Part shown: positions 1 to 59,462 of the stretch, one piece after another
Position numbering within the stretch: position 1 is the stretch's first letter
Layout of the letters: the number at the start of each line of letters is the position of its first letter
Origin: Verrucomicrobiales bacterium
Lineage (GTDB): Bacteria; Verrucomicrobiota; Verrucomicrobiia; Verrucomicrobiales; DEV007
Reading direction: 5' to 3'
DNA: 59,462 bases
Assembly: GCA_029233965.1 (NCBI GenBank)
Contig: JARGOP010000027.1
Coordinates: 1-59,462 of the forward strand
Position numbers and translations under genes: made by a program
The notes under the pieces: model-generated
What the model was told of the DNA's origin: nothing
Seen by the model: the letters and a program-made list of their open reading frames with translations, nothing else
The model's database searches: none

Positions 1-10
1 CCCCTAACAC

Positions 11-42
11 AAAAACGGCTCCCTTTGCGGGGAGCCGTTTTT
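11..42. terminator. Bidirectional intrinsic terminator after sufD
   Basis: A 13-bp perfect stem (bases 11-23 with 30-42) closes a 6-base loop. The stem has a GC-rich core (CGGCTCCC) flanked by five A on one side and five T on the other, so it can act in both directions. It lies 47 bases past the sufD stop and probably ends the suf transcript. No suf gene follows it, so the operon ends with sufD. Confidence 0.85.
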
Positions 43-88
43 CGTGGCAATAATCGTTGCCGAATTTGGATAATTTCAGACCCGCAGC

Positions 89-1438
89 CTACCAATCCCG
101 GAGCGAAGCGAACTTGCGCTGTACCCGCTCGAAGAGATTCTCCTTAATCTCAGCGCCCGTCAGCTTCGAGATGGACTCATTCATGAATCCAAGGCTGATC
201 ATCTGACGCGCGGACTCGGCGGGGATGCCGCGAGCCTGCAGGTAGAAAATCTCTTCATCGCTGATCTGACCGGAGGTCGAGCCATGTGAGCATTTCACCT
301 GATCCGCATCGATCTCGAGTCCGGGCATGGAATTGGCTTCCGCCTTTTCACTCCCGAGCAAATTGCGGCAGGTCTGATAGGAATCGGTGTAATGGGATCC
401 CGGCTGAACCTGGATGAGTCCCGCAAAGATGGTGCGGGCCTCATCGTAAAGAGCATTCTTAAAAAGAAGGTCACTGGTGGTGTTCCGGGCCTCATGAGAC
501 TGAAGGGTCCGCTGATCATATTCCTGCGATCTGCTGACGAGATTGGCGCTGTAGATTTGGATATCCGCTCCGCTGTCCTGCATGTGATTGATCGATTCGT
601 TGCGAACCCATGAGGCTCCAAGGTTCACAAACGCGGAGACGATGTTTGCGTCGCGACCGGCACGGGAGCTGTTGAGCTGGACGTGTTTCGGCCCTGTATC
701 GCTCTCGTCCTGCATGGAGACATACTGAACGCGACCGCCGTTGGTGGCGACGAGATCCGCTCCTCCAATGATGACACTCTGCTCGCCATCATTGATCGAC
801 TCGAAGAAATCCATGATCGAGATCGAAGCGTTGTCTTCCGCTACCGCGAGGGTATGAGGAAAGATTGCCTGAAAATCACCACCGGAGAAATGGTGCACCA
901 CGATCGGCTTCCCGATGACACACTCCTTCGGCGCATGGACAAAAAGTCCGCTCAGGGTGGCTGCTCCGTGGAGAGCCAGAAATTTCTCACCACCGAGCGA
1001 GCGATCCTCTTTCATGAAGTGCTCGCGAACCACATCCCCGTGGTCAACAAGTGCCTGGTTGATCGGCATACAGATGGAACCTTCAGGGAGATCGGCGACT
1101 TCCGAGTAGATGAGCCGGTTGTTTGCAAAGACAAAATGCGCCGCGAAATGTTCGACCCGCTCCGCCTTCGCGCGCTGCACGAGCGATTCGACGTTTTCAG
1201 CCGGACGGGCCGCGATCAGCTCGGAGAAGCGGACTTTGCGAAGATCGGAAAAACGCCAGTTCTCATCCCGGCGATCCGGGTCCTGCAGTTGGAGAAAACT
1301 CTGCCAGGAAGTCTTCTGATGCTCCCGATACCATTCGGGCAGCTCCAGCGCGATGTCGTGAACAGGAGGCGCGGCAAACCAGGGGACAGAAGGTTCCGTC
1401 GCTACCGCCGTCTCATTTTCAGAAAGTGTTGAAGACAT
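89..1438 (-). CDS. sufD: Fe-S cluster assembly protein SufD
   Basis: SufD pairs with SufB in the cytosolic SufBC2D scaffold that builds Fe-S clusters. The 449 residues match the family length (about 420-450). The C-terminal part has the SufB/SufD beta-helix features: the CSHGSTSG motif near residue 390 (family His/Cys region) followed by the DEEIFYLQARGI helix. The N-terminus is the variable helical SufD region. It is the last gene of a perR-sufC-sufB-sufD run, 42 bases after sufB, with a strong terminator downstream. The paralogue SufB is easily told apart by its [11 protein letters not shown] stretch. No cysteine desulfurase (SufS) or SufE/SufU follows. Confidence in the family is high. Confidence 0.95.
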   Translation of the reverse strand: MSSTLSENETAVATEPSVPWFAAPPVHDIALELPEWYREHQKTSWQSFLQLQDPDRRDENWRFSDLRKVRFSELIAARPAENVESLVQRAKAERVEHFAAHFVFANNRLIYSEVADLPEGSICMPINQALVDHGDVVREHFMKEDRSLGGEKFLALHGAATLSGLFVHAPKECVIGKPIVVHHFSGGDFQAIFPHTLAVAEDNASISIMDFFESINDGEQSVIIGGADLVATNGGRVQYVSMQDESDTGPKHVQLNSSRAGRDANIVSAFVNLGASWVRNESINHMQDSGADIQIYSANLVSRSQEYDQRTLQSHEARNTTSDLLFKNALYDEARTIFAGLIQVQPGSHYTDSYQTCRNLLGSEKAEANSMPGLEIDADQVKCSHGSTSGQISDEEIFYLQARGIPAESARQMISLGFMNESISKLTGAEIKENLFERVQRKFASLRDW

Positions 1439-1480
1439 ACTTTAACAATCGATGTGGGTGAAAAGTCAGGTTCAAATGGA

Positions 1481-2896
1481 TCAGCCCACGCTGTCTTCCA
1501 TCTCCATGTCGATGAGTCGCTTCAGCTCGACACTGTATTCCATCGGGAACTCGCGAACGAGGTCGTTGACGAATCCATTCACGCTCAGGCTCATCGCCGC
1601 GGCTTCAGTGAGGCCGCGCTGTTTCATGTAAAAAATCTGGTCTTCGCTCACCTGGCTGACACTCGCCTCGTGCTGAGTCGCGTGCTGATTGCCGCGCACC
1701 GTGATCGCCGGGTAGGTATCGGTCCGGCTCGATGAGTTAATGAGAAGCGCATCACACTCCGTGTTGTTCTTACACCCCTTGAGATGCTTCGGAATGTGAA
1801 CCTGACCGCGATAGGTAGAGCGGCCTTTTCCAACGGAAATCGACTTGGCGACAATGTTCGAGGTCGTCTCGTCTGCCGCGTGAATCATCTTCGCACCGGT
1901 ATCCTGATGCTGCCCATCATTCGCGAGGGCGATCGAGATGACCTCACCGCGAGCCTTACGCCCTTTCATGATAACACCCGGATACTTCATCGTGAGGCGC
2001 GACCCGATGTTGCAGTCGATCCATCGGATTTCGGCATTCTCGTGAGCCATACCCCGCTTTGTGACGAGGTTGAAGACGTTTGCGGACCAGTTCTGCACCG
2101 TAATGTACTGGATCTTGGCGTCTTTCATCGCGACCAGCTCGACCACGGCGCTGTGGAGCGTCGAAGTCTCAAATTTCGGTGCAGTGCAGCCTTCCATGTA
2201 AGTCACTTCGGCGCCTTCATCGACAATGATGAGAGTCCGCTCGAACTGACCGAAATTTTCCGCGTTGATCCGGAAATACGCCTGGAGCGGGTGTTTCACC
2301 TTCACACCGGGAGGTACGTAGATGAAGGAACCACCGGAGAAGACCGCGCTGTTGAGAGCCGAGAACTTGTTGTCACCCGTCGGAATCACCTTGCCGAACC
2401 ACTTGCGGAAAAGCTCAGGGTGTTCGCGCAATCCTTCCGTCGAGTTCACAAAGATCACACCCTCTTTCGAAAGCTCTTCCTTCACATTTGAGTAAGCCGC
2501 TTCAGAATCAAACTGGGCTTCGACGCCGGAGAGAAACTTCCGCTCTTTCTCGGGAATTCCGAGACGCTCGAAAGTCTGCTTCACATCGTCAGGCACTTCA
2601 TCCCAGCTGCGGGTCGGAGTCTGACCTTTGGAAAGGTAATAGCGAATGTTCTCGAAAACGATGTTCTCGAGATCTTTCGTCGCCCAGTTTGTCGGCATGG
2701 GCTTACCCTCAAAAATCTTGAGAGCCTTCTTCCGGAACTCACGAATCCAGTCGGCCTCGCCTTTGACATCGGAAATATAATCGATCGTCGCTTCGGAAAG
2801 ACCGACTCCGGCATCGTGCTGGTAGTCTTCCGGATAGGAGAAATTCCCCGCATCCTGATCGATATTGACTGCTTCTAAGGTTGCGCTGTCCGGCAT
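1481..2896 (-). CDS. sufB: Fe-S cluster assembly protein SufB
   Basis: SufB is the core scaffold of SufBC2D, on which sulfur and iron are assembled before transfer to apoproteins. The 471 residues cover the full family. Visible hallmarks are [14 protein letters not shown], the [14 protein letters not shown] segment and the C-terminal [13 protein letters not shown]-type helix (here [13 protein letters not shown]). The start is ATG at 2896, with a purine-rich GAGG a few bases upstream. sufC lies 37 bases upstream and sufD 42 bases downstream on the same strand, which fits one transcript. The gene order C-B-D differs from the E. coli sufABCDSE order. Confidence 0.97.
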
Positions 2897-2933
2897 GGTT
2901 TTGTCCTCGTTGAGGTTTCAGTAAATGGATAAA

Positions 2934-3695
2934 TCAGGCGGTGGCGACGAGTTCGTCGGTGATCCAGTCGTAGCCCTTCGCCTCGAGTTCGAGGGCGAGA
3001 TCTTTGCCTCCGGTCTTGACGATGCGTCCGTCAGACATGACGTGAACGACATCCGGCACGATGTAATCAAGGAGGCGCTGGTAGTGAGTGATGACGAGAA
3101 AGCCACGTTCAGGGGAGCGCATCCGGTTCACGCCCTCGGCGACGATCTTAAGCGCGTCGATATCGAGACCGGAGTCGGTTTCATCGAGCACCGCATACTT
3201 GGGCTCAAGCATCATCATCTGGAGAATCTCGTTCCGCTTTTTCTCACCACCGGAAAAGCCGTCGTTCACAGAGCGGCCCGTGAATTTCCGATCCATGCTG
3301 AGCGAGTCCATCTTCTCATACATGTCTTTATAAAAAGCGACCGCATCAATCTCCTCACCTTTGGGAAGGCGGGCCTGCAGCGCGGCGCGGAGAAAGTTTG
3401 CATTGCTTACCCCCGGAATCTCGTGCGGGTACTGAAACGCGAGGAAGAACCCGGCACGGGAACGCTCATCGATTTCGAGATCGAGAAGATTCTCACCGTC
3501 CATGAACACGGCCCCCTCGGTGACTTCGTAGTCTTCGTGGCCCGCCATCACCTTGGAAAGAGTGGATTTACCGGAACCGTTCGGCCCCATGATGGCGTGG
3601 ACTTCCCCTTTCGGGATCTCAAGGGAGAGCCCTTTGAGGATTTCAGTGCCTTCCACGGAAGCGTGGAGATTTTCGATTTTGAGAGATTGGCTCAT
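2934..3695 (-). CDS. sufC: Fe-S assembly ATPase SufC
   Basis: SufC is the ABC-type ATPase of the SufBC2D complex; its ATP hydrolysis drives conformational change of the SufB/SufD scaffold. The 253-residue protein has Walker [10 protein letters not shown] near residues 38-46, a Q-loop ([11 protein letters not shown]), the SufC-type signature [11 protein letters not shown] and Walker [12 protein letters not shown]. The missing P in the usual DEPTS (here DETDSGLD) is normal for SufC. The start is ATG at 3695. It sits 39 bases after the PerR-like gene and 37 bases before sufB, so co-transcription with its likely redox/metal regulator is plausible. Confidence 0.97.
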
Positions 3696-3734
3696 GTCTT
3701 AAAAAATTCGCTGGTTTCGTGTTAAGAGAAAAAA

Positions 3735-4163
3735 TCAGTCTTCGCGACAATCGGGGCAGACCCCGCGCATCGCGACATTCACTTCGTCAATGAGTGAGCC
3801 CCTGGGAAGATTCCAGGGCTCAGCTGCATTCGCCTCTCGGTGGAGATTCACATCAAAGACGGAATCGCATTTCGCACAGAAAAAGTGCGCATGCGGCTGA
3901 AGATTCGGGCAAAAGCGGGAGGCCTCGCGGTCAATGTTCACCTGCGTGATGGCGTGCGCATCAGTGAGAGTCTCCAGACAGTTGTACACGGTCGCCAGAG
4001 AAATCGTCGGCATTAGGTCCTTCGCCCTGGCATACACTTCCGACGCAGTCGGATGCTCCATGGCCATTTCCTGCACCACTTCGTAGACGACCTGACGTTG
4101 TTTCGTCATGCGCAATCCGCCCATTTTTTCGGTGGTCAGGGTATCTGTTGAGGAATCTTTCAT
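3735..4163 (-). CDS. Fur/PerR-family transcriptional regulator
   Basis: A 142-residue Fur-superfamily repressor: an N-terminal winged helix (RMTKQRQVVYEVV, then SLATVYNCLETL as recognition helix) and a C-terminal metal/dimerisation domain. Residues fall on the B. subtilis PerR numbering: H37, H91, H93 and D104 of the regulatory metal site and C96/C99/C136/C139 of the structural zinc site are present. Position 85, an Asp metal ligand in PerR, is Cys here (SRFCPN). It is probably the regulator of the downstream sufCBD genes, and a PerR-box-like palindrome lies 48 bases upstream of its start. Whether it senses peroxide, iron or something else cannot be told from sequence. Confidence 0.9.
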   Translation of the reverse strand: MKDSSTDTLTTEKMGGLRMTKQRQVVYEVVQEMAMEHPTASEVYARAKDLMPTISLATVYNCLETLTDAHAITQVNIDREASRFCPNLQPHAHFFCAKCDSVFDVNLHREANAAEPWNLPRGSLIDEVNVAMRGVCPDCRED

Positions 4164-4210
4164 GCCCGCTATTGAGACTACGTCACAATTAGCGCGGCGG
4201 TTGTTTATAT

Positions 4211-4225
4211 CAAGAATTATTCTAA
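4211..4225. promoter_or_regulatory. PerR/Fur-box-like palindrome
   Basis: CAAGAATTATTCTAA contains a perfect 11-base inverted repeat AGAAT-T-ATTCT and matches 10 of 14 informative positions of the B. subtilis PerR box (TTATAATnATTATAA). It lies in the AT-rich divergent region between the PerR-like gene (start 4163) and the DUF4159 gene (start 4297), so it could autoregulate the regulator and suf genes, the DUF4159 gene, or both. Inferred from pattern only. Confidence 0.5.
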
Positions 4226-4296
4226 AAAAGAAATTTCTCCGCTATCGAGCCCCGCTTTTCGTTGCTCAAAACCGGTTTCCCCCCGTATCTTCAGGT

Positions 4297-5181
4297 ATGC
4301 ATCGCGTCCTGAGATTGTCTTGTTTTCTCCTCCTCCTCGTCAGCGCGATATGTCTCACGAGAGCTCAGGACGTCCTGAATCGATACGAACCGACCTACTT
4401 CGGCATTGATGACGCTAACATTCCGGAAGATCCGAGGCACTTCCGGGGCGGTCGATTCTACGATTTCCCTGACTGGCCGGTGAGTCAGGTTCTTCCCAAC
4501 GACGTTTTCACCTTCGCCCGTCTTCGTTACAACTCGGGTACCTGGATGGGTCAGCGCGCGAAGTGGATGATTGATTATCCGGACAGCGAGCTCAATTTTT
4601 CCTACCGTCTCCAGCAACTCACCTCACTCGAAGTCAACCCGAAGGGAGCCATCGTCGATATCGACGCCGAGCAGTTGCGCCATTACCCGTTCATTTACAT
4701 GATCGAACCGGGTGACATCTGGATCACCGATGAGGAAGCTCAAATCCTCCGCGAATATCTTCTCAATGGAGGATTCATCATGGTCGATGACTTCTGGGGC
4801 ATCTATGAGTGGAAAAATTTCTACCGTGCCGTGAAGCAGATCTTTCCCGACCGGGAATATGTGGAGCTGGAGCTCGATCATCCCATTTTTCACATGGTCT
4901 TCGATTTGGAGATCAAACCCCAGATCCCCGCTGTCGGGATGGCGATGATGGGTCGCGAACAGGGCATCACCTACGAGTGGAACAAGCCCGGCTCCGAAAC
5001 CCCGCACTATCGGGCGATCATGGACGACAACGGTCGCATCTGCATGATGATCTGTTTCAATACCGACCTCGGTGACGGGTGGGAGGAGGAAGGCACGGAC
5101 CCCTGGTATTTTCGCGAGTTTTCCGAAAAATACGCCTACCCTCTCGGCATCAACATCGTCTTCTACGCGCTGACGCACTGA
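4297..5181 (+). CDS. DUF4159 domain-containing secreted protein
   Basis: A 294-residue protein with a signal peptide (MHRVLRLSCFLLLLVSAICLTRAQ), followed by a DUF4159 domain over nearly the whole mature chain. Family features are YPFIYMIEPGDIWITDEE, the LNGGFIMVDDFWG turn and the C-terminal DPWYFREFSEKYAYPLGINIVFYALTH. The domain resembles glutamine-amidotransferase-like folds and in Bacteroidota, Planctomycetota and Verrucomicrobiota often sits with MoxR/DUF58/VWA genes; none of those is here. The ATG at 4297 was chosen because it starts the signal peptide; a longer frame from 4108 overlaps the divergent regulator gene. A strong terminator follows. Function unknown. Confidence 0.85.
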   Translation: MHRVLRLSCFLLLLVSAICLTRAQDVLNRYEPTYFGIDDANIPEDPRHFRGGRFYDFPDWPVSQVLPNDVFTFARLRYNSGTWMGQRAKWMIDYPDSELNFSYRLQQLTSLEVNPKGAIVDIDAEQLRHYPFIYMIEPGDIWITDEEAQILREYLLNGGFIMVDDFWGIYEWKNFYRAVKQIFPDREYVELELDHPIFHMVFDLEIKPQIPAVGMAMMGREQGITYEWNKPGSETPHYRAIMDDNGRICMMICFNTDLGDGWEEEGTDPWYFREFSEKYAYPLGINIVFYALTH

Positions 5182-5222
5182 GTCGCCGACTCTCTCAAAA
5201 CGGAAGCGGGTCGTGAAAACAA

Positions 5223-5256
5223 AACGCCGTCGATCACCCGGGCAATCGACGGCGTT
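5223..5256. terminator. Bidirectional terminator between convergent genes
   Basis: AACGCCGTCGAT pairs perfectly with ATCGACGGCGTT (12 bp, 10-base loop). A-rich sequence lies to the left and TT to the right. It sits between the convergent DUF4159 gene (ends 5181) and the FHA gene (ends 5280) and can serve both. Confidence 0.75.
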
Positions 5257-5279
5257 GATTCAAAACCTTAGCGCAGGAA

Positions 5280-6008
5280 TCAATCGGGCTTCACCTTCGG
5301 TGGCCCCGGAAGCGGAACCGATGGGGGCGCTGCACCCTCAGATCCGGGACGCTTCAGGGGAACCGGGGAAACCGGCTTAGGGACTGGAGGTGCGCCCGGA
5401 GCCGGTGGGCCACCGGCAGGGCGTGGCGCAGATGGAGCCGCGGGAGCAACTCCCGGAGGCCGGGCCGGGCCCGGCGCAGGAGGCCCGGGGCGCACCTGGT
5501 CGAGCTTCACGGTCGCGGCGCCGGGTGCCACCGCACCGGGCTGCACGGGCAGGGCCACCGCCGGTTTGGCTGCAGGAGCGCCCGGAGCAGGCTGAGCCAC
5601 CGGAGCGGCCACGGCTACTTTTGCGGTGCCCGGAGTCGGAGCCGACTTGGGCGCGGCCTCGATTGAGGCAATTAATTCTTCCGCAGTAGTCGACGCGAGC
5701 ACGGCTGATGGAACATAATACGCACTGATCGTGGCACCGATGAGCACCTTGTCCATCGGGCTGAGTGCGGTGCCGTCGCTGCCAACTTTGGCACCATTGA
5801 CCAGCGTGCCGTTGGTCGAACCGATATCGACGATCTTGAAACCGTCTCCATCAACCTTCAGCTCCCCGTGTTTCACGGAAACCTCAGAGATCAAAACTTG
5901 AATGTCGTTGTCCGGACCACGGCCCAGAGAAAGGGAATCGCCGTCGAGTTCATGAGTGACGGGCCCTTCATCCGGCATACTAACAAGGAGAGAAAATTTA
6001 GATGACAT
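5280..6008 (-). CDS. FHA domain protein with long Pro/Ala-rich tail
   Basis: A 242-residue protein. Residues about 1-95 form an FHA phosphothreonine-binding domain: LGRGPDNDIQV, the conserved SVKHGEL (Ser and His of the FHA core) and DIGSTNGTLVNG. From about residue 110 to the end the chain is almost entirely Pro, Ala, Gly and Val with scattered Lys/Arg, so it is likely disordered. No membrane segment is visible. The start at 6008 (MSSKFSLL) places the FHA domain at the N-terminus; an upstream ATG at 6032 would add eight residues. FHA proteins bind phosphothreonine on partners of Ser/Thr kinases; no kinase is encoded nearby. Confidence 0.85.
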   Translation of the reverse strand: MSSKFSLLVSMPDEGPVTHELDGDSLSLGRGPDNDIQVLISEVSVKHGELKVDGDGFKIVDIGSTNGTLVNGAKVGSDGTALSPMDKVLIGATISAYYVPSAVLASTTAEELIASIEAAPKSAPTPGTAKVAVAAPVAQPAPGAPAAKPAVALPVQPGAVAPGAATVKLDQVRPGPPAPGPARPPGVAPAAPSAPRPAGGPPAPGAPPVPKPVSPVPLKRPGSEGAAPPSVPLPGPPKVKPD

Positions 6009-6058
6009 GGCGGCTAGTGTGGGAAATTTCACCTGTCATGTCAAGAAAGAGACAAGGA

Positions 6059-6904
6059 TTATCGTCGCGCCAACCAGGCCCTTACCTGATTCAAAAAGGC
6101 AAATGAGTCCGGTTCCCGGAAAGGCTCATGCCGTGCTCCGCGAACGAAAAGAAATGCTTTGTCCTGTATTTTCAGCTCCTGCACAAAAGGTTCCGCCACT
6201 TCCGGAGCGCAAACATGATCCGCCGCCCCCTGAGTAACCAGAATCGATATATTCTCATCGATCCGCCCCGCCACCTTCACCGCGACTTTTTCAGGATCGA
6301 GTAAATCCTCACCAAAACGCAGGGAAATCCGATTGTGAACCCCCTCTGCAAAATCCCGCGAGCGGGGTCCGCCTCCGGTATGAAAACAGTCCCGTGGATA
6401 GACTCCGGTGCTGAGCGTGAATTTTGGCAGAACCTTCACCAGCAACTTCGCGGCTGCGATCTTCAGGACGCTCTGACCATGAGAGGGATCGAGCAGGGGA
6501 GAGGAAAACCAGGCCCATTTCACCGATGAAAAGACAGGCAGGGAACGGGCGAGAAAATGAGTGAGAAAAAAGCCGCCCGTTGAATGCCCGAGGACTCCCA
6601 CCGGGACGACCTCCAGTGCCTCCAGAACCTCCTCCACCATGCGACAGGCCTCATCGAGAACGGGAAGATCTCCCCGGATCCCGGAAGACTGGCCGCAACC
6701 GGGCCAATCAATGCCGAGAACATCGAATCCCTGATTGTGAAACAGCTCAATCGCCCAGACGTATCTTCCAACGTGGTCCCCGAGGCCATGGAGGATCAGA
6801 ACGGTGCCCCGTGTAGACGAAACCGCCGGATACTGGACGGTATGGACCGTGCGATCCATCCATTCCAACTCAAACCGGCGTTCGATTCCCTGCGACTCAC
6901 TCAC
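6059..6904 (-). CDS. Alpha/beta hydrolase, lysophospholipase/monoacylglycerol lipase-like
   Basis: A 281-residue serine hydrolase of the Hydrolase_4 type. The oxyanion-side motif LILHGLGDHVGRY (about residues 36-48) resembles the HGLGEH of monoacylglycerol lipases. The nucleophile elbow is GHSTGG with Ser108, and the likely acid and base are Asp in QGAADHVC and His in GARHEPFRE. There is no signal peptide or membrane segment, so it is probably cytosolic. Start ATG at 6904. It is monocistronic, convergent with nothing close, and about 90 bases from the divergent tRNA-Val. The true substrate (monoglyceride, lysophospholipid or other ester) is not determinable. Confidence 0.85.
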   Translation of the reverse strand: MSESQGIERRFELEWMDRTVHTVQYPAVSSTRGTVLILHGLGDHVGRYVWAIELFHNQGFDVLGIDWPGCGQSSGIRGDLPVLDEACRMVEEVLEALEVVPVGVLGHSTGGFFLTHFLARSLPVFSSVKWAWFSSPLLDPSHGQSVLKIAAAKLLVKVLPKFTLSTGVYPRDCFHTGGGPRSRDFAEGVHNRISLRFGEDLLDPEKVAVKVAGRIDENISILVTQGAADHVCAPEVAEPFVQELKIQDKAFLFVRGARHEPFREPDSFAFLNQVRAWLARR

Positions 6905-6939
6905 GAAGCCAACCTCAACGACTGCCCCGAATATTCCAG

Positions 6940-6968
6940 TTGCGAATTGAATTCTCTGCGGCTAAATT
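6940..6968 (+). promoter_or_regulatory. Predicted sigma-70-type promoter of tRNA-Val
   Basis: TTGCGA (6940-6945), a 17-base spacer and TAAATT (6963-6968) give a good -35/-10 pair. The predicted transcript starts near 6975 and runs through a small hairpin (CCCTCG/CGAGGG, 6974-6990) directly into the tRNA at 6995. Pattern-based inference. Confidence 0.5.
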
Positions 6969-6994
6969 CGCGCCCCTCGGTATTCGAGGGCAAT

Positions 6995-7069
6995 GCGCGG
7001 TTAGCTCAGGGGTAGAGCATCACCTTGACACGGTGGGGGTCACTGGTTCAAATCCAGTATCGCGCACCA
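6995..7069 (+). tRNA. tRNA-Val (GAC)
   Basis: A 75-base cloverleaf can be folded fully by eye. The acceptor stem is GCGCGGT with ATCGCGC, the D stem GCTC/GAGC, and the anticodon stem TCACC/GGTGG holds the loop TTGACAC (anticodon GAC at 7027-7029, valine). The T stem is ACTGG/CCAGT with loop TTCAAAT, and the CCA end is encoded (7067-7069). The next gene starts only 10 bases downstream. Confidence 0.97.
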
Positions 7070-7079
7070 TCTTTTTCCC

Positions 7080-8144
7080 ATGACCGATCCTGAGTTGTCA
7101 CCGGTCTCCCTCGCTGTCCTGAATCCACGTGGACGTGACCCTTTTCTCGACTATCAGGAACTGCCATCTGAACCATTCCCGGGAATCCACGCCCCGGTGA
7201 ATTTTCATGCCTACGCGGCCGCGACGGGTGGAGCTTTCTTCGATACGACGGAAGAAGTCATCGCACAGAGAGATCGATTCGACGCCGTTCTCGTCCTCAT
7301 TCGGAAGCGGGCCTGGATCAGCTTGAAAGCGGTCCGAACTTTACAGGCAGCGGGAATTCCCGTGATCGTTGCCTGGAAGGAATGCAGCGAAGCCCAAATC
7401 GCAAAGCAACTCCGATCACTCCGCGCAGGCATGGCCTATCGAAAACTCATTGCCCTTGCGGACGGGATTCTCTCTCCGACACTGACCCCGCCGCCGCGAC
7501 CGGCGGGAATCAGCGCGCACGAATTCTCCGCCAAACTCAGGACGATTCCGACGCCGTATCCGCTCGAGCTTCCGGGATGGGATTTCTCCCGTCCTCTCGA
7601 AACGCGCTCCGGCATTTTCGTGGGAACGAGAGAATTCAAGACCGCTTCACGCAACCATCTCCGGGCGATACAGGAACTGATCGCGATCACTGAAAAAATC
7701 CCGGTCCCGCGAGTCACGGTGATCAATACCGAAGGAAAGAGCGGTTCACGCCAACTTCATTCCCTCGCCGGCCAGTTTCCCGAAGGTGTTCTCCAAATCG
7801 TCGAATCCACCCTGCCCTACCCGACCTACATGAAGCTGCTGGCGACGCATCGGGTCGTCTATCAACGTGACCTCAGCGGAGTGCCCGGTCAGGTCGCCGG
7901 CGACTGCCTTCTAGCCCGCACCCTCTGTGCCGGAGGAAATTCGACCCTCGAAAAGATTGCTTTCAACGAATTCAGCGCCGGCGAAAACGGCTCCCTCGAC
8001 CGACTCGCCGCAGTGCTCACCGACGATGCGGAATACGCCGCCGCCATTGAAGCATCGCAGGACATTGCTGCAGAGCAGCTCTCCTATTCAGCCGTGGCAA
8101 AGCGGCTGGCGGAATGGGACATCCTGCGAAAAACGAATCTGTGA
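7080..8144 (+). CDS. Glycosyltransferase-like protein, function unknown
   Basis: A 354-residue, probably cytosolic protein without a confident family match. The layout resembles a GT-B glycosyltransferase: an N-terminal alpha/beta half (FDAVLVLIRKRAWISLKAVRTLQAAGIPVIVAWKE), a linker, and a second half with SGIFVGTRE and TLPYPTYMKLLATHRVVYQRDLSGVPGQVAGDCLLARTLCAG. That C-terminal stretch is like the donor-sugar-binding region of family-1 enzymes. No catalytic residues can be assigned. The ATG at 7080 lies 10 bases after the tRNA-Val 3' end, so any ribosome-binding site would overlap the tRNA; no alternative ATG occurs before residue 119. It converges with the ROK gene (14-base gap). Confidence 0.6.
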   Translation: MTDPELSPVSLAVLNPRGRDPFLDYQELPSEPFPGIHAPVNFHAYAAATGGAFFDTTEEVIAQRDRFDAVLVLIRKRAWISLKAVRTLQAAGIPVIVAWKECSEAQIAKQLRSLRAGMAYRKLIALADGILSPTLTPPPRPAGISAHEFSAKLRTIPTPYPLELPGWDFSRPLETRSGIFVGTREFKTASRNHLRAIQELIAITEKIPVPRVTVINTEGKSGSRQLHSLAGQFPEGVLQIVESTLPYPTYMKLLATHRVVYQRDLSGVPGQVAGDCLLARTLCAGGNSTLEKIAFNEFSAGENGSLDRLAAVLTDDAEYAAAIEASQDIAAEQLSYSAVAKRLAEWDILRKTNL

Positions 8145-8158
8145 CCAGGTTCGCTACC

Positions 8159-9088
8159 CTAGCCCAGTTCCGCCGCCATCGCCGAGCAACCGATGATCCC
8201 CGCGGTATTCCCGAAGCGGGCATTCACCACCGTGAGATGATCGAAGCACTCCTTCGTGAGCGTCTCTTCGAGGCGACGCTTCAAAGGATTGAATAACAAC
8301 TCTCCCGCGTAGGAAACGCCGCCGCCAATCACGATTGCATCAGGGTTGAGCAGGTAGATCGTGCTCATCAAATTCGACCCCAGATAGTAAGCAACCATGG
8401 ACCAGGCTTCGCGGGCCACTTCGTCACCTGCGCGCGCCAGCGTCGCGAGGCCTTCAGGACTGTGATCCTCAGGAACCGGGAGGCCCTTCTCCTCATACAT
8501 GCGGGCCGCCATTTCGCCGATCTGACGGTTGCCAATGTAGCGCTCCAGCGCGCCGGAATTACCGTAGGGTCCCTCGACGCCATCGTGGTCGATGCTCATC
8601 TGGCCGATCTCGCCTGCGGCATAATTGCTCCCGCGGTAAAGGCTGTCGTTGAGGATCAGTCCCCCGCCCACTCCGGTCCCGAGCGTCACACAAACCACAT
8701 TGTGAAATCCCTGACCGGCCCCGAATTTCCACTCCGCAAACGCCATGCAGTTGGCATCGTTGTCGAGCACCGTGGGCATCCCGGTCATTTCCGCGAGCTT
8801 GTCGCGAAGCGGGACATTTGACCATCCGCCCACGTTGGTCAGATTGTAAGTCACCCCGGTGGAGTAATTGACCGCGCCCGGCACGCCGATCCCGATGCCG
8901 ACGAGATCAGGGAAAGAGCCCTTCAATTCGTTCACGACATCCGTGATCGCTGCGATGAGAGGATCCGGACCGACAAAGTCCTGGGTCGGAATGCGGTGCA
9001 CATCGGTGAGAAGTTCTGATCCTTCGACCACCGCCACTTTCACGGAGGTGCCACCGAAGTCGATGCCGATTGCCTGGGGATTTTTCAT
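8159..9088 (-). CDS. ROK family sugar kinase-like protein without the zinc motif
   Basis: A 309-residue ASKHA-fold protein of the ROK family. It has the phosphate-1 loop GIDFGGTSVKVAV (residues 8-20), the catalytic region LDNDANC (Asp111), and the phosphate-2 loop TLGTGVGGGLI. It probably phosphorylates glucose or a related hexose in the cytosol. The usual CxCGxxGCxE zinc site and its His (GHM) are missing: the same place reads GQMSIDHDG...EGPYGNSGALE, with Q163 for His and no Cys. The start ATG overlaps the coaX stop by four bases (ATGA), so the two are translationally coupled. Confidence 0.85.
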   Translation of the reverse strand: MKNPQAIGIDFGGTSVKVAVVEGSELLTDVHRIPTQDFVGPDPLIAAITDVVNELKGSFPDLVGIGIGVPGAVNYSTGVTYNLTNVGGWSNVPLRDKLAEMTGMPTVLDNDANCMAFAEWKFGAGQGFHNVVCVTLGTGVGGGLILNDSLYRGSNYAAGEIGQMSIDHDGVEGPYGNSGALERYIGNRQIGEMAARMYEEKGLPVPEDHSPEGLATLARAGDEVAREAWSMVAYYLGSNLMSTIYLLNPDAIVIGGGVSYAGELLFNPLKRRLEETLTKECFDHLTVVNARFGNTAGIIGCSAMAAELG

Positions 9089-9837
9089 GAAGGAAAATTG
9101 AGACGGGCCACCTTGAGAAGGCCATGCATCGTGAGGAGTGGTTCGACGGATTCGATCTCGGCAAACTCGTCCGCTATCAAAGCCGCATATCCTCCCGTCG
9201 CAATCACTTTTGCGGATCCTTCCATCTCAGACTGGATTTGAGCGAGAATCTCACGCACAAGCCCCCGGTAGCCGTGAAACGCCCCGGCCTGCATCGCGCC
9301 CTCGGTGGATTTACCAATCGCGCTGTCGGGCCGAACGATCTCAATCTCGGGAAGCAGCGCCGTTCTTTGATGCAAATAGTGCCTCATCGCATCCAGTCCG
9401 GGAGCAATGACGCCACCGACATAGGCGGGCCTCGTGTCGATAATATCAAAAGTCACTGCGGTGCCGAAATCGACCACAATAACAGCCTCGCCGGGATAGC
9501 GACCCGCAACCGCTGCGGCATTGGCAAGACGGTCCGCCCCGATCGTCGCCGGGTTCGGAAAATCAACCTCGACGCCGAGAGCAATTGTATGCGAGAGCTC
9601 GACAATCGCCTTTCCGCCCTGTGCTTCTTTCAGGGCCGGAACATTCGCGGGCACCACCGACGCGAGCACGACCTTGTCCCAGTTCCAGGGCTTCAAATGC
9701 GCGCGAACCGTCTCCGTGGTGACGTCCCGGGACATCATCGACTCGTGTGCGAGAAGCCCGTCCCGGTTCGCGAGGGCGAACTTCGTCCGCGTATTGTTGT
9801 TGTTGATCAGGAGAAACTCCGCCGACACTTCGCTCAT
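9085..9837 (-). CDS. coaX: Type III pantothenate kinase (CoaX), divergent first motif
   Basis: A 250-residue type III PanK, the first enzyme of coenzyme A synthesis. Motif 2 (IGADRLANAAA) and motif 3 (VVDFGTAVTFD) are intact, as is the PGLDAMRHYLHQRTALLP region. Motif 1, normally DxGNT, reads N12-N13-N14-N15-T16, so the conserved Asp and Gly are both Asn. The start at 9837 gives the family N-terminus (MSEVSAEFLLI); the frame is open further upstream without homology. It overlaps the preceding membrane-protein gene and the following ROK gene by ATGA each, in a tight operon. With motif 1 changed, activity may be reduced, but motifs 2 and 3 argue for a working enzyme. Confidence 0.88.
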   Translation of the reverse strand: MSEVSAEFLLINNNNTRTKFALANRDGLLAHESMMSRDVTTETVRAHLKPWNWDKVVLASVVPANVPALKEAQGGKAIVELSHTIALGVEVDFPNPATIGADRLANAAAVAGRYPGEAVIVVDFGTAVTFDIIDTRPAYVGGVIAPGLDAMRHYLHQRTALLPEIEIVRPDSAIGKSTEGAMQAGAFHGYRGLVREILAQIQSEMEGSAKVIATGGYAALIADEFAEIESVEPLLTMHGLLKVARLNFPS

Positions 9838-10334
9838 GACCCCCCCGGCAGTTCCGCTTTGGCTCGATCGCCCTGAAAATCCAGCCAGATCGACCCGCTC
9901 GCATCCGCCATCCAAAGCTTTACCGTGACGAGGGATTCCTCTTCCGCCCCCACGGACTGAGGCGTTTGGAACGGGGCGAAAAAATGAGGGATCGGCACCC
10001 CGTCCCCCGTGCTCGCTTTGAGCGTCTCCTCATTCACCAAAACCGCGTCTTCTGTTTTGGCACGAGCCAACAGGGTGACCTCAACGACCTGCCCCTGTTC
10101 AGTCGGCTCCACTTTCACCGCCGTGATCTGAAATCCTTCCGGTTCAGGAGCCGCTTCCGCATCCGGCTCACTGACTCCAATCTCAGTCACCACAACCTTC
10201 GTAAGCTCTTCCGAAGCTTCCACGCCGGCGACAGCTTTCTCCTCAAGCGGCTGAAACGCGAAGACCAGCAAGCACACGACCACCCCGAAAAGCAGCCACA
10301 CCTCAAATCGCTTCAATAGAAAAAGATAACTCAT
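9834..10334 (-). CDS. Hypothetical single-pass membrane protein
   Basis: A 166-residue protein I do not recognise. One N-terminal membrane helix (about residues 9-28, VWLLFGVVVCLLVFAF) follows a short basic start, so the remaining 135 residues are probably periplasmic. An acidic linker (EPDAEAAPEPEG) leads to a beta-rich part ending with VTVKLWMADASGSIWLDFQGD. It sits between mlaD (23-base gap) and coaX (ATGA overlap). Position right after mlaD raises the possibility of a role in the same lipid-transport system, but nothing in the sequence proves it. Confidence 0.7.
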   Translation of the reverse strand: MSYLFLLKRFEVWLLFGVVVCLLVFAFQPLEEKAVAGVEASEELTKVVVTEIGVSEPDAEAAPEPEGFQITAVKVEPTEQGQVVEVTLLARAKTEDAVLVNEETLKASTGDGVPIPHFFAPFQTPQSVGAEEESLVTVKLWMADASGSIWLDFQGDRAKAELPGGS

Positions 10335-10356
10335 CGATGATCAGCAAAGGGGTTGC

Positions 10357-11376
10357 TCAAGGCTTCCCCATCAGTTTCGGCCCGGATCTTTTCTTTTCTC
10401 CACCACCGCCCTGAAACAACGTCCGTTCCCGCGGATAAAACAAGATCCCGTTTCGCTCCAGCTTGTCCACGAAGTCACTCAGATCACGACGCAGTTCCTC
10501 ATCGTTGAGCAGTGCATTGGCAAGGCCGTCGCTTCCTTCGAAATCGCCCATGAGACGGTCCACCGACTCCAATGTCCCGCGAAGCTGGTTCAAGGTTCCG
10601 TCAAACTTCAGGACCACCGGATCCACAACTTGCAGCGTTTCGGAAAACTGCTCCACCCCTCTGCTCACCTCTGCGAGTGTCGTCTCCGCTTCCTTCGCGG
10701 TGGACTTCACGGTCTTGATCGTTTCGCTTGTCTCATCGAGAATCGGGCCGAATCGCTCTGAAGCCTCTTCGATTCTCTCCGAGGCGACACGCAGACTTGC
10801 CATCATCGTCTTGAGGTTGTCGATGTTCTCGGTGTCGAGCACCCCCTCGTCGAATCGTCGGAAAATGTCATTCAACTGCCGAACCGATTCTCCAATCTGC
10901 TCCAGGGTCTGCTCGGCCTGTCCCAGAGTCTCGACCGCTCCCGTGGCGACATCGTCGATCGTGGGCGCAGAAGCCGCCGCGATTTCCTCCCCCGGATCGT
11001 AAAAGCCGCTGGTTACACTTTCAGGCGGAAGGATGCGAATGAACCGATCCCCCATGAGACCGCTCGTTCCAATATTCACCGCAGACCCGCGCGGGATTTT
11101 CATTCCCTCGCGCACCAGAATCTCAATCGAGAGCATTTTGAAGTCCGCATCGAGAACCGGCTCGGAACTGACCGTGCCGATATCGAGGCCGCCGATCCGC
11201 ACCGGTGCGCCGACACGAATCCCCGAGGCATCCCGGACCTTTACCAGAAGCGGATAGTTCTCGCCACCGGCCTGCCCAAACTTTCCGAATTGAAAAGCGA
11301 ATCCTCCGAGGAGGAGCAATCCAAGCAGGACAAAAAGACCGACGTAAAGCTCGGTGCGCTGTTTTCCGGAAGCCAT
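10357..11376 (-). CDS. mlaD: MlaD-family (MCE) lipid transport protein
   Basis: A 339-residue substrate-binding component of an MCE lipid ABC transporter, anchored in the inner membrane and projecting into the periplasm. An N-terminal membrane helix (ELYVGLFVLLGLLLLGGFAFQFG) precedes the MCE domain (about residues 40-115: LLVKVRDASGIRVGAPVRIGGLDIGTV, then GTSGLMGDRFIRILP). After it comes a long predicted helical/coiled region rich in Glu, Thr and Val (about 140-290), longer than E. coli MlaD (183 residues) and more like the extended MCE proteins. mlaF and mlaE lie upstream in the same operon; no mlaB or mlaC is found. Confidence 0.9.
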   Translation of the reverse strand: MASGKQRTELYVGLFVLLGLLLLGGFAFQFGKFGQAGGENYPLLVKVRDASGIRVGAPVRIGGLDIGTVSSEPVLDADFKMLSIEILVREGMKIPRGSAVNIGTSGLMGDRFIRILPPESVTSGFYDPGEEIAAASAPTIDDVATGAVETLGQAEQTLEQIGESVRQLNDIFRRFDEGVLDTENIDNLKTMMASLRVASERIEEASERFGPILDETSETIKTVKSTAKEAETTLAEVSRGVEQFSETLQVVDPVVLKFDGTLNQLRGTLESVDRLMGDFEGSDGLANALLNDEELRRDLSDFVDKLERNGILFYPRERTLFQGGGGEKKRSGPKLMGKP

Positions 11377-11487
11377 TTGTTTCGTGTTGCCGCCCCTGAT
11401 CCGAAAAGAATCAAAAGACCGCCCGCCACTATGCGGTCAAACACGGCGTTCATCAATACGGCTTTCAAGCTCCTCCGGAATGGCGGC

Positions 11488-12249
11488 TCAGCCACCACCG
11501 CCCGTCGCGGAGAGAAACTGGCGAATCCCCTCATCACCGGACGCCTCAAGCTCATCCAGATCGCCGGAAAAGCGCACCTTCCCGTCTCGCAGAAAAACAA
11601 CATGGTCCGCCATGATCCGCATCGCCCCGAGATCGTGCGTCACGACCACCGCCGTCGTCTCGCGCTCCTTCACGAGCGCACGGATCAATCTGGAAATCGT
11701 TTCCGAAAGAATCGGGTCAAGCCCCGCGGTCGGCTCATCACACAAGAGGCATTCAGGATGGAAGATCATCGCCCTCGCGAGCGAGGCACGCTTTCTCATC
11801 CCGCCGGAAAGTTTCGCCGGCATCTTGCGCTCCTCGCCCGGCAACCCGACGTGTTCCAGCGCCTGTGCGACGGCGGCATCAAGTTCCCGCTGATCTTTCC
11901 AGCCCTGCTCGACGAGCGGAAAGGCGACGTTCTCGCCAACGGTCATCGAATCAAACAGTGCTCCATCCTGAAAGAGAATTCCGATCCGCTTTCTGATCTT
12001 CAACAACTCCGGTTCCGACATGGATTGAATTTCTTCACCGGCCACGGAGATCACCCCGCTGCGGGATCGGATCAGTCCGTTGAGATGCTTGAGGAGGACG
12101 CTTTTGCCCGCTCCGCTCCCGCCGAGAATAACCGTCGTTTTCCCTGTGGGTATCTCAAGATTCACCCCCCTGAGGATCGCCTTTCCTCCGAGAGAGGTGT
12201 GGACTTCGGAAAGCTCAAAAAAGAACTCAGATGTTGCCTTGTCCGCCAT
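11488..12249 (-). CDS. mlaF: MlaF-type ABC transporter ATPase
   Basis: The cytosolic ATPase of the MlaEFD lipid transporter. In the 253 residues are Walker A GGSGAGKS (43-50), the signature LSGGMRKRASLARAM with the basic MRKR typical of MlaF, and Walker B CLLCDEPTAGLDP. The start at 12249 was chosen because MADKATSEF begins the ABC domain and overlaps the mlaE stop as TGATG; a longer frame runs into mlaE coding sequence. A 111-base gap separates it from mlaD. Confidence 0.94.
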   Translation of the reverse strand: MADKATSEFFFELSEVHTSLGGKAILRGVNLEIPTGKTTVILGGSGAGKSVLLKHLNGLIRSRSGVISVAGEEIQSMSEPELLKIRKRIGILFQDGALFDSMTVGENVAFPLVEQGWKDQRELDAAVAQALEHVGLPGEERKMPAKLSGGMRKRASLARAMIFHPECLLCDEPTAGLDPILSETISRLIRALVKERETTAVVVTHDLGAMRIMADHVVFLRDGKVRFSGDLDELEASGDEGIRQFLSATGGGG

Positions 12250-13022
12250 CAATTCAAGGACACCATGGGTAGAAGTTGATTCAAAATCAGGGTCAGAAAC
12301 AGATTCACGATCAGGATCGCAAGGCTGGAATCGACCACCGCCCGCGTCGTCGCGCGCCCCACCCCGACGGCACCATTTTGAGTCCACAAACCATGACGGC
12401 AGGAGATCAGCGCGATCAAGAGGCCGAAACCCGCTCCTTTGATGACACCGCACAAGACATCTTCCCATCCGGTGTGAGCGATGAGTTGATAACGATACCA
12501 GACTTCGGGGACCCCGAAGACCTTGGTCGTGATAACGTCTGAAGCAAAAATCCCCAGGGCAATTCCTTCCGCCACGAGAATGGGCATCGAAACAAGGATC
12601 GCGATGATCCTCGGCACGACGAGGTAGTCAATCGGACTCACCCCCATCGAGCGGAGCGCATCGAGTTGTTCTGTCACCTTCATCGTTCCGATCTCCGCCG
12701 CCATCGCCGCGCCCATGCGACCGGCGACCATCAAGCCGGCCAGGACCGGTCCAAGTTCGCGAGCCATCGCGATCGAAACGACCGGTCCGGTCGCTGAGGC
12801 CATTCCGATTTCACTGAACTTGAAGAAGGATTGCGCCGCGAACACCGCCCCCGTGAACGCTCCCGTGATCATCACGACCAACTGCGAACCGAAACCGATC
12901 GCGACGATTTGCGCCATGACGAGACGCCATCGTACCCTTGCATTGAGCACCGCTCCAACTGTCGCCCCGCAAAGGATACCCAGCTGCCCATGGTATTGTA
13001 TCATTCTCCGGATCCAACTCAT
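12249..13022 (-). CDS. mlaE: MlaE-type ABC transporter permease
   Basis: The inner-membrane permease of the Mla lipid transporter (257 residues, family about 260). The hallmark stretch is GPVLAGLMVAGRMGAAMAAEIGTM followed by VTEQLDALRSMGVSP and the YLVVPRIIA helix. Five or so membrane segments are visible, including GAFTGAVFAAQSFF and a C-terminal LAILIVNLFLTLIL. It is translationally coupled on both sides: its start overlaps the GT2 stop (ATGA), and its stop overlaps the mlaF start (TGATG). Confidence 0.95.
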   Translation of the reverse strand: MSWIRRMIQYHGQLGILCGATVGAVLNARVRWRLVMAQIVAIGFGSQLVVMITGAFTGAVFAAQSFFKFSEIGMASATGPVVSIAMARELGPVLAGLMVAGRMGAAMAAEIGTMKVTEQLDALRSMGVSPIDYLVVPRIIAILVSMPILVAEGIALGIFASDVITTKVFGVPEVWYRYQLIAHTGWEDVLCGVIKGAGFGLLIALISCRHGLWTQNGAVGVGRATTRAVVDSSLAILIVNLFLTLILNQLLPMVSLN

Positions 13023-13711
13023 GACGCAGCCCTCCTTCGTGAGTCACTGAGAATTTTCCCCGCCGCCGTAAGATCACGTCGCGTCTGTCCGAAAACGCCC
13101 CGTTTCTCAAACCGGCGCGCCGAGCTCAGGACAGGAGGCCCAATCAACATCGTTTTTCCCTTCCTTGCGAGCCGATAGGAAAAATCGAGATCCTCGCCGG
13201 GATGAATCGATTCATCAAATCCACCGAGGTCCTGGAAAACCGATCGCCTCACAAAGATCCCCTGATCTCCGAGGAAGAGGCCCCACCAACGTCCCCGGAA
13301 ATCCGAACACCAGGCCGTGAACCGAAGCAGCTGCGAGGGGGAAGCAAAGCGACGTGCGAAGCCGCCGCCCAGCAAATCAGGATTGTCTTTGATCGCCGCC
13401 TCAAGCCGCTTCAGTGTCGCCGCCGGGATCAAAGTGTCGCCGTGGGTAAAAAGCAGGACATCCCCGGAAGCCTCTCTCGCCCCGAGATTCATTTGCCTCG
13501 CCCGCCCCGGCTCCGGTGAGGTGAGGACTCGATAGCCGCCCGACGAAACCGCCTTCACGGTCTCGTCGGTGCTTCCCCCGTCCACGACGAGAACTTCATT
13601 CACACCCGCCCTGCGAAAACACTCCAGCGTCGTCGCAATGTTCTCCGCTTCATTCAGCGTCGGGATAATGACCGATAGGAAAGGCACTCCACAGCAAACA
13701 CGAATCCGCAT
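13019..13711 (-). CDS. Family 2 glycosyltransferase
   Basis: A 230-residue GT-A enzyme resembling the TIGR04283 family (rSAM/selenodomain-associated transferase 2). N-terminal SVIIPTLNEAENIATTL is followed by LVVDGGSTDET, the LTSPEPGRARQMNLGA motif, LLFTHGDTLIPAA (DxD equivalent reduced to HGDT) and FGG-type DQGIFVRRSVFQDLGGFDE. There is no membrane helix. The exact start is uncertain: ATG 13711 is used; a GTG 24 bases further in would give MPFLSVIIPT, and an upstream ATG at 13765 is possible. It leads the mlaEFD run with an ATGA overlap. Acceptor and donor are unknown. Confidence 0.82.
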   Translation of the reverse strand: MRIRVCCGVPFLSVIIPTLNEAENIATTLECFRRAGVNEVLVVDGGSTDETVKAVSSGGYRVLTSPEPGRARQMNLGAREASGDVLLFTHGDTLIPAATLKRLEAAIKDNPDLLGGGFARRFASPSQLLRFTAWCSDFRGRWWGLFLGDQGIFVRRSVFQDLGGFDESIHPGEDLDFSYRLARKGKTMLIGPPVLSSARRFEKRGVFGQTRRDLTAAGKILSDSRRRAAS

Positions 13712-13904
13712 CAGGGTTCCACCGACAAATTTCAGACAAGGCGAAAGACGTTCAGACCCCGGCAACCAAATATTGGCGGATCCAAAACTGCAATCGGATC
13801 AACCAAAATCCGCAACGGGATGCGCCTTCCACGGTCCTTGACGCGGGGGGCGGAACCGTTAAGATCGCGAGAACTTTTCAACCACCACCCCCGGATTTCA
13901 TCTC

Positions 13905-15602
13905 ATGAGCGAACCAGAATTGAATCAGCAGGAAGCCGCCGAGCTTGAGGCACTGAGCACCCAGCCTCTCGGGGCACGCCTCAAGTATTTCACCAAAAAG
14001 ACCGGACCGGGCTGGCTTCAGGCAGCGATCACCCTGGGTGGTGGCTCCCTCGCCGGGGCACTTTTCCTAGGGGTCATGATGGGCTACAACCTGATGTGGT
14101 TGCAACCTCTCGCGATGATCCTCGGGGTTGTCATGCTCAGCGCGATCGCCTACGTCACGCTCACGACGGGCAAGCGCCCCTTCGCGGCGATCAATGAGCA
14201 TGTCAGTCCCGTCCTCGGCTGGGCCTGGCTCATTGCCGCGATGATGGCGAACATCGTCTGGTGCCTTCCCCAGTTTGCTCTCGGCACCGGAGCGGTTCAG
14301 CAGAACCTGATCCCATCGCTCGAAAGCGTCTCCGCCGCTCCGTGGCTTATTGGAGCGGTCCTCCTGGTGGCTGCAGCTCTCGTCGTTCGCGCCTACGATT
14401 CCGACAGCAAGGGAGTGAAGGTCTTTGAAGGCATTCTGAAAACGATGGTCGGCATTGTCGTAGTTTCCTTTTTCCTCGTCGTGATCCGCCTGACCACGAC
14501 CGGTGGACTCAACTGGGGGGAAATTCTCACCGGCTTTATTCCCAATCTTTCCGACATCCGCGAGCCGGCTCCGGCGATTGAAACCGCGATCGCCGCGACC
14601 GGGGAGAGTGCTGAGATCTGGCGAAACAGCGTTTCGAGTGTGCAAAAAGACAAGGTCATCGCCGCTTTCGGAACCGCTGTGGGGATTAACATGACCTTTC
14701 TTCTTCCCTACTCCATGCTCCGCAAGGGCTGGGGGAAACACCACCGTGGCCTTGCCATTTTTGACCTCGGAACCGGCCTCGTGATTCCTTTTGTCATCGC
14801 AACGGCCTGCATCGTCATTGCTGCCGCAAGCCAGTTTCACGCAAAGACCAATGACGTCATCAATGCCGACGGTTCCGTCATCGTCGGGAAGGAAGCGAGC
14901 TTCGCCAGTGTCGCCGACAAATTCATCTCGACACGCTACGCGACAGAACTCGACGGCCTTGAGGGCGACGCCCTCAGTGCCAAAGTGACTGAACTCCGCG
15001 ATGCTCTTCCGCTCGCTGACCGCAAGATCGCCGCGATGCTCGTGGACCGGAAGGACTCCGATCTCGCCAAATCACTCTCGTCCCTCGCCGGACCGGGGGT
15101 TGGAAAAGTCATCTTCGGGATCGGGGTGCTCGGCATGGCGCTCTCGACGATTATCATTCTCATGCTCATCAACGGATTCTGCCTCTGCGAGGCGATGGGA
15201 CGCCCGGGAGATAAGAAACTCCATTTCCTCGGAAGTCTCATTCCGGGATTCCTTGGACTCTGCTTCCCTCTCATCTGGACTGCCGAATCAAAAGCAGCCC
15301 TCGCCGTTCCGACCTCCGTGATCGGAAGTTCACTCCTTCCGATCGCCTACTTCATCTTCCTGCTCATGATGAACTCGAAGAAGCTCCTCGGCAACGCGAT
15401 GCCACGCGGCGGAAAGCGCGTCCTCTGGAACGTGCTCATGTGCATTGCGACCGGACTGGCGACCTTCGGTTCGATCTGGGCATTGAAAGACAAGAACCTC
15501 GGCTCTTTCCCCATGGGCAAAGTCGGCATCGCTGTTCTCGTGATTCTTTTCATCATCGGCCTCGTCGGTTTCATCTCGAAGAACAAGAAGGACTCCGCAT
15601 AG
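13905..15602 (+). CDS. Nramp-like transporter lacking the DPGN motif
   Basis: A 565-residue polytopic membrane protein resembling Nramp metal-ion transporters: a soluble N-terminus, then GPGWLQAAITLGGGSLAGALFLG (residues 34-56) at the place of Nramp TM1 and about 11-12 membrane segments. In true Nramp this helix holds DPGN and TM6 holds MPH, both metal ligands; here the sites read LGGGS and NMTFLLP. A polar insertion of about 90 residues (about 307-397) separates two late membrane helices. It may carry Mg2+, another cation, or something else; the ligand changes make Mn/Fe transport unlikely. The gene stands alone with its own upstream region. Confidence 0.7.
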   Translation: MSEPELNQQEAAELEALSTQPLGARLKYFTKKTGPGWLQAAITLGGGSLAGALFLGVMMGYNLMWLQPLAMILGVVMLSAIAYVTLTTGKRPFAAINEHVSPVLGWAWLIAAMMANIVWCLPQFALGTGAVQQNLIPSLESVSAAPWLIGAVLLVAAALVVRAYDSDSKGVKVFEGILKTMVGIVVVSFFLVVIRLTTTGGLNWGEILTGFIPNLSDIREPAPAIETAIAATGESAEIWRNSVSSVQKDKVIAAFGTAVGINMTFLLPYSMLRKGWGKHHRGLAIFDLGTGLVIPFVIATACIVIAAASQFHAKTNDVINADGSVIVGKEASFASVADKFISTRYATELDGLEGDALSAKVTELRDALPLADRKIAAMLVDRKDSDLAKSLSSLAGPGVGKVIFGIGVLGMALSTIIILMLINGFCLCEAMGRPGDKKLHFLGSLIPGFLGLCFPLIWTAESKAALAVPTSVIGSSLLPIAYFIFLLMMNSKKLLGNAMPRGGKRVLWNVLMCIATGLATFGSIWALKDKNLGSFPMGKVGIAVLVILFIIGLVGFISKNKKDSA

Positions 15603-15633
15603 TCACCCGCCTTTCCTGCCTCTCACTTTTGAC

Positions 15634-15650
15634 GCCGCCCTGCGGCTTTT
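15634..15650 (+). terminator. Small possible terminator after the Nramp-like gene
   Basis: GCCGC-CCT-GCGGC followed by TTTT makes a short intrinsic-terminator-like hairpin 32 bases after the transporter stop. It ends only four bases before the ATG of the next gene, so it could equally be an attenuator or chance. Confidence 0.35.
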
Positions 15651-15654
15651 GATT

Positions 15655-16704
15655 ATGAAATTCGGAATCATCGGAGCCGGCATGATTGCCAACTTCCACG
15701 CCAAGGCAATCGAAGCGATGGGAGGAGGCGAGCTGCACTCTTTTTACGGAAGACGTCAGGAAGCCGTCGATGAACTCGTCGCGGAGAACGGGGGGATTGG
15801 ATACACGGATCTAGACGCATTCCTGAACGATCCGGAACTCGATATCGTCACGATTGCAACACCGAGCGGAGCGCATCTTGAACCCGCGCTCGCGGCGGCG
15901 GCGGCCGGCAAACACATCATTTGTGAAAAGCCTCTCGAGATCACCCCCGAGCGGATCGATCTCATGATCGGAGCCTGCGAAGAAGCCGGTGTCACGCTCG
16001 CCGGCATTTTTAATCGTCGTTTTCACCCCGCGATGGAAGCGTTCAAAGAGGCGACCGAAAAGGGGCGTTTCGGCCAACTCACGCTGTGCGATGCCTATGT
16101 GAAATGGTATCGTGACCAGGCCTACTATGATTCCGGCGCCTGGCGCGGGACCTGGGCTCTCGACGGGGGCGGAGCCCTCATGAACCAGTCGATTCATCTC
16201 ATTGATCAACTCATCTACCTTGCGGGTGATGTCGCTTCGGTTTCCGCCTCGATGGCCTGCCTCGCTCACGAAGGCATCGAAGTCGAAGACACCGCGGTAG
16301 CGATTCTGGAATTCAAAAACGGTGCCCGCGGTGTGATCCAGGGATCGACCGCCTGCTGGTCCTCCACCGGGCACCCTGCTGAAGTCCACCTTTGCGGGGA
16401 TCAGGGATCCGCTTTCCTCGCCGATGAAAAATTCCGGGTCTGGGATTTCGCGGAGCCGGCACCGGAGGATGAGGTCGTTCTTTCGAACTTGATGCAGAAC
16501 AGCGAAGCAAGAGGACTCGGCGCCAACGATCCGAAGGCGATCAATTTCGAGGGCCACAAGCGGAACTTTGAAGATGTCGTCGAGGCAATTCAGGCAGGAC
16601 GCCCCCCGAGCGTGGACGGTAACGAGGCACGACGCGCCGTTGCTTTGATCTGCGCTATTTATGAGAGTGCGAGGAACGACGGGAAAAAGGTTCATCTCGC
16701 CTGA
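15655..16704 (+). CDS. Gfo/Idh/MocA family oxidoreductase
   Basis: A 349-residue NAD(P)-dependent oxidoreductase. The Rossmann part begins at once with MKFGIIGAGMIANFHAKAI; the conserved CEKPLE (catalytic Lys of the EKP motif) follows at about residue 95. The C-terminal substrate domain includes WALDGGGALMNQSIHLIDQLIYLAG (the GGG...D...H region). It likely oxidises or reduces a sugar or inositol derivative in the cytosol. ATG 15655 is preferred over a TTG two codons upstream. It sits between a transporter and a nucleotide-sugar epimerase on the same strand, with gaps of 52 and 194 bases. Confidence 0.93.
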   Translation: MKFGIIGAGMIANFHAKAIEAMGGGELHSFYGRRQEAVDELVAENGGIGYTDLDAFLNDPELDIVTIATPSGAHLEPALAAAAAGKHIICEKPLEITPERIDLMIGACEEAGVTLAGIFNRRFHPAMEAFKEATEKGRFGQLTLCDAYVKWYRDQAYYDSGAWRGTWALDGGGALMNQSIHLIDQLIYLAGDVASVSASMACLAHEGIEVEDTAVAILEFKNGARGVIQGSTACWSSTGHPAEVHLCGDQGSAFLADEKFRVWDFAEPAPEDEVVLSNLMQNSEARGLGANDPKAINFEGHKRNFEDVVEAIQAGRPPSVDGNEARRAVALICAIYESARNDGKKVHLA

Positions 16705-16898
16705 GAGTTCGAGCCTCTGCGCGAACAGACTTTGCTTTCACTCTTTTGATTCGTGGGAATCGCGTCCTTTTCGAACACTCTTGGAAGACGCCATAACCAC
16801 CGTATTTTTCGGTCGTTTAAGCCGGTAAAAGCGCTTATGCTTCCCTTCCGTTTTCCCTCTGGCAAATCCGTCCCGGGGAGGGAAGGGTCCGCTCTACG

Positions 16899-17885
16899 AT
16901 GAAATCAGCCCTCGTCACCGGCGCTGCCGGGTTTATCGCCAACCGTATCGTCCACCAACTGCTCGAAAGTGGAGTCGAAGTCGTGGGACTCGACAACATC
17001 AACGACGCCTACGACAAGCGCATCAAGGATCATCGAATCGCGCAGCTCGCCGGTCGTGAGAACTACACTTTCTACGAGGCTGATATTGAGAACCTCTACG
17101 ATCTCAAGCCCATCTTCGAGAAGCATTCCTTCGATGTGATCTTCAATCTCGCGGCCCGCGCCGGAGTTCGCTACAGCATCGAGAATCCGCATGTCTACAT
17201 GTCGTCGAACGCTCAAGGTGCCCTGAATATTCTCGAAATGATGCGGAGCCACGAGATTCCCCGCCTCATTCTTGCCTCGACTTCGTCACTCTATGCCGGA
17301 CACGCCATGCCATTCCGGGAGGATCTTCCCGTCGAGCACCCGCTTTCCCCGTATGCCGCCTCGAAGAAGGCCGCAGAGGTGATGTGTTACACTTACCATC
17401 ATCTCTTCCAGATCGATGTCCGGATCCTCCGCTACTTCACCGTGTATGGCCCCGCCGGTCGCCCTGACATGGCCCCGTTCCGCTTTATCAAGTGGATCCA
17501 GGAAGGCACCCCGATCACGGTCTTCGGCGACGGAACGCAGACCCGCGACTTCACCTACGTTGACGACATTGCCTCGGGAACCCTTCTCGCCGCGAAGCCT
17601 CTCGAAGGTGGCAAACCACAGCACACCGTCATCAATCTTGGAGGCGGAAAGAAGCCGATCGCCCTGCTCGATTTCATTCACATGATCGAAGACCGCCTCG
17701 GCAAAAAAGCGGAACTCGTCTTCAAAGAAATGAGTTCCTCCGAAATGATCGATACCGCCGCGGACATTCGGAAAGCGAAAGAAGTTCTCGGATGGGAACC
17801 TCAATTCGATCTCGAAGAAGGTCTCGACCGCACCGTCGCCTGGTATCTCGAAAACCTTGAGTGGGCGAGCCGGGTCGAGCTGTAG
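16899..17885 (+). CDS. NAD-dependent epimerase, UDP-glucuronate 4-epimerase-like
   Basis: A 328-residue extended short-chain dehydrogenase. It opens with TGAAGFIANRIV, where the third glycine of GxxGxxG is Ala. Asp of VVGLDNIND binds the NAD ribose, the catalytic YAASK motif is PYAASKKAAE, and YGPAGRPDMAPFRF plus GDGTQTRDFTYVDD match UDP-glucuronate/UDP-galacturonate and UDP-glucose 4-epimerases. The product is probably a nucleotide sugar for surface polysaccharide. The neighbour upstream is a Gfo/Idh oxidoreductase; downstream it converges with the esterase gene (39-base gap). Confidence 0.88.
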   Translation: MKSALVTGAAGFIANRIVHQLLESGVEVVGLDNINDAYDKRIKDHRIAQLAGRENYTFYEADIENLYDLKPIFEKHSFDVIFNLAARAGVRYSIENPHVYMSSNAQGALNILEMMRSHEIPRLILASTSSLYAGHAMPFREDLPVEHPLSPYAASKKAAEVMCYTYHHLFQIDVRILRYFTVYGPAGRPDMAPFRFIKWIQEGTPITVFGDGTQTRDFTYVDDIASGTLLAAKPLEGGKPQHTVINLGGGKKPIALLDFIHMIEDRLGKKAELVFKEMSSSEMIDTAADIRKAKEVLGWEPQFDLEEGLDRTVAWYLENLEWASRVEL

Positions 17886-17924
17886 GGCACCTTCCGCAAA
17901 CAGGGTCGGATCGACGATCCGCCC

Positions 17925-19859
17925 CTATTGTGTCGCGACTTTCCCGAGGCCTTCCACGTCTCCATACTTGAGCGCTCCGGGAACCATGTTGTCGTCATCG
18001 AAGTCGGTCACATCGGCAAAACGGAAGTCTTTCAGATCGATCAAGAGCTCGTCGATCTCATCACCGCTGAGAAATCGAGCGGCGAGAGCGGTGGCCGCCG
18101 TGTCCCCTTCCCCCTGGACCGTAATCTTCGTCACTTCCCAGTCGGGATGATTCGCGGCCATCGAGACTGCAGCCGCGACTTCGTGAGCGCGACGAGTGAA
18201 ATTGGAATCGTTGTAGCCGTAGAAGTAAACGGGGGAACGCTGCCAACTGTCGGAGGGAAGATCCTTTTCCCCGGAGTAGGTCACGGCTTGATTCACTCCC
18301 CTTGAGAGCGAAGGAATCACCACGGCCGCATCTCCGTATCCACTTGCATCTCCCGCCGTGTGCACGACCACTTCGCCGTTCCAGTTTTCCGGGTAATGAA
18401 TCTCCGCCGGGAGTGAGCGTTCGCCGAAAGAAATCGATCCTGACATTTTCACGACGCCGTCCGCCTTTTCTTTTTCCCCCAGCTCAAAGGCAGCCGGTGC
18501 CGTTGGAAGTGCGGAAGCATTGAGAAGGACTCCCCATCCCGCTTTCAGCGCTTTCCGGTCTTCAGCAATCGCCGCATCAGAATCGGCCGCCCAGATCGCG
18601 TTCAACGCTTTCTCGTGTTCATCCCCTGCGACATAGTTCTCCGGCTTTTCATCGAGCGCATCCCAGACGCCGAGGTCTTCTCTCCCCAGAAACTTGAAAT
18701 CCGATTCCAGGACCGGCTCTCCAAAGCCGAGGTTGAAGTGGCGATTCACGAACTCGTAAAGGTGCGTGCGTGAGACATGATTGAAGTTGTGGAAAAAGTG
18801 GATGTCAAAATAGGCCTCGTAATTCCCCGGAGCCTTGAGCCGTTCGTAAAGCGATTGGAGATCCGGATGTCCCTTGGTCTCCAACTCGATCGTCCAGTCA
18901 TCGGCCGCGGTGAGGCCCAGCGGCTTCGGGGCGAAGGCCGCCGCGATGTCGACATTCCCCTGACCGATCCGCAGGTAATGACTGTTCTCACAGGTACAGC
19001 CGCCCTGCATTGCCGTGCTCACCATGACGGCGGGGAAGGAGGCATCGACGCGGTCGTCAATCGCCGAAAGCATCATGGTCTGGGTGGCTCCCCCGCTGGC
19101 ACCCGTCACAAGAATCCGATCAGGATCGACTTCTTCGAGTGAGGCGAGATAGTCAAGGGCCCTGACACTGTTCCAGGTTTGGAGGCCGAAGTTGGTTTGA
19201 AGACGCAGGGTTGCCTGCGGACTCACCAACCCCCACTCGCCGGCTTCCTTTCCATTCATCGCATCCCGTGGACCGCGCCGGTGTTCAACGAGTTGCATCG
19301 AGTCCGCATTTCCGATGGTGTCAAAAACGAGGACAACGCATCCCATGCGGGCGAGTTGGACGCAGCGGGCAATGATCGGATTTCGCGATGCCGCTTCAAA
19401 GCGCTCCGCACCTTTCGCGATCTGGGCGAGAGCACCACGATACCCTTCGCGGTCGATCGAGTCGTAGAAACGGCCATTCGTCCAGTGACCGTGCGGACAG
19501 ATCACTCCGGGACGTTTCCCGTCGACGAGGCCGTTCGCCTCCGTCTCGCCATCAGGGCTGAAGAGGTTTCCGGTGACGAAGTGTCCGGGAAAGGACTCGA
19601 AGTAGACGCGCTCGACTTTGAAACCGTCCTGTTTGACCGTGCCGAAGCGTTTCGCATTCAGCGGGGTCTTCTCCGGCATCGGGAGCAGTCCGGCCGCGAC
19701 AAGAATGCGCGTCTGGATTTCCTCCTTTCGGTCCTTCCACTGGGAAATGGATGGGACGGGTCGAAACGGGTGGTAGTCGTGAAGTGTGACGACAGCTTCC
19801 TCCGCGTGAGTAGAGACAGCGAAGGCCAGGGCGAAAATGGAGATCCGGATCAGTTTCAT
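17925..19859 (-). CDS. Secreted alpha/beta hydrolase, acetylxylan-esterase-like
   Basis: A 644-residue exported protein with a signal peptide (MKLIRISIFALAFAVSTHAE). The catalytic domain has a nucleophile elbow GASGG with Ser255, preceded by an acetyl-xylan-esterase-like PGVICPHGHW loop; the catalytic His may be in HNFNHVSRTH. A long C-terminal beta-rich part (about 400-644) carries no motif I recognise. Large two-part esterases of this layout are common in polysaccharide-degrading Planctomycetota and Verrucomicrobiota. The start at 19859 gives the signal peptide; an upstream in-frame start would put 29 extra polar residues before it. The sulfatase gene ends 11 bases upstream, so the pair is probably co-expressed to strip ester and sulfate groups from glycans. 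Confidence 0.75.
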   Translation of the reverse strand: MKLIRISIFALAFAVSTHAEEAVVTLHDYHPFRPVPSISQWKDRKEEIQTRILVAAGLLPMPEKTPLNAKRFGTVKQDGFKVERVYFESFPGHFVTGNLFSPDGETEANGLVDGKRPGVICPHGHWTNGRFYDSIDREGYRGALAQIAKGAERFEAASRNPIIARCVQLARMGCVVLVFDTIGNADSMQLVEHRRGPRDAMNGKEAGEWGLVSPQATLRLQTNFGLQTWNSVRALDYLASLEEVDPDRILVTGASGGATQTMMLSAIDDRVDASFPAVMVSTAMQGGCTCENSHYLRIGQGNVDIAAAFAPKPLGLTAADDWTIELETKGHPDLQSLYERLKAPGNYEAYFDIHFFHNFNHVSRTHLYEFVNRHFNLGFGEPVLESDFKFLGREDLGVWDALDEKPENYVAGDEHEKALNAIWAADSDAAIAEDRKALKAGWGVLLNASALPTAPAAFELGEKEKADGVVKMSGSISFGERSLPAEIHYPENWNGEVVVHTAGDASGYGDAAVVIPSLSRGVNQAVTYSGEKDLPSDSWQRSPVYFYGYNDSNFTRRAHEVAAAVSMAANHPDWEVTKITVQGEGDTAATALAARFLSGDEIDELLIDLKDFRFADVTDFDDDNMVPGALKYGDVEGLGKVATQ

Positions 19860-19870
19860 AAGACAATGGC

Positions 19871-21343
19871 TTACCAGAGAGCAGGTGGCTCCGCGCCGGT
19901 TTCGGGATGCTTGCGCAGGGGCTTGGCGTCCACTTCGCGGCGCCATTCATTGAGTTCGACGGAGAGTTCTTCGACGACACTGCTTTCGAGCTGCTCGAGA
20001 TTGTTGTGCTCCTCGATGTCCGTGCTGAGGTTGTAAAGTTCAAAGGCGCCGTCCTCCAGATCCTGAATCAGCTTGTAGTCGCCTTTGCGAATCGCGCTCG
20101 CAGGAAAGCCGCCCTGATTGGCGTAGTGGGGGTAGTGGAAGAAAATCGGGCCGCGATCAAACTTCGCGAACGGGTTCCGGAGAACCGGAACAAGACTCCT
20201 TCCATCGACGTGCTGATCGGGCTTCGCAGGAAGGCCCGCCATCTCGAGAATGGTCGGATAAAAATCCGTGCTCACGGCCGGCACCGTGCATCGCGTCCCC
20301 GCGGCGGTGACTCCCGGCCAGCGAATCGCAACCGGCTCGCGAATTCCCCCTTCATACATCCAGCCTTTGCCTCCACGAAGAGGCAGATTCGAAGTGGGAT
20401 GGCCTTCGGAAGTCGAGAGCCCACCGTTATCCGACATGAAGATAATCGCGGTTTTGTCGCGCAGATTCAGCTGATCGAGGCGTCCCAGCACCTCGCCTAC
20501 TGCTGTGTCGAGGCTTTCGACCATGGCCGCATAGACGGCATGATCCTGTCGCACACGAAGCTTCCTCGGCTCGTCCGTATCCGGCCAAACCTGGCGCTCT
20601 TTCTCCAGATCAAAGCTTCCCTCCTCGCCATCGATGCCGAGCTTTTTCGCCTTCGCCTCATACTTCGCGATGAGATTTTTCGGCGCCTGAAGCGGCGTGT
20701 GCACGCTGTAGAAGGACAGGTAAAGCAGGAAGGGATCGTCCGACTTCGCGGCGCTGTTGAGAAAATCCACCGACTCCTGCGCGAGACGATCCGTGAGGAA
20801 CTCGCCTTCCGGTCCGGCGGGAAGATTCTCGACGTTCTTGTACGGGGAAAAATAGCTGCGGGGCAAACCGTTCGCCCCGCCGCCTTTGTTGATATCGAAG
20901 CCCTGATTGGTCGGCAGATTTTCACCGTCACCAAGGTGCCACTTTCCTCCGAAAAAAGTTTGGTAGCCGTTTTCTTTGAGTGCTTCTGCGAGCGTGACTT
21001 CCTCAGCCGCCATCACATTCTCGAAATCGGCGGCGGCGAACTTCCCGTTTCTCCGGCCGGTGAAAAAATTCGTGGTATCCGTCCGGGCCGGATATTTCCC
21101 CGTGAAGATGCTTGCTCGTGTCGGGGAACAGACTTGTGAAGCTGCATAAAAATCCGTGAAGACCATGCCGCTTGCGGCGAGTTGATCGAGATTCGGCGTT
21201 TCGTAAAACGAATTCGGATTGTTAAACCCGACATCGTGATAGCCGAGGTCGTCCGCGAGAAAGAAGACGAAGTTCAGTTTCTCCTGAGCCTGAAGCGCCC
21301 CGGTCAGGGCCATGAGGGAAAGTAGCAATGAGAGGTGTTTCAT
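19871..21343 (-). CDS. Secreted type I sulfatase
   Basis: A 490-residue arylsulfatase-family enzyme with signal peptide (MKHLSLLLSLMALTGALQAQ). The sulfatase signature CSPTRASIFTG places the formylglycine precursor at Cys72. Metal ligands FFLADDLG (Asp31, Asp32) and the later IIFMSDNGG are present, as is GKWHLG. It hydrolyses sulfate esters, in this context probably of algal or host polysaccharide. A Cys-type sulfatase needs a formylglycine-generating enzyme or anSME, which is not in this window. The start at 21343 gives the signal peptide. It is divergent from hsp20 (121-base shared upstream region) and 11 bases from the esterase gene downstream. Confidence 0.94.
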   Translation of the reverse strand: MKHLSLLLSLMALTGALQAQEKLNFVFFLADDLGYHDVGFNNPNSFYETPNLDQLAASGMVFTDFYAASQVCSPTRASIFTGKYPARTDTTNFFTGRRNGKFAAADFENVMAAEEVTLAEALKENGYQTFFGGKWHLGDGENLPTNQGFDINKGGGANGLPRSYFSPYKNVENLPAGPEGEFLTDRLAQESVDFLNSAAKSDDPFLLYLSFYSVHTPLQAPKNLIAKYEAKAKKLGIDGEEGSFDLEKERQVWPDTDEPRKLRVRQDHAVYAAMVESLDTAVGEVLGRLDQLNLRDKTAIIFMSDNGGLSTSEGHPTSNLPLRGGKGWMYEGGIREPVAIRWPGVTAAGTRCTVPAVSTDFYPTILEMAGLPAKPDQHVDGRSLVPVLRNPFAKFDRGPIFFHYPHYANQGGFPASAIRKGDYKLIQDLEDGAFELYNLSTDIEEHNNLEQLESSVVEELSVELNEWRREVDAKPLRKHPETGAEPPALW

Positions 21344-21429
21344 AGACAGAACAGGAGAATCACACGATCCGGAAATGAGACCAAGCAAAACCGTGGCCTT
21401 TCCCGTCACTTCAATGCGCCTCCCCGGTA

Positions 21430-21458
21430 TTGAAATCGGCTCAATCCTCTCCTACGCT
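21430..21458 (+). promoter_or_regulatory. Predicted promoter of hsp20-lon
   Basis: TTGAAA (21430-21435), a 17-base spacer and TACGCT (21453-21458) form a sigma-70-like pair. The predicted start point falls about at the ATG at 21465, so the mRNA would be leaderless or nearly so. No CIRCE inverted repeat is visible. Confidence 0.4.
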
Positions 21459-21464
21459 GTCCCC

Positions 21465-21875
21465 ATGTCCCGAAAGGTACGTCTCACCAATATGATTGGT
21501 CGCACCGGCGATGTCGCCGCCGATCTCAGTCGCCTCCATTTCTCAGGTTTCCAGTCCGCTCAGGGTTGGGTACCGGAGATCAATGCCTATCGGTATGATG
21601 ACCGCTTTGAAATCTGGGTGGATCTCGCGGGCGTCGAGAAGCAGCACATCCACGTCGACGTTCTCCCGGATCGAGTCCGGATCTCCGGAGACCGCAAACC
21701 ACCCCTGCCGACCCGCGATACCTCCAGCCAATGCCGCCAGGTTCTGACGATGGAAATTGAAAGCGGCCGATTTGCACGCGAGATCGTCCTCCCTGCGGAA
21801 GTGGACCGTAACCGGGTCACGGCCAAACAGGAGAACGGCCTGCTCTGGATCATCCTGCCCCTCGCCAAAGACTGA
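21465..21875 (+). CDS. Hsp20/alpha-crystallin family small heat shock protein
   Basis: A 136-residue holdase chaperone. The alpha-crystallin domain covers about residues 35-133: VPEINAYRYDDRFEIWVDLAGVEKQHIHVDV, then VRISGDRKPP, and the closing RVTAKQENGLLWIILPLAK (family pattern A..ENGvL.I..PK). A C-terminal IxI oligomerisation motif is absent beyond IILPLAKD. The ATG at 21465 is the first that fits the family; a frame open to 21312 overlaps the divergent sulfatase start. lon follows 40 bases later on the same strand, giving a proteostasis pair. Confidence 0.9.
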   Translation: MSRKVRLTNMIGRTGDVAADLSRLHFSGFQSAQGWVPEINAYRYDDRFEIWVDLAGVEKQHIHVDVLPDRVRISGDRKPPLPTRDTSSQCRQVLTMEIESGRFAREIVLPAEVDRNRVTAKQENGLLWIILPLAKD

Positions 21876-21915
21876 TTTTTTGCCGGAGGCCCCCCTTTCG
21901 CCTCCCCTACTACAC

Positions 21916-24318
21916 ATGGAAGATTTTGAGCAAATGCTGAACGAGTCCTCGGGAGAAATCATCGAGATCTCAACGAGCCAACCCAACGCCGAAATGCCGG
22001 AGTGGCGGAGCGACGTTCCGGGAGTGATTCCCGTGATGCCCCTCCGTGGAGCCGTCCTTTTCCCGGGAACCGTGGCGCCTCTGACAATCGAGCGGGCCGC
22101 GAGTCGGCAGTTGCTCGAAGAACTGCTCCCGAACGGGCGCCTCCTCGGCCTCGCGACCCAGAAGAACGCCGATCTCGATGTGCCGGGGTCACAGGACATC
22201 TATCACATCGGTGTTCTCGGGAACGTCCTGCGCATGATGAAGCAGGACGATGGTGACATGCTCGTCCTCATTCAGGTCGTCGAACGGATTCGCCTCACCA
22301 AGTTCACCTCCGAGAAGCCTTATCTGAAGGCTCGTTTTGAAATCCTTGAGAACAAATTCCCGAAGGAAAACGCGGTGTGGAAGGCGACCCTGAAAAATCT
22401 CCGCGAGTCGGCCGAGCGATTCATCGAATTGAATCCCGGCATCCCTGACGAAGCAACCCAGGCCCTCGGAGCAATCGACTCACCCTCGATTCTCACTGAT
22501 TTTCTCGCGACCAATCTCAGTCTGGATATCGTCCAGAAGCAGGCGCTTCTGGAGCAGACTCACGTCGGAAAGCGGGCGGAGAAAGTTCAGGCCGTGCTGA
22601 ACAATCAACTTCACATCGCCGAGTTGCAGCAAAAGCTTCGCGCAGATGTCGAAGACGAATTTTCCGATGCACAACGCCGCGCCTACCTCCGTGAGCAACT
22701 GCGGGCGATTCAAAGAGAGCTCGGCGAAGGTGACGGTTCCGAAGAACAAAGCGAAGACCTCCGCGATCGGCTCGATGCAGCTCAGCTTCCCAAAACCGCG
22801 ATGGAAGCCGCGGAGCGGGAACTGAAACGTCTCGATATCATTCCTCCGGCCAGTCCCGAGCATTCGGTTATTGTCAGCTACCTGGAAACCATGGCCGAGC
22901 TTCCCTGGAGCAAGCTCAGCGACGACAATGAAGATCTCAAACGGGCCGCGGAGATTCTCGACCGGGATCACTTTAGCCTCGAAAAAGTGAAGCGCCGTCT
23001 TCTTGAGTATCTCGCCGTCCGTAAGCTCAACCCGGATGGGCGCGGCCCCATTCTCTGTCTCCTCGGCCCTCCCGGCGTAGGCAAAACCAGCCTCGGTCGA
23101 TCCATCGCCGAAGCACTGGGACGCGAGTTCGCCCGCATTGCCGTCGGCGGACTGCGGGACGAATCGGAGATCCGCGGTCACCGTCGCACTTACATCGGCT
23201 CCATGCCGGGGCGCCTCATCCAGGAAATCCGCCGTGCCGGAACGAGAAACCCCGTTCTCATGCTCGACGAGGTCGACAAGATCGGAAACGACTTCCGCGG
23301 TGACCCCGCGAGTGCTCTCCTCGAAGTTCTCGACCCGAGACAGAATCACGACTTTACCGATCGCTACCTCGACGTCCCCTTTGACCTCAGTCAGGTCATT
23401 TTCATCTCGACCGCGAACACGATCGATCCCATCCCCGCTCCCCTGCGGGACCGGATGGAGATCATTTCCCTCCCCGGCTACACGGAGGAGGAAAAGGTCG
23501 AAATCGCGAGCCGCTACCTCGTGAAGCGCCAGTTGAAGGAAAACGGGCTGAAGGTAAGGCATTGCCGCTGGTCGAAAGCCGCGATCCGCCTCGTCATCGA
23601 AGACTACACCCGCGAAGCCGGAGTCCGGAACCTCGAGCGTGAGATCGGCAGCGTCTGTCGCTCCGTCGCCGCGAAAGTGGCCGTCGATGACGCCACCGCG
23701 ATCAAAGTCACCCCGGAGTTCGTCGAGGAAGTCCTCGGCGCCCCCAAATACGCCCGGGAAACGAAGAGTCACACGAGTCACCCCGGAGTCGTCAATGGCC
23801 TCGCCTACACCCCGGTCGGCGGTGAGGTTCTCAATATCGAAGCGATCCGTTACGCCGGAAAAGGCAATATCAAGCTGACCGGGCAGATCGGCGACGTCAT
23901 GAAAGAATCGATGCAGGCCGCCTGGAGCCTCGTCCGGCAAAATGCGGAAAAACTGGGGGTCGAAAACGAAGACTTCGGGAAATACGACGTCCACGTCCAC
24001 GTCCCCGCCGGAGCGGTTCCCAAGGACGGTCCCTCGGCCGGGTGCGCGATGTACACCGCCCTCGCCTCGCTCTTCGCCGACCGCCCCGTGAACAAAGACA
24101 TCGCCATGACCGGGGAAATCAATCTCCGCGGTGATGTTCTCCCCATCGGCGGCCTCAAGGAGAAAGCCCTCGGCGCGCTTCAGGCAGGCGTGAAGACCAT
24201 TCTCGTTCCCGAACTGAACATGAAGGACGTCCCCGACATTCCCGAGTCCGCGAGGAAGAAGCTCAAGATCCTGCCGATGAAAACGGTGGATGAGGTCCTC
24301 AAAGCGGTGCTGGTATAG
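21916..24318 (+). CDS. lon: ATP-dependent Lon protease
   Basis: An 800-residue full-length LonA. The LAN substrate-binding domain starts at about residue 40 (PVMPLRGAVLFPGTVAPLTI), followed by a helical region, the AAA+ module with Walker A GPPGVGKT (384-391), Walker B MLDEVDKIG and sensor motifs, and the C-terminal serine protease domain with catalytic Ser707 (DGPSAG) and Lys750 (GGLKEK). It degrades misfolded and regulatory proteins in the cytosol. The start at 21916 follows the hsp20 stop by 40 bases; the longer open frame overlaps hsp20. It converges with the peptidase gene (19-base gap). Confidence 0.97.
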   Translation: MEDFEQMLNESSGEIIEISTSQPNAEMPEWRSDVPGVIPVMPLRGAVLFPGTVAPLTIERAASRQLLEELLPNGRLLGLATQKNADLDVPGSQDIYHIGVLGNVLRMMKQDDGDMLVLIQVVERIRLTKFTSEKPYLKARFEILENKFPKENAVWKATLKNLRESAERFIELNPGIPDEATQALGAIDSPSILTDFLATNLSLDIVQKQALLEQTHVGKRAEKVQAVLNNQLHIAELQQKLRADVEDEFSDAQRRAYLREQLRAIQRELGEGDGSEEQSEDLRDRLDAAQLPKTAMEAAERELKRLDIIPPASPEHSVIVSYLETMAELPWSKLSDDNEDLKRAAEILDRDHFSLEKVKRRLLEYLAVRKLNPDGRGPILCLLGPPGVGKTSLGRSIAEALGREFARIAVGGLRDESEIRGHRRTYIGSMPGRLIQEIRRAGTRNPVLMLDEVDKIGNDFRGDPASALLEVLDPRQNHDFTDRYLDVPFDLSQVIFISTANTIDPIPAPLRDRMEIISLPGYTEEEKVEIASRYLVKRQLKENGLKVRHCRWSKAAIRLVIEDYTREAGVRNLEREIGSVCRSVAAKVAVDDATAIKVTPEFVEEVLGAPKYARETKSHTSHPGVVNGLAYTPVGGEVLNIEAIRYAGKGNIKLTGQIGDVMKESMQAAWSLVRQNAEKLGVENEDFGKYDVHVHVPAGAVPKDGPSAGCAMYTALASLFADRPVNKDIAMTGEINLRGDVLPIGGLKEKALGALQAGVKTILVPELNMKDVPDIPESARKKLKILPMKTVDEVLKAVLV

Positions 24319-24337
24319 CGTCGGTTCCGTTTCCGGC

Positions 24338-25705
24338 CTACCGATACTCCACCGCGAAGCCGCGGGAGTGAAAGGCGTTGCGCATTTCCTCGGCGAACTC
24401 GTCGAAGCTTCTTCCCTGCAGCACCTTGACGACGGCGGACTGCTTCGCGGAGGTGATCAGATTCACGGCGCGGGAGCGGCCTTCGGAAACAGCTTCGGGA
24501 AGTTCCGCCGGCCGGGCCGGGGCGACCGGTTTCGCGGGAATTGCCGGTGTGCCGGCAATGACGACCCGGTTCGGCGTCGACTCCCTGACGAAAACCTTTT
24601 TCCCGCTGCGAAGCTCGCTTTTCACTGATTCGATCTCACTCTGATACTGCTCCATGTCAGCATGAAACTGACGGACGCGTTCGTTGTAATCATCCGCCAT
24701 CGATTGGATTTCGGTGAACCAGCTTTCGGTCTGCTGCCTCGCTGCGTTGATCCCGCTGAGGTAGGCCTGAAGTCCGGTTCCCTTTCCATCACGATCATAC
24801 TCGGCGAGGTAGAACACCAAAAACAGGGCGGAAAGATAGTCCCGGCTGCTGTTTTGCCAGTTTTCCGTCGAGAGTTGACGCGCGGGGTGGGTGATCACGA
24901 GGGGCGGCGAACCATAGCGTGTCTTCAGAACCTGCCTGAGTCCCTCTTCACTTTGGTCGAAACGGAAAATCCAGTTCTCGTAAGGCACCGCAGCGAGGTA
25001 TTCGGCGAATCCCTCAATGAACCAAAGGGGAAGCAACGGGAGCAAATCATGCATCGACTGGTGTGCAATTTCGTGGACGAGAGTCGAGGTGAAGTCCGGC
25101 GCAGGTTCGGCATCGAGCGGGAGCCAGAGCTCCCTCGGCCTGGCCATGTAGGCGCCCTTCACTTTCTCGGGGTAGAGGTTCTTCACGGAACTCCCGAAGG
25201 CCTCCTCAAACCCGGGCCGATCCAGGATTCGCACCGTGAAATGTTTCAGCGGCTGAGGCGGGGCCGGATCGAGAGGCAGGGGGAGACTCCCGATCATGGC
25301 ATACGCGTTCTCAAGGATCAGCGCGGTTTCCTTCACGAAGGAATCGTCAGCGTTCGCAGCGAAAATTTGGAAATTGGCGCTTCGAAAAATGGATGGCCCT
25401 CCTGTGAGACGGAACCCTCCGCCCGGTTGGATCTGGCGGGGCCACGGCTTGACCTCCAGATCAACCATGAAGTCCTCAAGCCGCTGAATGAATTCGAGCT
25501 CGACAGGCTGAAGTTCGCCGGTTTCAACCACATAGAGCTTTCCTTCGTTGTCTTTGAACCAGGTTTCTTTGTCGTCCCGGAAATAGAAGTCCGCGGCAAT
25601 CGTCTCGCCGTTTTGCAATTGCCAGTCACGCGCTTCGGGAACGGCGGGGAGCAGTAACACAAGACCCGCAGAAAGCGCGGACCGATGGAGGATCGATAGA
25701 ATCAT
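24338..25705 (-). CDS. Secreted gluzincin-type metallopeptidase
   Basis: A 455-residue exported protein with signal peptide (residues 1-25) and a zinc-peptidase motif HEIAH at 211-215 with the third ligand likely Glu231 in WFIEGFAEYLA, as in the peptidase MA-like / DUF1570 group. An N-terminal SH3-like segment (residues 27-75, WQLQNGETIAADFYFRDDKETWF) resembles SHD1/SLA1-type beta domains. A predicted helical stretch (about 340-400) and a Pro/Ala linker (IPAKPVAPARPAELPE) lead to a C-terminal tail. It probably cleaves peptides in the periplasm or outside, but inactive members with this motif are known. It converges with lon and follows recJ on the same strand with a 104-base gap. Confidence 0.78.
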   Translation of the reverse strand: MILSILHRSALSAGLVLLLPAVPEARDWQLQNGETIAADFYFRDDKETWFKDNEGKLYVVETGELQPVELEFIQRLEDFMVDLEVKPWPRQIQPGGGFRLTGGPSIFRSANFQIFAANADDSFVKETALILENAYAMIGSLPLPLDPAPPQPLKHFTVRILDRPGFEEAFGSSVKNLYPEKVKGAYMARPRELWLPLDAEPAPDFTSTLVHEIAHQSMHDLLPLLPLWFIEGFAEYLAAVPYENWIFRFDQSEEGLRQVLKTRYGSPPLVITHPARQLSTENWQNSSRDYLSALFLVFYLAEYDRDGKGTGLQAYLSGINAARQQTESWFTEIQSMADDYNERVRQFHADMEQYQSEIESVKSELRSGKKVFVRESTPNRVVIAGTPAIPAKPVAPARPAELPEAVSEGRSRAVNLITSAKQSAVVKVLQGRSFDEFAEEMRNAFHSRGFAVEYR

Positions 25706-25809
25706 GAGCTTCCCGGAGGAGGGGCTGCCGGATTAAACTTCGTCGAAGTGTGAAGGTTTCCACCTCCGAAGGAAAGAACGGGATCGGAAAATAAAGCGGG
25801 CGTCACCGC

Positions 25810-27507
25810 TTAAGACGACTTCCGCACCGACTGAATCACCATGTTCAGCTGCACGCGGCCTCTCCACTCGTTGCGATCTATGGTGAAAGCAATGTCCCAC
25901 GGGGGGCGCGGCAGATCCAGTTCAGCGGAATTGAAGTAGATCCCTTCGTGCTGCACGCCGTTCTGCTGAAACTTGAATTTCAGGTGCTTGTCCTTGATGA
26001 CCCGGGGCGCTTCATTGAAATGGACTGCCAAAGCCATGAAGAGTGGCTGGGGATTCCCGGCTCCGAACGGCCTCAGAAGTTCATAGCTGTCGAGCAGCTC
26101 CAGCGAGAGGTCTGCGAGACTGACTTCGGCATCAATGCGCAGCTTCGGAATCAAAGTCCCGCTATCCGCCTGAGCCTCGACATCTTTGACAAAGGACTGG
26201 CGGAAGAGCTCGAGATTCTCCTCCCTCACGCTCACTCCCGCCGCCATTTCGTGACCTCCTCCTGCTTCGATGACTTCACTGGAGGCTTCAAGCGCGTGCA
26301 CCAGTGAAATTCCCGAAACGCTGCGCCCGCTTCCTTTCCCGAGTCCTTCCTCATTGATCGCGACGATAAAAGTGGGGCGATAGTAGCGCTTCGCGATACG
26401 GGAAGCGACGATTCCCACGACCCCCGGATGCCATCCACGGGCACCAACGACGATGCCGAAGTCACGCTCCTCTTGCGGCAAGTCGTGAATCATCTGCTCA
26501 GCCTCTTCGCGCGTCTTTTGCTCGAGTTCCTGGCGATCCCGGTTCTGTTGATCGAGAGACTCGGCAAGAATCACCGCTTCGTCTTCGTCCTGACTGAGCA
26601 TCAAATGGAGGGAGGCTTCCGCAGTATCGAGCCGGCCCGCCGCGTTGATTCTCGGACCGAGCTTGAAGCCAACGTCATTGGAGCGCGCCGGAGTATTCAC
26701 GCCGGCAACCCGTTTGAGCGCGACGAGGCCCGGATGAATCGTCTGGTCGAGCTGCGACAAGCCACGACGTGCGAAAATGCGGTTTTCCCCTTCCAACGGG
26801 ACGATGTCAGCGATGGTTCCGAGGGCGACGAAATCGAGATAATTCTTGAGATCGAATCCGGAGAGGGGGCGCTCCTTGAGAAGCGCGTGGGACACCTTAA
26901 AGACCACGCCGGCGGTGCAGAGGTAGTGAAAATCGTCACCCAGTTTCGGATTCACGAGAGCGACGCATTCAGCGGTCCCTTCCGAGGAAGGTTCGTGATG
27001 GTCGAGCACAATCAAATCAACCCCTAACTCTTTCAATACCAGGGACTCTTCCCGGGAATTCGTACCGCAGTCAGCTGCGATGAGGAGCGTCGCATGCGTT
27101 GCTCCGAGACAGTTATCGATTCCTTTGAGACTCAATCCGTAACCCTCCTCCAATCGCGTGGGGAGGAAGCAGTGCGTCTTGATCCCATAGGCTCGAAGGA
27201 CAGAATCGAGCAACGCAATCGAGGTGACTCCATCCACATCGTAGTCTCCATAGAGGATCACTGTTTCCCCGTTGTCCGCCGCCTCGAGAATGCGTTTCAC
27301 CGCGCCGGTGACTCCGGGAAGGGAGAACGGATTTCCGAGGTCATTGAGCCGCGGATAGAGAAATCGCTCTAGTTTTTCGCGGTCTGAATACCCGCGCTGA
27401 ATCGCCAGCTCCACGACGATCGGAGCGAGAGAAAGCGCCTCAGCATACTCGCGAACGAGATCCTGATCCGCTTTTGGTTCTACCATCCATCTCTGATCGA
27501 CTGACAT
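25810..27507 (-). CDS. recJ: Single-stranded-DNA-specific exonuclease RecJ
   Basis: RecJ degrades single-stranded DNA 5' to 3' in recombination and mismatch repair. The 565 residues match the family. DHH domain motifs are YGDYDVDG (DYD 88-90), AADCGTN (Asp146) and LDHHEP (169-172). The DHHA1 domain holds the GGGHEMAAG motif, and the C-terminal OB-like part (PFGAGNPQPLF) is present. The start is ATG 27507; a second ATG eight codons in is possible. A 251-base non-coding stretch lies upstream. Confidence 0.96.
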   Translation of the reverse strand: MSVDQRWMVEPKADQDLVREYAEALSLAPIVVELAIQRGYSDREKLERFLYPRLNDLGNPFSLPGVTGAVKRILEAADNGETVILYGDYDVDGVTSIALLDSVLRAYGIKTHCFLPTRLEEGYGLSLKGIDNCLGATHATLLIAADCGTNSREESLVLKELGVDLIVLDHHEPSSEGTAECVALVNPKLGDDFHYLCTAGVVFKVSHALLKERPLSGFDLKNYLDFVALGTIADIVPLEGENRIFARRGLSQLDQTIHPGLVALKRVAGVNTPARSNDVGFKLGPRINAAGRLDTAEASLHLMLSQDEDEAVILAESLDQQNRDRQELEQKTREEAEQMIHDLPQEERDFGIVVGARGWHPGVVGIVASRIAKRYYRPTFIVAINEEGLGKGSGRSVSGISLVHALEASSEVIEAGGGHEMAAGVSVREENLELFRQSFVKDVEAQADSGTLIPKLRIDAEVSLADLSLELLDSYELLRPFGAGNPQPLFMALAVHFNEAPRVIKDKHLKFKFQQNGVQHEGIYFNSAELDLPRPPWDIAFTIDRNEWRGRVQLNMVIQSVRKSS

Positions 27508-27758
27508 CGCGGCACTCTAGAGAGATTGCCCGCCCTGTAAAGAAACCCCTCCCCCGGATTCTTCCGCATTCGGGTAGTTTCGCCTGTTTTCAGAAAAATT
27601 CCCTCTCTTCAATCAGGCGGGGACGGGATTCGATTCCCTTTCCGAATTTCGGGGATTCAATCAGGGGAGCTCCGGACTTCATCACCCCGCAAGGGAACCG
27701 CGCAGCCGGATGGGGCAACTCGTCCGGCAGCAATCGGTTTCACCCCTTTGCCTGAGGG
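27508..27758. other. Non-coding stretch between opcA and recJ
   Basis: 251 bases between two minus-strand genes. It presumably holds the recJ promoter. I see no convincing hairpin plus T-run, no tRNA and no codon-like pattern; an open frame on the plus strand here (27474-27755) has no recognisable product. CG- and T-rich runs such as CCCTCCCCCGG are not arranged in clear repeats. Confidence 0.4.
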
Positions 27759-28865
27759 CTATAAGGTCAGGATCTCCTGAACCATCGGCAGCACCTCAGA
27801 ATAGGTCCGGTTTCTGCCGGCTCGATTCAGGATATCACCCACGAGTGCCACGTCGGTGAGCTTTTTCGCGGGCAGCCAGTCCTCGTCCGTCGAGCAATCG
27901 GAACGATGGGTCAAAGTCCGCATGAAATCGCGGGTCTGACAGCGGCTGATTTCCACCTTTGCTTCCGGAAGTTCAAAATCGACTTCGACGGTGCCTTTCC
28001 GATCCGGATCAAGCCCGCTGACTTCCAGCGCAAAGGTCGAGGGAGCGCCCTTCCGATTCGAAACAAAGACGTAGCGCTCCGGCTTCGATTGATTGGAATC
28101 GAGTGAGACTCCGAGGCGGCTCGCGATCCAGGCAGCGAGATAGATCGCGCTCATCCGATAGCCTTCCGCAAACCGGAGCTTCACTTCGCTCAGTGACGGA
28201 ATCTGTCCGGCGACCCCGGGGCGGTCAAAGGCGTTCGCTACTGCCTGGCGGATCGAATTCAATCTCGTGAAGGCAAGGTCATGCATGACAAAGGGGGATG
28301 AGGTTTCCCCTTGAGCCGCAATGAGGCGGATGAACTGGTTGCGCGGCGACTCCCAGCATTCACTGTCAAAAAGGAGGCGATCAATCCTTGAATAGAGCCC
28401 CCTTTCAAAGGCATCGGAAAATTCACCACGCCACCAGAAGGCGAGGGGCAGGTCCGAATCGAGGTGGCCGAAGACGATATTTCGAAGCATCCCCGGTGAA
28501 TCGCCGGTCAGAAAAAAGCTGATCTGCTCTGTGCAAACCGTCTTTTTGCCGCTCCGGTCGATCTGACAGTGAACCTGAACCCACGCCTGCGCCGTCATCT
28601 CGGAGGCATGCGTATCGGCGTTGATGAGGAGAGACCGGCAGGCGGATTCGCTGGTGAGCTCGGCAAGAACGGAGGCGTCTTCCTCGAGATGCGACTGGTC
28701 TTCGCTATACAGCGCGAGATTGATGAGCGAAGCACGGGCGACCCCGACACCGTCTTCGGATCCATCCATGAAAAGCTGCTGGAGTTTTTTCTCAATCCGC
28801 GAAATCTCGACCGGTTGACCGAGAACTTGAAAAGCGGGAAGGTTGGGTAAGGGGGCGGTGCTCAT
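27759..28865 (-). CDS. opcA: Glucose-6-phosphate dehydrogenase assembly protein OpcA-like
   Basis: A 368-residue OpcA-domain protein. Recognised by the order of family features: an N-terminal RASLINLALYSED segment, SRSLLINAD-type SACRSLLINADTH, a central LDSDLPLAFWWRGEFS, then LRFAEGYRMSAIYLAAWIASRLG. In cyanobacteria OpcA activates glucose-6-phosphate dehydrogenase and in actinobacteria it sits in the pentose phosphate operon; here neither zwf nor other pentose phosphate genes are adjacent. It is cytosolic, and divergent from the M16 peptidase gene (81-base gap). Confidence 0.85.
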   Translation of the reverse strand: MSTAPLPNLPAFQVLGQPVEISRIEKKLQQLFMDGSEDGVGVARASLINLALYSEDQSHLEEDASVLAELTSESACRSLLINADTHASEMTAQAWVQVHCQIDRSGKKTVCTEQISFFLTGDSPGMLRNIVFGHLDSDLPLAFWWRGEFSDAFERGLYSRIDRLLFDSECWESPRNQFIRLIAAQGETSSPFVMHDLAFTRLNSIRQAVANAFDRPGVAGQIPSLSEVKLRFAEGYRMSAIYLAAWIASRLGVSLDSNQSKPERYVFVSNRKGAPSTFALEVSGLDPDRKGTVEVDFELPEAKVEISRCQTRDFMRTLTHRSDCSTDEDWLPAKKLTDVALVGDILNRAGRNRTYSEVLPMVQEILTL

Positions 28866-28946
28866 CCTGTCGCAATCATAGCTGCATTTTTCGAGGTGGA
28901 AAACGGAAAGCCTTTAGAGCACAGTTCGTTCCTCTTTCCTACTGAA

Positions 28947-30224
28947 ATGCCCTTCGATCATCAACTTCACCGGCTGGACAATGGCGTCCGCCTCGCCACG
29001 ACCTGCATGCCCCACATGGAAAGCGTCGCCGTCGGGCTCTGGACTGACGCCGGGAGCCGCCATGAGCATCCCAAAGAACACGGCATGGCCCATCTCGTCG
29101 AACACATGCTCTTCAAGGGCACGCCGACACGCTCCGCTGAACGAATCTCCCGCGAGATCGAAGGCCTCGGTTCATCGATCGATGGCTACACGGTAGAGGA
29201 TCACACGGCCTACCACGCCAAGGCCCCGGCGAACCAATTCGAGAAGCTCTTCGATGTTCTCTCCGACCTTTACCTCCGTCCGGTCATGGACCCGGGCGAT
29301 CTCGAATGCGAGAAGCAGGTCATTCACGAGGAAATCGCGATGGTGCGTGATCTTCCCTCCCAGTGGCTTGAGGATCTCATCAGCGAAGCCACCTGGGGCA
29401 AAAAGCACCCCCTCGGGCGTTCCATCACCGGAACGAGCGCAACGCTGGAATCCTTTCAGCGCGACGATGTCCTCAGCTTCTTCCGCCGTGCCTACTGCGG
29501 GGAAAACACGGTGATCTCCGTCGCCGGGAACATAGACCCTGAAATGGTCGCGGAAGTGGTGCAGGAAAAGTTCAAGGACCTCGAAGCAGGGGCCCCGATT
29601 CCGTTTGCCGCCGCCCCAGACCCGCAACCCGCCCATCGTTTCGAGGAAGAGGAGGATCAGGAACAGACTCACCTCGCGCTTTCGTTCGAAGGCGTGACCC
29701 GGCACGATCCGGCACGCTACGCGATGAAATTGCTCAGCGTCATTCTCGGGGAGAACATGAGCTCGCGGCTCTTCCAGGAGCTTCGCGAAGAACGGGCACT
29801 CTGCTACGAGGTGCAGAGCGATCTTGTCTCCTTCGACGACGCCGGCCTCGTCCAGATCTTCCTCGCCCTCAGCCCGGGAAATCTGGAGGAGGCACTCAGC
29901 TCGATTTCCCGCATCGCCGGCGAACTCATCAAAGACGGGGTGTCCGTCGATGAACTGGAAGAGGCCAAATCTTTCATCATTGGCCAAAGCAGCATCAGCC
30001 TCGAGAACACAGCAGCCCAGATGATGTGGGCCGGCGAGTGTTTGCTCTTCTTTGATGAGCTCAAGAATCCTGATGAAGCCCACCGCCGCATCGCTGAGAC
30101 GACCCTTGATGAAGTCAATGCGGCGGCCCGGCGCCTTTTCGACCCGATGGCGTTTTCCTCCGCCCTCGTGGGTCCCGGCGAAAGTGATGCGCTGCTCAAA
30201 GAGTGGCGCAAGACTTGTGCGTAG
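28947..30224 (+). CDS. M16 family zinc peptidase
   Basis: A 425-residue single-chain M16 peptidase (pitrilysin/processing-peptidase-like). The inverted zinc motif HLVEH is at residues 49-53, followed by the distal Glu region EKQVIHEEIAMV and the GYTVEDHTAYHAKAP strand. The C-terminal half carries the ALCYEVQSDLVSF-type repeat that lacks the zinc site, as is usual. No signal peptide, so it is probably cytosolic. The ATG at 28947 (MPFDHQLHRLDNGVRL) fits the family start; an in-frame ATG at 28896 would add 17 residues. It converges with the HTTM-like gene with a 2-base gap. Confidence 0.93.
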   Translation: MPFDHQLHRLDNGVRLATTCMPHMESVAVGLWTDAGSRHEHPKEHGMAHLVEHMLFKGTPTRSAERISREIEGLGSSIDGYTVEDHTAYHAKAPANQFEKLFDVLSDLYLRPVMDPGDLECEKQVIHEEIAMVRDLPSQWLEDLISEATWGKKHPLGRSITGTSATLESFQRDDVLSFFRRAYCGENTVISVAGNIDPEMVAEVVQEKFKDLEAGAPIPFAAAPDPQPAHRFEEEEDQEQTHLALSFEGVTRHDPARYAMKLLSVILGENMSSRLFQELREERALCYEVQSDLVSFDDAGLVQIFLALSPGNLEEALSSISRIAGELIKDGVSVDELEEAKSFIIGQSSISLENTAAQMMWAGECLLFFDELKNPDEAHRRIAETTLDEVNAAARRLFDPMAFSSALVGPGESDALLKEWRKTCA

Positions 30225-30226
30225 GA

Positions 30227-31888
30227 TCAGTGCGTGCAGGACATTGGTCCTTCGAGCGACTCAAGGCGGCGGAACCAGAGAAACTTCCGCTGCAGGAGCG
30301 GAATCTCGACGAAGGCGGATTCGTCTCCGTAGATCTCGCCATCGCGCCGTCCCAGTTCGAGTTCTTCGCCATTTCGCGTGTAGGTAACTTCGAAGTCACC
30401 CGGCATCTCGCTGACGAGACGCCGGAACTCAAACCACGGAATCATGCGATGGCCGATGTTCGCAAACTGCTGAATCCCCCGCGGACGGTCCGACGGCCCG
30501 AGGATGTTCGGTGCGGACTGCAAGACTTCGACCATGTCGGTTTGAAGCTTGAGGAGATCGACCCGTTTGAGGAACATGTGGTTGCCCTCTCCCTCCGAGC
30601 GAAGGTTGCTGTACATCGAGAACGACGTCTGTGTCCGTCCTCCGATCCACGGCTGGACCCCATTCAGGAGGACCGGGATCAACCCGATGAGAACGAAACC
30701 AGGTCGTAGGCGATTCGGAAGCGCCTCACTGCGGGGCTTCGCTTTCCATCCTGCAATGAGATAACAGGCCCCGAACCAGAGACCCCAGGCAAAGAAGGCA
30801 AAAAATCCGATGCGGTTCGCTTTGTCGAAGACTTCGTAGCTGCGCGCAATCGTGAGATAGAGCATTCCCTGCGTGATCAGGGTGACGAAGAACACGCTGA
30901 TGACGATCCAACGCGCCCGCCGACGACCGGAATCGATCTCTCCCCTGCCCAGCCAGGCGAGCTGCTTATTCCAAAGCAACTGCATCTGTTCGCCCCACGA
31001 AAGCGGCATGAAGAGGAGAAGAAACGCCAGAATCAGGGAGGTGAAACTGTAAATCCCCGCCGCCGGATGAATCGACAACCAAAGATGAAATCCCACCGCA
31101 GCGACAAAACCGGCGTAGCGGGTCTTTTTGAAAATCAGGAGCAGCGGGATCCCGAGTTCAAAGACCAGGGAGCCAATGGCAGCCGCTACCAGCGCCCACG
31201 GCGCCTCCGGCAGGATCGACCCGAAGTAGATATTGATTTCCCGGTGTAATTGACCGGCACAAGTGACGTCGGGATTGAAATAATCCCAGTTCAGCTTCTG
31301 GACCACGGCCCAGATATACATGATCACCACCGCTGCCCGGATCACCGGGGCAAACCGGGCAAGAAAGTCGTCCCCTTCATCGATCACCTCGCCCTTCGCC
31401 AGAAAACGCCCGATACCGAAAAGCAGGAGCAGCGTCGTGATCGCACCGAGTCCGTGGCCATGAATGGATTCCGGCAGGAGAAAGTAGGCTGTCTTCAGGG
31501 CGATGGCTCCAACCAGCAGCGGAAGGTGCTTCTTCCATGCAGTCGTCTTTCCCTCCAGTGCACTTCGTCCCTTCCCCTTCCAGAAAAAACTGATTGCCCC
31601 GAGCAGGATAATGAGGTGCAACATCCCCTCGTAGAGCGTGTGATTCGGAACGAACGGCAGCTTGTGCCAGAGGTTCATCAACGAAGCCACCGCCAACACG
31701 ATGAAACGAATCACGCACGAAGGTTTCCAGATCACCGCGATGGCTGCCGCGACGAGAACCCATCCCTGCCAGGACTCCGTCCAAAACGTAAACGCGAGCT
31801 GGTGGATGAGCGTACTGATTCCCCAAACGAGCGAAAACGTCGCAAACGGTCGGTAGGTATCTCTGGAATCAACAACAGGCTGGCTCAT
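30227..31888 (-). CDS. HTTM-like polytopic membrane protein
   Basis: A 553-residue integral membrane protein with about 11-12 hydrophobic segments, including TLYEGMLHLIILLGAISFFW, AVVIMYIWAVVQKLN and YSFTSLILAFLLLFMPL. The middle part (QKLNWDYFNPDVTCAG and GIPLLLIFKKTRYAGFVAAVGFHLWL) resembles HTTM (horizontally transferred transmembrane, related to vitamin-K gamma-carboxylase) proteins. The last about 130 residues are soluble and end with IPLLQRKFLWFRRLESL. HTTM function in bacteria is unknown. It is flanked by convergent M16 and upstream of it a 106-base gap before the PBP gene. Confidence 0.65.
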   Translation of the reverse strand: MSQPVVDSRDTYRPFATFSLVWGISTLIHQLAFTFWTESWQGWVLVAAAIAVIWKPSCVIRFIVLAVASLMNLWHKLPFVPNHTLYEGMLHLIILLGAISFFWKGKGRSALEGKTTAWKKHLPLLVGAIALKTAYFLLPESIHGHGLGAITTLLLLFGIGRFLAKGEVIDEGDDFLARFAPVIRAAVVIMYIWAVVQKLNWDYFNPDVTCAGQLHREINIYFGSILPEAPWALVAAAIGSLVFELGIPLLLIFKKTRYAGFVAAVGFHLWLSIHPAAGIYSFTSLILAFLLLFMPLSWGEQMQLLWNKQLAWLGRGEIDSGRRRARWIVISVFFVTLITQGMLYLTIARSYEVFDKANRIGFFAFFAWGLWFGACYLIAGWKAKPRSEALPNRLRPGFVLIGLIPVLLNGVQPWIGGRTQTSFSMYSNLRSEGEGNHMFLKRVDLLKLQTDMVEVLQSAPNILGPSDRPRGIQQFANIGHRMIPWFEFRRLVSEMPGDFEVTYTRNGEELELGRRDGEIYGDESAFVEIPLLQRKFLWFRRLESLEGPMSCTH

Positions 31889-31994
31889 ACGGGGAACTGA
31901 GAGAGTAGACGCGGCTAATCTCGATCAGCAACTATGAAAATAAGGGAGATTGCGCGTATTTTGGCCTTTTAAAAACCGGATTCGATATTGGCTC

Positions 31995-34142
31995 TCAGTG
32001 CTGACGACAAAACTCCCGCGGAATGAGGTCATAGGGAACCTGTTCCACGTAAACCATTTGTGCAGTTCCGCACTTCTCATTCGCGAGCTGCCCGGTCACC
32101 CGGCAGAGCTGCATTTCGATCACTTCCTCCGGGGGGGCGATTCCGGTAAATTCATAGCCGAGACGCTGCGCCGCTCCCATGATGTCCTGCCAGATCGGCA
32201 TCGCCACTTTCCCGCCGTAAGCGCCTTCCATGATCGTCCCCGGTTGGTCGAGCCCGACCCAGACACTGGCGGAAAGACGACTCGTGTAGCCGGCGAACCA
32301 CGCGTCGAAAAAGTCATTGGTCGTTCCGGTTTTACCACCGGCCGGGGCGGTGAATCCCATGGTGCGAAGATTCGCGCCGGTACCACCCTCTTCAAGAACC
32401 CGCTTCAAAATCGTTGAGGTGAGCCATGCTGCGCCCGGCGAAAGAACCCGGTAACTCTCGGCCTCGTGCTGATAGAGGAGTGTCTCGTCCCGATCGTGAA
32501 TCGTTCCAATGAAGTAGGGCCGGTGACGAATCCCGCCGGTGGCAAAGACAGAGTAGGCACTGGCGACATCGTGCACACTCGCCCCGACCGTCCCGATGTA
32601 GATCGTCGGGGAAATCTCCGTTCCGGATTCTCCCAAACCGGCGTGTTTCATCATTGCGAGGACGTTGTCGATCCCCGCCCACTCGCCGACGCGGGCTGTC
32701 ATCGTATTGCGTGATTGAATCAGGCCAATTTCCGCCGGCATCGAATTGCCGAAAACCCCGTCGGAGTTCTCCGGACTCCAGCCTTTTTTATCCCAGCGGA
32801 TCTCACCGGGCGCAATCGCCTGATCACTGATCAACACACCCGGGAACAGTCCTCCTTCGAAGGCCGTCCCATAGACCAGCGGCTTGAAGATCGAGCCCAT
32901 CGGACGCCGTGCCTGAGTCGCCCGGTTGAAACCACTGTGGGTAAAATCCCGTCCCCCGATCACGGCCCGAACCGCGCCGGTCCTGTTTTCGACCGCGGTG
33001 ACTGCAGCCTGAACATAGCGGGGGTCACCCGATTGATGACTCGCGAAAGTTGGATTCGGATATCCAGGTTGAGCTTCCAAAGCGGCGAGGCGCTGGTTCA
33101 CCGCCCGGTCGGAAGCTCCCTGAAGTCGAATATCAAAGGTTGTCTGAATCGTCAGCCCGCCCACACCGGCGAACGACGGTAGTAACTCCGCAACGCGGTC
33201 TTCGACCATTTTCAGGATATGCGTTTGTCCCGATACTTTGCTCTGCACTTTCAGCATCTCCATCCAGCGGGACTGGGGGAGAACCTCAGGTCGCTCTTCG
33301 ATGAGCACCTTGAGTTCTTTTTTTGAGATCATTCCCTCGTCCTCCATGCGGGCAAGGGTGCTCCGCATTTCCCGCAGGGCCGTTTCGTAATGCCGGAACG
33401 GTGAGAAACCGTTGGGGGCGCGGATCACCCCGGCGATCATGGCTGCTTCAGGCAGGGTCAACCCGGCAGAGCTTTTCCCGAAGTATCCCTGCGCCGCCTG
33501 CTCGATTCCGTTCATCCCCGTGCCGAGGAAAACCCGGTTCACATACTGGCTCAGGATTTCCTCCTTCGAGTAGTGCTTTTCGATGCGGCGCGCGAGGGCC
33601 ATTTCGAGAAGCTTCCGCTGAATCGTCCGCCCCGTGAGGCCATAGCTCATGCGGGTAAGCTGCATCGTGATTGTGCTCGCTCCCTGGACAGTCTGGCCTT
33701 CTTTCAGATTTCTCAGCCAGGCGCGCACGAGGCCATAGCGGTCGATGCCGCGGTGACGGTAAAAGCGCGAGTCCTCCCGTGCCACGAGCGCATTCAGAAA
33801 ATGGGGAGAGACCGTCTCCAGCGGCACCGGGACACCGACATCTTCGCCGTGAAGGTATCCGATGAGATCACCGGTGGCGTCGAGGACGCGCGTTTCCTGC
33901 GGAATCCGACCAACCGCGGAAATATCATAGCGGGCTGCCTGACGGTCGTAATTGAACAGCACCATCCCCACGATGAGGAGACCCAGAAAAATACTGAAAA
34001 GAGTGACAAGGACAACGAGCCGGACGAGTGGATGTTGCATCAGCGAATGCCGCAACAGACCGGTCGATGCCTGACGCTTCCCGCGGCTGCGTTTTGCCGA
34101 TGCCTTTCCCCGCTTCGACGAGGCTTTCCCGGATCTTGCCAT
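31995..34142 (-). CDS. Class A penicillin-binding protein (PBP1A-like)
   Basis: A 715-residue bifunctional peptidoglycan synthase. A Lys/Arg/Ser-rich cytosolic tail (1-30) precedes one membrane helix (about 40-62). The GT51 transglycosylase domain has catalytic Glu123 in AREDSRFYRH and the GASTITMQL motif (155-162). The transpeptidase domain has the catalytic SIFK (Ser417-Lys420), SRN (477-479) and KTG (604-606) boxes. All three catalytic motifs are intact. The mature periplasmic C-terminus ends after a Cys-containing tail (CRVTGQLANEKC). It is 60 bases downstream of rapA on the same strand. Confidence 0.95.
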   Translation of the reverse strand: MARSGKASSKRGKASAKRSRGKRQASTGLLRHSLMQHPLVRLVVLVTLFSIFLGLLIVGMVLFNYDRQAARYDISAVGRIPQETRVLDATGDLIGYLHGEDVGVPVPLETVSPHFLNALVAREDSRFYRHRGIDRYGLVRAWLRNLKEGQTVQGASTITMQLTRMSYGLTGRTIQRKLLEMALARRIEKHYSKEEILSQYVNRVFLGTGMNGIEQAAQGYFGKSSAGLTLPEAAMIAGVIRAPNGFSPFRHYETALREMRSTLARMEDEGMISKKELKVLIEERPEVLPQSRWMEMLKVQSKVSGQTHILKMVEDRVAELLPSFAGVGGLTIQTTFDIRLQGASDRAVNQRLAALEAQPGYPNPTFASHQSGDPRYVQAAVTAVENRTGAVRAVIGGRDFTHSGFNRATQARRPMGSIFKPLVYGTAFEGGLFPGVLISDQAIAPGEIRWDKKGWSPENSDGVFGNSMPAEIGLIQSRNTMTARVGEWAGIDNVLAMMKHAGLGESGTEISPTIYIGTVGASVHDVASAYSVFATGGIRHRPYFIGTIHDRDETLLYQHEAESYRVLSPGAAWLTSTILKRVLEEGGTGANLRTMGFTAPAGGKTGTTNDFFDAWFAGYTSRLSASVWVGLDQPGTIMEGAYGGKVAMPIWQDIMGAAQRLGYEFTGIAPPEEVIEMQLCRVTGQLANEKCGTAQMVYVEQVPYDLIPREFCRQH

Positions 34143-34202
34143 TCAGATGCCGAGCTTGCGGCAGGTGAAGCAGGTTTTCAAGTGTGAGGAAGGTAACCCG
34201 GG

Positions 34203-37016
34203 TTAGGTCATCGCAAGGATGAGGCGAACGGAATCGACTTTCAACGGCGTGTCAGCGAGGTACTTCTTGAGTTCCTTCTTTTCCTCTTCGGCCATTTCGA
34301 TCTCGGCTTCGCGCACCGGGTGACCCATTGCCTTGAGGCGCTTCAGGCGTTCGATCTCAGCGTCATACTGCTCGCTCATGGTCTCAATCGCCTCGCGACG
34401 GAACTCGTCGGCGATATCTTCCGACTCCCTCGCGGCGACCTCCATGATCGGCGGCACGGCTCCTTTCAACGCCTTCGCTTTGTCACGAAGGAAGGTGGAT
34501 GGACCGGGTCTTCCATCGGAACGGATCCTTTCGATCGGAAAATCTTCAGTCCGGTTGCGACCTTTCTGATCCACGATCTGACGAATCGGCTTCGCCGGAA
34601 GAAACCGGTCTGCATGCAGGTGCGGCGGCGCGATACACTCGAGAATCGAAACGGTCTCCACCATCAGGAGTTGCTCCCCTGCCTTCTCAAGACGGAAGAA
34701 GGCGGAGTTGCCGTGGTCTTTCGAAAGAAAACTGTCGATCGCGCTGATGACCATGGGATGATCCGCAGAGAGAAAGGTGATCTCTTCCCGCTTCAAGGCC
34801 ACTTCCCGCGAGAACGTCACCGAGAGTCCCTCCTCCGGCAGACCCGGAAAAGCTTCGGCGGAAAAGAGGTGCTCCGGTAGGAGGAGGTAGCAACGCTCCT
34901 CGATGTCTTCGACAGTGACACCAAAATGATCAAACAACTTCAGCATGAGGAACTCCAGACGGGTGTCCTCATCAATGTCCTCAATCTGGGAAACGAGTGC
35001 CTGCCCCTGATCCCGGTCGAAGGAGCTGACTTCCAGCAGATGATCGCGGCCCTTTTCGAGCTCCGCATCGATCTGCTTCTTAAACGCGCGGGTGCGATCC
35101 AGCAAATCCGGTAGTGCTGTCTCGCGCTCTTCTGCGGAAGCCTCGCAAAGCCGCTCAATTTCTTCCGAAAACTCACGGTGAATCGGGCCTGCGCCGTGCA
35201 GGGTGTGCTCGAAAGCGCCGAGACCGTTGTGATACCACATCGCTTTCAGCTCCTCGTCCGTACCTTCGACAAAGGGAATATGAATGTGGATATCTCCGGT
35301 CTGACCGATCCGGTCGAGGCGTCCGATGCGTTGTTCCAAAAGTCCCGGATCGGTCGGTAAATCAAAGAGGATCAGGTTCTGAGCGAACTGAAAATTGCGT
35401 CCCTCCGAACCGATCTCCGAACAGATAAGAAGACGGGCGCCCATTTCCTCATCGGCAAACCATGCCGCATTTTTGTCCCTCTGGAGCAGGGTGAGTCCCT
35501 CATGAAACATCGTTGCCTGCGCGCTGATACGCTCCTTCAGCGAAGCCTCAATCGCCTCGACAGTCTCGCGGGCATGGGTGATCAGGAGAAACTTGGAATC
35601 AGGATCTTTCCGCAGTAATCCCGCGAGCCAGTCCATCTTCATGACGAAGGCATCCTCCGGATCCACCGCGAGCGGGCTGAGATGAGCGATGCGCTGCGGA
35701 AAAGTATCGAGAACGATACGCCGGTTGCGAAAAAGAACGCGGCCGGGACCATGAAGGTCGATCAGCGAGGTCCGGCACGACTCACGAAGCGCCGGGGTAT
35801 CCACCTCGGCGAGCTTGTCGGCGACTTCTTTTCCGAGAAGCTTCTCCAACTGCTTCAGGTCAGCCTTCCGCAGCTTTTCCTCACCGTTCAATCGATCCGC
35901 AAGATCTGAAATGGCCCGGTACTGATCCGACTCCCTGATGAATTCATTCAGATCGGAAAAGCGTGACGGATCGAGAAGACGGAGGCGGGCAAAATGCCCC
36001 TCCTGCCCAAGTTGCTCCGGCGTCGCCGTCAAAAGAAGCAAACCGGCCGACTTTTCGGCAATTTTCTCCACGGTGTCGTATTCAGGACTGGATGACTCCG
36101 TCGACCACTCGAGGTGGTGTGCCTCATCCACAATCGTGAGGTCCCACTCTCCTTCGGCAGCCTGCTGCGCACGCTTCGGGTTGCCGGCAAGCCAGGAGGT
36201 CGCGCAGAGGACGAGTTGATCATCGAAAAAGGGATTCACCGGCTTGTCCGGATTCTCCCCGCCTTCGGCCGCGCCGGCTTCAATCGCCGTGGCCCGCTCC
36301 TCATCAAAGATCGCGAACGACATCGCGAAGCGACGGTAGAGCTCCACAAACCACTGATTCACGAGCGCATCCGGCAGCAGGATGAGAATCCGTTTTGCCC
36401 GCCCACTGAGATGGAGACGCTGCAAAATGAGACAGGCTTCGATCGTTTTCCCGAGACCGACCTCGTCCGCGAGAAGAACGCGGGGAGCCTGACGATTCGC
36501 CACTTCCTCAGCGATATACAGCTGATGGGGAATAAGCGAAACGCGTGCCCCGACGAGACCGCGAATGTCGCGGGAACGGGCTTCCTGTTGATTCCGGATC
36601 GCGGACTGACGAAGACTCCAGAGTCGCGGTTCATCACTGACTCCGGAGAGTAGACGCTGCTCGGGGCGTTGAACATTCATCGTGTCCGAAAGACTGCTTT
36701 CCGGAAGCTCGTTGCCCTCGCCGTCGACGTAGATGAGACACTTATCCTCTTCGCGGACTTCTGAAACAGAGAAGGAATTCCCCTCCTGGTCCTTCACCGT
36801 ATCCCCCGGCTCAAATTCAACCCGGCGAAGCGGGGCATTGCGGGCCGCGTACGAAATCGTTTCTCCCACTGCGGGATAGAAAGCCTGAACGATTGTCGAA
36901 TCACATTTCAGGATCAGGGCGAGGCCATACTCGGTCTGAGTTTCACTGACCCAGCGCTGGCCGGGGGCGAATTGAGAGGGATCAGCGGTGTCGGTCTGAT
37001 AGCGGGAGGCTTTCAT
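34203..37016 (-). CDS. rapA: RapA-like SNF2-family ATPase
   Basis: A 937-residue RNA-polymerase-associated SWI2/SNF2 remodeller (E. coli RapA is 968). N-terminal Tudor-like beta domains (about 16-110) precede the helicase core with Walker A DEVGLGKT (184-191), DEAHH box, the LLTATP motif and the C-terminal helicase part with LEQRIGRLDRIGQTGDIHIHIPF. RapA recycles stalled RNA polymerase. The start is ATG 37016. The long intergenic region at 37017-37165 separates it from the divergent metal-resistance operon. Confidence 0.93.
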   Translation of the reverse strand: MKASRYQTDTADPSQFAPGQRWVSETQTEYGLALILKCDSTIVQAFYPAVGETISYAARNAPLRRVEFEPGDTVKDQEGNSFSVSEVREEDKCLIYVDGEGNELPESSLSDTMNVQRPEQRLLSGVSDEPRLWSLRQSAIRNQQEARSRDIRGLVGARVSLIPHQLYIAEEVANRQAPRVLLADEVGLGKTIEACLILQRLHLSGRAKRILILLPDALVNQWFVELYRRFAMSFAIFDEERATAIEAGAAEGGENPDKPVNPFFDDQLVLCATSWLAGNPKRAQQAAEGEWDLTIVDEAHHLEWSTESSSPEYDTVEKIAEKSAGLLLLTATPEQLGQEGHFARLRLLDPSRFSDLNEFIRESDQYRAISDLADRLNGEEKLRKADLKQLEKLLGKEVADKLAEVDTPALRESCRTSLIDLHGPGRVLFRNRRIVLDTFPQRIAHLSPLAVDPEDAFVMKMDWLAGLLRKDPDSKFLLITHARETVEAIEASLKERISAQATMFHEGLTLLQRDKNAAWFADEEMGARLLICSEIGSEGRNFQFAQNLILFDLPTDPGLLEQRIGRLDRIGQTGDIHIHIPFVEGTDEELKAMWYHNGLGAFEHTLHGAGPIHREFSEEIERLCEASAEERETALPDLLDRTRAFKKQIDAELEKGRDHLLEVSSFDRDQGQALVSQIEDIDEDTRLEFLMLKLFDHFGVTVEDIEERCYLLLPEHLFSAEAFPGLPEEGLSVTFSREVALKREEITFLSADHPMVISAIDSFLSKDHGNSAFFRLEKAGEQLLMVETVSILECIAPPHLHADRFLPAKPIRQIVDQKGRNRTEDFPIERIRSDGRPGPSTFLRDKAKALKGAVPPIMEVAARESEDIADEFRREAIETMSEQYDAEIERLKRLKAMGHPVREAEIEMAEEEKKELKKYLADTPLKVDSVRLILAMT

Positions 37017-37094
37017 GAATCGAGTGGGGTGAGGATCTTACCGCTTTTCCCGAGTTGCGCCACCTTTGGGAAAAGGAAAATCTTCAGCACGGAT

Positions 37095-37129
37095 TCAACC
37101 CTGTTGAGACGCCCTTTCAACCCTGTTGA
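37095..37129 (+). promoter_or_regulatory. Tandem operator before the metal efflux operon
   Basis: Two identical 13-base palindromes TCAACCCTGTTGA at 37095-37107 and 37117-37129, 22 bases start to start (about two helical turns). A -35-like TTGAGA in the first copy and a TGACAT at the end of the second are 17 bases apart, so the sites may overlap the promoter itself. A nearly identical arrangement stands before the copper ATPase gene (47092-47126) and a looser one before trmB (50126-50160). The binding regulator is unknown. Confidence 0.75.
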
Positions 37130-37165
37130 CATATGACTCCGTTGACGTCTATCGTTACCCAGTCG

Positions 37166-37546
37166 ATGCGCCGCCTTACCCTCAGTCTGCTTCTGCCACA
37201 GATTTTCCTCGCCCTGAGCGTGGGATCGACGGTGACTGTTTGCCAGGCTGCCGGGTCTGTCGGGATTGATCTTCATGCGGAAGAGCCCTGCCACGGGGAG
37301 CATGGGCATGATCATCACAGCGGGGAAGAGATGCCCCTCAGCGACCTCTGCCAATCCCTCGTTGAAAATGCGACGGCTCCTTCATCGTGGAAACTCCCGG
37401 TCGAATCTCCTCCCGTCGACCTGCCCCCTGCCTTTTCAGACTATAAAAGTGCGATCTCATCACCACTTCGCGGCCTTATTCCGGGCGAACCACCCGCTCC
37501 ACCGTCCCCCCCGCGATCGGTCCTCACCGGTTGCTTCCTGATTTGA
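37166..37546 (+). CDS. Small secreted His-rich protein, metal island
   Basis: A 126-residue protein with signal peptide (MRRLTLSLLLPQIFLALSVG). The mature part carries a His/Glu/Asp cluster with Cys (CHGEHGHDHHSGEEMP), then a Pro-rich tail PPAPPSPPRSVLTGCFLI. It is the first gene after the tandem operators and 110 bases before the TolC-type gene, so it likely belongs to the efflux operon and may bind or buffer periplasmic metal. The upstream ATG at 37133 lies inside the promoter zone, so 37166 is preferred. Its C-terminal FLI end is shared with the Cys-rich protein at 47968-48336. No named family is recognised. Confidence 0.65.
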   Translation: MRRLTLSLLLPQIFLALSVGSTVTVCQAAGSVGIDLHAEEPCHGEHGHDHHSGEEMPLSDLCQSLVENATAPSSWKLPVESPPVDLPPAFSDYKSAISSPLRGLIPGEPPAPPSPPRSVLTGCFLI

Positions 37547-37656
37547 TCCCGATCCGCGCGGCGAATTTCCTTCGCCTTCCCGACGGCATTTCCGCTCTTC
37601 TGCGGAATGATGCCCCACGCGGTCCTCTGCCGTTCTCAGAGGAAAATTGGACTCAG

Positions 37657-38946
37657 ATGAATTTTGACCGACACAACAAGAGCGGAGCAGTCCGACTCAT
37701 TTTCGCCCTCGGCTTCCTTGCCGCGAGTCATCTCGCGGTGGCGGAAACGCTTTCACGCGACGAAGCGATTCGCCTCGCCTTTCAAAACAACCGTGACCTG
37801 GCGATCGCGTCGCTGGAAATCAGGCGTGCCGCAACTCGTCTCAAATGGTCGGGGCGTCTCGAAAACCCGGAGTTGGAGTTCGCACGAACCGGCGATGGAT
37901 TCGGTGAAGACGAGGGCGAAGGCGTCGCGGAGATCGGCTTCAGCCAAAGATTTCCGATCACCACCAGGCTGAAGCACGAGAAAAATCTCCGTCGCTACGA
38001 GGTCATCCTCGCGGAAGCCGAAATCGCCGAACAACGACGCAAGCTCGCCGGGGAAGTCGATCTCGCGCTCGTGGAATTGATTGCGACCCGCGAAAAAATG
38101 GCGGTGAGCCGTGAACTCCTCCGGTTGAACAGGGAAATCGTCGATTTTTTGAAACAGCAGGCCAAAGAAGGCCTTGTTTCCTCGCTCGACGTTATGCAGG
38201 CCACCCTGAACGGGCGCACTCTCGAGCAGCAGGCAAAATCCCTGGAGGCCGTAGAGAAGCAGAACCTCCTGCGCTTCGTCCAGCACATCGGTCTGGAGGC
38301 CGGCGTGACCGTCGAGGTGGAAACACGCTTTCATGTTCCCGGAAAACAACCCGGCATCGATGTCTCACTGGAAACCGTCCTCCAGCGACGTCCCGACTAC
38401 GTTCTCGCCCTTGCCAAGACCGACGAAGCCGCCGCCGCGGTTACTCTTGAACAAGCAAAACGATGGCAGGACGTTTCGGTGCGACTTTTTGTCGAACAGG
38501 AGGATGCGATCGATGATCCCGACGGCCTCGACGGTAACACCTTCAGCGGCTTCGGCATTTCTATTCCCCTGCCGCTTCGTGATCAGAACCAGGAAGGCAT
38601 CGAACAGGCAGAGATCAACGAGGAGGCCGCCGCGAAAGGAGTCGATGCGGCCCGTTTCCGCATCCGGAGCGAATGCGAAGAAGCCTTTCACCTCCGGACC
38701 GACGCCTGGGAACTCGCCCGCGACGCCTCCGGGGAACTCCTCGACCTCGCTGAAACCAACCTTGAGGAATTTCGAAAAGCCTATCAACAGGGCCAGGCGA
38801 GTCTCATCCAGGTGCAGCGCGCTCAGGAGCAGGTCCTCGAACTGAAAACCGCCTCTCTCGAATTTGTGGCCGACTACGAGCGGGCCGCCGCCCGGGTCAG
38901 GCTCGTGACCGGTGACTACCCCGGCCTCGCCGTTCCCTCCAAATAG
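37657..38946 (+). CDS. TolC-family outer membrane metal efflux protein (CusC-like)
   Basis: A 429-residue outer-membrane factor for a tripartite metal pump. A signal peptide (about 1-27, ending HLAVAE) precedes two outer-membrane-efflux-protein repeats. Typical features are SRDEAIRLAFQNNRDLAIA at the start, PELEF, the middle QRRPDYVLALAKTDEA and the C-terminal YQQGQASLIQVQRAQEQVLELKTASLEFVADYERAAARV. The start at 37657 gives the signal peptide; the longer frame upstream lacks one. The adaptor and pump genes follow at 9 and 99 bases. Confidence 0.9.
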   Translation: MNFDRHNKSGAVRLIFALGFLAASHLAVAETLSRDEAIRLAFQNNRDLAIASLEIRRAATRLKWSGRLENPELEFARTGDGFGEDEGEGVAEIGFSQRFPITTRLKHEKNLRRYEVILAEAEIAEQRRKLAGEVDLALVELIATREKMAVSRELLRLNREIVDFLKQQAKEGLVSSLDVMQATLNGRTLEQQAKSLEAVEKQNLLRFVQHIGLEAGVTVEVETRFHVPGKQPGIDVSLETVLQRRPDYVLALAKTDEAAAAVTLEQAKRWQDVSVRLFVEQEDAIDDPDGLDGNTFSGFGISIPLPLRDQNQEGIEQAEINEEAAAKGVDAARFRIRSECEEAFHLRTDAWELARDASGELLDLAETNLEEFRKAYQQGQASLIQVQRAQEQVLELKTASLEFVADYERAAARVRLVTGDYPGLAVPSK

Positions 38947-38955
38947 ACTTTTCCC

Positions 38956-40095
38956 ATGCGCCTCATTTCTTTTCTTTTCCTGATACCTTTTCTTTTTCTC
39001 TGCGAGCGCCGCGTCCGGGCCGCCGAAGCGGCGATCGATCCAGCCCGCGCTGCCAATACCGTGATCCTCGATGAAACCGCGACACGGAACCTGCAGATCG
39101 AGACGGTGGAAGTGACCGGGGAAACCTTTGAAACAACGGTCTTCGCAATCGGCCGGGTGGAGGAAATTCCCGCGAGCCGCTCCGTCCTTTCCTCCCGCAT
39201 TGCCGGACGGGTCGTGGCCCTCGATGCTCATGTCGGCGACCTGGTTCAGGCCGGAGACATTCTGGCCCGCGTCGAAAGCCGGCAGCCCGGAGATCCGCCT
39301 CCCACGATTGGGCTCAAGGCCCTTCAGGGAGGCCTCGTCGTGGATACTCATGTCCGCATCGGTGAGCCTGTCGAGCCTGCTGCCGATCTTCTTGATATCG
39401 CGGACCGTTCGAAACTATGGGCGATCGCCAAAATCCCCGAGCCGGAAGCCGCCGGGATCGTGCCCGGAACGAAGGCGAGAATTCGCATTCCCGCGCTCGG
39501 CGACGAAATCATTGAAGCGACCCTGAGCCGCTTTGGCGTGGAGGCGAACCGCGAAGCGGGAGCGATCGAAGGGATCTTCGAACTGGATAATTCGGAAGGC
39601 CGCCTCCAGCCCGGGATGCGGGCCGAGTTTTCGATCATTACGGGTCGCCGCGAAGACATCATGGCAGTGCCCCGCACCGCGATTCAGGGTGCCCCCACCA
39701 AACGGGTCGTCTTTGTCGAAGACTACGAGTTACCGAATGCCTTTGTCAGGGCCCCTGTCGTCCTGGGAGAACAGAACGATACCTTCGTCGAAGTCATTGC
39801 CGGACTCTTCCCCGGGGATGAAGTCGTAACGCGCGGATCCTATGCCCTCAGCTTCGCCGGAGGCGGAAGCGGGATGTCGCTCAAGGAAGCCCTCGACGCC
39901 GCCCACGGGCACGAACACAACGAAGACGGTTCCGAAATGACCGGGGAGCAGAAGTCGTCCCGCGAGGAAAATCCATCATCCAACTCCGGAGGCAGCGGAA
40001 ACACCCTCTGGTTCTGGATCGCAATCAGCTGGGCCATCATCGCCACCTTCATCGCTCTTATTTTTCTGCAGAAAACGATCAAACAAAAAGCCTAA
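38956..40095 (+). CDS. HlyD-family metal efflux adaptor (CusB-like) with C-terminal membrane helix
   Basis: A 379-residue periplasmic adaptor linking the RND pump to the TolC-like protein. N-terminal signal/anchor (RLISFLFLIPFLFLCERRVRAAEAA) is followed by the barrel-sandwich part VSSRIAGRVVALDAHVGDLVQAGD and beta-barrel and membrane-proximal regions (AVPRTAIQGAPTKRVVFVED). Unusually the chain then runs through a His-rich linker (HGHEHNEDG) and ends with a clear membrane helix (LWFWIAISWAIIATFIALIFL). The coiled hairpin is short or missing. Start ATG 38956, 9 bases after the outer-membrane gene. Confidence 0.85.
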   Translation: MRLISFLFLIPFLFLCERRVRAAEAAIDPARAANTVILDETATRNLQIETVEVTGETFETTVFAIGRVEEIPASRSVLSSRIAGRVVALDAHVGDLVQAGDILARVESRQPGDPPPTIGLKALQGGLVVDTHVRIGEPVEPAADLLDIADRSKLWAIAKIPEPEAAGIVPGTKARIRIPALGDEIIEATLSRFGVEANREAGAIEGIFELDNSEGRLQPGMRAEFSIITGRREDIMAVPRTAIQGAPTKRVVFVEDYELPNAFVRAPVVLGEQNDTFVEVIAGLFPGDEVVTRGSYALSFAGGGSGMSLKEALDAAHGHEHNEDGSEMTGEQKSSREENPSSNSGGSGNTLWFWIAISWAIIATFIALIFLQKTIKQKA

Positions 40096-40168
40096 CACAC
40101 ACAGATCCGGAGTTGTTCCCAATTCCGCTAGCTAAACCTTTCCACCTTTCACTTTCCTACCTTTCCAC

Positions 40169-40186
40169 GTCCCGCAACAGCGGGAC
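40169..40186 (+). other. Hairpin in front of the RND pump gene
   Basis: GTCCCGC-aaca-GCGGGAC is a perfect 7-bp stem ending eight bases before the cusA ATG. No T-run follows. It may be an RNA processing or translation-control element in the long adaptor-to-pump gap (99 bases), which is also pyrimidine-rich with the repeated CTTTCCAC. Inference only. Confidence 0.35.
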
Positions 40187-40194
40187 ACCGCACC

Positions 40195-43100
40195 ATGCTC
40201 AACGCCCTCATTCGCTTTTCCCTCGCTCAGCGCGCGCTTGTTCTCGCGCTCGCCGCAATGCTCTTGGGCCTTGGGATTAAGAAGATCACGGAACTGCCGG
40301 TCGAAGTGCTGCCGGACCTCACGAAACCGACCGTCACGATCCTGACGGAAGCTCCGGGCTTTGCTCCCGAGGAGGTCGAAACCCTCATCACGCTTCCCCT
40401 CGAGAACGCGCTCATGGGAGTGAACGGCGTCTCGCGTCTCCGTTCCGTCAACGACATCTCGCTTTCTCTCGTCTTCGTCGAATTCGACTGGGACACCGAT
40501 ATCTATCAGGCACGGCAGTTCGTGCAGGAGCGTCTCACCGGCGTCACCGAAACGCTTCCCGAAGGGATTTCGCCCTACATGACACCGGTCGCTTCGCTCA
40601 TGGGGGAGATCATGCTTGTCGGGATCACCGATCCGACCGGGAAGACCGATCCGCGCGATTTGCGAACCCTCGCGGACTGGACCTTCGCGACCGGGATTCG
40701 ATCCGTTCCCGGAATCGCGGAAGTTCTCGGCATGGGCGGCGGGGTGAAACAACTCCAGATCCAACCGCTCCCCAACGAGATGCTCGCCCTCGGAGTGAGC
40801 TTCGAAGAACTTAAAGAGGCGGCGGCGAGCGCGGTGCGCAATACGACCGGGGGATTTCTCACCGGGTCTTCGCAGGAGATCATGGTGCGGAACCTCGCCA
40901 TGACCAGCAACCTCGACGAGGTCGGCGACACTGTCGTCTCCTACTACGATGACCGACCGATCCGACTCAGCGATGTCGCAAACGTGACCTGGGGAATCGA
41001 ACCCATGCGCGGCGATGCAGCAATGGGCTCCAGGCATCTCAAGGCAGCAAAGGACGGACCTGCGGTCGGCTACCCGGGCGTGCTTCTCAGCGTCACGAAG
41101 TCCCCCGGATTCGACACCATCGGCCTCACTGACCGTGTCGAAAAGAAACTGAAAAAGCTGGAGACCGCTCTCCCCGAAGGAGCGGAAATCGTGATTCTCT
41201 ACCGCCAGGCTGACTTCATCGAGATCGCAATCGGCAACCTTAAGGAAGCGCTCCGCGACGGAGCAATCATGGTCGCCCTGGTGCTCTTTCTTTTCCTCCT
41301 CAACCTTCGGGTCACCCTGATCACCCTGACCGCGATCCCACTGTCACTGGCGGTCTCCGTTCTCGTTTTCGACGTCATGGGGCTGACCGTCAACTCGATG
41401 ACGCTCGGAGGTTTCGCTGTCGCGATCGGCATGGTTGTTGATGATGCGATCGTCGATGTTGAAAACGTCTTTCGTCGATTGCGCGAAGCCGCCTCCGATC
41501 CCAAGGCAAAACCGAAACTGGAGATCATTGCGCTCGCCTCGGCCGAGGTCAGGTCGTCGATTCTCTACGCCACGATCCTCATTATCCTCGTGTTTGTTCC
41601 TCTCTTAGGCCTCAGCGGAGTGGAAGGACGACTCTTCGCTCCCATTGCAATCGCGACGATCATCAGCATGGCGGCTTCTTTCGTTGTTTCGCTGACGGTG
41701 ATTCCGGTCCTCAGCTCCTACCTTCTCCACCCCAAAGCCGACAAGGATCGTGGTGACAACCGTGCCGTGAAAGGGTTGAAGGCTTTCTTTCGCGGAACCG
41801 CGCTCCGCTTCGCCCTCGCACAGCCTTTGACCGTACTCGCCGCGACCGCCCTCCTCCTCGTCGCTGCGGGAGTGATCTACACGAGCATGGGCGGCAACTT
41901 TCTTCCCGCTTTCCGCGAGCCCACTGCCGTTGTCGCGACGACGGCTGCGCCCGGGACCTCACTGAAGCAGACGACCGAACTCGCGGACACCGCCGTCGAT
42001 CTTCTTCTTCAGATTCCGGAAGTGGAAACCGTCGGCTATCGCGCCGGACGGGCCGAGCGCGGTGACCATGTCGTTCCCGTCTCGACGGTGGAGTTCGATG
42101 TCGAATTCACCGAAAGCGAAGCACGGAACCGCGATGAAATTCTCGAAGAGATTCGACAAACGATGCGCGGCATCCCCGGCACCTTCAGCGCCATGAGCGG
42201 ACCCCTCGCCGACCGCATCGGACACATGCTCAGCGGCGTTTCCGCCAAAGTCGCGGTCAAAGTCTACGGCCCGGATCTCGATGAACTGCGGCGTCTCGGC
42301 ACTGAGATCGCGGAAGTCGCCCGGAAGATCCCCGGCCTCGAAGAGGCGCGCATTGAACAACAGGCGCCCATTCCTCAGCTTCGCATCGAAGTCGACCGGA
42401 AGCGCGCCCTCGCCTACGGCGTCAGCCCCGGTGAACTCAACGGGGAACTCGCGACTCTCATGGGCGGGAAAGCCGTCGCCGAAGTCTATGAAAACCAGCG
42501 CACCTACGATCTCGTCGTCCGTCTCCCCGAGGAATGGCGCGAGTCCCCGGAGCGCCTCCGCCAGCTCTACATCGATACGGTGAACGGAAAGATGATCCCT
42601 CTCAGCTACGTTGCCGACATTCGACAGGCGAGCGGTCCTAACACCATCCTGAGGGAAAACACCCAGCGCCGCTTCGTCGTTTCGATCAACCCGACGATCG
42701 GAGATCTCAACCGCGTCGTCGAAGAACTCCAGGCAAAGGTCGAACGCGATGTCAAAATCCCGGCCGGATACACCCTTTCCTACGAAGGCGAGTATGAAGC
42801 GCAGGCGGATGCAAAACAACGTATCGCCCTCATGTCGATCGCGATTCTGCTCGTCATTGTTTTTCTCCTCTACAGCTATTTCCGGAGCAGTGCCTTTGTC
42901 GTCCTCGTCCTCTCGAACATTCCGATTTCTCTCATCGGGGGAATCTTTCTGACGAAGTTCACGCTCGACACTGTGAGCATAGCGACGCTCGTCGGATTCA
43001 TCGCGATTTCGGGCATTGCGGCGCGAAATTCGATCATGATGATCTCCCACTACCTCCACCTCATGAAGCACGAAGGGGAATCTTTTGATCTCAAGATGGT

Positions 43101-43353
43101 CATTCGCGGCACCGAAGAACGCCTCGTTCCCGTGCTCATGACCGCCCTTTCCGCAGGCATCGCTTTGATCCCACTCGTCCTCGCCGCCGGTGAACCCGGG
43201 AAAGAAATACTGAATCCCGTCGCCATCGTAATCGTCGGTGGACTAGTAAGTTCGACTTTACTCGGACTCATGGTGACCCCCGCAGTCTTCTACGCTTTTT
43301 GCCGTCGCTCTGCCGATCTGTCGATCATCCGAAACGCAGCAGCAGCCCAGTAA
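40195..43353 (+). CDS. Heavy-metal RND efflux permease (CusA/CzcA family)
   Basis: A 1052-residue inner-membrane RND pump, full length for the HME family (CusA 1047). It opens with the usual LIRFSLAQRALVLALAAMLLGLG and keeps ELPVEVLPDLTKPTVTILTEAPG. The TM4 segment reads GMVVDDAIVDVENVFRRL; the acidic pattern is nearer CusA-type (Cu/Ag) than the CzcA type, which has an extra Asp six residues earlier. Two large periplasmic domains lie between TM1-2 and TM7-8. It is the third structural gene after the TolC- and adaptor genes and is followed 40 bases later by a His-rich protein. Confidence 0.92.
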   Translation: MLNALIRFSLAQRALVLALAAMLLGLGIKKITELPVEVLPDLTKPTVTILTEAPGFAPEEVETLITLPLENALMGVNGVSRLRSVNDISLSLVFVEFDWDTDIYQARQFVQERLTGVTETLPEGISPYMTPVASLMGEIMLVGITDPTGKTDPRDLRTLADWTFATGIRSVPGIAEVLGMGGGVKQLQIQPLPNEMLALGVSFEELKEAAASAVRNTTGGFLTGSSQEIMVRNLAMTSNLDEVGDTVVSYYDDRPIRLSDVANVTWGIEPMRGDAAMGSRHLKAAKDGPAVGYPGVLLSVTKSPGFDTIGLTDRVEKKLKKLETALPEGAEIVILYRQADFIEIAIGNLKEALRDGAIMVALVLFLFLLNLRVTLITLTAIPLSLAVSVLVFDVMGLTVNSMTLGGFAVAIGMVVDDAIVDVENVFRRLREAASDPKAKPKLEIIALASAEVRSSILYATILIILVFVPLLGLSGVEGRLFAPIAIATIISMAASFVVSLTVIPVLSSYLLHPKADKDRGDNRAVKGLKAFFRGTALRFALAQPLTVLAATALLLVAAGVIYTSMGGNFLPAFREPTAVVATTAAPGTSLKQTTELADTAVDLLLQIPEVETVGYRAGRAERGDHVVPVSTVEFDVEFTESEARNRDEILEEIRQTMRGIPGTFSAMSGPLADRIGHMLSGVSAKVAVKVYGPDLDELRRLGTEIAEVARKIPGLEEARIEQQAPIPQLRIEVDRKRALAYGVSPGELNGELATLMGGKAVAEVYENQRTYDLVVRLPEEWRESPERLRQLYIDTVNGKMIPLSYVADIRQASGPNTILRENTQRRFVVSINPTIGDLNRVVEELQAKVERDVKIPAGYTLSYEGEYEAQADAKQRIALMSIAILLVIVFLLYSYFRSSAFVVLVLSNIPISLIGGIFLTKFTLDTVSIATLVGFIAISGIAARNSIMMISHYLHLMKHEGESFDLKMVIRGTEERLVPVLMTALSAGIALIPLVLAAGEPGKEILNPVAIVIVGGLVSSTLLGLMVTPAVFYAFCRRSADLSIIRNAAAAQ

Positions 43354-43393
43354 ATCAACACCAATCAACACTGAACTCAAAAATCCTAACACA

Positions 43394-43975
43394 ATGAAAA
43401 AACTGACCTCATCCCTGAGCCTCCTCCTCGCCGCCACGGCATTTGCTTTCACCTCCGTCGCCTGCACGGAAGAAGAACATGCCGATCACGATCATGCCGA
43501 ACACGCTGATCATGCCGAACACGCGGACGATGAAAAAGACCACGACCACGCCGAACACGAAGAGAAAAAAGACGGCCACGATCACGACCACGATCACGCC
43601 GGCATTGAGGACGGACCGAACGGAGGACGCCTCCTCACTTCGGTCGAACCTCACCTCGAGTTCTTCGTGACCGACGATCGCAAAGTACGCATCTCCTCTG
43701 TCAGCGACGATGAGGAACTCCAGCCCATCGCCGCCCAGAAGGTCAGCGTCATCGGAGGGGACCGCTCCAACCCGACCCGGATGAAGTTCACTAAAGAGGG
43801 CGACGTCCTTGTCTCCGACATCGCGTTTCCGGAAGGCAACGACTTCCCGATTGTCGTCACAATCACCCCGACTCCGGAGTCGGAAAAGGTAACCGAGAAG
43901 TTCAATCTCAATCTTGTCCAGTGCCCCGAGTGCCCTAACAAGGAGTATGCCTGCACCTGCGATCACGAACATTGA
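43394..43975 (+). CDS. His-rich probable lipoprotein of the metal efflux operon
   Basis: A 193-residue exported protein. The signal ends with a lipobox-like SVAC (Cys24), so it may be lipid-anchored; the -3 position is Ser, which is weak. Residues about 29-72 are a His/Asp/Glu-rich stretch (HDHDHDHAG and similar), followed by GPNGGRLLTSVEPHLEFFV, a short domain often found with CusB-type proteins, and a Cys-rich C-terminus (CPECPNKEYACTC). It probably binds metal ions in the periplasm for delivery to the pump. It lies between the RND gene and the CDF gene. Confidence 0.7.
   Translation: MKKLTSSLSLLLAATAFAFTSVACTEEEHADHDHAEHADHAEHADDEKDHDHAEHEEKKDGHDHDHDHAGIEDGPNGGRLLTSVEPHLEFFVTDDRKVRISSVSDDEELQPIAAQKVSVIGGDRSNPTRMKFTKEGDVLVSDIAFPEGNDFPIVVTITPTPESEKVTEKFNLNLVQCPECPNKEYACTCDHEH
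43478..43600 (+). repeat. Degenerate His-codon repeat
   Basis: Repeated CAT/CAC-GCC-GAT-type units (for example GATCATGCCGAACACG, appearing more than once) encode the His/Asp/Glu-rich segment of the lipoprotein. The unit is imperfect, so this looks like a coding repeat that has drifted, and a possible site of copy-number change. Confidence 0.6.
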
Positions 43976-43987
43976 TCCACTCTTCCT

Positions 43988-44872
43988 GTGTCCCACGATC
44001 ATCCTCACAGCAGTGAGAACCTGAAGGTTGCGTTCTTTCTCAACCTCGGGTTCACCCTGCTGGAGATCGTCGGCGGGATCTGGACGAACAGCATCGCGAT
44101 CCTGACCGATGCGGTTCACGATCTCGGGGATTCCGTCTCCCTCGGTCTCGCCTGGTATTTCGACCGGCTTTCTGAGAAAGGGAGAACCCCGCGCCACACT
44201 TACGGCTACCGCCGCTACCGCCTCTTCGGCGGGCTCATCACCGGCCTTCTCCTTCTCGTCGGCCTCAGCTTTGTCCTTCGTCACTCAATCCCCCGGCTCT
44301 TCGATCCGGCCCCGGTCAACGCCCCGGGCATGATCGGCCTTGCCGTCCTCGGGATCCTCTTCAACGGGGCGGCAGTCCTTCGCGTTCGGCGCGGCTCTTC
44401 GCTGACAGAGAAACTCGTGAGCTGGCACCTCATCGAGGACACGCTAGGCTGGATCGCGGTCCTCATTGGGGCCAGTATCATGACAATTCGCGATCTTCCT
44501 ATCATTGACCCAATTCTCTCGATCGGAATCTCGGTTTTCGTCCTCTGGAATGTCGGGAGAAATCTCAAGAAAGTCCTCGCCGTTTTCCTCCAGACCACAC
44601 CGGAGGGATTTAGCGTCGAATCCTTTGAGCGCGACACTCTCGCGATTGACGGCATCGAATCCATTCACCACGTTCATTGCTGGTCCATCGACGGGGAAAG
44701 CCACGTCCTCTCCGCTCATGTCGTCGTCGGGAGTGAAGTCAAAGACGTTGCCGGAACGAAGGCGGAAGTTCGTCAACTCCTCGATCCGGCTTCCTTCGAG
44801 CACATCACACTCGAGATCGAGCACCCCGGGGAATCGTGTCCGCAGCGGGAAGCCGAAGATTTGCCCTCCTGA
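43988..44872 (+). CDS. CDF family cation efflux protein
   Basis: A 294-residue cation diffusion facilitator that exports divalent metal (Zn, Co, Cd) from the cytosol by proton exchange. The start is GTG 43988, encoding MSHDHPHSSENLKVAFFLN. TM2 carries the metal-site pattern SIAILTDAVHDLGDSV and TM5 has HLIEDTLGW; the C-terminal cytosolic domain has HHVHCWSIDGESHVLSAHVVV. The gene starts 12 bases after the His-rich gene and ends 15 bases before the convergent copper ATPase gene. Confidence 0.92.
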   Translation: MSHDHPHSSENLKVAFFLNLGFTLLEIVGGIWTNSIAILTDAVHDLGDSVSLGLAWYFDRLSEKGRTPRHTYGYRRYRLFGGLITGLLLLVGLSFVLRHSIPRLFDPAPVNAPGMIGLAVLGILFNGAAVLRVRRGSSLTEKLVSWHLIEDTLGWIAVLIGASIMTIRDLPIIDPILSIGISVFVLWNVGRNLKKVLAVFLQTTPEGFSVESFERDTLAIDGIESIHHVHCWSIDGESHVLSAHVVVGSEVKDVAGTKAEVRQLLDPASFEHITLEIEHPGESCPQREAEDLPS

Positions 44873-44887
44873 TTCGATCGGGCTTTC

Positions 44888-47083
44888 TCACAGCTTCATT
44901 CTCCTGAGTCGGAGTGAGTTTGTGATCACAGAAACAGAGCTGAAACTCATCGCGGCACCGGCGATCATCGGGCTGAGGAGTAATCCGAAAAAGGGATACA
45001 GGATTCCCGCCGCAATCGGCACGCCAATCGCGTTATAGCCGAAAGCAAAGAGGAGGTTTTGACGGATATTTCGCATCACTTTTCGCCCCACCGTGATGGC
45101 ATTGCTGACGCCACAAAGGTCACCTTTGACCAAAGTGACCGAGGCGCTTTCGATCGCGACATCGGTGCCTGTTCCCATCGCAATCCCAATGTCCGCCTCG
45201 GCGAGAGCGGGAGCATCGTTGATTCCATCACCGGCCATGGCGACGATATGCCCCGCGGATTTTAGTTTTCGAATGAGCTGAATTTTCTCTCCCGGCGAGA
45301 GGTCCGCATGCACCTCGTCGATTCCCAATTCTTTCGCGACCGCGCGCGCAGTCGCCTCGTTGTCGCCCGTCGCCATGACAATTCGCACCCCTCGATCGTG
45401 CAAAATGCGCACCGCCGCGGGGGTCGTTTCCTTGATCGCATCGGCGATCGCAATGAGCCCGACGACCGCTTTCCCGGCGGCGACCCAGACCACGGTCTTC
45501 GCTTCATTCTGCCATTTTTCCGCCTGCTCCAGGAGAACGGGAGAAAGCGCTATGTCTCTCGATTCGAGGAAGGTTGCCTTTCCCACTTCAACATCCACAC
45601 CCCCGACGGACCCGCTGACCCCTCCCCCGGTATGGGACTCAAAATTCGCCGATGACGGCAGATCGAGGAGACGTTTTCCCGCTGCCCGCACGATCGCCCG
45701 GGCGAGAGGGTGCTCGCTGCTCGCTTCGAGTGCCGCCGCCGTCGCAAGCAGCTCCTCTTCCGTTTTCCCTTCGACGACAAAAAGCTGCGTCACGCCCGGC
45801 TTTCCTTCCGTGAGCGTCCCGGTCTTGTCGGTCACGAGCACATCGATCTTTTCGACCCGTTCCAGAGCCTCGGCGTCCTTGATCAGAATCCCGGCCCTGG
45901 CCGCACGTCCCACCCCGACCATGATTGACATCGGGGTCGCCAGTCCAAGCGCACAGGGACAGGCAATGATCAGCACCGCGACGGCATTGACAACCGCGTA
46001 GGCCATCGCCGGAGCCGGTCCCCGGATCGCCCAGACAATAAAGGTGATCACGGACACGAAGATCACGGCGGGAACAAAATAACCCGCCACCGTATCGGCG
46101 AGCTTCTGGATCGGCGCCCGACTGCGTTGCGCCTCAGCGACCATGGCCACGATCTGCGAGAGGAGCGTTTCATCCCCCACCTTTTCCGCGCGCATCGTGA
46201 AGGCTCCGGTCTGGTTCACCGTCGCGCCGATGACTACGTCACCTTCTCCCCGCTCCACGGGAACGGGTTCTCCCGTGATCATCGATTCGTCGACGCGGCT
46301 CTTTCCCTCCACGATAACTCCGTCGAATGGAATCTTCTCTCCCGGTTTTACCCGAAGCAGATCCCCCCGATCAATCGCGTCGATCGCAACCTCCTCCTCT
46401 TTCCCGTCGACGAGGCGGTGGGCCTCCTTCGCGGAAAGACCGATCAGCGCCTGAATCGCCTCGCCGGTCCGGCCACGGGCCCGCGCCTCGAGGAGCTGCC
46501 CGAGCAAAACAAGAACCGTGATCACCGCGGCCGACTCGAAATAAAGTCCGACCTCACCGTGTGTCCGAAAGGAGTCGGGAAAAATGCCCGGGAAGAGGAC
46601 CGCGATCGCACTGTAAAAGTAGGCCGCCCCGACCCCGACCATGATCAGGGTGAACATGTTGAGGTGCCGGTTCACGAGGGAATTCCACCCCCGTTTAAAA
46701 AAGAGGCTCCCTGCCCAGAAAACGACCGGGGTGGCGAGAAGCAACTCGATCCACTGGGACACATTTGACGGAAGCCAACTCGCCATCGCCAGCGCCGGAA
46801 TCATTTTTCCCATCGCAATGAAGAAGACCGGGATCGTCAACGCCAACCCGATCCAGAAGCGGCGGGAGAGAAACCGGATCTCCTCCTCCGCGTGAGGATC
46901 CGGTCCTGCCGTCACCGTTTTCGGTTCCAGCGGCATCCCGCACTTGGGGCAGTCGCCGGGATGATCCTGCTCGATCTCCGGATGCATTGGGCAGGTGTAA
47001 AGCGATCCCGGGGCGACCGGTTTCGTCGATGCCGGGGCAGGGCTATGACCGCCACAACAGCTCGGGGGCTTTTGATCTTCCAT
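44888..47083 (-). CDS. copA: Cu+-translocating P1B-type ATPase
   Basis: A 731-residue copper-exporting ATPase. The N-terminus has CCGG and a heavy-metal-binding domain YTCPMHPEI...[12 protein letters not shown] rather than the usual HMA domains. The TM6 motif [10 protein letters not shown], the phosphorylation site DKTGTLTEG, the SEHPLA motif, [11 protein letters not shown] and the C-terminal [17 protein letters not shown] all fit Cu+ (P1B-1) pumps. The start is ATG 47083, only eight bases downstream of the nearer operator copy (47092-47104). It is convergent with the CDF gene. Confidence 0.95.
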
Positions 47084-47091
47084 CCTTTTAG

Positions 47092-47126
47092 GTAACAGGG
47101 TTAGGCCTCTGACTCAACAGGGTTGA
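47092..47126 (-). promoter_or_regulatory. Tandem operator before the copper ATPase gene
   Basis: TCAACAGGGTTGA at 47114-47126 is the exact reverse complement of the operator at 37095. A second, weaker copy GTAACAGGGTTAG at 47092-47104 keeps the AACAGGGTT core. Start-to-start distance is again 22 bases. Reading on the minus strand, TTGAGT and TACCTA are 17 bases apart, so the copies would overlap the -35 and spacer, and the transcript would begin almost at the ATG. Confidence 0.7.
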
Positions 47127-47436
47127 ATCGGAAGGGGGCGTCTCCATGACCGTGCGCACGAGGTTACGATACGGCTGCGCATCGTTTCATAGCGCCAAAA
47201 GGTTCCCCGAACTTTGATGCCGGGAACGAGACAAATCGGTGTCGCCGCAGTGCCGGGAACGTCACGGGACCTGCCCCCGGGAAATGCCCCGAGAATCCGG
47301 GAGAGCCGAATCGTCAGATAAACGCAAAGCTACGGGAAGAAAGCGGGAAAAAACTCCTTCGTTTCACTGACACCCGTCTTTAGAACATGAGGTCGCTCCG
47401 GATTTCGGAGCGACCTCATGCCTACAGGATGAAGGA
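47127..47436. other. Intergenic stretch between copA and the YHS-type gene
   Basis: About 310 bases between the copA operator and the stop of the minus-strand YHS-type gene. It holds a repeated GCCGGGAACG (near 47219 and 47251) of unknown meaning and, at its right end, the perfect hairpin described separately. I see no convincing gene, tRNA or promoter beyond the operators. Confidence 0.4.
47386..47420. terminator. 15-bp perfect hairpin after the YHS-type gene
   Basis: CATGAGGTCGCTCCG pairs perfectly with CGGAGCGACCTCATG around a five-base loop (GATTT). It lies 16 bases past the stop of the minus-strand YHS-type gene. There is no long T-run, so it may be a terminator of moderate strength or an RNA-stabilising 3' hairpin. 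Confidence 0.55.
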
Positions 47437-47808
47437 TCAGGACTTCGGCTCGACTTCACCGAGGTATTTCACCGGATCAGCCGCAACCTTCTTTTCACAA
47501 CCGCCGCAGCAAACCGCGATCTTCACGGTAGCCGTAGCATCAGGATCGACGTCCTTGCCGGAGAAAGCGCACTTGCCTTCTTCAGCAGCAGCCAGCTTGC
47601 CGGCATACTTGGCAGGATCGGCCTCGAACTTCGTGACGCACTTGCCGCAGCAGAATGTCGCCGTGTATTCGACGGCCTTGGAACCGTCAACGTCTTTGCC
47701 CTTCACCGGGCAAACGTCATTGATGGCTGAAGACTCATCCGCCTGAACGGAACCGAGGAATGTGAAAGCTGCCACAGCAGCGAAGAGAAATGTTTTTGTA
47801 ATTTTCAT
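47437..47808 (-). CDS. Secreted protein with two YHS-like metal-binding repeats
   Basis: A 123-residue exported protein: a signal peptide (about 1-23, ending VQADE), then two similar repeats. Repeat 1 (about 30-70) has Cys33 (CPVKGKDV) and FCCGKC (Cys53, Cys54, Cys57) with KFEADPAKY; repeat 2 (about 78-118) has Cys80 (CAFSGKDV) and VCCGGC (Cys100, Cys101, Cys104) with KKVAADPVKY. YHS-type domains bind metals, mostly copper in resistance loci. The start at 47808 gives the signal peptide. It is adjacent to the Cu ATPase gene on the same strand. Probable periplasmic copper-binding protein; the role is inferred. Confidence 0.78.
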   Translation of the reverse strand: MKITKTFLFAAVAAFTFLGSVQADESSAINDVCPVKGKDVDGSKAVEYTATFCCGKCVTKFEADPAKYAGKLAAAEEGKCAFSGKDVDPDATATVKIAVCCGGCEKKVAADPVKYLGEVEPKS

Positions 47809-47967
47809 AATAAAGAGAGATGGATGTTTTTTGAAAAGTGGGTCGATCAACCTTCCTCCAGAGACCTCACAGGCCACTACCTGCAGGATTCGGATTCAGA
47901 GAAAGAGGCGATTACACCGATCGTCATTCGGGATCGAAAAGGAGAACGACGACTTCGGTTTCGGGTA

Positions 47968-48336
47968 TCAAATCAGAAAGACACCGTAGCTCTCCGGGAA
48001 CGAGAAAGGCGGAGGATCCGAATCCGAGACGACCCAGTCCGGGGCGACATCAACGGGCTCGGCCTTAAGTGCATCGAAGAGATCGATGCCGAAAAAGAGA
48101 GTAAAGCCGTTCCACTCGGGCGGATCGGCATCAAAATCGCCTTTCACCGGTGCCGTCGCAGAGATCGGCAATTCCTGATCGCAGTGCGGGCAGGGAGCAG
48201 GCTCAGTTCCTTCGGGAGCGTGACAGCAAGTCGCCACCGCGACCTCTTCCGAAACCTCGGCGCCGAAGCAGAGACAAAACGGAGAAATCGCCACCTGGAG
48301 GCAGATCATCAAAAAGATGGCGATGGTTGATTTCAT
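47968..48336 (-). CDS. Small secreted Cys-rich protein, metal island
   Basis: A 122-residue protein with a signal peptide (MKSTIAIFLMICLQVAISPFCLCFGAE) and a Cys/His cluster (ATCCHAPEG, APCPHCDQEL). The end, DPPPFSFPESYGVFLI, resembles the end of the first gene of the island (EPPAPPSPPRSVLTGCFLI). The overall layout recalls small DUF2946-type proteins found near copper genes, but I am not sure of that family. The start at 48336 gives a proper signal peptide; the frame extends upstream to 48393. Confidence 0.6.
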   Translation of the reverse strand: MKSTIAIFLMICLQVAISPFCLCFGAEVSEEVAVATCCHAPEGTEPAPCPHCDQELPISATAPVKGDFDADPPEWNGFTLFFGIDLFDALKAEPVDVAPDWVVSDSDPPPFSFPESYGVFLI

Positions 48337-48356
48337 TCCGCGGAAAATCTCGACAA

Positions 48357-48375
48357 ATTGACGCTTCCTGTCAAT
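48357..48375. promoter_or_regulatory. Inverted repeat upstream of the Cys-rich gene
   Basis: ATTGAC-GCTTCCT-GTCAAT (6-bp arms, 7-base spacer) lies 20 to 40 bases upstream of the ATG at 48336. It overlaps a TTGACA on the minus strand that could be a -35 element. It differs in sequence from the TCAACCCTGTTGA operators, so a different regulator would be needed. Confidence 0.35.
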
Positions 48376-48425
48376 CAGATACACAGACAACACGGGCGGC
48401 GGGATGTTCAGATAATTCTCCCTGA

Positions 48426-49094
48426 CTACTCCACCGGAAAATCAAAATACTGTCCGGCAAAAGGCTCGCCGCGGAGAGTGTAGTGCCACCATTCCTTGTC
48501 GTAAGCGAAGAAACCGCCCCGTTCCATGGCCGCCTTGAGCTTTCGGCGATTCGCCTGCTGCTCCGGGGTGGGGATTGGTGAGGCATGGGACGACTCGCTT
48601 CCAAAGAAATCGAACGGCGTCCCCATATCGAGTTCCTTCCCGCTCGCATCGACGAGAGTGAGATCCACCGTACTTCCACTCGAGTGCCTCGAGCGACCGG
48701 AGATATACCCGCCGCCCACGAGGGAGCTTTTGGGAATGTCGGGATAATATTTCGATTTCGTCCTCGTATTCTGCCGGTCCCTCGCCCAGCGGACGAAATG
48801 ATTCACAGCCTGTTTCGGCCGGTAGGCGTCGAAGACTTTCAGGGCGTAGCCCTCCTTTTTCAGATCGGCCTGCACCTTTTTCAACGCCTCCGCCGCTTTC
48901 CCGGTGATGATGACTTTTTTGGCCCGGTAGCCATCCACCCGCTTTCCCACAAAGTTGTTCGTCGAGGCGTAGCGAACATCCGTTTTGATCGTCGGATCCA
49001 TGTCTTTGAGATAGACGAAACCCTTCGGCAAATCCGCGTAAGCGGCGGCCGGCAGGAAACCTAAGAGCCTGAGAAGGAGAGCGACGCGAATCAT
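48426..49094 (-). CDS. Exported D-Ala-D-Ala dipeptidase, VanX/DdpX-like (M15D)
   Basis: A 222-residue zinc dipeptidase with signal peptide (1-20, ending AAAYA). Active-site residues known from VanX are all present: Arg92 in AYRP, zinc ligands His137 and Asp144 in SRHSSGSTVD, catalytic Glu201 and ligand His204 in EWWHY. In Gram-negatives such enzymes (DdpX, PcgL) release D-Ala from peptidoglycan turnover in the periplasm; nothing nearby suggests vancomycin resistance. Start ATG 49094. It follows the SHD1 gene with a 5-base gap on the same strand. Confidence 0.9.
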   Translation of the reverse strand: MIRVALLLRLLGFLPAAAYADLPKGFVYLKDMDPTIKTDVRYASTNNFVGKRVDGYRAKKVIITGKAAEALKKVQADLKKEGYALKVFDAYRPKQAVNHFVRWARDRQNTRTKSKYYPDIPKSSLVGGGYISGRSRHSSGSTVDLTLVDASGKELDMGTPFDFFGSESSHASPIPTPEQQANRRKLKAAMERGGFFAYDKEWWHYTLRGEPFAGQYFDFPVE

Positions 49095-49099
49095 GTTCT

Positions 49100-49978
49100 C
49101 TATTCCAACGGAGCGGCTTTGACCACGAAATCATCGTAGTGAACATCATCCTCATTCGTGGTCAGACTCACGAGTGATTTCGTGGGATGAGCGAGGCCTT
49201 CGGATTGCAACTCCCCCAGTTCCTCGCCGTCGATGCTGACGGTCACGATATCGTCTTTGGTCCGGATGAGGAGTTCATGCCAGTCTTCGCTGCCCTCGAG
49301 ATCGACCGGGAAACGGACCATCTTTTCGGCCAGCATTTCAAGGGTTTCAGCATCGAGTTCCTTTCCTGCCTGCCTCGCTTCGCGAATGTCGAGACGCATG
49401 TTACCCGTTTTGGCATCCTGAATAGAGACTTCGGTCGGGCTGACGGCGACGCTGCAAACGTGACCGGCATGGGACTCCTTCAAATCCTTATCATCGAACC
49501 AGACGTTGAATCGGTAGGCCGTCGGCCCCGCGAATTTGAACTTCACGCACACCTCCATGTCCTTACGCCCTTCAAAACGGATATTATCGACCCCGGCGTG
49601 GTCGTTGATGTCGATCGTTTTGCCGACGAGAACGCCGTCCTGCACGACGCTCTCACTCTTATAGTGTCCCCAGCCTTCTTTGAACCCTTCGCCGGAGAAG
49701 TCATCTTCGAAAATCGTTTCTGAAAAATACAGTTCTTCGTCCTTTCCCTGACGCTTGAGATCCCATTCGTTCAACCAGGTTTGATCTCCAGCGGAGAGGG
49801 TTTCCACCGGCACATCGTAGATCCGGCCCGAGACCCGCAGGCGGACTTTTCCATCGCGCAAATCGACCAATTCCCCCTGGATCGTCTTCCCGTCTTTGTT
49901 TGTGAAATCACGGATTTCAGCGACTGCCGCGCCGGACAGGAAAAGGGAAATAAGCAGGACCGTGAGGCTTTGTTTCAT
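49100..49978 (-). CDS. SHD1-domain secreted protein with LamG/DUF1080-like region
   Basis: A 292-residue exported protein with signal peptide (MKQSLTVLLISLFLSGAAVAE). Residues about 22-75 form an SHD1-type domain (RDFTNKDGKTIQGELVDLRDGKVRLRV, closing with LSAGDQTWLNEW), a feature common in Planctomycetota and Verrucomicrobiota. The rest (about 88-290) has a jelly-roll pattern (FEDDFSGEGFKEGWGHYKSE, EDWHELLIRTKDDIVTVSIDGEEL) like concanavalin/DUF1080 glycan-binding domains. The VanX-like gene follows 5 bases later. Function unknown; carbohydrate binding is plausible. Confidence 0.78.
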   Translation of the reverse strand: MKQSLTVLLISLFLSGAAVAEIRDFTNKDGKTIQGELVDLRDGKVRLRVSGRIYDVPVETLSAGDQTWLNEWDLKRQGKDEELYFSETIFEDDFSGEGFKEGWGHYKSESVVQDGVLVGKTIDINDHAGVDNIRFEGRKDMEVCVKFKFAGPTAYRFNVWFDDKDLKESHAGHVCSVAVSPTEVSIQDAKTGNMRLDIREARQAGKELDAETLEMLAEKMVRFPVDLEGSEDWHELLIRTKDDIVTVSIDGEELGELQSEGLAHPTKSLVSLTTNEDDVHYDDFVVKAAPLE

Positions 49979-50125
49979 GGGGATGATTTACCATTTTCGA
50001 ACGCCGCGCGCAACTACGACGATCCGCCCGAGACCTGACTCTTGCGGAAGCTTCAAACCTTCCCCTCCACAGAGAAAAGCATGCGGGAAGCTTCACGAGG
50101 CGGGGTGGTGACGCTTTCGATGGCC

Positions 50126-50160
50126 CTGACAGGGTTGAGTCATGGATCTAACCCGGTTGA
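50126..50160 (+). promoter_or_regulatory. Third tandem operator-like pair, before trmB
   Basis: CTGACAGGGTTGA (50126-50138) and CTAACCCGGTTGA (50148-50160) match the operator or its reverse complement at 10 of 13 positions each. Start-to-start distance is again exactly 22 bases. The pair ends 32 bases before the trmB ATG. TTGAGT and TGAGTT are 17 bases apart, as in the other two loci. The divergent SHD1 gene begins 148 bases to the left and is a less likely target. Confidence 0.55.
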
Positions 50161-50192
50161 GTTTTCTCTGATTCCCGCCACAGTCACTCACA

Positions 50193-50804
50193 ATGCCTAA
50201 AACGGAGCCATTTCCCTTTCCACACGAACTCTACCCCGCTGACTGGTTCTCGCGATTAACGCGGGAAGACCTTTTTCCCGGCGATGCTCCGATCGAGCTC
50301 GATCTCGGATGCGGCGATGGCTCTTTTCTCGCGCGTATCGGCGAAGGACAGCCGGACACCCGCTTCCTCGGTCTCGAGCGCCTTCTCGGTCGGGTCCGCA
50401 AGGTGAACCGCAAAATTGACCGCGCCGGTCTCAACAATGCCAGGGTAATGCGCGCCGATTCGAACTACGCGATCCAATGGCTCCTGCCCCATGCTGCTTT
50501 TCAGCGCATTCATTTCCTCTGCCCCGATCCCTGGCCGAAGAAGAAGCACTCACGGCGCCGGCAAATGTGTCAACTCCCGTTTCTCCAATCGCTGCATGAC
50601 CTGATCGAAGACGGCGGGGAACTCCTTTTCATGACCGATGCGCCGGAGTATTTCGAGGAGGCCCGCGAAGTTCAGAAATCCTGTGACTTTTTCGCGCAGC
50701 TTCCCTGGGAGGAAGGGGACTTCTTTTACCCGAGAACCGACTTCGAGGAGCAATGGCTCGCGGAAGGGAAAACGATGAACCGGCTTCGGTTGCGGAAGGC
50801 GTGA
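50193..50804 (+). CDS. trmB: tRNA (guanine-N7-)-methyltransferase TrmB
   Basis: A 203-residue SAM-dependent enzyme that makes m7G46 in the variable loop of tRNA. SAM motif DLGCGDGSFLARIG begins about residue 31; FLGLERLLGRV, the signature CPDPWPKKKHSRRR and the C-terminal NRLRL follow. Length fits the family (about 210-240). It is preceded by the third operator-like pair and converges with the split GrpE-like gene (2-base gap). Confidence 0.94.
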   Translation: MPKTEPFPFPHELYPADWFSRLTREDLFPGDAPIELDLGCGDGSFLARIGEGQPDTRFLGLERLLGRVRKVNRKIDRAGLNNARVMRADSNYAIQWLLPHAAFQRIHFLCPDPWPKKKHSRRRQMCQLPFLQSLHDLIEDGGELLFMTDAPEYFEEAREVQKSCDFFAQLPWEEGDFFYPRTDFEEQWLAEGKTMNRLRLRKA

Positions 50805-50806
50805 AC

Positions 50807-51136
50807 CTATTTGATCAGCACCTCGGCTTTGCGCAGAATCATGGTGTCTTCGTCCCCATGCAGGCAGAGGAATCCGCAGCGGATCGTCCCGGAAATACGC
50901 GTCCTTTCCCCGTCGCGGGTGCTCCCCCCGATGATCTGAATGCGGCTGTGCATCGCGGCGGAGACGATTGTTTCCGGAGCGTAATCGAAGGCCTCGACAG
51001 AGCACTCTTTCAGGAGCCCTGCGAATTCCTTTCTCAACAGAGTGAGCTGATTGGTGGTTTCAGCGCCTCCCTTCTTCGTCGCGCTCTTGATTATCCTAGC
51101 GAGAAAACCGATCTGCCGGACGGTGCCTTTCCCCAC
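50807..51136 (-). CDS. GrpE-like head-domain protein, 3' part of a split frame
   Basis: A 109-residue frame whose C-terminal half resembles the GrpE beta-head: LRKEFAGLLKECSVEAFDY, then SGTIRCGFLC and ILRKAEVLI (family pattern GY..RVLRPA.V.V). The first part looks helical. The start is GTG 51136, but the frame is open upstream to an in-frame TGA (51161-51163) that ends the 65-residue membrane-protein frame, so the two may once have been one gene. A nucleotide exchange factor for DnaK is one reading; the match is weak. No grpE-dnaK context is present. Confidence 0.55.
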   Translation of the reverse strand: MGKGTVRQIGFLARIIKSATKKGGAETTNQLTLLRKEFAGLLKECSVEAFDYAPETIVSAAMHSRIQIIGGSTRDGERTRISGTIRCGFLCLHGDEDTMILRKAEVLIK

Positions 51137-51160
51137 GGTGGGATCGCGATCATGCGGGGA

Positions 51161-51358
51161 TCATGCCATTTCGATCATGAGCACAATCGGGGCAGTGGGA
51201 TCCCCCTCCTCTTCAGCGGTGTCGGTCTCCGGCTCCCATGCCGCGAGCGGACCGCTCTTTCTGCCGGAAGCCCGACCCGCGACCCAACCCAGAACCAACG
51301 CGATCACACCAACTGCGAGAGGCAGCGCGTAGACCGGAAGACTCTGGAACAAATTCAT
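51161..51358 (-). CDS. Small single-pass membrane protein, 5' part of a split frame
   Basis: A 65-residue protein with one membrane helix (YALPLAVGVIALVLGWVAG) and an acidic cytosolic end (EPETDTAEEEGDPTAPIVLM). The start ATG 51358 overlaps the bioD stop as TGATG, so it is translationally coupled. Its TGA stop is in frame with the next reading frame, which restarts 24 bases further on. It could be a membrane-anchored N-terminus of a GrpE-like protein cut by a nonsense codon, or a genuine small gene. Confidence 0.5.
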   Translation of the reverse strand: MNLFQSLPVYALPLAVGVIALVLGWVAGRASGRKSGPLAAWEPETDTAEEEGDPTAPIVLMIEMA

Positions 51359-51978
51359 CAGGAAAGGCATACGTCGGCGAGGGCTTCGAGATCGTGATCG
51401 ATGAGCGTAATTTCATCGAGTCTTTGCGCGAGCTGATCTGCATTTGTCTGCTGAGACAGGTCTTCCGGGCCGAATAAATTGAGAAAGACCGCCCGGCATT
51501 CCAGCCCGGTCGAACGGATCGCCCCGGTCGTGAGGAGAGTGTGATTCAGGCATCCAAGACGATTGGCGGCGACGACCACCACCGGGAGATCAAGAGCAAC
51601 CGCGAGATCGGCGACGGTTCTCTCCGAATCGACCGGGACGAGCCAGCCCCCTGCGCCTTCGACGACAACGAAATCCGCCCTCCCGGCGAGCCGATCAAAG
51701 GCTTCCTTGAGATCCTCAAACCGAATCTCGACGGGGACACTGACCGCGGCAGGGGCGACCGGCTCATCGAGATGAATCGGATTCACTTCCTCCAGCGTTA
51801 CTCCGGCTCCCGCACTGACTTCCTGAAGGGCACGGCTGTCATCGTAGCTGCCGCACTCAATCGGCTTCATCCCGACCGCATTGAGACCGCGTTCTCTCAG
51901 CAACTTCACTAATCGAACAGAAACCCATGTTTTTCCGACGTCGGTGTCTGTCCCGGTGATGAATACCGCTTTCCCCAT
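51358..51978 (-). CDS. bioD: Dethiobiotin synthetase BioD
   Basis: A 206-residue ATP-dependent dethiobiotin synthase of the biotin pathway. The P-loop GTDTDVGKT is at residues 9-17, followed by the VGMKPIECG substrate loop and VVEGAGGWLVPV. The start at 51978 gives the canonical MGKAVFITGTDTDVGKT and overlaps the glmM stop (TGATG). No other biotin gene is nearby, so bioD is an orphan carried in the glmM run. Confidence 0.95.
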   Translation of the reverse strand: MGKAVFITGTDTDVGKTWVSVRLVKLLRERGLNAVGMKPIECGSYDDSRALQEVSAGAGVTLEEVNPIHLDEPVAPAAVSVPVEIRFEDLKEAFDRLAGRADFVVVEGAGGWLVPVDSERTVADLAVALDLPVVVVAANRLGCLNHTLLTTGAIRSTGLECRAVFLNLFGPEDLSQQTNADQLAQRLDEITLIDHDLEALADVCLS

Positions 51979-53345
51979 CACGCTCCGATTTCGTCTGCGA
52001 TCAACTCGCCGATTTGATCCGCCCACTCATTGATCTGCGCTTCGTCACGCCCTTCGATCAAAATGCGAAGGAGTGGCTCCGTCCCGGAGTATCGCAACAG
52101 GATGCGACCCGCATCTCCTAACAAAGCCTGAACTTCATCAATTTTCGGAGCTGCCGTCAATTCAGAGACCGGAGGCTTTGCCGTGACCCTCACATTGCGT
52201 TGCGCCTGGGGAAACTTCGTGAGCACCTTTCGTAACTCGCTCAAAGGCCTGCCGCTCTCACGAATCATTTTCAGCAACTGCACGGCCGAGACAATGCCGT
52301 CTCCGGTCGTGTTGTAATCGTGAAAGATGAAGTGGCCACTCTGTTCGCCACCGAAGTTGTAGCCATGCTCACGCATCATCTCGAGGACATAACGGTCGCC
52401 GACCCCGGCCCGGACAACGCTGCCCCCGGCTTTGGCGACCGCCTCATCGAGGCCGGCGTTGCTCATCACGGTGGCGACGAGAGTGTTGTCCTTCAAGGTT
52501 CCGGCGTCAATCATGGCGATCGCGGCAATGGCCATGAGTTCGTCGCCATTGAGGACTGCCCCCGTTTCATCGCAGAGAAGAACCCGGTCGGCATCGCCAT
52601 CATGAGACACCCCGACATCGGCGCCGTGCTCTTTGACGAGCGACTCAATGACTTCGGCATGAGTGCAACCGCAGTCTTCGTTGATATTGATCCCGTTGGG
52701 ATGATGATGAAAGGCCTTCACTGTCGCACCGAGCGAGCGGAGGATCGCCTCACTCGTTTCGTAGCTCGCACCGTTCGCACAGTCGAGAGCGATGGTGAGA
52801 CCGCGCAGAAGATCGCGATCATCCCCGACGGAGGCGCGAACAAAATCGACATACCGCTCTGAGGCTTTTTCGAGAAACCCGGTCCGACCGATGGTTCCAT
52901 CTTTAGCGGCAACCGGATCCGCGAGAACCCGCCGCTCGATTTCGAGTTCCATTTCGTCGGTCAGCTTGTAACCGTCCGGACCGAAAAACTTGATCCCGTT
53001 GTCGCCGAAGGGGTTATGAGAGGCCGAAATGACCACCCCGAAGGCGGCACCTGTCTCCCGCACTAACATCGCCACTGCCGGTGTCGGGACGACTCCGGCG
53101 AGTCTTACATCGATCCCTTTCGAGTTGAGACCGGCACTGATCGCACTCTCAAACATATCGCCGGACTGACGCGTGTCTTTTCCGATCACGACGGTGGGCC
53201 ACTCACGCGAATCCCCGCGCGCTTCGAGGAAGACCTCCGCCACCGCCTGTCCCAACCGAACCACGAAATCAGCGGTGAGCGGGTAAACATTCGCTTTACC
53301 ACGAATACCGTCCGTTCCAAAAAATCGTCTTTTATCGTCGCTCAT
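51978..53345 (-). CDS. glmM: Phosphoglucosamine mutase GlmM
   Basis: A 455-residue alpha-D-phosphohexomutase that converts glucosamine-6-phosphate to glucosamine-1-phosphate for peptidoglycan and lipopolysaccharide precursors. The phosphoserine loop is ISASHNPFGDNG with Ser108; the Mg site HDGDADRVL (about 247-251) and the sugar loop GGEQSGHFIF follow, and RYSGTEPLLRI closes the C-terminus. The start is ATG 53345. It lies directly after the CdaR-like stub gene and cdaA, as in the Firmicutes cdaA-cdaR-glmM locus. Confidence 0.97.
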   Translation of the reverse strand: MSDDKRRFFGTDGIRGKANVYPLTADFVVRLGQAVAEVFLEARGDSREWPTVVIGKDTRQSGDMFESAISAGLNSKGIDVRLAGVVPTPAVAMLVRETGAAFGVVISASHNPFGDNGIKFFGPDGYKLTDEMELEIERRVLADPVAAKDGTIGRTGFLEKASERYVDFVRASVGDDRDLLRGLTIALDCANGASYETSEAILRSLGATVKAFHHHPNGININEDCGCTHAEVIESLVKEHGADVGVSHDGDADRVLLCDETGAVLNGDELMAIAAIAMIDAGTLKDNTLVATVMSNAGLDEAVAKAGGSVVRAGVGDRYVLEMMREHGYNFGGEQSGHFIFHDYNTTGDGIVSAVQLLKMIRESGRPLSELRKVLTKFPQAQRNVRVTAKPPVSELTAAPKIDEVQALLGDAGRILLRYSGTEPLLRILIEGRDEAQINEWADQIGELIADEIGA

Positions 53346-53376
53346 GCAGGTGAGTTCAGTGATTCGATGCCGCAGA

Positions 53377-53610
53377 TCAATTGCCGCTATCGTTGCCGGG
53401 CACCGGCGGAGCAGGAGGGCTCAGCAAAGTGTCGTCCAGAATCGTTCCGGTCGAGGGACGGGCCGGCACGGATGAGGTTCCCGGGACGGGAAAGGAGGGC
53501 TGATCCGCATCGAGGTGATTGCGAATGAGGTACCAAATCGCGGTCGCGATAAGGAGGGAGGCAAGCTTCGCCGGCCAGTTTTCGATAAAGACCGCCTTAA
53601 GATTCATCAT
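53377..53610 (-). CDS. Stub-sized CdaR/YbbR-like membrane protein
   Basis: A 77-residue protein with one membrane helix near the N-terminus. FIENWPAKLASLLIATAIWYLIRNH is the typical start of YbbR/CdaR proteins (N-W-x-K-L-x-S-L-x-x-A-x-x-x-W). The rest is a Pro/Ser/Ala-rich tail, with none of the YbbR repeats. It overlaps the cdaA stop by 14 bases and precedes glmM by 31, the exact place of cdaR in Firmicutes. It may be a minimal CdaA partner or a decayed cdaR. ATG 53607 is an alternative start. Confidence 0.65.
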   Translation of the reverse strand: MMNLKAVFIENWPAKLASLLIATAIWYLIRNHLDADQPSFPVPGTSSVPARPSTGTILDDTLLSPPAPPVPGNDSGN

Positions 53611-54415
53611 CGTTCTCCTCTTCGTCAGCGTCTTCCTCGTCCTGTTCCTGATTCACGAGCAACTCGTTCAGTCGCTCCCGAAACTCGTCCTTGGGCAGAT
53701 TGCGTTCCAGCTTTCCACCGACAGAAATCGAAATGGCGCCCGTCTCTTCCGAAACGACGATCGCAACGGCATCCGACTCCTCCGTGATTCCCATCGCGGC
53801 GCGGTGGCGAAGGCCGATGCTCTGATCGCTGAGTTCCCGCTGGTTCAACGGAAACACACAACCCGATCCGGAAATGCGTTCGTCGGCCATGCGAATGATC
53901 ATCCCTCCGTCATGCAGCGTCGTGCCGCTGTAGAAGATGGTGTAGATCAGTTCGGGCGAAAGGAGGCAATCCATCTCCGTTCCGGTTTCAAGATACTGCT
54001 TCAGGTCGATGCGTCGTTCGATCGCGATAAGGGCACCGGTACGATGACCCGAGAGAGTCTCGGTCATTTCGATGAGATCATCCGCAAATCGCGCCCGGAC
54101 CCCTTCATTGATCGAGGAAAAGAACCGGTGGCTTCCGAGTTCGGCAAGAGCCCGCCGGAGTTCGGGCTGGAAAATGATGACGAGGGCGATGGCGAGGAAG
54201 ACGGAAACATATTTCAGGAGCCATCCGATCACCGTGAGATCGAGCCACTCCGAGAGAAGCGTCATCCCGATGTAAATGCCGACAAGCGCGGTAAAAATGC
54301 GCGCCCCGCGAGTCGCCCGGAAATAGCGGTAGGTGTTGTAAATAATCACCCAGAGGATGATTACCTCAAGCGCGTGCGTCCAATGCTGACTGATGTAGAG
54401 GCCGATCGCTTCCAT
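53597..54415 (-). CDS. cdaA: Diadenylate cyclase CdaA
   Basis: A 272-residue membrane diadenylate cyclase that makes c-di-AMP from two ATP. Three N-terminal membrane helices (about 15-80) precede the DAC domain. The catalytic pair is HDGG (Asp169-Gly171) and RHR (203-205); the usual DGA motif is DGG here. The TEESDAVAIVVSEETGAISIS region is well conserved. The C-terminus is highly acidic (NQEQDEEDADEEENDD). Start ATG 54415. It precedes the CdaR-like stub and glmM and is 64 bases from ispF upstream. Confidence 0.93.
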   Translation of the reverse strand: MEAIGLYISQHWTHALEVIILWVIIYNTYRYFRATRGARIFTALVGIYIGMTLLSEWLDLTVIGWLLKYVSVFLAIALVIIFQPELRRALAELGSHRFFSSINEGVRARFADDLIEMTETLSGHRTGALIAIERRIDLKQYLETGTEMDCLLSPELIYTIFYSGTTLHDGGMIIRMADERISGSGCVFPLNQRELSDQSIGLRHRAAMGITEESDAVAIVVSEETGAISISVGGKLERNLPKDEFRERLNELLVNQEQDEEDADEEENDDES

Positions 54416-54478
54416 TCAAATTCCGTCCTGCATTCTACAACGGGAATGGAGCGTTTGCACCCTGCGCGCGGGATATTT

Positions 54479-54967
54479 TCATTGCCGGTCCGGGAGCGCG
54501 ATCGAAGCCGAAGCGAGGGCTGCAATTCCTTCGCCGCGACCGACAAAACCCATCGTTTCATTGGTCGTAGCTTTGATCCCGATGTCCCCGGCCTCAAGAC
54601 CGAGCGCTTTGCCGATGGCTTCTTTCATCGCGGGTGCGTGGGGCATGACTTTCGGTTCCTCCGCTACGAGAGAGGAATCGATGTTCTCAATGAAGCCGCC
54701 TTTCGCCCGAACCAGCTCGGCCGCCTTTTCGAGGATCTTGAGACTGCTGATTCCCTCGATGCTCTCATCGGTCGGGGGAAACCAGTAACCAATGTCCGGC
54801 TCCCCGATCGCGCCGAGGATGGCGTCGGCAATGGCGTGCGAGAGCACGTCCGCATCCGAATGTCCGGCGAGACCGCGTGTGTGGGGAATATTCACCCCGC
54901 CAAGGACCAGCTGGCGGCCTTCTGCAAACTGGTGAACGTCATAGCCAATGCCGCTTCGGTATCTCAT
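54479..54967 (-). CDS. ispF: 2-C-methyl-D-erythritol 2,4-cyclodiphosphate synthase IspF
   Basis: A 162-residue MEP-pathway enzyme for isoprenoid precursors. Metal ligands are Asp10 and His12 (GIGYDVHQF) and His44 (LSHAIADA), with GHSDADVL between them. DIGYWFPPTD and the C-terminal TNETMGFVGRGEGIAALA complete the family pattern. The start is ATG 54967. It is the first gene of the minus-strand run cdaA-cdaR-glmM-bioD as far as spacing shows (64 bases to cdaA). Confidence 0.97.
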   Translation of the reverse strand: MRYRSGIGYDVHQFAEGRQLVLGGVNIPHTRGLAGHSDADVLSHAIADAILGAIGEPDIGYWFPPTDESIEGISSLKILEKAAELVRAKGGFIENIDSSLVAEEPKVMPHAPAMKEAIGKALGLEAGDIGIKATTNETMGFVGRGEGIAALASASIALPDRQ

Positions 54968-55124
54968 GAGTAATTTCTATCTGTTAAACTGCCCTCAAAG
55001 ACTTTCTGAAAAACACGAATATGCTGCGCTTTCACGACTGAAAATGAATCGCCACGAACTTTCGGTTTCCGATTCTTTCCATTCTTTAAACTTCGTTTTC
55101 ATTCGTGTTAAACATCATCCAGCC

Positions 55125-55877
55125 TCAAAGCACCCCTTCGAAACTGAGTTTCCCGTTGGAGGAAACGATCCTGGATTTGTCCGGGTTGAGGTCTGACTGG
55201 ACCAACTCGACCGTTCCGCCTCCGCGCTCAAGCATGAGCTGTCCGGCCGCAATGTCCCAGATGCTGATCATTTCCTCAATGTAGGCGTCGAGTCGGCCAC
55301 AGGAAATATAGGCCAGAGCGAGCGCGGCACTTCCCATCATGCGGGTTTTGCGGACGCGGTGGGCGAAGTTTTTGTATCGCTCCATGCCGGCGTCGATCGA
55401 CTCGCTGCTTTTGGAAAAGCCGATCGTGACGATCGACTCGGAAAGTTCAGAACGATCACTCGGCTTGATCGCCTTGCCGTTTTTTGTCGCGGGGCCTTCG
55501 AAGTCGACCGCGAACATTTCGTCCATCATCGGATCGTAAATCGCCCCGACCTTGAGTTCGCCACCCCGACGCATCGCGATCGAAATACAAAAATGAGGAA
55601 TGCCGAAGTAGAAGTTCACGGTGCCGTCAATCGGGTCGACGATCCATTGCGTGTCGCTCTCCTGATCTCCGGCGATCCCTTCCTCGCCGTAGATGGCATG
55701 ATCGGGAAACGTGGCGAGGATCCGCGATTCGATAAGATCCTGACTTTTCACATCGAGCGCCAACTTAATATCATGCGAGAGCATCTCATCGACATCGAGG
55801 TCGGATTCAAAATGATCTCTCAGGAGCCGACCCGCCTCCCGGGCGGCGGAAATGGCAAGTTCGAGTTCCGGGGACAT
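55125..55877 (-). CDS. Inositol monophosphatase family protein
   Basis: A 250-residue Mg2+-dependent phosphatase of the IMPase/SuhB family. Metal-site motifs are GEEG, WIVDPIDGTVNF (about 75-86) and, near the C-terminus, ISIWDIAAGQLMLERGGG. Substrates in the family include inositol phosphate, histidinol phosphate, nucleotide 3',5'-bisphosphate and others; this one cannot be assigned. The start at 55877 is preferred (MSPELELAI) over the upstream ATG at 55937, which falls in a putative repeat. Confidence 0.9.
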   Translation of the reverse strand: MSPELELAISAAREAGRLLRDHFESDLDVDEMLSHDIKLALDVKSQDLIESRILATFPDHAIYGEEGIAGDQESDTQWIVDPIDGTVNFYFGIPHFCISIAMRRGGELKVGAIYDPMMDEMFAVDFEGPATKNGKAIKPSDRSELSESIVTIGFSKSSESIDAGMERYKNFAHRVRKTRMMGSAALALAYISCGRLDAYIEEMISIWDIAAGQLMLERGGGTVELVQSDLNPDKSRIVSSNGKLSFEGVL

Positions 55878-55924
55878 GACAGAAGAAAGGAAGGAGTCGA
55901 GAATGTAAGGAGGAAAGCATCTGC

Positions 55925-55987
55925 CTGGCGACAGCATTCCTGCCGCCGTCGCGTTTGGATCGACGACAGAAACGCCGTCGCTACGAT
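55925..55987. repeat. Possible interspersed GC-rich repeat element
   Basis: On the minus strand two halves each begin with GCGACGGCG and end with TGTCG: GCGACGGCGTTTCTGTCG and GCGACGGCG-GCAGGAATGC-TGTCG, about 33 bases apart. The structure looks like a small dispersed element rather than coding sequence. No second copy was seen in this window, so its repetitive nature is unproven. Confidence 0.35.
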
Positions 55988-56011
55988 TTTTGCGGTTCAG
56001 GGTGTCGAAAC

Positions 56012-56470
56012 TTAGGCGGGAGACGGGAAAGGCAAAGTGATTTCCATGCGCCGGTGTGGAATTCCCACCTCCTCGAAGGGTTCACCCACCACGGTAAACC
56101 CCAGTTTCCCGTAAAACGAAACCACCCCTTCGCGGGAGTGGAGCACCAGTTCTGAGATCCCCTCAGTCCGGGCCGCATTCATCGCATGCTGCATGAGAAG
56201 TCGCCCCCGACCTTTTCTCTGTTCAGACTCCTGAACCGCAACCTGTCGAATTTTCCATCGACGGGAAGTCAGTGCCCGAACCGCCAGGCCTCCGAGAAGT
56301 TGCCCGGATTGCTCAGCGACGAGGTGCCGTTCCCTGCTTTCCGCCTCAAGATCAAGCTCGCTATAGACAAGACCGAGAGGATCCCGCAGGATGCGCTGAC
56401 GCAAAGCAACCCATTCCCCAAAACGAAAATCCTCCGAATCGATCCAAATCAGATCGACAGGAGGATTCAT
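56012..56470 (-). CDS. GNAT family N-acetyltransferase
   Basis: A 152-residue acetyl-CoA-dependent acyltransferase. The acetyl-CoA loop is VAVQESEQRKGRGRLLMQHAM (Q/RxxGxG/A read as RKGRGR). GISELVLHSREGVVSFYGKLGF completes the family motifs B. The start ATG 56470 (MNPPVDLIW) is preferred; a frame extends upstream to 56614. Acceptor substrate is unknown. It is 19 bases downstream of the aspartate aminotransferase gene on the same strand, so co-transcription is likely. Confidence 0.85.
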   Translation of the reverse strand: MNPPVDLIWIDSEDFRFGEWVALRQRILRDPLGLVYSELDLEAESRERHLVAEQSGQLLGGLAVRALTSRRWKIRQVAVQESEQRKGRGRLLMQHAMNAARTEGISELVLHSREGVVSFYGKLGFTVVGEPFEEVGIPHRRMEITLPFPSPA

Positions 56471-56489
56471 CGTCAGAACGGGGCGTCGC

Positions 56490-57656
56490 TTAGTGCGCGT
56501 GACAGAATTCTTCGAAACGGTCGAGACCCTTCTTGATGACATCAAGACTTGTCGCGTAGCTGAGACGGATCGAATTGTCGTAGCCGAAAGCCAGTCCCGG
56601 AACAGCTGCCACAAGGTAACGGGAGAGAAGTTTTTCGGTCAAATTCATCGAGCTGAGCCCCATCTTCGTCGTGTCGACGAGGAAATAGAACGCTCCGTCC
56701 GGCTCAACGACTTCAATGTTGTTGATCCCGGAAAGGCGGCTCAGCATATATTGGCGGCGCATATCATATTCCTCGACCATGTCGTGGATCATGTTCTGCG
56801 GACCTTCGAGAGCGGCAACTGCTCCGTACTGCGCAAAAGTCGTCGGGTTCGAAGTCGTGTGGCTCTGAATCGTGGAAATCGCGGCGGCGATCTCAGGCGG
56901 TGCTGCCGTGTAGCCGAGACGCCATCCAGTCATCGCGTAGACCTTGGAGAACCCGTTGATCGTGATCGTCAGGGCTTTCGCGTCATCGCTGATGGAAGCA
57001 GTGCTGACGTGCTTTTTCTCGTTGTAGATCAACTTCTCGTAGATCTCATCTGAAAGAATAATGATGTCCTCAGAAGCCGCCACTTCGACAAGCGCTTCGA
57101 GCTCTTCTTTCGAGTAGACAGAGCCCGTCGGGTTCCCCGGACTGTTGATGATGAGCATGCGGGTGCGACCGCTGATCGCCTCCTCAAACTCCTCCGGCGT
57201 CAGCTTCCAGCCGTTCTCACGCTTGGTCTCGACCACGTATGGCTCGGCTCCGGCGAGACGTACCATCTCGGGATAACTCGTCCAGTAGGGAGCAGGGATG
57301 ATGACCTCGTCCTCAGGATCACAGCAGGCAAGGATCGCATTGTAGCAGGAGTGCTTCGCTCCGCAGTTCACGGAAATCTGGCTGGTTTCGTAGTCGATTC
57401 CATTATCATCGCGAAGCTTCTTAGCGAGCGCTTCCTTAAGCTCAGGGATGCCAGTCGCGGCTGTGTATTTAGTCTTGCCGTTCTGGAGAGCCTCGATACA
57501 GGCATCTTTGATGTGCTGAGGCGTATCAAGATCCGGCTCGCCGGCTCCGAAGCTGGCCACGTCCTGACCCTCGTCGAAGAGTTTCTTGGCAGCGGCGGTA
57601 ATAGCCAACGTTTGGGACTCGGAAATGTGGGCGAATTTTTCTGCTATGAGGCTCAT
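56490..57656 (-). CDS. aspC: Class I aminotransferase, aspartate aminotransferase-like
   Basis: A 388-residue PLP enzyme of the Ib aspartate aminotransferase subgroup (Thermus/Bacillus type). The PLP lysine is Lys238 in SKVYAMTGWRLGY; NSPGNPTGS, APYWTSYPEM and IRLSYATS support the family. The start at 57656 gives the canonical MSLIAEKFAHISESQTLAI; the frame also runs upstream to 57743. It transfers amino groups between aspartate and oxaloacetate, and could also accept prephenate or aromatic substrates. The gene symbol is by family analogy. Confidence 0.92.
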   Translation of the reverse strand: MSLIAEKFAHISESQTLAITAAAKKLFDEGQDVASFGAGEPDLDTPQHIKDACIEALQNGKTKYTAATGIPELKEALAKKLRDDNGIDYETSQISVNCGAKHSCYNAILACCDPEDEVIIPAPYWTSYPEMVRLAGAEPYVVETKRENGWKLTPEEFEEAISGRTRMLIINSPGNPTGSVYSKEELEALVEVAASEDIIILSDEIYEKLIYNEKKHVSTASISDDAKALTITINGFSKVYAMTGWRLGYTAAPPEIAAAISTIQSHTTSNPTTFAQYGAVAALEGPQNMIHDMVEEYDMRRQYMLSRLSGINNIEVVEPDGAFYFLVDTTKMGLSSMNLTEKLLSRYLVAAVPGLAFGYDNSIRLSYATSLDVIKKGLDRFEEFCHAH

Positions 57657-57982
57657 GTCTTTGGGAAAGCTGTTTGGGTTTTCCTGCCCCGATTCAGCTC
57701 TCCGATCTCCCCGGCTCAGTCCTCCGAAGTGCTTCGGATTCATGAGGCGGCGTCGATCATCGGACCTTCACGCGACAGGTTTCCCGCATCGACGGGGATT
57801 TGGTGATGGCTCTGGGGAAGACTCGACCGCAACTCCGTGAACAATGCGGACGATTCCAGTACCAGATACAGGGGAGGATTCAAGTGAAATGCTACATCGG
57901 GCGCAAATTCCTCGACTCACCGCGCAGAAACGCCGATTCTGAATTGCAGAGCCGGTCTGATCGCTCTATTTCTCCTCTCCCC
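57657..57982. other. Divergent intergenic region between aspC and holA
   Basis: 326 bases. It contains a short perfect hairpin TCCGAAG-TG-CTTCGGA (57723-57738) with a two-base loop, not obviously a terminator. Promoters for both genes should lie here; no sigma-70-like pair stands out. Open frames across it have no recognisable product. Confidence 0.4.
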
Positions 57983-59083
57983 ATGGCAGGAAGTTCGCAA
58001 GTGTACGCCTTTTTCGGCAACGATGAGGCCCAGGTCAAAGAGGCGGCGCTCCGTCTCTCGGAGAAAATTGCGCCAAAAGATGACGAATTCGGCCTCGAGA
58101 TCGTGGCCGGGGGAGCGGACAACGCCGAGCACGCGACGCGGATTATCGCCAGCACGATCGAAGCGATTCAGACGCTGCCCTTCTTTGGCGGCGACAAAGT
58201 CGTCTGGCTCCAGGGTGCCAACTTCTTCGGCGACAATCAGACCGGCAAAGCAGAGTCGACGCTGTCCTCCGTCGAAGCACTCTGCGACCTTCTCGCCGCC
58301 GGGCTCCCATCGGACGTGAAGCTCATCATCAGCGCGACGGAGGTCGACAAACGACGCGCGTTTTTCAAGAAGCTCAACAAACTCGCCGAGGTGAAATTTT
58401 TCGACAAGGTCGATATTTCAAAGCCGGGCTGGGAAACCGAAGTGATGGCATGGACCTCCGCGCGGGCGTCTGGCATGGGACTGAACTTCGAGGGTGCCGC
58501 CCTCGAACGATTCGTCCTTATGGTTGGAGCCGAAACCAGGGTTCTCGATGCCGAGCTCGAAAAGCTCTCCCTCTACGTCGGAGACCGCCCCGCCACGGAA
58601 CAGGATGTCAGCGAAATCGTCGCCGCCAGCCATGTCGGGATTATTTTCGAAATTGGTGACGCGATCGCCCGGAAGAATCTGCCGAAAGCGCTCAGCCTCA
58701 TTGAGCAACAACTACGCAAAGGGGAAAACGCCGTGGGCATCCTCCTCGCGGCGATTGTTCCGAAAATCCGGCAGATGTTACACGCTCGCGATCTCATCGA
58801 GCGTCATGGCCTGAGCGTCGGCCGCAGTTTTCCACCTTTCGCCAAAGCACTAGAACGCCTTCCCGGATCGGAGACCTCGCATCTCCCGAAAAAGAAAGAC
58901 GGCGGCATCAATGCCTACGGAATTTTCATGGCGGCACAATTTTCGAATCGATTCACATCAATAGAGTTGCGAAATGCCCTCGAAGCATGCCTCGAAGCGA
59001 ACGAGCGCCTTGTCACAACGCAGCTGGAACCACACCTCGTTCTGAACCAACTCGTCACCAAGATTTTGGTTCAACCCTCGTAA
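57983..59083 (+). CDS. holA: DNA polymerase III delta subunit HolA
   Basis: A 366-residue clamp-loader delta subunit, which opens the sliding clamp. The N-terminus (MAGSSQVYAFFGNDEAQVKEA), a degenerate P-loop-region GADKVVWLQG-like GGDKVVWLQGANF and the C-terminal helical part with GENAVGILLAAIVPKIRQML fit the family. The start at 57983 matches the family; upstream codons to 57800 lack homology. The next gene, the TauE-like protein, starts 12 bases after the stop. Confidence 0.9.
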   Translation: MAGSSQVYAFFGNDEAQVKEAALRLSEKIAPKDDEFGLEIVAGGADNAEHATRIIASTIEAIQTLPFFGGDKVVWLQGANFFGDNQTGKAESTLSSVEALCDLLAAGLPSDVKLIISATEVDKRRAFFKKLNKLAEVKFFDKVDISKPGWETEVMAWTSARASGMGLNFEGAALERFVLMVGAETRVLDAELEKLSLYVGDRPATEQDVSEIVAASHVGIIFEIGDAIARKNLPKALSLIEQQLRKGENAVGILLAAIVPKIRQMLHARDLIERHGLSVGRSFPPFAKALERLPGSETSHLPKKKDGGINAYGIFMAAQFSNRFTSIELRNALEACLEANERLVTTQLEPHLVLNQLVTKILVQPS

Positions 59084-59095
59084 GTGGACGATCCC

Positions 59096-59458
59096 ATGAA
59101 AGTCATCCTCATCGCTCTCGGAATCGGCATTTTCGCAGGGATTACGTCAGGGCTTTGCGGCGTCGGTGGCGGCATTGTCATGGTCCCGGCCTTCACCTAT
59201 GTTCTGGGTATGGAGCAAAAGGCCGCGATTGCCACGAGCATGGCCGTGATCGTGCCGACCTCGCTGATGGCCATCTACCGGTTCAACGACATGGGCCAGA
59301 TCCAGTGGAACCTCGCCTGGCCCGTCGCGCTCGGAGCTGTCCTCGCCGCGTGGTTTGCAACAGGATGGGTGAAGCAACTCGGCAACGACCAGCTCACGAA
59401 AATCTTCGCCGTTCTCATGATTGCAGTCGGCATCAGCATGTTGTTTAAGAAGGGGTGA
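59096..59458 (+). CDS. Half-length TauE/SafE family membrane protein
   Basis: A 120-residue protein with four membrane helices. The first, LGIGIFAGITSGLCGVGGGIVMVPAF, carries the family GxGGG; then AAIATSMAVIVPTSLMAIYRF. Full TauE/SafE proteins have about 250 residues in two such halves; single-half members are known and probably form dimers. The stop (59456-59458) is inside the window, so the length is real. The ATG at 59096 is preferred over GTG 59084. The family exports sulfite, sulfoacetate or other anions; the substrate is unknown. Confidence 0.85.
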   Translation: MKVILIALGIGIFAGITSGLCGVGGGIVMVPAFTYVLGMEQKAAIATSMAVIVPTSLMAIYRFNDMGQIQWNLAWPVALGAVLAAWFATGWVKQLGNDQLTKIFAVLMIAVGISMLFKKG

Positions 59459-59462
59459 GCCC

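What the first reader, a model, noticed from the sequence alone, without database searches (positions are those of the whole stretch)
37095..47126. Shared tandem operator (TCAACCCTGTTGA, 22-base spacing) before the metal pump operon and the copper ATPase gene
Seen directly: two identical copies at 37095 and 37117, and on the opposite strand one exact copy (47114) plus a degenerate one (47092). Both pairs have start-to-start distance 22, about two helical turns, on the same face of DNA. In both, TTGAG[AT] and a -10-like element are 17 bases apart, so the sites overlap the promoter. The motif is a 5-bp palindrome with a 3-base centre and does not look like the CueR, CsoR, CopY or CusR sites I know. 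The regulator is not encoded here. This suggests an undescribed metal-responsive regulon.
Basis: partly seen in the sequence, partly recalled or inferred. Interest (0 to 1): 0.82.

Follow-up and report, generated by a model that had tools for sequence, protein, structure and literature searches.

The report
Evenly spaced paired chromosome binding sites
The repeated DNA motif seen before two metal-resistance genes is one of many copies of a 41-base double site that recurs roughly every 20,000 bases in the chromosome stretches examined from a group of mostly uncultured Verrucomicrobia, so it is probably a handle for an unknown protein that organises the chromosome and not a metal switch.

Summary
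TCAACCCTGTTGA is the core of a 41-bp element, GAYYCAAC-nnn-GTTGARTC-nny-GACYTRAC-CCT-GTTGARTC: four 8-bp half-sites every 11 bp, that is two 19-bp palindromes 22 bp apart. About 100 places were listed in the window's genome; the window holds five. Metal genes are a minority of neighbours; copA orthologs have an upstream site at 3 of 21 loci. On 660 kb of one relative and 400 kb of another (mostly different genes) the sites are far more even than chance (mean gaps about 21 and 20 kb; CV 0.46 and 0.34, null about 0.95). Sites keep orthologous positions (16 of 28 strong sites, against 4 of 150 control places) and occur within operons and genes. In nifS, 18 of 30 loci carry one at the same place, 15 of them reading NPVDS. 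Left-right pairs do not co-vary, so it looks like a double-stranded protein site, not an RNA hairpin or REPIN. No MatP in 33 genomes; no consistent extra ParB. Best explanation: sites of an unidentified chromosome-organising protein, working like matS/Noc/SlmA sites. Binder and function are inferred.

The parts
37092..37132 (+). paired site before the cusCBA-like operon; units at 37095 and 37117, centres CCT/CCT
   Evidence: exact letters; 30.3 bits with the 41-bp matrix (this site is in the training set)
47089..47129 (-). paired site before the copper ATPase gene; one exact and one degenerate unit
   Evidence: 38.8 bits (in the training set)
50123..50163 (+). paired site between a divergent gene pair (49100-49978 - and the trmB-like gene 50193 +), not metal genes
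   Evidence: 39.3 bits (in the training set); context
10064..10104 (+). paired site inside a predicted gene (9834-10301, -)
   Evidence: 35.1 bits (not in the training set); context
17894..17934 (+). weaker paired site between converging predicted genes (16899-17885 + and 17925-19859 -)
   Evidence: 23.1 bits (not in the training set); context
37133..47083 (.). neighbouring metal genes: His-rich ORF, CusC-, CusB-, CusA-like, His-rich protein, cation efflux (CDF), and copper-type P-ATPase on the minus strand; neighbours, not shown to be targets
   Evidence: ORFs; Pfam OEP, HlyD_D23, ACR_tran, Cation_efflux, E1-E2_ATPase and HMBD; the two His-rich proteins have no Pfam match

Best explanation
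The motif is one copy of a dispersed, evenly spaced double-strand DNA binding site, GAYYCAACnnnGTTGARTCnnyGACYTRACCCTGTTGARTC. Shown: two 19-bp palindromes at 22 bp, about 100 listed copies in the window's genome (roughly 160-220 per genome if the density of the scanned G012 stretches holds), about one per 20 kb on the scanned stretches, far fewer close neighbours than chance, shared positions between species, no strand polarity on the one long contig scanned, and no sign of hairpin selection. Inferred: two dimers (or one tetramer or hexamer) of an unidentified sequence-specific protein sit side by side on one face of each site, and the spaced complexes do a job that needs regular cover of the chromosome, such as bridging or anchoring loops, loading or stopping SMC complexes, tethering DNA to the envelope, or nucleoid occlusion. 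Metal genes simply lie next to some of the sites.
For: Pair at exactly 22 bp found without a pair model. A 41-bp matrix trained on 90 own sites finds 28 sites of 20 bits or more in 660 kb of another species; the reversed sequence gives 0. Even spacing: CV 0.46, random null 0.96, 0 of 20,000 draws as even, and 0 of 20,000 when drawn from intergenic places; repeated on 400 kb of a third species sharing 17 of 297 genes with that region, CV 0.42, or 0.34 with a doublet merged, 0 of 50,000 draws. Genome list of the second species: 3 gaps below 10 kb against 19 expected. 70 of 90 own sites are intergenic against 225 of 3015 control positions. Orthologous placement: 16 of 28 strong sites against 4 of 150 controls. 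In nifS, 18 of 30 loci carry a site above 20 bits at the same place, with unusual codons kept (ACA 12 of 13, GGG 15 of 15) and NPVDS absent where the score is negative. No hairpin covariation in 124 sites. 15 plus and 17 minus on one contig of uniform GC skew.
Against: No binding protein was found and there is no experiment. Distribution against ori and ter was not measured, so a link to segregation is untested. Evenness is weaker in the incomplete genome-wide list for G012 (CV 0.75, null 0.95, P 0.004), part of G012 C19 is sparser, and close neighbours exist: 2.6 kb on G012 C8, 3.0 kb in the window, 56 bp in G007. Many sites lie 20-35 bp before start codons, which a regulator would also give. 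The nifS codon test used genomes chosen for having the site, and NPVDS may partly follow descent.
Confidence: 0.6

Rival explanations
1. Operators of a global transcription regulator with a regulon of 100-200 transcription units, metal genes included.
For: Many sites lie 20-35 bp upstream of start codons; one promoter-like match touches the cus pair; pairs of palindromes 3 bp apart are the canonical ArgR site design in E. coli (PMC6640053 passages).
Against: Even spacing at about 20 kb is not expected of operators. 15 of 70 intergenic own sites are between converging genes and 20 of 90 are inside genes, some far inside. The nifS site is about 340 bp inside the gene and kept in many species. 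No functional theme among neighbours by eye.
Confidence: 0.15
2. Sequence driven by biased DNA exchange, like a DNA uptake sequence: sites spread because they favour uptake or recombination of DNA that holds them.
For: Even spread, presence in coding DNA with matching residues, and limitation to one group would fit; uptake sequences cause preferential uptake of conspecific DNA (PMC1939737, start of abstract in the listing; that such sequences are evenly spaced is recalled, from no call).
Against: The element is long (41 bp, 40 bits), sparse (about one per 20 kb) and built as two dimer-type sites, unlike the short uptake sequences recalled. Competence genes were not examined.
Confidence: 0.1
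3. A REP/REPIN-like mobile palindrome spread by a RAYT transposase.
For: Mostly intergenic, two palindromes per copy, high copy number; Y1_Tnp transposase matches in 13 of 14 genomes tried, own genome included.
Against: No pairing covariation; REPIN doublets are described as randomly distributed in extragenic space, with 71 or 110 bp the commonest spacings (PMC3116915 passages), while these are even and at 22 bp; the consensus ends in no GTAG or CGTC tag, the mark of the two large REP superfamilies (PMC3733652 passages); the spacer is not copied and flanks show little conservation; G009 with 128 matches has no Y1_Tnp (69% complete) and G010 with 4 has 17; positions are shared between species; most nifS genes align over the site without an insertion.
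Confidence: 0.04
4. The first reader's metal-responsive regulon with a shared tandem operator.
For: Two of five window sites are before metal genes; three of the four sites in G029 are in a metal-efflux cluster; G004 and G040 also have a site about 210-220 bp upstream of the aligned copA start.
Against: Sites beside mostly unrelated genes; 3 of 21 copA loci with an upstream site of 20 bits or more (one more, G034, has an 11-bit match 765 bp upstream); two of the three G029 cluster sites sit at operon 3' ends, and the 240-260 kb part of that stretch has higher G+C (0.60-0.62 against about 0.53), as an imported piece would.
Confidence: 0.04
5. RNA stem-loop or terminator.
For: Two palindromes in a row can fold; many sites lie between gene ends; a weak terminator-like match lies beside the copA pair.
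Against: Observed pairing is close to shuffled pairing (z 1.65 Watson-Crick, 0.37 with G-U, 124 sites); 36 of 124 sites have CCT/CCT centres that break the long stem; no terminator-like match at the cus pair; no Rfam match there at the gathering thresholds.
Confidence: 0.02

Closest known systems
MatP/matS of Escherichia coli
   Same: 13-bp target repeated 23 times in an 800-kb domain (PMC3330122, start of abstract in the listing), so a similar density; a five-three-five palindromic core (matS letters recalled).
   Different: No MatP in 33 genomes; here two units at 22 bp, and sites on 17 contigs of G012, the large ones included, not one domain.
Noc binding sites (Bacillus subtilis) and SlmA binding sites (E. 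coli)
   Same: Dispersed palindromic sites, about 70 and 24-52 per chromosome; SlmA binds as a dimer of dimers (PMC4726725 passages).
   Different: One ParB_N match in 26 of 33 genomes, two in 3, none in 4, so no consistent Noc-like paralog; more copies here; even spacing; depletion near the terminus not tested.
ArgR operators (two 18-bp ARG boxes 3 bp apart)
   Same: Two adjacent palindromes of 18-19 bp with a 3-bp gap, bound on one face of the helix in ArgR's case (PMC6640053 passages).
   Different: Letters (ARG box recalled), number of sites, neighbouring genes and placement in coding DNA differ; presence of ArgR was not tested.
REPINs
   Same: Repeated, mostly extragenic, two palindromes.
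   Different: No sign of hairpin selection, 22-bp pitch, even spacing, shared positions between species.

Membership tests
MatP/matS | MatP protein (PF06303) encoded | tested here: not met
   0 of 33 genomes; the control found it in E. coli
MatP/matS | sites confined to one macrodomain (Ter) | tested here: not met
   sites on 17 contigs of G012, the large ones included
Noc/NBS | a second, Noc-like ParB-family protein | tested here: not met
   ParB_N matches: 1 in 26 of 33 genomes, 2 in 3, 0 in 4; own genome 1
Noc or SlmA sites | depletion near the terminus | not testable with these tools
   contigs unordered, no closed genome examined
SlmA/SBS | SlmA protein | not tested
   TetR family judged too broad for the searches left
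REP/REPIN | stem-loop kept by paired changes | tested here: not met
   z 1.65 and 0.37 over shuffles, 124 sites
REP/REPIN | RAYT-type transposase present where copies abound | tested here: inconclusive
   Y1_Tnp in 13 of 14 genomes; 0 in G009, which has 128 matches but is 69% complete
metal-responsive operator | present before orthologous metal genes in relatives | tested here: not met
   upstream of copA at 3 of 21 loci, one of the 21 without visible upstream DNA; the cus operon was not searched across relatives
ArgR operator | two palindromes of about 18 bp separated by about 3 bp | tested here: met
   19-bp units, 3-bp spacer
ArgR operator | ARG-box letters and arginine genes | tested here: not met
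   half-site GTTGARTC, neighbours unrelated by eye; ARG-box letters recalled

The most novel reading that the evidence does not exclude
A chromosome-organising system not described before: an unknown protein that holds the chromosome at roughly 160-220 anchors set about every 20 kb, under selection strong enough to write its recognition site into the codons and amino acids of metabolic genes such as nifS.
Probability: 0.5. Interest if true: 0.9.

Novelty: new variant of a known kind. Interest (0 to 1): 0.8.

Why it matters
If true, this is a site-specific lattice over a whole chromosome in a phylum where chromosome organisation is little known (recalled), with a spacing rule that can be measured from sequence alone. 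It gives a direct handle (a 41-bp bait) for finding the protein, and a case where a structural DNA site would dictate protein sequence. The sites could also mark DNA that moved between relatives, as the G029 metal cluster suggests.

Tried and rejected
Metal regulon: rejected on genome-wide spread and the copA comparison. RNA hairpin or terminator: rejected on covariation and centre flips. REPIN: rejected on the same, plus spacing and shared positions. Noc-like ParB paralog and MatP: not found. Phage or plasmid origin: one strict pattern has no exact match in the viral contigs, and the 251-bp cus region has no plasmid match at the limit used; the phage collection was not searched. A regulator next to a conserved site: the sites seen in several species lie at recF, a cystathionine-type PLP enzyme, nifS, a GYF gene and leuB-pyrF, none a DNA-binding regulator by eye; one own site lies before a WYL-type regulator gene (L033), not followed up. 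A third unit at +44 was found in 2 of 58, a set chosen with a pair model. Even spacing as an artefact of intergenic placement was tested and rejected.

One of the 90 training sites scores 1.1 bits, I think L154, whose unit spacing looks different. One of the in-line sites (L136) is at a contig end with no right-hand gene. In one search the nifS stretch of G016 was probably misplaced; it is one of the 8 negatives. Control places were all intergenic, while 6 of the 32 sites tested lie inside genes.

The exact 13 letters were searched in the paper library: 0 papers; in the listings of four other searches I saw nothing on this motif. Of papers, only listings, starts of abstracts, and the passages were seen.
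Full report
Observation. A loose palindrome search of the window gave 51 matches against 23 expected, but that pattern is weak and I do not lean on it.

Genome-wide. The window is contig C91 of a 4.83-Mb draft genome, G000. TCAACNNNGTTGA without mismatch occurs at 17 places (reversed-pattern control 5), 11 of them with the CCT/AGG centre. Those 11 are 10 loci; at 9 of 10 the best partner palindrome 13 to 60 bp away is at exactly plus or minus 22, and at the tenth it ties. This set was chosen by the single motif, so the pair is not built in.

Anatomy. 58 aligned pairs from the window's genome and its relatives and 124 sites give GAYYCAAC-nnn-GTTGARTC-nny-GACYTRAC-CCT-GTTGARTC. The four half-sites carry 6.6, 9.0, 9.0 and 6.9 bits; the 3-bp spacer carries 0.5. 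Centres are AGG..CCT in 74 of 124, CCT..CCT in 36 and others in 14. The two copper-region sites are of the CCT..CCT form. Third units are rare (2 of 58 at +44).

Range. With the second model, 30 of 33 genus genomes match at E up to 1e-4, with 0 to 142 matches. A strict pattern scanned over the named genome collection gave 33 stretches in 8 assemblies, all labelled Verrucomicrobiales, Verrucomicrobiia or Verrucomicrobia, all but one (AH-707-L10) labelled MAG. Viral contigs: none.

Spacing. A 41-column matrix trained on 90 own sites was run on 660 kb of one contig of G012: 28 sites of 20 bits or more and 4 between 11 and 16; the reversed sequence gave none at 10 or above. Gaps average about 21 kb, the smallest is 7.5 kb, CV 0.46; random placement gives 0.96 and none of 20,000 draws was as even; drawing from intergenic regions gives 0.93, again none of 20,000. 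On 400 kb of G007, with a matrix from 124 sites of G000 and G012, 20 sites of 20 bits or more, reversed control 0, CV 0.42; with two sites 56 bp apart merged, CV 0.34, none of 50,000 draws as even. Of the 297 genes of that stretch 17 have a close match in the G012 stretch, so this is a largely independent region. A genome-wide, incomplete list for G012 gave 3 gaps below 10 kb against 19 expected, but a CV of only 0.75 against 0.95 (P 0.004). Spacing is not perfect: in the window the gaps are 7.8, 19.2, 10.0 and 3.0 kb, and a 140-kb part of G012 C19 has 5 sites with one gap of 42 kb.

Placement. Of 90 own sites, 70 are intergenic (47 between genes in line, 15 convergent, 8 divergent) and 20 inside genes; control positions in the same loci are intergenic 225 times of 3015 (genes from a simple codon-based finder of mine). 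On G012 C13, 26 of 32 are intergenic in a contig that is 90% coding; on G007 C2, 13 of 20. Neighbours have no common theme by eye.

Shared positions. 16 of 28 strong G012 C13 sites have a neighbour or host gene orthologous to one at an own site, against 4 of 150 control intergenic places; by the strict count (both neighbours, or the host gene) 12 of 32 against 0 of 150. Site-poor genomes keep some of the same places: recF and a GYF-domain gene by BLAST, and leuB-pyrF, an aldehyde dehydrogenase and an AsmA-like gene by eye.

Inside nifS. The gene was found in 32 of 33 genomes and 30 loci were read. The matching stretch holds a site above 20 bits in 18, between 6.9 and 17.9 in 4, and a negative score in 8, one of these (G016) probably misplaced. 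The residues NPVDS, which are the motif translated, occur in 15 of the 18, in all 4 intermediate ones and in none of the 8; those read, for example, VEVDA or VGVDE; in G039 the flipped centre gives NRVQS. In 15 genomes chosen for having the site, codons there are more uniform than amino-acid-matched columns elsewhere in the gene (P 1.5e-4), with ACA for threonine in 12 of 13 and GGG for glycine in 15 of 15, against 4% and 22% elsewhere in the gene in 13 genomes. The choice of genomes favours this result, and descent may explain part of the residue pattern. G033, a site-rich genome, lacks the nifS site.

Not a hairpin. If the element worked as RNA or single-stranded DNA, changes on the two sides should match. 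They do not: observed pairing 0.615 against 0.606 shuffled (z 1.65), 0.37 with G-U, and negative within unit 1.

Metal genes. copA orthologs: 21 matches in 16 of 33 genomes. A site of 20 bits or more lies upstream at 3 of the 21: own, G004, G040; one locus (L267) ends at its contig end, so its upstream is unseen, and G034 has an 11-bit match 765 bp upstream. Of the six site-rich genomes with copA (G000, G004, G007, G012, G037, G040), three have it. G029 (7 Mb) has four sites, all within 37 kb; three are in a cluster of metal efflux genes and the fourth lies between genes of no evident metal role, about 17 kb further on. Two of the three are just past the stop codons of operons and the third is 106 bp before a gene; the 240-260 kb part has higher G+C, the last two sites lie outside it. 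I read this as a piece imported from a site-rich relative, an inference; a residual metal link in that genome is not excluded.

Function. Even cover, shared places, tolerance of coding DNA, no polarity and a two-dimer site are what one expects of a chromosome-structure protein. Known relatives in kind are matS (23 sites in 800 kb; PMC3330122, start of abstract), Noc sites (about 70) and SlmA sites (24-52, dimer of dimers; PMC4726725 passages). MatP is absent, and ParB_N occurs once in 26 of 33 genomes, twice in 3 and not at all in 4. The two-box geometry is that of ArgR operators (PMC6640053 passages). The binder remains unknown, and a global regulator or a biased-exchange sequence stays possible.

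Noticed in passing
G029 C50, about 228-282 kb (L298-L301): A site-poor genome carries its only four listed sites within 37 kb, three of them in a partly G+C-rich cluster of two metal RND operons, CDF genes and an operon that looks like anti-sigma, sensor, ECF sigma and P-ATPase; it looks imported.
   Followed up: partly
G007 C2 135033 and 135089 (L280): Two paired sites 56 bp apart inside a mutL-like gene, the only such close doublet on the scanned stretches.
   Followed up: no
L369 (G036 nifS): G036 has no match to the site model at E up to 1e-4, but its nifS holds an 8-residue insert with a repeated DSIGY, coded by GAYTCAATAGG-like repeats; possibly a diverged form of the element.
   Followed up: no
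window 37133-37546: A His-rich 137-aa ORF without Pfam match opens the cus operon directly after the paired site.
   Followed up: no
G012 contigs: Listed sites are denser on C13 than on other large contigs, which might be a gradient along the chromosome.
   Followed up: no
own C30 49724 (L003, L017) and G012 C13 292833 (L190): Between nusG and rplK the own genome has one strong unit and G012 a weak pair, perhaps a decaying or half site.
   Followed up: no
window 6995-7066: tRNA gene, the only Rfam match in the window at the gathering thresholds.
   Followed up: no
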